Source: a virus
Reading direction: 5' to 3' (one strand)
IMG/VR virus record: IMGVR_UViG_3300020162_000565
Span: 1 to 21,423 of that record
DNA length: 21,423 bases
A program made the translations under genes and the position numbers. Positions 1-21,423 of this stretch are shown here, piece by piece. How positions within the stretch are numbered: position 1 is the stretch's first letter; every line of letters starts with the position of its first letter. The notes under the pieces are model-generated. The model had not been told where the DNA came from and ran no database searches. It worked only from the letters and a program-made list of their open reading frames with translations.

Positions 1-347
1 ATAGTCTCAAAGAAAGACCATACGTTCATGCAGATTTCAAGCTCTGGATTGCTAACGTAATCAGCAAGAGAGTTGATGCTACGCGAAAGCATAGAGTCGG
101 TCATCGTTTGAAAGCGCAGGTTACTATCAAAAACGAAACGCTCTTCTGGAGACAAGTTCTTGTAATCGGCGGAATCTTTCGTGAGATTAATTTCTTGTGG
201 TCGCCAGAAGAAGTTCATCTGTTGATCGTAAAGATCATAGAACTTTGGATACTTCAAGCGGTCGTAACGTTGAATAGCTAAGTCTTCACCAAGAAAGATA
301 GGTTGTTTAAGAGAATCTGTATTTATGGTATTTAATACTGTTTTCAT
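1..347 (-). CDS. nrdB: Class Ia ribonucleotide reductase small subunit (beta), N-terminal part, cut by the window edge
   Basis: NrdB is the radical-bearing, di-iron small subunit that pairs with NrdA to reduce ribonucleotides to deoxyribonucleotides. The first 115 residues are visible from an ATG at 345-347. They match the class Ia beta subunit: MNFFWRPQEINL near residues 44-55 is the conserved FFWRPEE segment. D84 (in TDSMLSRS) and E114 (in WSFFET) sit where E. coli NrdB has iron ligands D84 and E115. The helix with the other ligands, and the radical tyrosine, lie outside the window. The start follows the nrdA stop by 4 nt with no clear Shine-Dalgarno sequence, so it is probably translated by coupling to nrdA. 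The family is secure from the fragment; intactness cannot be judged. Confidence 0.93.
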   Translation of the reverse strand, partial: MKTVLNTINTDSLKQPIFLGEDLAIQRYDRLKYPKFYDLYDQQMNFFWRPQEINLTKDSADYKNLSPEERFVFDSNLRFQTMTDSMLSRSINSLADYVSNPELEICMNVWSFFET

Positions 348-351
348 GTTA

Positions 352-2640
352 TTATAAAGTGCAAGCTCCACTGGAGCAATTATCTGTTTCTGGTTCTGGT
401 TCTACTTTTTTAACTTCTGTTGCTGAACCAAGTACGGTTTGTGTGTCGCCGTCAAATGTGTTTGTATAGTAAAGATTTTTGATACCATACTTATACGCTA
501 AGAGAATATCACGAACAAGATCGGTTTGTGGCGGAACTTTGTTTGGATAATTAGCTGTATTGTAATACAAGTTCGTTGACATACTCATATCCACGAATTT
601 TTGAATAGCAGCCGCTACTTTAAGATAGCCATCATTGTTTGGCATTTCGGAAGCGATAGTATAGTGTTGCTTATGCTCTTTAATGTTTGGCACAACAACA
701 GATATAACTCCAGCTTTTGAACGCTTAAATGACATTAGCGAACGAGGAGGTTCAATGCCGTTTGTTGAAGATTGGATTACGGAACTAGATTCAACAGGCA
801 TAATCGCTGTTAAAGTACTGTGACGCATACCGTGTTGGGCGATTTCTTTGCGAAGACCTTCCCAATCGAAATGCAGCTTTTCTGTAACAAACTCATCGAC
901 ATTCTTGCAGTAAGTGTCAATCGGCAAGATGCCTTGAGAGAATTTAGTCAGATGGAACTTCTCGCACTTGCCTTTTTCTTTAGCGACTTCAACAGAAGCT
1001 TTGATAAGGTTGTAGCTAACTGACTCCATAAGCGCAGCTACCTTATTAGGAGTTTGCTTGTCGAAATACTTCATTTCGCGCTTGGCCAACCAAGCGGCCA
1101 AATTGGTCACGCCAACGCCGAGGCTGCGGCGTTTCTTAGCGAAATTCTCAGCAGCAGGAACAAAGTAGTTTTGATGATCGATCAATTCTTCAAGCATACG
1201 AACAATAACATCGCATACTGATTCCATTTCATCTTCCGAGATTTCCAAGAGGTTAACGGCAGAAAGGATACAGACGCCGATTTCGCCGTCTTTATCATTA
1301 ACGTCTTTAATTGCAGTTAAAGGATGGTTAACTTCCAAACAGAGATTAGCAGTATCAACTTGTTCAGTCCAAGAACCATGAGAATTAGCATGGTCAACAT
1401 TCATCAAATAAATGCGCCCAGTCTCAACGCGTTCTTTAGAGAACAAGAAAAGAAGTTCTCTGGCATTAACTACCTTTTTAAATTTAATTTTATTGTTCTT
1501 TTCTGCGGCTTCGTAAAGCTCTTTGAAGCCCTCCATACCAAAGTTATTCCATAGTTCAGGAACTTCATGATAAGAGAACAAGGTCACTGTCTTGTTAGAC
1601 ATGGCGCGATCATAGAATAAGCGATCAAAGCCAATGCAATAATCGAGCTTACGAACGCGATTGTCGTCGGTGCCAGCATTGTTCTTCAAAACCATAATGT
1701 CTTCAATGTCATGATGGAACCATGCGACATTAACGGTTGCGGAACCACCACGGATGCCGTTTTGATGACAGGACTTAACAGTGGACTCAAACATCTTCAA
1801 GAACGGAATTGGGCCAGTATGACTGACCATGCCGCCTTTAACTGGGCTGTTTACGGCCCGAATACGGCTGATATTCATGCCGATACCGTAGCGGTTGGCT
1901 GTAGCTAGGCCAACAGCGGTATTATTGCCGAAAATCGAATCTAATGTATCGTCAACGGTGAATAGGGCGCATGAAGCATAAGACTTCAAAGTTGTGCGAA
2001 CACCTGCCATAATTGGCGTAGGAAGATTAATCTTGTGTTGACTAAAGTAATTATAGGCCCGCTTAACGTATTGCAGTCTGTTTGAGGTATAGTTCTTGAA
2101 CAGAGTCATAGCAATAAGCATATAAGCAAATTGCGGTGTTTCGTAGATTTTCTTTGTAGTGCGGTTTTGAACTAAGTATTTCTCGCACAACTGTTTAATA
2201 CCAGCGTAAGTGAACGAAAAATCACGGTCATGTTTCAAATACTCGTCAATCTTATGGAACTCTCTTTCATCGTACCACTTAAGAATCTCGGCGTCATAAA
2301 TACCAGCGTTAATGTTTTCCTTTACGAAATCAATCAGCTTTGGAGCATTTCTACCTCCCCAAACCTCTTTGCGAAGCTGATAGTTTTGCAAACGAGAAGC
2401 AACGTATTGATATTGAGGCTTTTCCTCCGAAATAAGATTAGCGGCAGACTCAATCAAGGTATTGTGGACATCTTTAGAAGATATTCCGTCAAAGAAAGAT
2501 AGGTTTGCGTTAATACCAACCTCTTCAAAAGAGGTATCTACAATACCTTCACAAGCCCAAGCTAAGACTTTATTAATTTTGTCAGCATCGAATTTTTCAA
2601 CTTCGCCGCTTCTTTTCTTTACATTCATTAATTTTTTCAT
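352..2640 (-). CDS. nrdA: Class Ia ribonucleoside-diphosphate reductase large subunit (alpha)
   Basis: This is the catalytic large subunit of aerobic class Ia ribonucleotide reductase, which supplies dNTPs in the cytoplasm. At 762 aa it is almost the same length as E. coli NrdA (761 aa). The N-terminal ~90 residues form an ATP-cone (KKRSGEVEKFDADKI), so dATP overall-activity control is likely kept. The active site looks complete: C224 (YASCALF) and C457 (GVCILSAVN) as the redox pair, C434 with N432 and E436 in NLCLEV as the thiyl-radical centre, and Y724-Y725 (NLYYTNT) for radical transfer. The C-terminal shuttle pair is C755 and C760 (CSSGAC). It lies directly before nrdB and 72 nt after the GNAT-like gene. 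The ATG at 2640 is the only sensible start, as the ATP-cone begins at once, but it has no Shine-Dalgarno sequence. No intein or intron is seen. Confidence 0.97.
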   Translation of the reverse strand: MKKLMNVKKRSGEVEKFDADKINKVLAWACEGIVDTSFEEVGINANLSFFDGISSKDVHNTLIESAANLISEEKPQYQYVASRLQNYQLRKEVWGGRNAPKLIDFVKENINAGIYDAEILKWYDEREFHKIDEYLKHDRDFSFTYAGIKQLCEKYLVQNRTTKKIYETPQFAYMLIAMTLFKNYTSNRLQYVKRAYNYFSQHKINLPTPIMAGVRTTLKSYASCALFTVDDTLDSIFGNNTAVGLATANRYGIGMNISRIRAVNSPVKGGMVSHTGPIPFLKMFESTVKSCHQNGIRGGSATVNVAWFHHDIEDIMVLKNNAGTDDNRVRKLDYCIGFDRLFYDRAMSNKTVTLFSYHEVPELWNNFGMEGFKELYEAAEKNNKIKFKKVVNARELLFLFSKERVETGRIYLMNVDHANSHGSWTEQVDTANLCLEVNHPLTAIKDVNDKDGEIGVCILSAVNLLEISEDEMESVCDVIVRMLEELIDHQNYFVPAAENFAKKRRSLGVGVTNLAAWLAKREMKYFDKQTPNKVAALMESVSYNLIKASVEVAKEKGKCEKFHLTKFSQGILPIDTYCKNVDEFVTEKLHFDWEGLRKEIAQHGMRHSTLTAIMPVESSSVIQSSTNGIEPPRSLMSFKRSKAGVISVVVPNIKEHKQHYTIASEMPNNDGYLKVAAAIQKFVDMSMSTNLYYNTANYPNKVPPQTDLVRDILLAYKYGIKNLYYTNTFDGDTQTVLGSATEVKKVEPEPETDNCSSGACTL

Positions 2641-2712
2641 ATTGAAACCAAAATAGGTAAGATAATTTACAGGTTAAACAGACGTTAATGTTAAACAAAA
2701 TCCTTTAAGAAA
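2641..2712 (-). other. Intergenic spacer upstream of nrdA with repeated GTTAAAC
   Basis: These 72 nt between the GNAT-like gene and nrdA are the second-largest non-coding stretch in the window. On the plus strand GTTAAAC occurs twice (2673-2679 and 2690-2696, 17 nt start to start), with a related CGTTAATG between them. No convincing -35/-10 pair and no hairpin with a T-tract was found. It may hold a phage promoter or regulator site for the nrd genes, which is inference only. Confidence 0.3.
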
Positions 2713-3183
2713 CTATTTGTAGTTCTTAACGAAATTGAGTGTATCCACATTGAATCCGTTGTTCATATAAAACATCTGGACTCTAGGATCGCCGCCATGA
2801 CTAATGTAGGAGCAGTTTAAGAAGTCAAGGTTTCTTTGCTGAATAAATTCCTCTACGGCAGAAATTACCTTAATGCCGTCGAGATAAGACTTTCCGCAAG
2901 TAACCCAAATGATTTCTTGGACACCTCTTCTGCCGCTTACCCAATCAGGAGCCACAAATCCAGCGAAGATGGAGTTAGGTTTTCCGTCTCTGAAATAAAC
3001 AAAGAAAACCGCATCGTCTTTAAAAGTGAGCAGAGCGGAAACTAACCTATCTTTTAGGTAGTCTAAATCCCACTCCGCTCCCCAATGTTTTTGAATTTTG
3101 CAGATGTTTTGTATCCGCTCTGTCAAAGACATTTCATCAAGAATAGCTTTAAGCTCAGAAGCCTTAACGATTCTCTTGACCAT
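2713..3183 (-). CDS. GNAT-like N-acetyltransferase
   Basis: This 156-aa protein has the length and layout of a single-domain GCN5-related N-acetyltransferase, which moves an acetyl group from acetyl-CoA to an amine. A predicted beta-strand hairpin with FFVYFRDGKPNSIFAGF (about residues 60-76) is followed by EIIWVTCGKSYLDGI (90-104), an amphipathic helix, then LDFLNCSYIS and the typical ending RVQMFYMNNGFNVDTLNFVK (134-153), where a helix leads into a late strand. The usual Q/R-x-x-G-x-G/A CoA loop is not clear; CGKSYLDGIK occupies its place, so the acyl donor is uncertain. Its ATG is 1 nt after the stop of the upstream gene (TAATATG), suggesting coupled translation. Substrate unknown. The family call rests on pattern recognition only. 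Confidence 0.6.
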   Translation of the reverse strand: MVKRIVKASELKAILDEMSLTERIQNICKIQKHWGAEWDLDYLKDRLVSALLTFKDDAVFFVYFRDGKPNSIFAGFVAPDWVSGRRGVQEIIWVTCGKSYLDGIKVISAVEEFIQQRNLDFLNCSYISHGGDPRVQMFYMNNGFNVDTLNFVKNYK

Positions 3184-3184
3184 A

Positions 3185-3964
3185 TTAGATAAACTTAATT
3201 AAGGCGCGAGCTTCTTTAACTGGAATATCAGTCCAAGTTTTCCACTTGGAAGCTTCTTCGTTACGATATGTTTCAGATTTCCAAAGACTGCGAAGAAAAT
3301 TTTTGAAACTCTCAAACTCATCGCCGCCAGAATTATGTTCAGAGTCTCTAAATTTATTCTTTAAAACTCCTTGCGGCGTAACATCACTAGACTGTTCGCT
3401 GGCAACAACAACTTTGCCAGAACCTTTCTTGTCGATTTCGTCTTCACCAACGATATGAATGCCAAGATAATTGCGAACTGCGCGAACGAAAGCGCGATTG
3501 GCGGCGATTGTCTCCAAGAATTTTTGGCCAAAACTATCAGTATTTTCAAATGTCGCGTTAGCGGCATCCATACTTGAGCACTGATCCCAAGTATCTGCGC
3601 CTTCCATTGGATTTGAAGTTTCAAAATTAGAAATCCAATCAATGCGACAAGTGGCTACAACATAATCTCTTTCGAGCTTAGGGAAAGCAAAATCAACGCG
3701 ACTATATCCACGAAGCTTTGCTACTTCTTTGATGCCAGAGAGCTTAATCAAAAGCTTGTTGTCCTCCAGCCCTTCGATAGACTCTGGAACTGGTTTGCCA
3801 AAACGCTCAAACGCACCTTTATTTGGATAGAGATGCGCTGGCTTGACCATAGCCCGCCAGTTAACGGAGCCGTCTTGATTGAAGATATAGTTAACGCTTT
3901 TTAACAACCCTCGTTCGTCACGATTGGTCGGCTTATTGAATAGTTTTGTGTTTGAGTCGTTCAT
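3185..3964 (-). CDS. Possible single-strand annealing (Rad52/Sak-like) protein
   Basis: I do not recognise this 259-aa protein with certainty. The middle (about residues 70-170) has features common in phage annealing proteins of the Rad52/Sak type: strands ending in YVVATCRIDW, a segment GADTWDQCSSMDAANATF, then the helix FLETIAANRAFVRAVRNYLG (149-168), which resembles the conserved T-x-A-x-x-R-A-x-x-R-A helix. About residues 180-210 are a low-complexity polar linker. The C-terminal 45 residues contain several Trp (LRSLWKSETY, WKTWTDI) and could be a partner-binding tail. The gene overlaps the upstream GT9 ORF by 32 bp, and its stop is 1 nt before the next ATG. It lies in the second transcription unit with an ssDNA-binding candidate, which fits a recombination role but does not prove it. 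An unrelated DNA-binding protein is the main alternative. Confidence 0.4.
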   Translation of the reverse strand: MNDSNTKLFNKPTNRDERGLLKSVNYIFNQDGSVNWRAMVKPAHLYPNKGAFERFGKPVPESIEGLEDNKLLIKLSGIKEVAKLRGYSRVDFAFPKLERDYVVATCRIDWISNFETSNPMEGADTWDQCSSMDAANATFENTDSFGQKFLETIAANRAFVRAVRNYLGIHIVGEDEIDKKGSGKVVVASEQSSDVTPQGVLKNKFRDSEHNSGGDEFESFKNFLRSLWKSETYRNEEASKWKTWTDIPVKEARALIKFI

Positions 3965-5120
3965 CTTTTATAATGTGGAAGTGATCTAACTCCTCCCAGA
4001 AGACAGGGTCATCTACGACTTTCGCTAATCTGTCAAGCTTTGGTTGATTGTTTTTCCAAGCTAACTTACTGGCGAATACTTTTTCTTCTGAAAGGATTAT
4101 TTTTTCAGAGGAAAACAAACACGTTTCATCTATCATGTCAATAGCTTTTACGGATTTTTTATCAAAAATTTCATCTTTCTCTAAACCAAAATCAAAGAAC
4201 TTCTCAGCTAGAGCTCCCCAATTCTCATCGTACTTGGCAATTAAATCAATTTTAATTCCAAGCGATTTAACTTCCTTGAGGTATTCAAGCGTAATCGAAT
4301 CGTTAGCGATCATAGTGATGCCATGAATTTTAGATTTGATTGCGTCAATAACGTTGATTGGTATTTCTTTATTGGTAATGATATTAAGAAAGCTGATTGA
4401 AGCTAAGCGGACAAGGTTACTCTCAGAATAATAGTAATCCATTCTGATGTTGCAAATCTTGTCTTTAATGACTGCTGGAGCCATAAGCGAATCAGGAACG
4501 ATCTCAATCATTGGCTTGTGATACAAATCTCCAATGTGAAGTGTTTTTACTTTATCAAGATCGTTTTCGATTCCAAGTTGGTCTAAAGCGGCTTTTGCGA
4601 CTACCTCTGGCATAAAGGTGTTGATCTTCTTCTTTTCCTCTGTAAGCGAAAAGGATGGCTTGCCGTGAGCCTTCCAATCAACTTCAAGCAGCGTTTGATG
4701 TTCAGGGTCGCCCCAAAACGGCTTGCAGTTTTGAGCGTAACAGTAAGGATACATTGCCACGATCTTTTTGTTGTAATGGCCAGCAAAGTGGGCGGATAAG
4801 CTGTCGATGCCAAGGTAAAGCGAAGAATTTTTAATCAAGTACGCTAATTGGGACAAAGAGGTTTTGCCTCTTAAATCCATATCTACTGAATTAACTGACT
4901 GGTCAGATTCAATTCCAACGTGAATGATTTTGTAATCAGTTGTGTATTCTTTGATATGCGTGAATACTTTTGTCCAGTAATCGTACTGACGCGAGTTACC
5001 TTTGCCGCTAGTTTGGAATACGATGTATTTATCAACGGCTAAAGGATAGTAAGATTCATTAACGAAAGGTTCGTCAATATAAACGCCGCAAGATAGTGCG
5101 TAACGATTAAGTAAGTGCAT
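3933..5120 (-). CDS. C-terminal half of a GT9 (heptosyltransferase-like) domain plus a domain of unknown function
   Basis: GT9 enzymes are GT-B glycosyltransferases with two Rossmann halves; ADP-heptose transferases are the best-known members. This 395-aa ORF has only the second, nucleotide-sugar-binding half: a strand at YIVFQTSGKG (32-41), KIIHVG (64-69), and the family signature LRGKTSLSQLAYLIKNSSLY (83-102) followed by GIDSLSAHFAG with D106, S107 and H111. Residues ~190-395 match nothing I recognise. The missing N-terminal half lies at the end of the upstream 638-aa ORF, which overlaps by 14 bp in another frame. The ATG at 5120 has no Shine-Dalgarno sequence. Either both halves are made separately and assemble, or one protein is produced by frameshifting, or the gene is broken. 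Transferred sugar and acceptor are unknown. Confidence 0.7.
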   Translation of the reverse strand: MHLLNRYALSCGVYIDEPFVNESYYPLAVDKYIVFQTSGKGNSRQYDYWTKVFTHIKEYTTDYKIIHVGIESDQSVNSVDMDLRGKTSLSQLAYLIKNSSLYLGIDSLSAHFAGHYNKKIVAMYPYCYAQNCKPFWGDPEHQTLLEVDWKAHGKPSFSLTEEKKKINTFMPEVVAKAALDQLGIENDLDKVKTLHIGDLYHKPMIEIVPDSLMAPAVIKDKICNIRMDYYYSESNLVRLASISFLNIITNKEIPINVIDAIKSKIHGITMIANDSITLEYLKEVKSLGIKIDLIAKYDENWGALAEKFFDFGLEKDEIFDKKSVKAIDMIDETCLFSSEKIILSEEKVFASKLAWKNNQPKLDRLAKVVDDPVFWEELDHFHIIKDERLKHKTIQ

Positions 5121-7023
5121 TTCTAGAAAGTAGATTGAATTGAATTTTGTCTATACCGTTGTGTTGGTAATCGTAATTTTTTTGCGTGCCTAGATGCGGC
5201 AAAAATGTAATGTCGAAATAGCCGTCTCCTTTGGCGTGACCTTCCATAGTCAATAAGTTTTCCATCGCAGGGCTAAACTGGATGACTTTGTGGATATAAG
5301 GATTGCCGTTTAGAAGATCATTGAACTCTGGTTTTGTTGCAAAGTAAATGTTATATTCTGGATAAAGCTCTTTGATAGAAGGCAGCAATGAAGTACTCAT
5401 GAAAACATCTCCTGCGCTTTGCGGCATAACAAACAAGATGCGTCGGCCAACATCATCTTTACTCAAAAGATCAGAAAGTTCAATCTTACTGTTCTGTTGA
5501 TTCTCTTTCATAGCTACGTTTTTAAAGTAAGCTAGGATTTGGTCTCTTGTGACGCCTTTGTTAAGTTGCGAAACCCAAGTTTTGAGACCTTCGTCATTTT
5601 CGTCCACAGTCATTCTCAGTATGTTCTTGTATAAATCAATTATCCAAGCTACATTATCTTCTGTTTCTAGTGGAATATGATTTGGGTTACGAGGCACGAA
5701 ATCGTCTTCAAAATTCCATTCAAGTGCTGGAGCGTTGTCGATAATAGCTTCTAATTGTTTGCCGATAACTTCGGCAGAAAGGTTTTCGATAACAAATTTT
5801 CTAGCCTTCTTGCCCATTACAAGACGTTTTTCAAGAGGCATCTTGTAAACTCTTTCGATCTTTTCTGCAATAGACTCAGGAAGAGTAGTGGCCTTGATAA
5901 AGTTAGTGCCCGGTTCGTAGTATGGCTTCCAGCTAAGAGGCATACCGCCGCTTTCTTCCGTAGAAAAATCTTCGCCACATGAATAGTTAGTGACGAGAGT
6001 AATCAAACCAGTGAGTTTAGCTTCTGTAACGGGAATTTCTTGACCTCCGCTAGTGAACGGATGGCAGTAAACATCCATCAAGTTGTAAATCTCATTAAGC
6101 TGTTCTTCGCTAACGCCGTTTGTGATATTGGTCGTCTCAACGGTATCTTTGCCGTCGCAGTATTTGCACGCAATCTTTTGACCAGAGAACTTTTTGATCT
6201 CATACTGTTTGCATTTCTTGCAGAAGTAGGTTGTGAGAACGTCGTCGTTGCTAATCTCGTTGTCTTTGATGAGTTTAGCGATGTCCCAGCCTTCTCCCCA
6301 GTGGGTATGAAGCAGCAACTTGGCTTTGGACTTTGGATTGTCCTGTTTAAACTTTTTAAAACCTTGAATCAGGTTTGGAACGCTCTTACGAAGTTGATTT
6401 CTAAATACGAAACCAATAATAAACTCGTCAGATAAACCAAATTCTTTTCTAAGAGCAAGTCTATTTTCTTCTTTTAAACGAAAGAACGAAGATGTTTCTG
6501 TTGAGCCTCTGAGCGTTTTGATTGATCCTTTTGGATGACCAAGACGTTCAGCTTCTTTACCAGCGAACGATGCCCAAGCGTAGTAATGATTAACTTTGGG
6601 AATGATTTTGATCGCATCTTGGTAAAGAGGAAGCGAATCAAGAGTTGTCCATACCATGCAGTTCTTATTCCACCACTTCTTTTCTGTAAGTGGGGTTAAA
6701 GCCCAAATATCTTCGACGCCAATATAGAAGTCGGGCTTAACTTCCTTCATCAAATTATCTATCTCATGCAATCCATAACTAACAGAGCGCAATTTTGATT
6801 GATCAGAAGCGATAGATTGAACCACTGATGGTTCAGGCATCGTCCCAAACCCCTTCCAAGGAAGAGTCTTTAGTTCGTCAGCGTCTTTATACTTGGTATT
6901 CGCAAATTCAACAAGGTTATATTTGCCAGTCTTGTATAGGTAACGGAGAACATTCTTCATGTTCTTGCCGAAACCAGTGAAAATGCGACTGCTGTTGCTA
7001 TGGAATACTACTGTTTTTTTCAT
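5107..7023 (-). CDS. GT4 glycosyltransferase with zinc-ribbon insert, ending in the N-terminal half of a GT9 domain
   Basis: This 638-aa protein begins with a GT-B glycosyltransferase of family 4 (group 1). Residues 1-180 are the acceptor-side Rossmann half, and FIIGFVFRNQLRKSVPNLIQ (201-220) opens the donor-side half. HPFTSGGQEIPVTEAKLTGL (321-340) is the donor-binding motif. It keeps the second Glu of EX7E (E334), but the first falls on G326. Between these lies an insert with C268, C271, C286 and C289 (CKKC...CKYC), a likely four-Cys zinc ribbon. Residues ~528-630 (RILFVMPQSAGDVFMSTSLL onward) are the first half of a GT9 domain, which stops abruptly at residue 638; the rest is encoded by the next ORF in another frame. 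The ATG at 7023 overlaps the upstream stop (ATGA), with GAGG 4 nt ahead. It probably glycosylates DNA, virion or host-surface material; substrate unknown. Confidence 0.8.
   Translation of the reverse strand: MKKTVVFHSNSSRIFTGFGKNMKNVLRYLYKTGKYNLVEFANTKYKDADELKTLPWKGFGTMPEPSVVQSIASDQSKLRSVSYGLHEIDNLMKEVKPDFYIGVEDIWALTPLTEKKWWNKNCMVWTTLDSLPLYQDAIKIIPKVNHYYAWASFAGKEAERLGHPKGSIKTLRGSTETSSFFRLKEENRLALRKEFGLSDEFIIGFVFRNQLRKSVPNLIQGFKKFKQDNPKSKAKLLLHTHWGEGWDIAKLIKDNEISNDDVLTTYFCKKCKQYEIKKFSGQKIACKYCDGKDTVETTNITNGVSEEQLNEIYNLMDVYCHPFTSGGQEIPVTEAKLTGLITLVTNYSCGEDFSTEESGGMPLSWKPYYEPGTNFIKATTLPESIAEKIERVYKMPLEKRLVMGKKARKFVIENLSAEVIGKQLEAIIDNAPALEWNFEDDFVPRNPNHIPLETEDNVAWIIDLYKNILRMTVDENDEGLKTWVSQLNKGVTRDQILAYFKNVAMKENQQNSKIELSDLLSKDDVGRRILFVMPQSAGDVFMSTSLLPSIKELYPEYNIYFATKPEFNDLLNGNPYIHKVIQFSPAMENLLTMEGHAKGDGYFDITFLPHLGTQKNYDYQHNGIDKIQFNLLSRNALT
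5134..5146. repeat. 5-bp tandem repeat at the break between the GT4/GT9-N and GT9-C ORFs
   Basis: The plus strand reads ATTGA ATTGA ATT (2.6 copies). It lies inside the stretch, about 5108-5150, where both the 638-aa frame and the frame of the 395-aa ORF are open. Adding one more 5-bp copy would join the two ORFs in frame, reading DKIQFNSIYFLEMHLLN across the junction. The repeat is therefore a plausible slippage site. Confidence 0.6.
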
Positions 7024-7469
7024 TTAACCTCAAAGCGAAAAGATTCAGCAAGATAACTCTCAAGAAATTGAGCGAGAAGTTCAGCTTCTCCTAATTCAAA
7101 CCCAATGGAAAACTGTTGTTCGCCGCGCTTGATGCTGAAAGAGAAAGCAGAACCTCCGCTTTTCTTTTCGTAAGGCCCGAACATGATCGAGGTCGTTGAG
7201 CCTTGATAAACGTGGACTGTGTTAAATTTAACTTCTTTACGAACAGCGCGAATGATAGACGCAGCTTCTGTTTGGTTTAGTTTCAAAGCCGCTGTCTTTT
7301 CAGGGTTCTTCGCGTTTTGAGTGAACGAGCCTTTTCTTGAGGCTTCGTCCCAACCAGCTTGCTTTACAAAGCTAGTATAAAGAGTAAGACCCTTTTCTTC
7401 TGCGTTAACGTTAAAAGAAGCGGCTGTTCCTGTGCAGGACTTGTTGGGTTTATAAAAATTAAGGCGCAT
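7020..7469 (-). CDS. Probable ssDNA-binding protein of PC4/Whirly-like type
   Basis: This 149-aa protein reads as one compact beta-rich domain: MRLNFYKPNKSCTGTAASFN at the N-terminus, GLTLYTSFVKQAGWDEASRK (27-46), an NPEKTAALKLNQTEAASII segment (55-73), a strand pair around NTVHVYQGSTTSIMFGPYEK (83-102), SFSIKRGEQQFSIGFELGEA (110-129), and a final helix LLAQFLESYL. I recall this arrangement from small phage proteins predicted to be PC4/Whirly-fold ssDNA-binding proteins; that comes from family memory, not a search. Such a protein would coat single strands during replication or recombination. It is the first gene after the terminator at 7534-7559, so it opens the second transcription unit, and its stop overlaps the next ATG (ATGA). 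The ATG at 7469 has no clear Shine-Dalgarno sequence. Confidence 0.5.
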   Translation of the reverse strand: MRLNFYKPNKSCTGTAASFNVNAEEKGLTLYTSFVKQAGWDEASRKGSFTQNAKNPEKTAALKLNQTEAASIIRAVRKEVKFNTVHVYQGSTTSIMFGPYEKKSGGSAFSFSIKRGEQQFSIGFELGEAELLAQFLESYLAESFRFEVK

Positions 7470-7486
7470 ATATCATCTATGTTTCA

Positions 7487-7516
7487 AGATAATACTGTGC
7501 TATAGCCGTTTTTAAA
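7487..7516 (-). promoter_or_regulatory. Candidate sigma70-like promoter for the second transcription unit
   Basis: On the minus strand TATTAT (7489-7494) lies 16 nt downstream of TTTAAA (7511-7516), between the terminator and the ATG at 7469. The -10 is good and the -35 poor. Support is mainly positional: a terminator precedes it, and a new gene run follows within 20 nt. Confidence 0.35.
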
Positions 7517-7523
7517 GTATTTT

Positions 7524-7559
7524 TTAAATAAAAAAGCCTACGTTTTTAGGCGTAGGCTT
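7524..7559 (-). terminator. Rho-independent terminator
   Basis: A perfect 9-bp stem is formed by AAGCCTACG and CGTAGGCTT (plus-strand arms 7534-7542 and 7551-7559) around an 8-nt loop. On the minus strand the stem is followed directly by a T-rich run (TTTTTTATTT). It lies 24 nt beyond the stop of the 72-aa gene and should end the long replication-block transcript. The plus-strand reading has no T-tract after the stem, so the signal is one-directional. Confidence 0.87.
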
Positions 7560-7583
7560 GAAGGGTTTTAGGTTAAACGGTTA

Positions 7584-7802
7584 TTAACGAGTGATCGTGC
7601 GACCTTGGAAGGAAACGGCAACGACGCTAGTCTTAGCGAACTTACGAACTTCATCGGTATTACGGTCATGCACGATGATCATTTGTGGAGTTTCGCTAAC
7701 GAAGCGAGCGTTGATAATTTCATTCTTTGTCTCAAGGCCGAAAAAACGACCTGCTGTATTTGTGATAGCGTTAATAACGCGATTTGTGTTTGTGGTTTTC
7801 AT
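7584..7802 (-). CDS. Small phage protein of unknown function, possibly an SH3-like barrel
   Basis: This 72-aa protein is not assigned to a function. After a short polar N-terminus it reads as successive beta strands: ITNTAGRFFGLETKNEIINA (13-32), RFVSETPQMIIVHDRNTDEV (33-52), RKFAKTSVVAVSFQGRTITR (53-72). The pattern suggests a small all-beta barrel. Similar short proteins with a G-RFF-x-V/L-x-F/T-x-K core occur in phages and mobile elements and have been described as SH3-like; this is family memory. The ATG at 7802 is 5 nt after the stop of the kinase-like gene and has no Shine-Dalgarno sequence. It is the last gene before the terminator. Coding character looks real: it fills the gap exactly and ends just before the hairpin. 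Confidence 0.7.
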   Translation of the reverse strand: MKTTNTNRVINAITNTAGRFFGLETKNEIINARFVSETPQMIIVHDRNTDEVRKFAKTSVVAVSFQGRTITR

Positions 7803-7807
7803 AGATT

Positions 7808-8794
7808 TTAACTACGCCAGAGAAGATAGAAGCCTTGTATCGTTTTGTCAAGCGTTTCTTCGACAAAAAGTTTATCTTTTATTTTTGAATAAAACTTTTG
7901 AGATTTGTTTATGTAAGCTGATAGCTTAGTTGGATTTGTGACTCCGAAAGTCATAAATTCAGATATGATCTTTGAGTTCATGTAAGCAAAAATAAATAAT
8001 TCAGCAGCTTCTTTTAGCGAAGAAAGCTTTTCTTTATCGACTTCGTAGATAGAGGCGAATGATTCAAAATCCGAATCAGAACAATTCAAGACTTCCTTAG
8101 CTAACCAAAGCTCAATGTATTTATTAGCGTTTGCCGCGTATTCAAAATTTATGAATTTAAATTCATTTTTAGAAAAAATGATGTTAGACAAATCTAGATC
8201 AAAATGACAGATCGAACAATCGGATAACGACGGAACATAAACGTTTTTAAAACGAGATTTTACTGCGCCAAATAATTGAGCTACTGGAAACGTATGCTGT
8301 ATGATGGCAGATTCCATAGGTAAAAACGAACCGATAGTTTCTATGGTTTCGTCTTTATTGGAAGAAGAGAACGAATGAATCTTCTTTAAATCTCTAGCAA
8401 AAAAAGATTCTAGTTTAAGTCTTGGACTTAAAAGATACTTTGAAATATCAGATGCGAACATTCCTTTTGGCATCTCAAAGCATATATAGTTATAGTCTCC
8501 TGATAAATCATAAGAGACAATACTAGGATGAAATGGAAAGTTTTTTGAACAAAGTTTGTCCCAAAAATTAGGGATAAAAGGAGACAAATTAACTTTAAGA
8601 ATAAACGGACGCTTATCTGATGTTAATAGATAAGAGTCATAAAGAGGACTTCTGGAGAATTTTTCGCAATTATCTATCTTGATGTTCGCTTGAGATTCTA
8701 TTCGCTCTTTGATATAATCAAGCATCTCCACTTCAATTGGCAACAGAGTGTTGTCTTGAACTGTGTGCTGTAAGAAGTTTTTCTTTTGTTCCAT
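7808..8794 (-). CDS. Choline-kinase/aminoglycoside-phosphotransferase-like protein with a changed metal site
   Basis: This 328-aa protein has the kinase-like fold of the APH/choline kinase superfamily, which phosphorylates small molecules such as choline or antibiotics. K67 in PFILKVN fits the ATP-binding lysine. CHFDLDLSNIIF (196-207) is the catalytic loop, with H197, D199 and N204 matching HxDxxxxN. The following FINFEYA (214-220) matches the choline-kinase IDFEYA motif, except that the metal-binding Asp is Asn (N216). The usual later FDLA-type motif is also not recognisable (IELWLA). It may be weakly active, altered in metal use, or a pseudokinase. From the ATG at 8794 it overlaps the Clp gene by 62 bp; an ATG at 8725 (Met24, GAAG 5 nt upstream) would start 7 nt after the Clp stop and give 305 aa. 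Tight linkage to Clp suggests related roles. Substrate unknown. Confidence 0.68.
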   Translation of the reverse strand: MEQKKNFLQHTVQDNTLLPIEVEMLDYIKERIESQANIKIDNCEKFSRSPLYDSYLLTSDKRPFILKVNLSPFIPNFWDKLCSKNFPFHPSIVSYDLSGDYNYICFEMPKGMFASDISKYLLSPRLKLESFFARDLKKIHSFSSSNKDETIETIGSFLPMESAIIQHTFPVAQLFGAVKSRFKNVYVPSLSDCSICHFDLDLSNIIFSKNEFKFINFEYAANANKYIELWLAKEVLNCSDSDFESFASIYEVDKEKLSSLKEAAELFIFAYMNSKIISEFMTFGVTNPTKLSAYINKSQKFYSKIKDKLFVEETLDKTIQGFYLLWRS

Positions 8795-11171
8795 TGACTT
8801 GTATCTCGTTATCTTTAATCTTTACTTTGATTTGATTATAAGAGTTACTAGCCAAACTGTCAACTATCTTTGTTTTAAGTTCATTTTCAATGAAGAAGAT
8901 AACTCCTCTAGCTCCGTTTTTAGAGTCTTTGGTTTTAGAGATAATAAAATCTACAACATCCTTAGAGAACGAAACGGTGGTGCCATTAACTTTAAGCGAA
9001 GCTTTAATAGACTCAAGTTCAGTTTCCGCGATCTTAACCAGCGACTCTTCTTTAAGATGGTCAAAGATAATCACATCGTTCAAACGAGCCAAGAACTCTG
9101 GTCTAAAAAATCTTTTTAATTTATCTTGAACAGCTTCTTTTGAGATAGTTTCTTCTGACGGAGCGCAGAAACCAATTTGTTTGTTGTCGCCAAACTGAAA
9201 ACCAATGTTGCCAGTCATAATCAAGATACAGTTTTTGAAGTTAAGTTTTCTACCGTTTGAATCGTTAAGTTCTCCATTGTCCATCACTTGCAAAAGGATG
9301 TTGATAACATCTGGATGAGCCTTTTCAATTTCGTCAAACAAGAAGATTGTTGAAGGGCGCTTCTCCAACTGATTAGAAAAGACGTTTGATTTGCCGTATC
9401 CAACATAACCCGGAGGCGAGCCAATCAGCTTAGACACTGAATGAGACTCCATATACTCTGACATATCAATTCTTACTAGACTGCTTTCGCCGCCAAAAGC
9501 TTGCTTAGAAAGCACCTTGGCTAAATGAGTTTTACCAGAACCAGTTGGACCAACGAACATAAAGCTACCTAATGGTTTGTTGGTAGCCGATAAGCCAAAC
9601 GAAGAGCGCAAGATACAGTCAGATATTTTCTTTAGGGCTGCGTCTTGGCCAAAGACGTATTTTTTTAGTTCTTCATGGATATTTCTAAAATTAGAGTCTT
9701 GAGCGTTAGTGTCGATTATAGACCCAACTTTCTCGCACAAGACTTGATAAACGTCTTTACGAGTAGCTGTTACTTTTTTGTTTTCTTGCAGCTTCATCCA
9801 AGACTCAAATTTTATTTTATAGTCTTTGAGAATATTGTTCATATGAATACTCTTAGACTCTTCGGACTCAAACAAATCATCAGACTGCTCTAAATCAGCC
9901 ATCATTTTCTCGATCTTTTTAATCTCTTCGCTTCTAGCGTAAGTCTTGATTTTGACCTTAGCCCCAACTTGATCTAAAATGTCGATAGCTTTATCTGGGA
10001 ATCTTCTATCGGGAATGTATCTAGCGCACAGCTCGATTATGTCGCTAAGCGTTTCATCTGGGAACCTGATCTTGTGGAACTCTTCGTAGTAAGACTTGAT
10101 ACTTTTAAGAATATTTAAAGTCTCTTCTTTGCTTGGTTCTTTAACAAAAATCGACTCAAACCTGCGATTCATTGCAGAATCCTTTTGGAAATACTGCTCA
10201 TATTCTTTTTGAGTGGTAGCTCCAATGCAAGTTATTTCGTTAGTAGCTAAATAAGGCTTTAATATATTAGCGGCGTCTAATGAACCTTCGTCATTACCTA
10301 ATCCAATGATCGTGTGGATTTCGTCAATAAACAAAATAATCGACCTGTTCTCTTTAACTTCTTTGAGAACTTTATGAAGACGCTCTTCAAATTGACCTCT
10401 AAGATTTGTTCCTGCGACCATTGCAGTCATGTCCAACTGCATAATAGTTTTGCCTAGCAAGAACTCAGTGGACTCTCCAGTAGTTATTTTTTTCGCCAAC
10501 AGTCCAACGATAGTGCTCTTACCGACGCCCGCTTCGCCAACAAGAATTGGGTTGCGCTTTTGCTTGCGGCAAAGAACCTCTGACACTTGGGCAACCTCGG
10601 CGTCTCTAAAACAAGCGTTATCAAACTCGCCGTTCTCCGCCTTCTCTGTAAAATTTATACAAAAATCTTTTAAAATAGAAGACGAAGAAGAAGATGATGT
10701 GGTTTGCGATTGTTTTTTAGTAGGATTAGATACGTTTTTGCATCCAGACTCAATCTCGCTAGACAAAAAGATAATATCTACGCCTTGAGATTTAAAAAAC
10801 TTCTTCGCACAAGGAGAATGCCTAAGCATAGAAAGAAAAAGATGCTCAACACCAGTATAATTTTGATTATAGTAGCGAGAAATCTTATAAGATTCCTTGA
10901 TAACCTTAATTACTGCGTCGGTATAATCGACGGAGGTTTTCTTGCGCTTCTTTTCTGGAAGCTCTTTCTCTAATCTGTTAACTAGCTCTGATGGAAGAAC
11001 TTTAATCTGCTCAAATGCGTTATCAACAATCATTGATTGTGACAAAAGCAAGGCATAAAGCATAAAAGACTCGTCAATCTCGACGTAATTATGACTTAGA
11101 CACTTTTGCTTAGCGATGTCTAAGAGTCTTTTTACTTTTGGAGTGAAGTTAACGTCTTCCACTTTATTCAT
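8733..11171 (-). CDS. Clp ATPase (HSP100, ClpA/ClpC-like) with two AAA+ modules and a ClpP-docking-type loop
   Basis: Clp unfoldases pull proteins through a hexameric pore and, with ClpP, degrade them. This 812-aa protein has all expected parts. An N-terminal Clp_N double repeat (~1-140) is followed by a Ser-rich linker (~156-166). NBD1 has Walker A GEAGVGKST (K218) and Walker B FIDE (D283, E284), with R336/R337 near the arginine-finger position. A short middle domain (~410-465) is closer to ClpC than to ClpB. NBD2 has Walker A GPTGSGKT (K547), Walker B LFDE (D613, E614) and pore loop GSPPGYVGY (584-592). KQIGFCAPSEE (664-674) aligns with the ClpP-binding IGL loop of ClpA. The NBD1 pore loop lacks its aromatic residue: NLRGQFEERL in place of KYRGEFE. 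Start is 9 nt after the polymerase stop. No ClpP is encoded here, so it may use host ClpP. Confidence 0.93.
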   Translation of the reverse strand: MNKVEDVNFTPKVKRLLDIAKQKCLSHNYVEIDESFMLYALLLSQSMIVDNAFEQIKVLPSELVNRLEKELPEKKRKKTSVDYTDAVIKVIKESYKISRYYNQNYTGVEHLFLSMLRHSPCAKKFFKSQGVDIIFLSSEIESGCKNVSNPTKKQSQTTSSSSSSSILKDFCINFTEKAENGEFDNACFRDAEVAQVSEVLCRKQKRNPILVGEAGVGKSTIVGLLAKKITTGESTEFLLGKTIMQLDMTAMVAGTNLRGQFEERLHKVLKEVKENRSIILFIDEIHTIIGLGNDEGSLDAANILKPYLATNEITCIGATTQKEYEQYFQKDSAMNRRFESIFVKEPSKEETLNILKSIKSYYEEFHKIRFPDETLSDIIELCARYIPDRRFPDKAIDILDQVGAKVKIKTYARSEEIKKIEKMMADLEQSDDLFESEESKSIHMNNILKDYKIKFESWMKLQENKKVTATRKDVYQVLCEKVGSIIDTNAQDSNFRNIHEELKKYVFGQDAALKKISDCILRSSFGLSATNKPLGSFMFVGPTGSGKTHLAKVLSKQAFGGESSLVRIDMSEYMESHSVSKLIGSPPGYVGYGKSNVFSNQLEKRPSTIFLFDEIEKAHPDVINILLQVMDNGELNDSNGRKLNFKNCILIMTGNIGFQFGDNKQIGFCAPSEETISKEAVQDKLKRFFRPEFLARLNDVIIFDHLKEESLVKIAETELESIKASLKVNGTTVSFSKDVVDFIISKTKDSKNGARGVIFFIENELKTKIVDSLASNSYNQIKVKIKDNEIQVNGTKEKLLTAHSSRQHSVAN

Positions 11172-11180
11172 TTTACACTT

Positions 11181-13736
11181 TTAAGATTGTAAGTCAGATA
11201 ATTTAGTATATATTTTTTCGTTAAGAATACTCAACGAGTCCAAGAAGATAGAGTCGTCGGATTTGTTTCCGTAAAGAACAACGATGTCGTCTTCTTCGGG
11301 TGTTTTACCGCCACCCTCGTAGTAGCGAGTGAGTTTGTCTTCCCTACCGTCCATGAGGCGGCAAGACATTTGCCCGTATTCGTCGGAGATTTGAATGAAT
11401 AAGTATTTGTTTCCATTTTTGCTAGTTTTTTTCTTTGCTTCTTTGACTACGCCAACGATCTTTACTGGCTGGCGAGCATCTAACTGAGATATTTCATAAG
11501 TTGTCAACAGTCTTTCCCCGTCTTCTTCTGAAAAAACATCTCTTAACTTGTGAGTATAGCTATAACCAAGTAGCTTTTTCTCGAAAAACCAGTTAGCGAA
11601 TTTTTCGTGAGTCTTGTTCATTTCGTAGATTTTTTTATACGAGTCGTACTTAGTTCTAAATGTTGTAAAGCGTTTCTCGCTCATGAATGGCTTTGCGTCG
11701 TCGCCAGCCAGCTTGTTCTTAACCAAGTCAGCGATAGCTTTTAGAACATCAAAATCATATTTGGGTCCAACAAGTTTAATATTTCTCTTCTCTCTATCAG
11801 TAAGAATATTGTAAGACTGGGCTTCAAGAGCTAGTCGGCAGCGTCTCTCACTAAAACTAGAAAGCGTTCCTGCTTGAATCAAAGAAGAAAGAACGCCGAT
11901 ATTAAGACCAGCTTCTTTAGCTGCGTCAAAACAGTCGATCTTGTCAGAAAATTCTTTTTGCCTGAAAGCTAAAAGACTCTCTAAGACCTTATCGGAAACG
12001 CCTTTGATTGCGTTAAGACCAAATCTAATGTTTTTATCTTCAACCTCAAAATCAGATTTTGATTTAACTAAATCAGGAGAAAGCAGTTTAATATCGAAGA
12101 AAGGCAGTTCTTGAGAGATTGTTTCAATCTCTTCGTGTGGATTAGGTTCGTGTTTGGAAGATTTTAATAGGGCCAAGAAGAACTCTTGAGGATAGTTGAA
12201 TTTAAGATAAGTTGTTACGGCACTTAATGTTGCATAAGATACAGCGTGAGAAGCGTTGAAAGAATAGTTCGCGCTATCTTCTGCGACCTTCCAAAGAACA
12301 TCTGATATAACAGGGTCCAAGTTATTCTCCTTGATTTTGTTAGAAATCTTTTCTTTCCAAGCTGGCATTTCGCTAACCTTCTTTTTACCAATGATGCGTC
12401 GAACAGTTTCAGCTTCATCTAAAGTAAAGCCTACTTTAACCACCATCTTCATCAACTGCTCTTGAAAGATTGGAATACCTCCAGTTACGCCTAAAATATC
12501 ATCGAAGAATGGGTGAAGAGATTGGAATTGGCCAGTTTCAACGTATGTCGCATACTGATTCATAAAATCCAACGCGCCTGGCCGTGCTAGAGCCAACACA
12601 CAGGCCAATTCAAAGAGATTACGAGGCTTGACCTTCCTGCATACATGAAAGTTCGTATTGGCCTCAATTTGGAACAGTCCCTTTGGATTAGATAGGTCTT
12701 GGAAATATTTATAGGTAGATGACGAGTCGTAATCAAGAGTTTTGAAGTCTAAGCCTAGTCTCTTGCAGGTTTCATAAACAACAGACAAGGTTCTCAGGCC
12801 AAGAATATCGAACTTAACAGTGATCTCGGAAATGTTATTCATTTCGTACGCACTAACAAGTTCTCCTTCGCCTGTCTTTTGCAGAGGCATAATATCCTCG
12901 TTGTTGAAGTAGGAGATAGAAATACCTGATGGATGAACGCCGCAATTCTTGTTTAAGCCTTCTAATTTTTTAGCAATTTTAAATACCTTTGGATGAGAGT
13001 CGCAGAAAGCTTTAAACTGTTCGCTTTGTTTGTAGGCATCTTTTAGGGCGAATACCTTGCCAAATTGTTTTGGGATAACGTCGCTAATAGCGTTAACGGC
13101 ATCTTCGCTCATTTCACCAACGATCTTACCGCACTCTTTGACACAGAGTTTACCAGTAAGAGTGTTCATAGTAAGAATCTTACAAGTCTTACCTGCGTAT
13201 TTAGTTTTGATGTAATCAATAACTGCTTGGCGTTTAGAGAACTCAATGTCATTATCAACATCGGGCATTAGAGAACCATCAAGATAAGTTACCCCATCAA
13301 CGATTGTTTTCTTAGCGCGACTCTTGGAAACGAAACGCTCAAAGAAAAGACCGTGCTCGATTGGGTCAACGTTAGTGACGCTAACCAAAAACAAAATCAA
13401 AGAACCAGCGGCGGAGCCACGACCATATCCAGTTGGAATGTCGTTCTCATGAGCAAAGTTCATGATGTCCCAATTAAGAAGAATGTAATCAACGAATCCT
13501 AGCTCTTCAAAAACAGCTAACTCCATTTTTGCTCTGTCGTAATACTCCTGCTTGTTAGCTTTCTTATCAATGCCTTTGCTCTTAACTGCGTTAAGGCATA
13601 GCTGGCGAAGAAAGTCGAGGTTTGAGCAGCCCTTCTGAATCTTGAGTCTTTCGTAATGACGATCATCAATCTTGATTTCAGGAAGGCGAACACCCGGTGG
13701 AATGGGGTTTTTATAGTCTGTAAATTTGTCTAACAT
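11181..13736 (-). CDS. DNA polymerase III alpha-family (DnaE-type) polymerase core, without PHP domain
   Basis: This is the polymerizing part of a C-family replicative DNA polymerase. The 851 aa begin at the segment that follows the PHP domain in normal DnaE, with GRGSAAGS (105-112) early in the palm. The catalytic Asp triad looks intact: D159 and D161 in MPDVDND, and D310 in KFDILGLRTL. Fingers, the tail region with a helix-hairpin-helix stretch (IRFGLNAIKGVSDKVLESLL, 570-589) and a C-terminal OB fold (VKIVGVVKEAKKKTSKNGNK, 758-777, to ~826) follow in the usual order. Bacterial DnaE is about 1,160 aa; the missing ~250 are supplied by the PHP cistron two genes upstream. No clamp-binding peptide was recognised. 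The start overlaps the exonuclease stop by one base (TAATG), with GGAGG 10 nt upstream. Confidence 0.95.
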   Translation of the reverse strand: MLDKFTDYKNPIPPGVRLPEIKIDDRHYERLKIQKGCSNLDFLRQLCLNAVKSKGIDKKANKQEYYDRAKMELAVFEELGFVDYILLNWDIMNFAHENDIPTGYGRGSAAGSLILFLVSVTNVDPIEHGLFFERFVSKSRAKKTIVDGVTYLDGSLMPDVDNDIEFSKRQAVIDYIKTKYAGKTCKILTMNTLTGKLCVKECGKIVGEMSEDAVNAISDVIPKQFGKVFALKDAYKQSEQFKAFCDSHPKVFKIAKKLEGLNKNCGVHPSGISISYFNNEDIMPLQKTGEGELVSAYEMNNISEITVKFDILGLRTLSVVYETCKRLGLDFKTLDYDSSSTYKYFQDLSNPKGLFQIEANTNFHVCRKVKPRNLFELACVLALARPGALDFMNQYATYVETGQFQSLHPFFDDILGVTGGIPIFQEQLMKMVVKVGFTLDEAETVRRIIGKKKVSEMPAWKEKISNKIKENNLDPVISDVLWKVAEDSANYSFNASHAVSYATLSAVTTYLKFNYPQEFFLALLKSSKHEPNPHEEIETISQELPFFDIKLLSPDLVKSKSDFEVEDKNIRFGLNAIKGVSDKVLESLLAFRQKEFSDKIDCFDAAKEAGLNIGVLSSLIQAGTLSSFSERRCRLALEAQSYNILTDREKRNIKLVGPKYDFDVLKAIADLVKNKLAGDDAKPFMSEKRFTTFRTKYDSYKKIYEMNKTHEKFANWFFEKKLLGYSYTHKLRDVFSEEDGERLLTTYEISQLDARQPVKIVGVVKEAKKKTSKNGNKYLFIQISDEYGQMSCRLMDGREDKLTRYYEGGGKTPEEDDIVVLYGNKSDDSIFLDSLSILNEKIYTKLSDLQS

Positions 13737-14365
13737 TAGATTTCAACCTCCGAGATTTGGCGACGAAAGATTTTATAATTCATTTTAATATCGTACAAGG
13801 CGTTATGCAGCATTGCTGGGTCATGTTCAATGCCATAGTGCTTTAGGAGAAAGCCTTGGCTTGTTTTGATACCTTTTTCAAAGTGATTCATAAGTTTCAT
13901 TTGCCAACAGAGAAAATCTCCATCGTTAGGTTTCACTTGTTTAAAGATAGACATAGCTAACGCTCTTGTGTCAATCATTCTACTCAAGAAACTCCAGTCG
14001 TTCTGAATACCCAAGCAATTCATGAGAGTGTTCAAAATGTAAATGTCGTAATTCAAAATGTTCTGACCAACAAGAATAACGTCCTTATCGTAAAGGGTCT
14101 TGGCGAACTTTTGCCAGACTTCCATAGGAGGCTTGGCTTTGCTCAAGTAAGTTTGTTTATTAAAGTTCGTAATCTTGGCCGCGCCTTCTGACATGCTCAA
14201 ATCTTCAAACAAAATGAATTCATCATGCTCTTCGATAACGTCTTCTCCTTGACAAATAATCCAAGAGAGTTGCCAAGGGCGAGATGACGACAAAGACAAG
14301 CCTTCTGTCTCGGTATCGAAGACAGCTATTTTTTGGTGCTTGTTATTTCTTAAAAGTGTTTTCAT
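13736..14365 (-). CDS. DEDDh 3'-5' proofreading exonuclease (DnaQ/epsilon-like)
   Basis: This protein removes mismatched 3' ends and most likely proofreads for the polymerase encoded just downstream. All five DEDDh residues are visible (209-aa numbering): D17 and E19 in VFDTETEGL, D107 in NILNYDIYIL, and H187 and D192 in HNALYDIKMN. I place the start at 14365, not at the upstream ATG at 14392. It makes an ATGA overlap with the PHP stop, has GGAAAG 7 nt upstream, and begins close to the first catalytic strand as DnaQ-type proteins do. Its stop overlaps the polymerase ATG by one base. Its place between PHP and polymerase genes recalls PolC, where the exonuclease is built into the polymerase chain, but here it is a free cistron. 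Confidence 0.92.
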   Translation of the reverse strand: MKTLLRNNKHQKIAVFDTETEGLSLSSSRPWQLSWIICQGEDVIEEHDEFILFEDLSMSEGAAKITNFNKQTYLSKAKPPMEVWQKFAKTLYDKDVILVGQNILNYDIYILNTLMNCLGIQNDWSFLSRMIDTRALAMSIFKQVKPNDGDFLCWQMKLMNHFEKGIKTSQGFLLKHYGIEHDPAMLHNALYDIKMNYKIFRRQISEVEI

Positions 14366-15117
14366 TTTGATTCTTTCCAAGATTGGACGCAAAACTCTCT
14401 GCTAGCACAGCCATTAAGTTCTGGAGCAGACAAAGTCTGGAACTTACCCATGCGTCTATTACAAGCTATCTTATAAGTTACCCAAGCGTCATAATCACTT
14501 CTGTTCTTGTAATAAATTGATTTAGTTTCAACGATATTCCCTTTCTTCGCGTAACACGAAACAAAATCGGCAATATGCTTGTCGAAAGGAAGTTTATTAT
14601 TCTCTACGAAATATGTATGATCATGTTTGTCAATAAAATCAGGAACACAATGCGAAAAAGTATAGTTGTTATTCCAGATATATGAGTCGTAAAAAGGGAT
14701 AACCAGATGAACATCTTTTGTGATTAGGTCGCTTAAATCGGTACTTGATATGAATCCGTCTTTTACTGCATTAGTAAAGGTATAGATTCTGTTAACCTGT
14801 TTGAAGCCTTCGTCGTTCAAGGCAAAAAGAACAACTTTGTGTTTCGAGTTATCAAGTGGGTCATAACTATTGGACACAGTTATTCTGATACCGAACTTGA
14901 GAGAAAGCTTATTGGCCCTGCAAGCTTTGAAAGCAGAAAGAAATCCAGTAAAAGAATCTTCAACCAAGAAAACTTCTTTCAGCCCATTTTCCAAGGCGAT
15001 AGAAATAATGCTGTCTGGGCCATCCTCTTTCTGCTTCTCTGGTTCGGCCAGAGTTAAAATGCTTTTCCCAACGGAAAAATGAGACTTAAATAACGGAATC
15101 ATCTCGCCATCATTCAC
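14362..15117 (-). CDS. Stand-alone PHP domain of a split DnaE-type polymerase, metal site lost
   Basis: This 251-aa protein corresponds to the N-terminal PHP domain (about 1-270) of DNA polymerase III alpha. The outline is kept: KSHFSVGKSILTLAE (11-25) at the place of HxHSxYSxLDG, FLVEDSFTGFLSAFKACRAN (50-69) at the place of LTDHGNMxGAVEFYKACK, LKFGIRI (73-79) for IIGxE, and HKVVLFALNDEGFKQVNRIY (93-112), the most convincing match. The PHP metal ligands are mostly gone: the first HxH and the TDHG motif are absent, and the late NDVHY is TKSIYY (198-203). It is therefore probably structural, docking onto the polymerase or exonuclease, not a phosphoesterase. Lower identity makes it easy to miss; identification rests on this alignment plus its place just upstream of the exonuclease and polymerase core. 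It starts 15 nt after the previous stop without a clear Shine-Dalgarno sequence. Confidence 0.75.
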   Translation of the reverse strand: MNDGEMIPLFKSHFSVGKSILTLAEPEKQKEDGPDSIISIALENGLKEVFLVEDSFTGFLSAFKACRANKLSLKFGIRITVSNSYDPLDNSKHKVVLFALNDEGFKQVNRIYTFTNAVKDGFISSTDLSDLITKDVHLVIPFYDSYIWNNNYTFSHCVPDFIDKHDHTYFVENNKLPFDKHIADFVSCYAKKGNIVETKSIYYKNRSDYDAWVTYKIACNRRMGKFQTLSAPELNGCASREFCVQSWKESK

Positions 15118-15132
15118 GGCTTTTTGGAAATG

Positions 15133-16155
15133 TCAAGACTTAATATGCCTTGGGCATCCAGCATAATGCTCTTTTGTTACCTTGTCTGTTTCTTTCGCCA
15201 TCTTGAAAGCTTCATCTTTGTCCTCTTCGGAAAAAGTTTTGATGATGTTGTTGCCCTTGTCTCTAACAGCGTAATAATTGTAAGCAAACTTGTATGGGCA
15301 GTGCCACATTGGATTACCGTCCTTCTTCAAATGGCCTTTGAATTTGGCGAAGCCGCAAGAAAGCTTGCCGCTAAACGAGCCATCTGACGGTATCGGCTTG
15401 TCGGCGGCAAAGTTTGAATGCGCGTCTGCCTCTGAAAAATTATCAATTACTTTTTGAATTTCGCAAAGATGATCTTCAAAATCTGAAAGCTCTTGATCTG
15501 ATAAAGCGGGCATAGTTAAAAGACCGTCGCCACCACGAGACACGTCAAACTTCAAAAACAAGAACTCCATGTTAACCTTATGATTTGGGTTAAGTTGTTT
15601 TGAAGCAAGAGTGTACATCAAGTGCTGCAAATTATCCTCGGCGTCTTTGCCAGCAAAAACGGCCTTGCTGGTTTTGTAATCTCTTACTGTGGATGAGTTA
15701 TCAGAATAAACAAATTGACGGTCAATAAAACCCTTGATACGGTATTTTTTATTGTTTTTATCTACCACAAGATCAAACGATCTCTCATTAAAATCTTCAA
15801 CAGGCTTCTGCTTCTTGTCCCCAAAGAAATCATACTTTAAGCCTACGAGAGTCATGTCTCTAATCAGCTTCATGTTTTCAGGGTCGGAGACTCGATTTTT
15901 GCGGGCGCGCTTTAGCGTAAGCGACTTAATCGAAGGAATAACAAAAGGATCTCCTTCTTTGATTATCTTATTGACGTATTTCTTTCTTCTTGGATTAGAA
16001 AGCATTTCGAGAACCAAGTGAACTACATCGCCGCGATTTGCGCCGTCATTAGATGAGTCTGGAAGCTTCAAGACATAGTTGCACCAGTAAGACCAGCTAC
16101 ATTTATCTAAGGTCTTAATTCTGCTGGCGGATAAAGCTGTTAATGGTTTAGACAA
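15133..16155 (-). CDS. PD-(D/E)XK nuclease of the Cas4/RecB-like (PDDEXK_1) type, TTG start
   Basis: This 340-aa protein has the nuclease fold found in RecB, AddB and Cas4. LSASRIKTLDKCSWSYWCNY (8-27) is the typical N-terminal helix, RGDVVHLVLE (41-50) carries H46, GFID gives D145, and VRDYKTSK gives D159 and K161; NLQHLMYTLA (175-184) supplies the conserved Gln. This is a complete active-site set, suggesting a DNA exonuclease or end-processing enzyme for recombination. C19, C25, C267, C286 and C334 could bind metal, but spacing does not match the Cas4/AddB iron-sulfur pattern. There is no in-frame ATG before residue 51. The TTG at 16155 has AAAGGA 5 nt upstream and an in-frame stop further up, so it is the start. 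The gene overlaps the primase stop by 8 bp. Confidence 0.85.
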   Translation of the reverse strand: MSKPLTALSASRIKTLDKCSWSYWCNYVLKLPDSSNDGANRGDVVHLVLEMLSNPRRKKYVNKIIKEGDPFVIPSIKSLTLKRARKNRVSDPENMKLIRDMTLVGLKYDFFGDKKQKPVEDFNERSFDLVVDKNNKKYRIKGFIDRQFVYSDNSSTVRDYKTSKAVFAGKDAEDNLQHLMYTLASKQLNPNHKVNMEFLFLKFDVSRGGDGLLTMPALSDQELSDFEDHLCEIQKVIDNFSEADAHSNFAADKPIPSDGSFSGKLSCGFAKFKGHLKKDGNPMWHCPYKFAYNYYAVRDKGNNIIKTFSEEDKDEAFKMAKETDKVTKEHYAGCPRHIKS

Positions 16156-17239
16156 ATGATTCCTTTAGTTCTTCTGCTTTCTTGATTAAGAAACGATTAA
16201 AATCGTTTTGGCAAGCTATTTCGTATATTTTTTTAATTTGAGCTTCTTTATTTATCGCCTTATCATTCCATTTATCAAATATATTATCTTGGCCCTCAGA
16301 TTTTAATAAGTTCATATCACTAAAATCATTAGCAAGAGGAAGTTTGATTAGAAGTTTCGTGTGGTCAAAAACAGAACAGAGCTGCAAGTAAGACTTACAA
16401 GATGAGACTAATCCGTGATTAAACTCGCTAGTTGCATCATTGTTATAGGCGATAATGATTTTATCGGGATTAAGCTCAACAAGAGTTGAGCAAAGCTTAG
16501 AAGAAATTCCTAAGCCAAAGGTAACTAGATTGTTTGCGTAGCCGTTTTCAAAAAGAGCCATGCTGTCCCCAATACTCTCGACAATAATAACAGTTCCCGT
16601 TTCTGCGATTTTCTCTCTAACAATTTCTACGCCACCACGCTTAACGTGAAGAGGGTAAACCCAATTTGTCTTTTTCCCTAAATGCTTCCATTTTGGAAAT
16701 GTAGAGTCTTTATCCCATACAGTAGCTCTAGCGGAAAACCCATGAATCTGTCCTTGAGAATCATATATCGGGAAAACAATTCTTCTGAAAAGCTGACCAG
16801 CAGTTGCGTAGCCGCATTTATAGAAATTAAGAGTGTCTGGAGAAATCATCTTCTTGGAATAAAAGTCCAAGTGAGGAAGAAGATTCTCTAGCATTGATTC
16901 TGGATAGATTTTTTCCATTTCGATTTTCTCTTTAACTTCATTGGATATAGTATTTTGAAGATCAAATTTTACATACTTATCTATCACTGAATCATCTTTT
17001 GTATTTAACGTAAGAGAGATTAGCTTCTTAATCGGAAAGCTTTTATCTCCGCTGGCAAAGTCTGTCCATACGCCGCTGTTCTTGTAAATCTTTAAAGCTG
17101 TAGCGTTATCGCCTCCGCGATAAATCGCAGAGGACCGCCAATAGCTGCCGCAATCTCTTAGATTATAACCTAAAGATTCTAGCGAGCTTTTAAGCTGCGT
17201 AGGATCAAGCGTTAAAGTTTGGGACATCGTCCGGTTCAT
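16148..17239 (-). CDS. DnaG-type TOPRIM DNA primase, without zinc ligands
   Basis: This protein would lay RNA primers at the phage fork with the DnaB-type helicase encoded upstream. The 363 aa have a CHC2-like N-terminal domain: YWRSSAIYRGGDNATALKIY (33-52) then NSGVWTDFASGDKSFPIKKL (54-73), in the usual place of the zinc-binding domain but without its Cys/His ligands. A primase core follows (FRRIVFPIYDSQGQIHGFSA, 151-170). The TOPRIM domain has E221 in VIIVESIGDSMALF and IIIAYNNDAT (261-270). The classic DxD motif is therefore NxD (N266, D268), a change I recall in other phage primases. There is no C-terminal helicase, unlike T7 gp4. Two starts are possible: ATG at 17239 (used here) or ATG at 17227; both lie inside the helicase gene and neither has a strong Shine-Dalgarno sequence. 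Confidence 0.87.
   Translation of the reverse strand: MNRTMSQTLTLDPTQLKSSLESLGYNLRDCGSYWRSSAIYRGGDNATALKIYKNSGVWTDFASGDKSFPIKKLISLTLNTKDDSVIDKYVKFDLQNTISNEVKEKIEMEKIYPESMLENLLPHLDFYSKKMISPDTLNFYKCGYATAGQLFRRIVFPIYDSQGQIHGFSARATVWDKDSTFPKWKHLGKKTNWVYPLHVKRGGVEIVREKIAETGTVIIVESIGDSMALFENGYANNLVTFGLGISSKLCSTLVELNPDKIIIAYNNDATSEFNHGLVSSCKSYLQLCSVFDHTKLLIKLPLANDFSDMNLLKSEGQDNIFDKWNDKAINKEAQIKKIYEIACQNDFNRFLIKKAEELKESFV
16161..16166 (-). promoter_or_regulatory. Shine-Dalgarno AAAGGA that fixes the TTG start of the PD-(D/E)XK nuclease
   Basis: AAAGGA on the minus strand lies 5 nt before TTG at 16153-16155, inside the end of the primase gene. No ATG or GTG is available between the upstream in-frame stop and the first conserved residues. 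Confidence 0.75.
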
Positions 17240-18725
17240 TAGATGCTTCTGGTCTGGTTATTCCTGTGTCCATTGAGCGAACAATATCGCGCAAATCGCC
17301 ATGCTCAGTAACGTCAAAGTTATTGAAACGAAGGTTAATGAAATTACGGCGAAGATTTCCATCTGGCAAACGAACAGGCTCAACCGCTCCTGCAATGTCA
17401 GAACCTAAGAAACGATTCTTGATAAAGATCAACTTATGAGTACCGAAATTCTCGCCGTCCTCCATTCTCTCGTCAACTGTCTTGTGGCGAAGAATAGCCA
17501 TATGAGAACAGTAATGAACGATACGGTCAGACATTGAAACAATACTTTCATCATCGTTAATATCGCTAGCGTTACGGTTTGTAGTTACGCCGCTTCTATT
17601 TGACTGAACAGAAGTGAACATAGACACTAAAGGTTTATGGTCTTGAACCAGATCGCGTTGAATAGTCTTCTTGAACTTATCAAGCATATTACCAATCACC
17701 TGCCATTCAGACTTATCTTTATCAGAGTCGGCAGAAGGCTTAATGTAATCGAAACTAAAAATCATCCTGTTACCACGACCAATCTTTGAGTAATAGAATC
17801 TCTTGAGAGTATTAACCATTTGGTCTGTCGTCATGCCGCCAACATTGTAATAGTAAAATTTAAGGTTTTTAACCTTAGTCCAAGTAGCGCGAACGCGATC
17901 AACGGTCTCAGGGCCAGCTTTACGCCAAAGACCGCTTTCAAGAAGATGAACAGGAACATGACTCAAAGCCGCGCATTGGCGCATGATAACTTCTTCTTTG
18001 CTCATTTCGCCATTATCAAAATGGAGAACTGGAACATCGTATTGAGCAGAAACCTTTGTGCAGAAATTTAGAGACAAGAGGGTTTTACCAACACCAGATC
18101 GAGCAACGATAACTGAGATATTACCGGGTCTTAAAAGGGAGCCATAAATCTTGTTAACTGTCGGGAATGGACCCATAAGGCCAAACTCAGTAATCGGATT
18201 GTTACCTCGATCTTCAATAACAGACTCCATTTCTTCAAAAATATTAACAGGCTTTTCGTCATTGTTCTCATATAAATTAATCGTTTTATTAAAAGAAGAG
18301 TCGGCTTCTTCGATGATCTTTTGATAAGAAGCGTCTGGAGCCATCCTCTTCATCTTGTCCGCTACGTCCAAGGCAGACTTATAGATTGTGCGTCTAATAG
18401 AATATTTCTTAATCTCTTTTGCCGCAGCGATTGCTGTTGTAGGATTAGTCTTTCTAATAGCTAAAGAACGGCAATAATCAAAAGTATTGATATTGTCTTG
18501 GAAGGAAACTCCAATTTCCTTAATTCTTTGAGCTATAATAACTTCATCTATCTTTTCGTTAGCTTCTAAGCATTTGCGAACAATATGGTAGATAGTTTTA
18601 TGTACGACAGTCGATTCGGAGTAAAAATCAGATTCAGATACAAAGTCGCAAACTTCTGCGTAAGTATCAGGATACTGAATTAAACCCGCGAGGAACTGCT
18701 GTTCTACTTCTAGTGAATAAAGCAT
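17205..18725 (-). CDS. Replicative DNA helicase, DnaB-like
   Basis: This 506-aa protein is a hexameric 5'-3' replicative helicase of the DnaB type. Residues 1-~120 form the DnaB N-terminal helical domain (MLYSLEVEQQFLAGLIQYPD). After a linker comes the RecA-fold motor: RPGNISVIVARSGVGKT (199-215) with Walker A K214 and T215, VLHFDNGEMSKEE with catalytic E240, and Walker B MIFSFDYIKP with D326. VSMFTSVQSNRSG (367-379) fits the later DNA-binding and Gln-sensor region. The order helicase then primase is a common phage replication pairing. The ATG at 18725 shares one base with the stop of the 84-aa gene (TAATG), with no Shine-Dalgarno sequence, so translation is probably coupled. No dedicated helicase loader was recognised nearby. 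Confidence 0.94.
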   Translation of the reverse strand: MLYSLEVEQQFLAGLIQYPDTYAEVCDFVSESDFYSESTVVHKTIYHIVRKCLEANEKIDEVIIAQRIKEIGVSFQDNINTFDYCRSLAIRKTNPTTAIAAAKEIKKYSIRRTIYKSALDVADKMKRMAPDASYQKIIEEADSSFNKTINLYENNDEKPVNIFEEMESVIEDRGNNPITEFGLMGPFPTVNKIYGSLLRPGNISVIVARSGVGKTLLSLNFCTKVSAQYDVPVLHFDNGEMSKEEVIMRQCAALSHVPVHLLESGLWRKAGPETVDRVRATWTKVKNLKFYYYNVGGMTTDQMVNTLKRFYYSKIGRGNRMIFSFDYIKPSADSDKDKSEWQVIGNMLDKFKKTIQRDLVQDHKPLVSMFTSVQSNRSGVTTNRNASDINDDESIVSMSDRIVHYCSHMAILRHKTVDERMEDGENFGTHKLIFIKNRFLGSDIAGAVEPVRLPDGNLRRNFINLRFNNFDVTEHGDLRDIVRSMDTGITRPEASNEPDDVPNFNA

Positions 18726-18979
18726 TATTCGTTATCGTCTGAGATTTCGGTAGAGGATTCGCTAAGCCATTCCTCAATAGCTTTCTTAAGACCCAAAGAC
18801 GTTAAAACTGAATCGAATCGAGTATAAATCTGAGGAGTTCCGTTTTCGGAACAGATGCACAAGACTACGCCTTTGTAAGAATCCGCGCCTCCAGACATCT
18901 CGTAGATTTGAGCTACCATTTCGACTGGAAATTTGAATTCTTTGTTTTCGTTGTCTTTTTTGTCTTTAGCTTTCTTCAT
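18725..18979 (-). CDS. Small acidic-tailed protein of unknown function
   Basis: This 84-aa protein is not recognised. It starts with a highly charged stretch (MKKAKDKKDNENKEFKFPVE), has a short central part with two Cys close together (VVLCICSENG) and IYTRFDSVLTSLGLKKAIEE, and ends in an acidic tail (SESSTEISDDNE). It overlaps both neighbours (ATGA with the nuclease, TAATG with the helicase) and has one of the best ribosome-binding sites in the window, AAGGAG 7 nt before its ATG, so it is very probably expressed. Small genes directly before a phage DnaB sometimes encode loaders or ssDNA-linked accessory proteins, but nothing in the sequence shows that here. Confidence 0.75.
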   Translation of the reverse strand: MKKAKDKKDNENKEFKFPVEMVAQIYEMSGGADSYKGVVLCICSENGTPQIYTRFDSVLTSLGLKKAIEEWLSESSTEISDDNE

Positions 18980-19386
18980 AGTTCTACTCCTTGTTTTGAA
19001 AAAATCTCATGGTTGATTTCCTCGTCTTCGTAAATCTCTACGAGCACAATTCCGTTTGTCAAGCAAAACTTCATCTTTAAATCGTCCCTCTTCAACTGCG
19101 CGAGCCAGTTAAGACGATTATTGTTGTGAAAAAACTTATTGAACTGCTGGTGCTGCTTGCCTTGAACCTCTACTGCAATTTTTTTATTTGCGTTGTAGAA
19201 GTCCAAAGACAAGCGAGTCCCAGCAACCCGAAGCTCTTCAAAAACGATGTCGTGCTTCCAATAAGAGAATAAAAACTGTTTTACTCTCCATTGAACTTTG
19301 CTTCTTGATTTTGCATCCCAATTAATTAAGAATTTCTTAGAGTTTTTAATTAATTTTTCTTTGCCGTTAAGCGTTTTGAATTTCAT
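18976..19386 (-). CDS. Small PD-(D/E)XK endonuclease, VSR-like
   Basis: This 136-aa protein has the core of the VSR/homing-type PD-(D/E)XK nuclease fold: HDIVFEELRV (45-54) supplies an early Glu, LSLDFYNANKKIAVEVQGKQ (59-78) gives D62 and the ExQ pair E73/Q75 with H79 just after, then a helix with RDDLKMKFCLTNGIVLVEI (100-118), the typical last strand. It probably cuts DNA, possibly mismatched or branched structures, for recombination or repair. It lies directly after the RecA-like gene with a 20-bp overlap and ahead of the helicase, which supports a recombination role such as resolving or trimming intermediates. It lacks the GIY-YIG or HNH motifs of typical phage homing enzymes, and is in the operon and strand of its neighbours, so a selfish homing gene seems less likely. 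The start at 19386 has no Shine-Dalgarno sequence. Confidence 0.7.
   Translation of the reverse strand: MKFKTLNGKEKLIKNSKKFLINWDAKSRSKVQWRVKQFLFSYWKHDIVFEELRVAGTRLSLDFYNANKKIAVEVQGKQHQQFNKFFHNNNRLNWLAQLKRDDLKMKFCLTNGIVLVEIYEDEEINHEIFSKQGVEL
18987..18992 (-). promoter_or_regulatory. Strong Shine-Dalgarno AAGGAG before the 84-aa gene
   Basis: AAGGAG lies 7 nt upstream of the ATG at 18979, within the last codons of the VSR-like nuclease gene. It is notable because most starts in this window have weak or no Shine-Dalgarno sequence. Confidence 0.75.
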
Positions 19387-20539
19387 TTGAAGGGCCGCTC
19401 GAAATCATATCCACAAAATACTTGTGGAGAATCTTCGTTAATTTTTCGTTGCCTTCAATAAATGAGAATAAAGCGTTTTCACCTTGGAACTTTTCAGGCA
19501 CCTCGATCTTGTTAGAGGAACAGATTTCCTTCAAGTCTTCGGAAATGTAATACCAAGCTCCAGAACGCTCAACCAAACCCCAAGTCAACAGCATATCTAC
19601 GATTTCCTTCTCAAGCCAAACAGAACGCCCATTAGTGCGCCCATATTTGATTGGATAAGTGATGCGGTTCTTGCTCTTTTCGTTTGGACTCTTTTTGATA
19701 TAGATTTTGCAGTAATGCCCAATGATAGGATTCTTTACTGGATCAGACTTCTTAATTGCTGGGTCTTTAAGAATAACGTCCCCTTCAAAACGAGGCTCAA
19801 ACTCAAAAATGAAATTGGCAAAGTGAAGTAGAGCATTACCGCCAGTAGCGGACGTTTGGCGGATAGGAGCTTTACTGTATGGGTCTAGTTGAATATCGCT
19901 TCTGACTTGAGAAATGAAAATAGCCATATGTCCGCGTTTGGTTAGGCCAATAGACATACGCTTCATAAAGTCAGCGGCGATTACTGCTCCGCCAGCTACT
20001 TTCTTGGAGTCTTCAAAATTCTTGTCCAAGTCTCCCTTAGAAATAAGACCATCTACAGAATCAAGGACAAACATATACTTAGACTTATCATCATTGAACT
20101 GAACTAATTGCCGCATAGCGTCAACAGCAGTTTCGTAAATATTGCACTCAAATACGAAACAGGTTCCAACCTCCCAAGATTCGGCGTCGAAAACGAACTT
20201 AACGCCAGAACGCTTTTGCATCTCATCAGAAAGACGACCTTCCGCTTTGATGAAAAAGCCCTTTGAATTTGGAACGCTGGACAAAAAGTTACGCATAACT
20301 TCAAGCGCGGCGGATGTTTTGCCGCCTTCTGTGAAACCCACGAACCTATGAAGACCGGGTCCAATGCCTCCGCTGGTCTGCATATCAAGATTTAGTGAAC
20401 CAGTAGAAACCCGATAATTGAAGGTTTCTTCAAAGTTATAGTGATCTTCCTTTTTATTATTTAAAAACGATTTCAAAACAGAGTTTGATGAAACGTGACC
20501 TTCTGGCTTTTCTTCTTTTACTTTTTCTTTCTTGCTCAT
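19367..20539 (-). CDS. RecA/UvsX-like recombinase
   Basis: This 390-aa protein is an ATP-dependent strand-exchange recombinase. Walker A is GFTEGGKT (68-75, K74, T75), an unusual variant of GPESSGKT. FIKAEGRLS (97-105) supplies E100, matching the catalytic E96 of E. coli RecA. Walker B is YMFVLDSVDGL with D160. The DNA-binding L2 region is ISQVRSDIQL (Q211) through TSATGGNALLHFANFIFEF, close to RecA's NQIR...TTGGNALKF. LTWGLVERSGAWYYI (318-332) is the RecA C-terminal signature. The charged N-terminus before residue 40 is longer than in bacterial RecA. The start at 20539 overlaps the previous stop (ATGA), with AAAGGA 9 nt upstream. It probably drives recombination-dependent replication and repair with the two nucleases downstream. 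UvsX and RecA cannot be separated from motifs alone. Confidence 0.93.
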   Translation of the reverse strand: MSKKEKVKEEKPEGHVSSNSVLKSFLNNKKEDHYNFEETFNYRVSTGSLNLDMQTSGGIGPGLHRFVGFTEGGKTSAALEVMRNFLSSVPNSKGFFIKAEGRLSDEMQKRSGVKFVFDAESWEVGTCFVFECNIYETAVDAMRQLVQFNDDKSKYMFVLDSVDGLISKGDLDKNFEDSKKVAGGAVIAADFMKRMSIGLTKRGHMAIFISQVRSDIQLDPYSKAPIRQTSATGGNALLHFANFIFEFEPRFEGDVILKDPAIKKSDPVKNPIIGHYCKIYIKKSPNEKSKNRITYPIKYGRTNGRSVWLEKEIVDMLLTWGLVERSGAWYYISEDLKEICSSNKIEVPEKFQGENALFSFIEGNEKLTKILHKYFVDMISSGPSNEIQNA

Positions 20540-20988
20540 GATAAAAATTCCTTTAGTGTTGGTTTAGGTTTAATGTTAAAATCTTCTCCAACCTTGTCTG
20601 TCAAGACGATTGTTTGGGTTGGCTTAGGCTCATAGTAAAACTCATTGCGCTTAATTTCAAGTTCTGAGGCTTTCCAATCGGCATAATAAAAAGCAAGAGA
20701 GTCAACCTTTTTTATAGGAACGTATTCCGATAAGAATTTAAAGCCGTATCTTTGCTCAAGCTGCCTGAGAATAGTAAACTCTTTCTTCCAAAACTCAGCA
20801 GTAGTGCGCTTTGGCATATTCACAAATCGAGCAACAATAACGCGACGAGACGCTTTCTTTGCTGGTTTTGGCTTCTTGACTCTAGCTTTACGAGGCGCTC
20901 TTTCTGCGCGAGGTTTTCTTGGCTTTCTAGGTTTGCGAACCTTCACGACTTCTGGAGACTGAATTTCTAGTTGAAAGGACTCTTCCAT
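20536..20988 (-). CDS. Very basic small protein with KPR repeats, unknown function
   Basis: This protein (150 aa from the ATG at 20988) has no recognised family. Residues ~16-49 are Lys/Arg/Pro/Ala-rich with tandem KPR units (RKPRKPRKPR), then RAPRKARVKKPKPAKKASRR. Such tails resemble AT-hook or histone-H1-type segments and likely bind nucleic acid without sequence preference. The C-terminal ~95 residues look folded, with TTAEFWKKEFTILRQLEQRY as a helix and SLAFYYADWKASELEI. The frame extends upstream to a TTG at 21006 (156 aa); I prefer the ATG because neither start has a Shine-Dalgarno sequence. It overlaps the RecA start by 4 bp (ATGA), so a role in DNA packaging, protection or recombination is possible. 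That is inference. Confidence 0.75.
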   Translation of the reverse strand: MEESFQLEIQSPEVVKVRKPRKPRKPRAERAPRKARVKKPKPAKKASRRVIVARFVNMPKRTTAEFWKKEFTILRQLEQRYGFKFLSEYVPIKKVDSLAFYYADWKASELEIKRNEFYYEPKPTQTIVLTDKVGEDFNIKPKPTLKEFLS

Positions 20989-21030
20989 GCGATTATGGAA
21001 AAGCAATTATTGCGAACTGTCAATACTTTC

Positions 21031-21423
21031 TTAAGATTTATTTGAAGCCGCAGCAGAACCGAAGTAAAAGCCTGTAATCGCAATTAAGCACTGGCGTATC
21101 TCAGTAGTGATCAAATTGCCTGAAATCTCAACGAAAGCGGTCTTGGTCTTCTCTGTGACAAAGCCCAAGATGTCGGTTCCGTCTTGATAATCTACTTGAA
21201 GATAAGTAGGAATACCCAAAAGGGCCATAACAAAAGGAGATATAACAATAGAGAAGATAACAGAAACGACAATGAACTGCCTAACCATCTTGCCTACGTC
21301 GCCATCTCTTTTGGAAGCTTTATCGGCAGATTCATCGGCTTTGTCTATCGCTTTCATCATGCGGTCAAAGCGCAGCTTTTGCTCTTCGGCCTTTGCAGCC
21401 ATAAAGCGAAAAATGAATCCAAC
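21031..21423 (-). CDS. Holin-like membrane protein, N-terminus cut by the window edge
   Basis: From the visible ATG at 21402 there are 123 aa. The same frame stays open to the window edge (GFIFRFMAAK), so the true start may lie outside and the ATG may be internal. A charged helix (AEEQKLRFDRMMKAIDKADE) leads to a transmembrane segment, FIVVSVIFSIVISPFVMALL (43-62), then a ~35-residue extramembrane stretch and a second hydrophobic segment CLIAITGFYFGSAAA ending in SNKS. The ending F-Y-F-G-S-S/A followed by a short basic tail is typical of phage holins with three transmembrane segments, and the missing one would precede GFIFRF. It would permeabilise the inner membrane at lysis. No endolysin gene is seen in the window. 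The alternative is another small phage membrane protein. Confidence 0.55.
   Translation of the reverse strand, partial: VGFIFRFMAAKAEEQKLRFDRMMKAIDKADESADKASKRDGDVGKMVRQFIVVSVIFSIVISPFVMALLGIPTYLQVDYQDGTDILGFVTEKTKTAFVEISGNLITTEIRQCLIAITGFYFGSAAASNKS

Follow-up and report, generated by a model that had tools for sequence, protein, structure and literature searches.

Can the parts of a C-family replicase be supplied by separate genes, and does the enzyme then still assemble in the usual way? The question is raised by an IMG/VR record that was analysed over its entire 21,423 bases (the whole stretch is called the window below), in which a PHP domain, a DEDDh exonuclease and a PHP-less polymerase core are encoded by three genes, all on the minus strand. 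The PHP domain is retained, often in a catalytically dead form, by every bacterial Pol III, for reasons that are not fully understood. A sequence-only reading of the window had described the three adjacent genes, and they are real, as judged from the open reading frames, the Pfam matches and the recurrence of the trio in relatives. The sizes given there hold for the core (851 aa) and the exonuclease (209 aa), while for the PHP protein 246 aa is likelier than the 251 aa proposed, on the homology of an internal ATG (MIPLFKSHFS) that is common to the relatives.

The trio lies within a replication module, with nuclease, primase, DnaB helicase and RecA genes upstream and the gene for a Clp-type AAA+ ATPase downstream (Table 1). 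Both junctions are as had been claimed, and GGAGG stands about 10 nt upstream at the TAATG junction between exonuclease and core, again read directly from the sequence.

Table 1. Features of the replicase locus and its surroundings in the window
Feature	Coordinates	Strand	Remarks
Clp/Hsp100-type AAA+ ATPase, adjoins core	8733..11171	(-)	AAA_2 2e-56, AAA_lid_9, ClpB_D2-small, Clp_N
PHP-less DnaE core: palm, thumb, fingers, HhH, OB	11181..13736	(-)	851 aa
Exonuclease/core stop-start overlap TAATG	13734..13738	(-)	read directly
DEDDh 3'-5' exonuclease, DnaQ/epsilon-like	13736..14365	(-)	209 aa from ATG at 14365
Exonuclease ORF, maximum extent	13736-14392	(-)	218 aa from TTG
PHP/exonuclease stop-start overlap ATGA	14362..14365	(-)	read directly
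PHP (free DnaE PHP domain)	14362..15102	(-)	246 aa; metal site degraded
PHP ORF, maximum extent	14362-15117	(-)	251 aa from GTG
PD-(D/E)XK nuclease, upstream of PHP	15133..16155	(-)	PF12705 2e-18
DnaG-like primase	16148..17239	(-)	DNAG_N + Toprim; phrog_47
DnaB-like helicase	17205..18725	(-)	DnaB_C + DnaB; phrog_19 5e-45
RecA-like recombinase	19367..20539	(-)	PF00154 1e-10

What kind of polymerase is the core? Pfam matches to DNA_pol3_alpha (2e-59), DNA_pol3_finger (2e-29) and HHH_6 (residues 549-634) are followed by a weak OB match (758-824, 5e-5, below the Pfam cut-off); HhH and then OB after the fingers is the order of DnaE, with the OB fold C-terminal to HhH. When the core profile was compared with the PDB, DnaE1 was the best match (Taq DnaE, 6e-113) and PolC reached 9e-8, and the palm residues D161, D163 and D310 are invariant in 45/45 cores. 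We class the core, on its sequence, as a C-family DNA polymerase of the DnaE type and not as PolC. The hallmarks of DnaE1 were not found in it: no C-terminal domain is recognised, the protein ending soon after the OB fold, and the beta-clamp motif Q..[LM][FL] was found at residues 641-760 in 0/45 cores. PHP and core had been reckoned to approach one full DnaE; the two do make up one DnaE, but with the C-terminal domain missing. Nor, in the window or in any relative in the clade, does the core chain begin with a PHP domain, as DnaE usually does. Neither a DnaN clamp nor a PolA or PolB family polymerase was matched in 15 contigs, none of which is known to be complete.

The exonuclease matches RNase_T (2e-14) and phrog_192, 'DNA polymerase exonuclease subunit' (8e-25), and a model of the protein from relative L060 has the DnaQ fold (TM 0.81 to E. 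coli epsilon, 2ido). D26, E28, D116, H196 and D201 (218-aa numbering) are invariant in 48/48 exonucleases, and these residues are those of a DEDDh, DnaQ/epsilon-like enzyme with its active site intact. The exonuclease and PHP profiles proved unrelated on comparison, as expected. The Pfam match of the PHP protein itself (PF02811, 3e-5) falls just below the cut-off, and the protein is identified because it matches positions 62-254 of phrog_405, the segment upstream of the core's match, and because of its fold: in a Foldseek search, the L060 model finds the Pol III alpha PHP domain of 2hnh, 4iqj and 3e0d and of the alpha-epsilon chimera 4gx8. A catalytic PHP metal site carries the motif HHDHEH[C/H]DH (PMC12926913). 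The HxH motif is absent from 47/47 PHPs and the free PHP is therefore inactive by the published motif (PMC12926913); with its metal site degraded, it is likely to be structural.

Is the arrangement peculiar to one contig? Relatives came from two scans of viral contigs and a third of genome contigs, their PHP, exonuclease and core genes being identified by profile searches. Without duplicates and truncated copies, the sets number 45 (core), 48 (exonuclease) and 47 (PHP). All 45 cores are 845-875 aa long and begin after the PHP domain, none being fused to it (0/45). In contigs searched whole, a free PHP gene was present in 15/15 and the exonuclease in 14/15, the one contig without it being a 31-kb fragment. 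The three genes, for which a search of relatives had been proposed, thus recur as an arrangement, though the spacing between them ranges from -59 nt to +4.9 kb and other genes intervene in L065, L067, L070, L077, L080 and L140, the trio remaining separate. In L077 and L080 PHP is parted from the exonuclease/core genes by those for helicase, primase and nuclease, and the dispersed PHP gene still adjoins DnaB/primase. Equal expression, which had been read into the junctions, cannot be judged from them, the overlaps and gaps varying in this way.

Median identity is 55% for the core and 41-44% for PHP and exonuclease, and the lowest pairwise identities are 38% (45 distinct full-length cores), 25% (47 PHPs) and 25% (48 exonucleases); the faster divergence of PHP and exonuclease possibly reflects looser constraint on their sequences. 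Against L003 (94% identity), the only relative used because dS is saturated for the others, dN/dS is 0.031 for PHP, 0.025 for the exonuclease and 0.039 for the core. Because the trio recurs in relatives and dN/dS is 0.03-0.04 for all three genes, the arrangement is not the product of chance or sequencing error, and read errors at the junctions are excluded. No member of the clade was seen to carry an unsplit DnaE; distant relatives do. Among GenBank phages, tblastn with the exonuclease (E up to 0.01) gave no match and with PHP (E up to 1) only weak matches to DnaE1 in Clostridioides phages, results which mean that near relatives are absent from GenBank phages and nothing wider. The core matches 1,306 GenBank phage records, all at <60% identity.

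A quick, unrooted maximum likelihood tree of 63 sequences recovers the split clade as monophyletic (25/25, SH-aLRT 100); its stem is long, and bacterial DnaE1 and DnaE2 and the other phage DnaE lie outside the clade. The distant viral relatives with unsplit DnaE are L081 and L085-L106, and the nearest of these by score is L081, at 30% identity. A 121-kb IMG/VR contig, L084, has a PHP of 313 aa and a core of 829 aa in overlapping genes, with a strong PHP match (4.6e-31), the HxH motif kept and no exonuclease between them. This contig falls outside the split clade, as expected for an independent origin, and since it lies elsewhere in the tree, the domain-boundary split probably arose at least twice.

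If the PHP domain is free, does it still sit on the core? Whether the two share an interface had been named as decisive, and such an interface is predicted in an AF2 model of relative L032, where the PHP and core genes share a frame and the intervening DNA, a 212-residue out-of-frame stretch with stop codons read as Gly, serves as linker. The pTM of the model is 0.75, with pLDDT of 82-97 for PHP, mostly >80 for the core and <50 for the linker (254-465); the ceiling without placement of PHP relative to the core is about 0.60 (686/1150). In Foldseek, the model superposes on intact E. coli alpha with TM 0.78 over 910 residues and on 5lew with TM 0.80 over 919 residues, the core alone being able to cover about 0.70 of these alpha targets (910-919 residues), and its fold match to PolC is far weaker than that to DnaE. 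Moreover, the C-terminal segment of PHP has pLDDT <50 without the core (in another member, L060) and 82-97 with it. Because the pTM lies above the ceiling and the superposition exceeds what the core alone could cover, the model suggests that PHP docks on the core in the place that it has in one-chain DnaE; this support comes from pTM without PAE, is hence indirect, and concerns L032 rather than the window. Perhaps AF2, which was trained on intact DnaE, is recalling fold knowledge in this docking. The further proposal that PHP scaffolds the exonuclease, which is in line with the alpha-epsilon contact known from E. coli, was not confirmed: an in-frame PHP-exonuclease fusion (L060, AF2) reached a pTM of 0.54, about that of one domain alone, with PHP-only rows partly misaligned at the tails.

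Some members of the clade carry the division further. In L036 the core is in two pieces, with a split intein at FNK^SHS and a NUMOD3 endonuclease gene between them; L134 has a split intein at FNK^SHS too, but no endonuclease gene; the intein of L037, at RR^CVGKKK, is in cis and includes a LAGLIDADG domain. As read from their genes, the replicases of L036 and L134 are encoded in four chains, and these members underline the enzyme's tolerance of being in parts. The split DnaE intein of cyanobacteria likewise lies in the FNKSHS stretch, the insertion in L036 and L134 being presumably three residues further on; the window has no such intein.

These inteins bring to mind a history in which DnaE was broken by a mobile element, either a split intein or a homing endonuclease, and is rejoined by trans-splicing of its halves. 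However, neither the C-terminus of PHP nor the N-terminus of the core shows any apparent intein sequence, the two proteins end and start at a domain boundary, and their profiles extend almost to their ends. While a mobile element may have caused the break between PHP and core in the past, present-day trans-splicing there is not supported by the sequences, and we consider this history extremely improbable. We give hardly any credence, too, to the production of one PolC-like polyprotein by programmed frameshifting, for which the ATGA and TAATG overlaps of the window would be suitable sites. Overlap lengths and relative frames differ among relatives, whole genes lie between in several of them, the ATG at the core start is conserved, and there is some excess of Shine-Dalgarno-like sites (before the exonuclease, 22/48 against 8.2; before the core, 15/58 against 7.7; the sets of 48 and 58 include some truncated duplicates).

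Another possibility is that the free parts are ancestral and that one-chain DnaE arose by fusion, as has been proposed for the minimal Pol III that jumbo phages carry in pieces (PMC7824862). The long stem of the clade, outside bacterial DnaE1 and DnaE2, would agree with such a history, but PHP is fused to DnaE in nearly all other branches and is in-chain in PolC as well, so that it is simpler to suppose a single clade in which DnaE was split; judged on the unrooted, quick tree, ancestral free parts are very unlikely. Perhaps, finally, PHP is no longer part of the polymerase at all and has become a protein in its own right, such as a factor that binds nucleotides or DNA, whose gene just keeps its place in the replication cluster, the core working with the exonuclease alone. 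Its dispersal from the exonuclease and core in L077 and L080 and its faster divergence would fit this idea. Considering that PHP is nevertheless present in 15/15 contigs and stays next to DnaB/primase even when dispersed, that its C-terminal segment is modelled confidently only with the core and is placed as in intact DnaE, and that loss of the metal site makes an independent enzymatic role unlikely, we find this idea improbable.

The reading that we prefer, and regard as quite probable when taken whole, is a separate-subunit DnaE-type phage replicase with PHP obligate and the exonuclease gene between PHP and core, in which PHP became a separate subunit in the ancestor of the clade and has remained so as an ancient, stable arrangement. 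What the sequences themselves give is three genes, a conserved arrangement, intact polymerase and exonuclease sites, a degraded PHP site and a single origin. The enzyme would be the replicative polymerase, C-family and DnaE-type, of a lineage of uncultured tailed phages, with the covalent link to PHP replaced by an ordinary protein-protein interface with the core. The binning of contigs with Flavobacteriaceae, Saprospiraceae and others is a weak hint at the hosts. PHP would serve as a structural brace on the core and as a landing surface for the exonuclease, and the working enzyme would be a PHP-exonuclease-core heterotrimer that copies the phage genome while its DEDDh subunit proofreads; the PHP-exonuclease contact, the function and the stoichiometry are what we infer. 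Residues 1-270 of E. coli alpha (PHP) are soluble alone and sufficient to bind epsilon (PMC3642679), and PHP supports polymerase stability, loss of its site going with a separate exonuclease (PMC3666897). By analogy, the phage trio would fit the E. coli logic of an inactive PHP, an active-looking exonuclease and a core needing a brace. A more specific version, in which PHP is a true separate subunit, exchangeable, separately regulated and in a heterotrimer with the proofreader, the enzyme having four chains in some members and no recognisable clamp, seems to us evenly balanced between right and wrong.

With PHP, proofreader and core naturally separate, each could be expressed, mixed or omitted singly, without engineered truncations, and the structural role of PHP, the holding of the exonuclease and the effect on speed and fidelity become directly testable. 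The replicase is kept stably in pieces across deep divergence, and the breaks known in phage DnaE genes, within the palm or at inteins, are supplemented by a conserved split at a domain boundary.

How does this replicase compare with known systems? With bacterial DnaE and DnaQ/epsilon it shares the palm-thumb-fingers-HhH-OB order, the catalytic aspartates, the PHP fold, the predicted docking of PHP and a DEDDh proofreader as a separate chain. It differs from them in that PHP is its own gene product, the core is without a recognised C-terminal tau-binding domain or a QxxLF-type clamp motif, and the exonuclease is without a long C-terminal tail. PolC likewise brings together PHP, a DEDDh exonuclease and a C-family polymerase, but in a single polypeptide, its exonuclease inserted in PHP and its OB fold N-terminal, whereas in the phage a separate exonuclease gene follows PHP, the core has a C-terminal OB fold and PHP is kilobases away in some relatives. 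PolC was rejected as the family on the positions of exonuclease and OB fold, the weak similarity (~1e-7 against 1e-113) and the fold. The likeness to PolC suggested by the sequence-only reading is thus set aside, sequence and fold similarity both being far weaker than to DnaE, and its idea of a DnaE-like enzyme taken apart is upheld: relatives share the trio, and PHP is predicted to keep its contact with the core.

Among phages, the group 2.2 jumbo phages have a minimal split Pol III alpha in nucleotidyltransferase and template-binding halves, with other Pol III domains missing and a family B polymerase alongside (PMC7824862). The two systems have in common a C-family phage polymerase in separate genes, but the core described here is undivided, PHP is retained and there is no family B match in the contigs searched. 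Most GenBank phages inspected carry unsplit DnaE, as do the Gordonia, Mycobacterium, Chryseobacterium and Wifcevirus genes inspected, and no DnaE with a free PHP was seen among these records; no description of one was found in the literature searched, which left most subscription journals outside. Corynebacterium phage P1201, with its 'phosphoesterase' gp60, was considered as a PHP split and rejected, gp59 containing PHP. A viral fold search also returned a 'DnaE-like' 317-aa protein of Gordonia phage Finkle. DnaE does lie in more than one ORF in Cellulophaga phiST (gp044/gp045), Lactobacillus B2, Lysinibacillus LC76P1 and Alicyclobacillus KKP_3916, but these broken genes are cut inside the palm before DxD, with PHP on the N-terminal piece. 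Pbunavirus PB1 and Wifcevirus likewise have a DnaQ-like gene directly upstream of the polymerase gene, DnaE there being one long ORF of ~970-1,050 aa, and an exonuclease gene before unsplit DnaE, as in these phages, is a plausible starting arrangement for the split clade.

In two relatives of the window, the polymerase core (DnaE without its PHP domain) is itself divided by a split intein, at the identical site FNK^SHS. In the first (L036), where the intein halves are about 90 aa (IntN) and 37 aa (IntC), a NUMOD3 endonuclease ORF sits between the core halves, and the replicase is a four-piece enzyme. In the second (L134), the halves lie only 21 nt apart and the endonuclease gene is absent. A third relative (L037) carries a cis intein within the core at RR^CVGKKK (Intein_splicing, LAGLIDADG_3), and an additional 176-aa gene separates its exonuclease gene from the core.

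Coordinates of the features discussed
Locus	Positions	Feature
L036	10001-13879	core with split intein
L134	5974-8958	core with split intein
L037	9983-13771	core with cis intein
Window	8733-11171	Clp/Hsp100-type AAA+ ATPase
Window	3933-7023	glycosyltransferases, one with DUF4214
L084	8976-12400	PHP/core split
phiST (L197)	33697-37297	DnaE in two adjacent ORFs
PIS 136 (L125)	2572-5718	'Na+/proline symporter'

The window's ATPase gene lies immediately downstream of the core. Its glycosyltransferase genes precede ribonucleotide reductase, within the replication/nucleotide metabolism region, and similar-looking ones occur in L036.

Contigs with the PHP, exonuclease and core genes (L127-L135, L140, L151) have been assigned by binning to MAGs from Flavobacteriaceae, Saprospiraceae, Proteobacteria, Verrucomicrobiales, Halobacteriovorax and a Lokiarchaeon. 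These are probably phage contigs, and the binning is at best a weak hint to the host.

The 3.1-kb 'symporter' annotated antisense across DnaE in Saccharomonospora phage PIS 136 is probably an annotation artefact. An independent PHP/core split occurs in a different phage lineage (L084, a 121-kb IMG/VR contig), whose PHP protein has a strong Pfam match and retains the HxH motif. In Cellulophaga phage phiST the DnaE break falls in the palm, immediately before the DxD motif.
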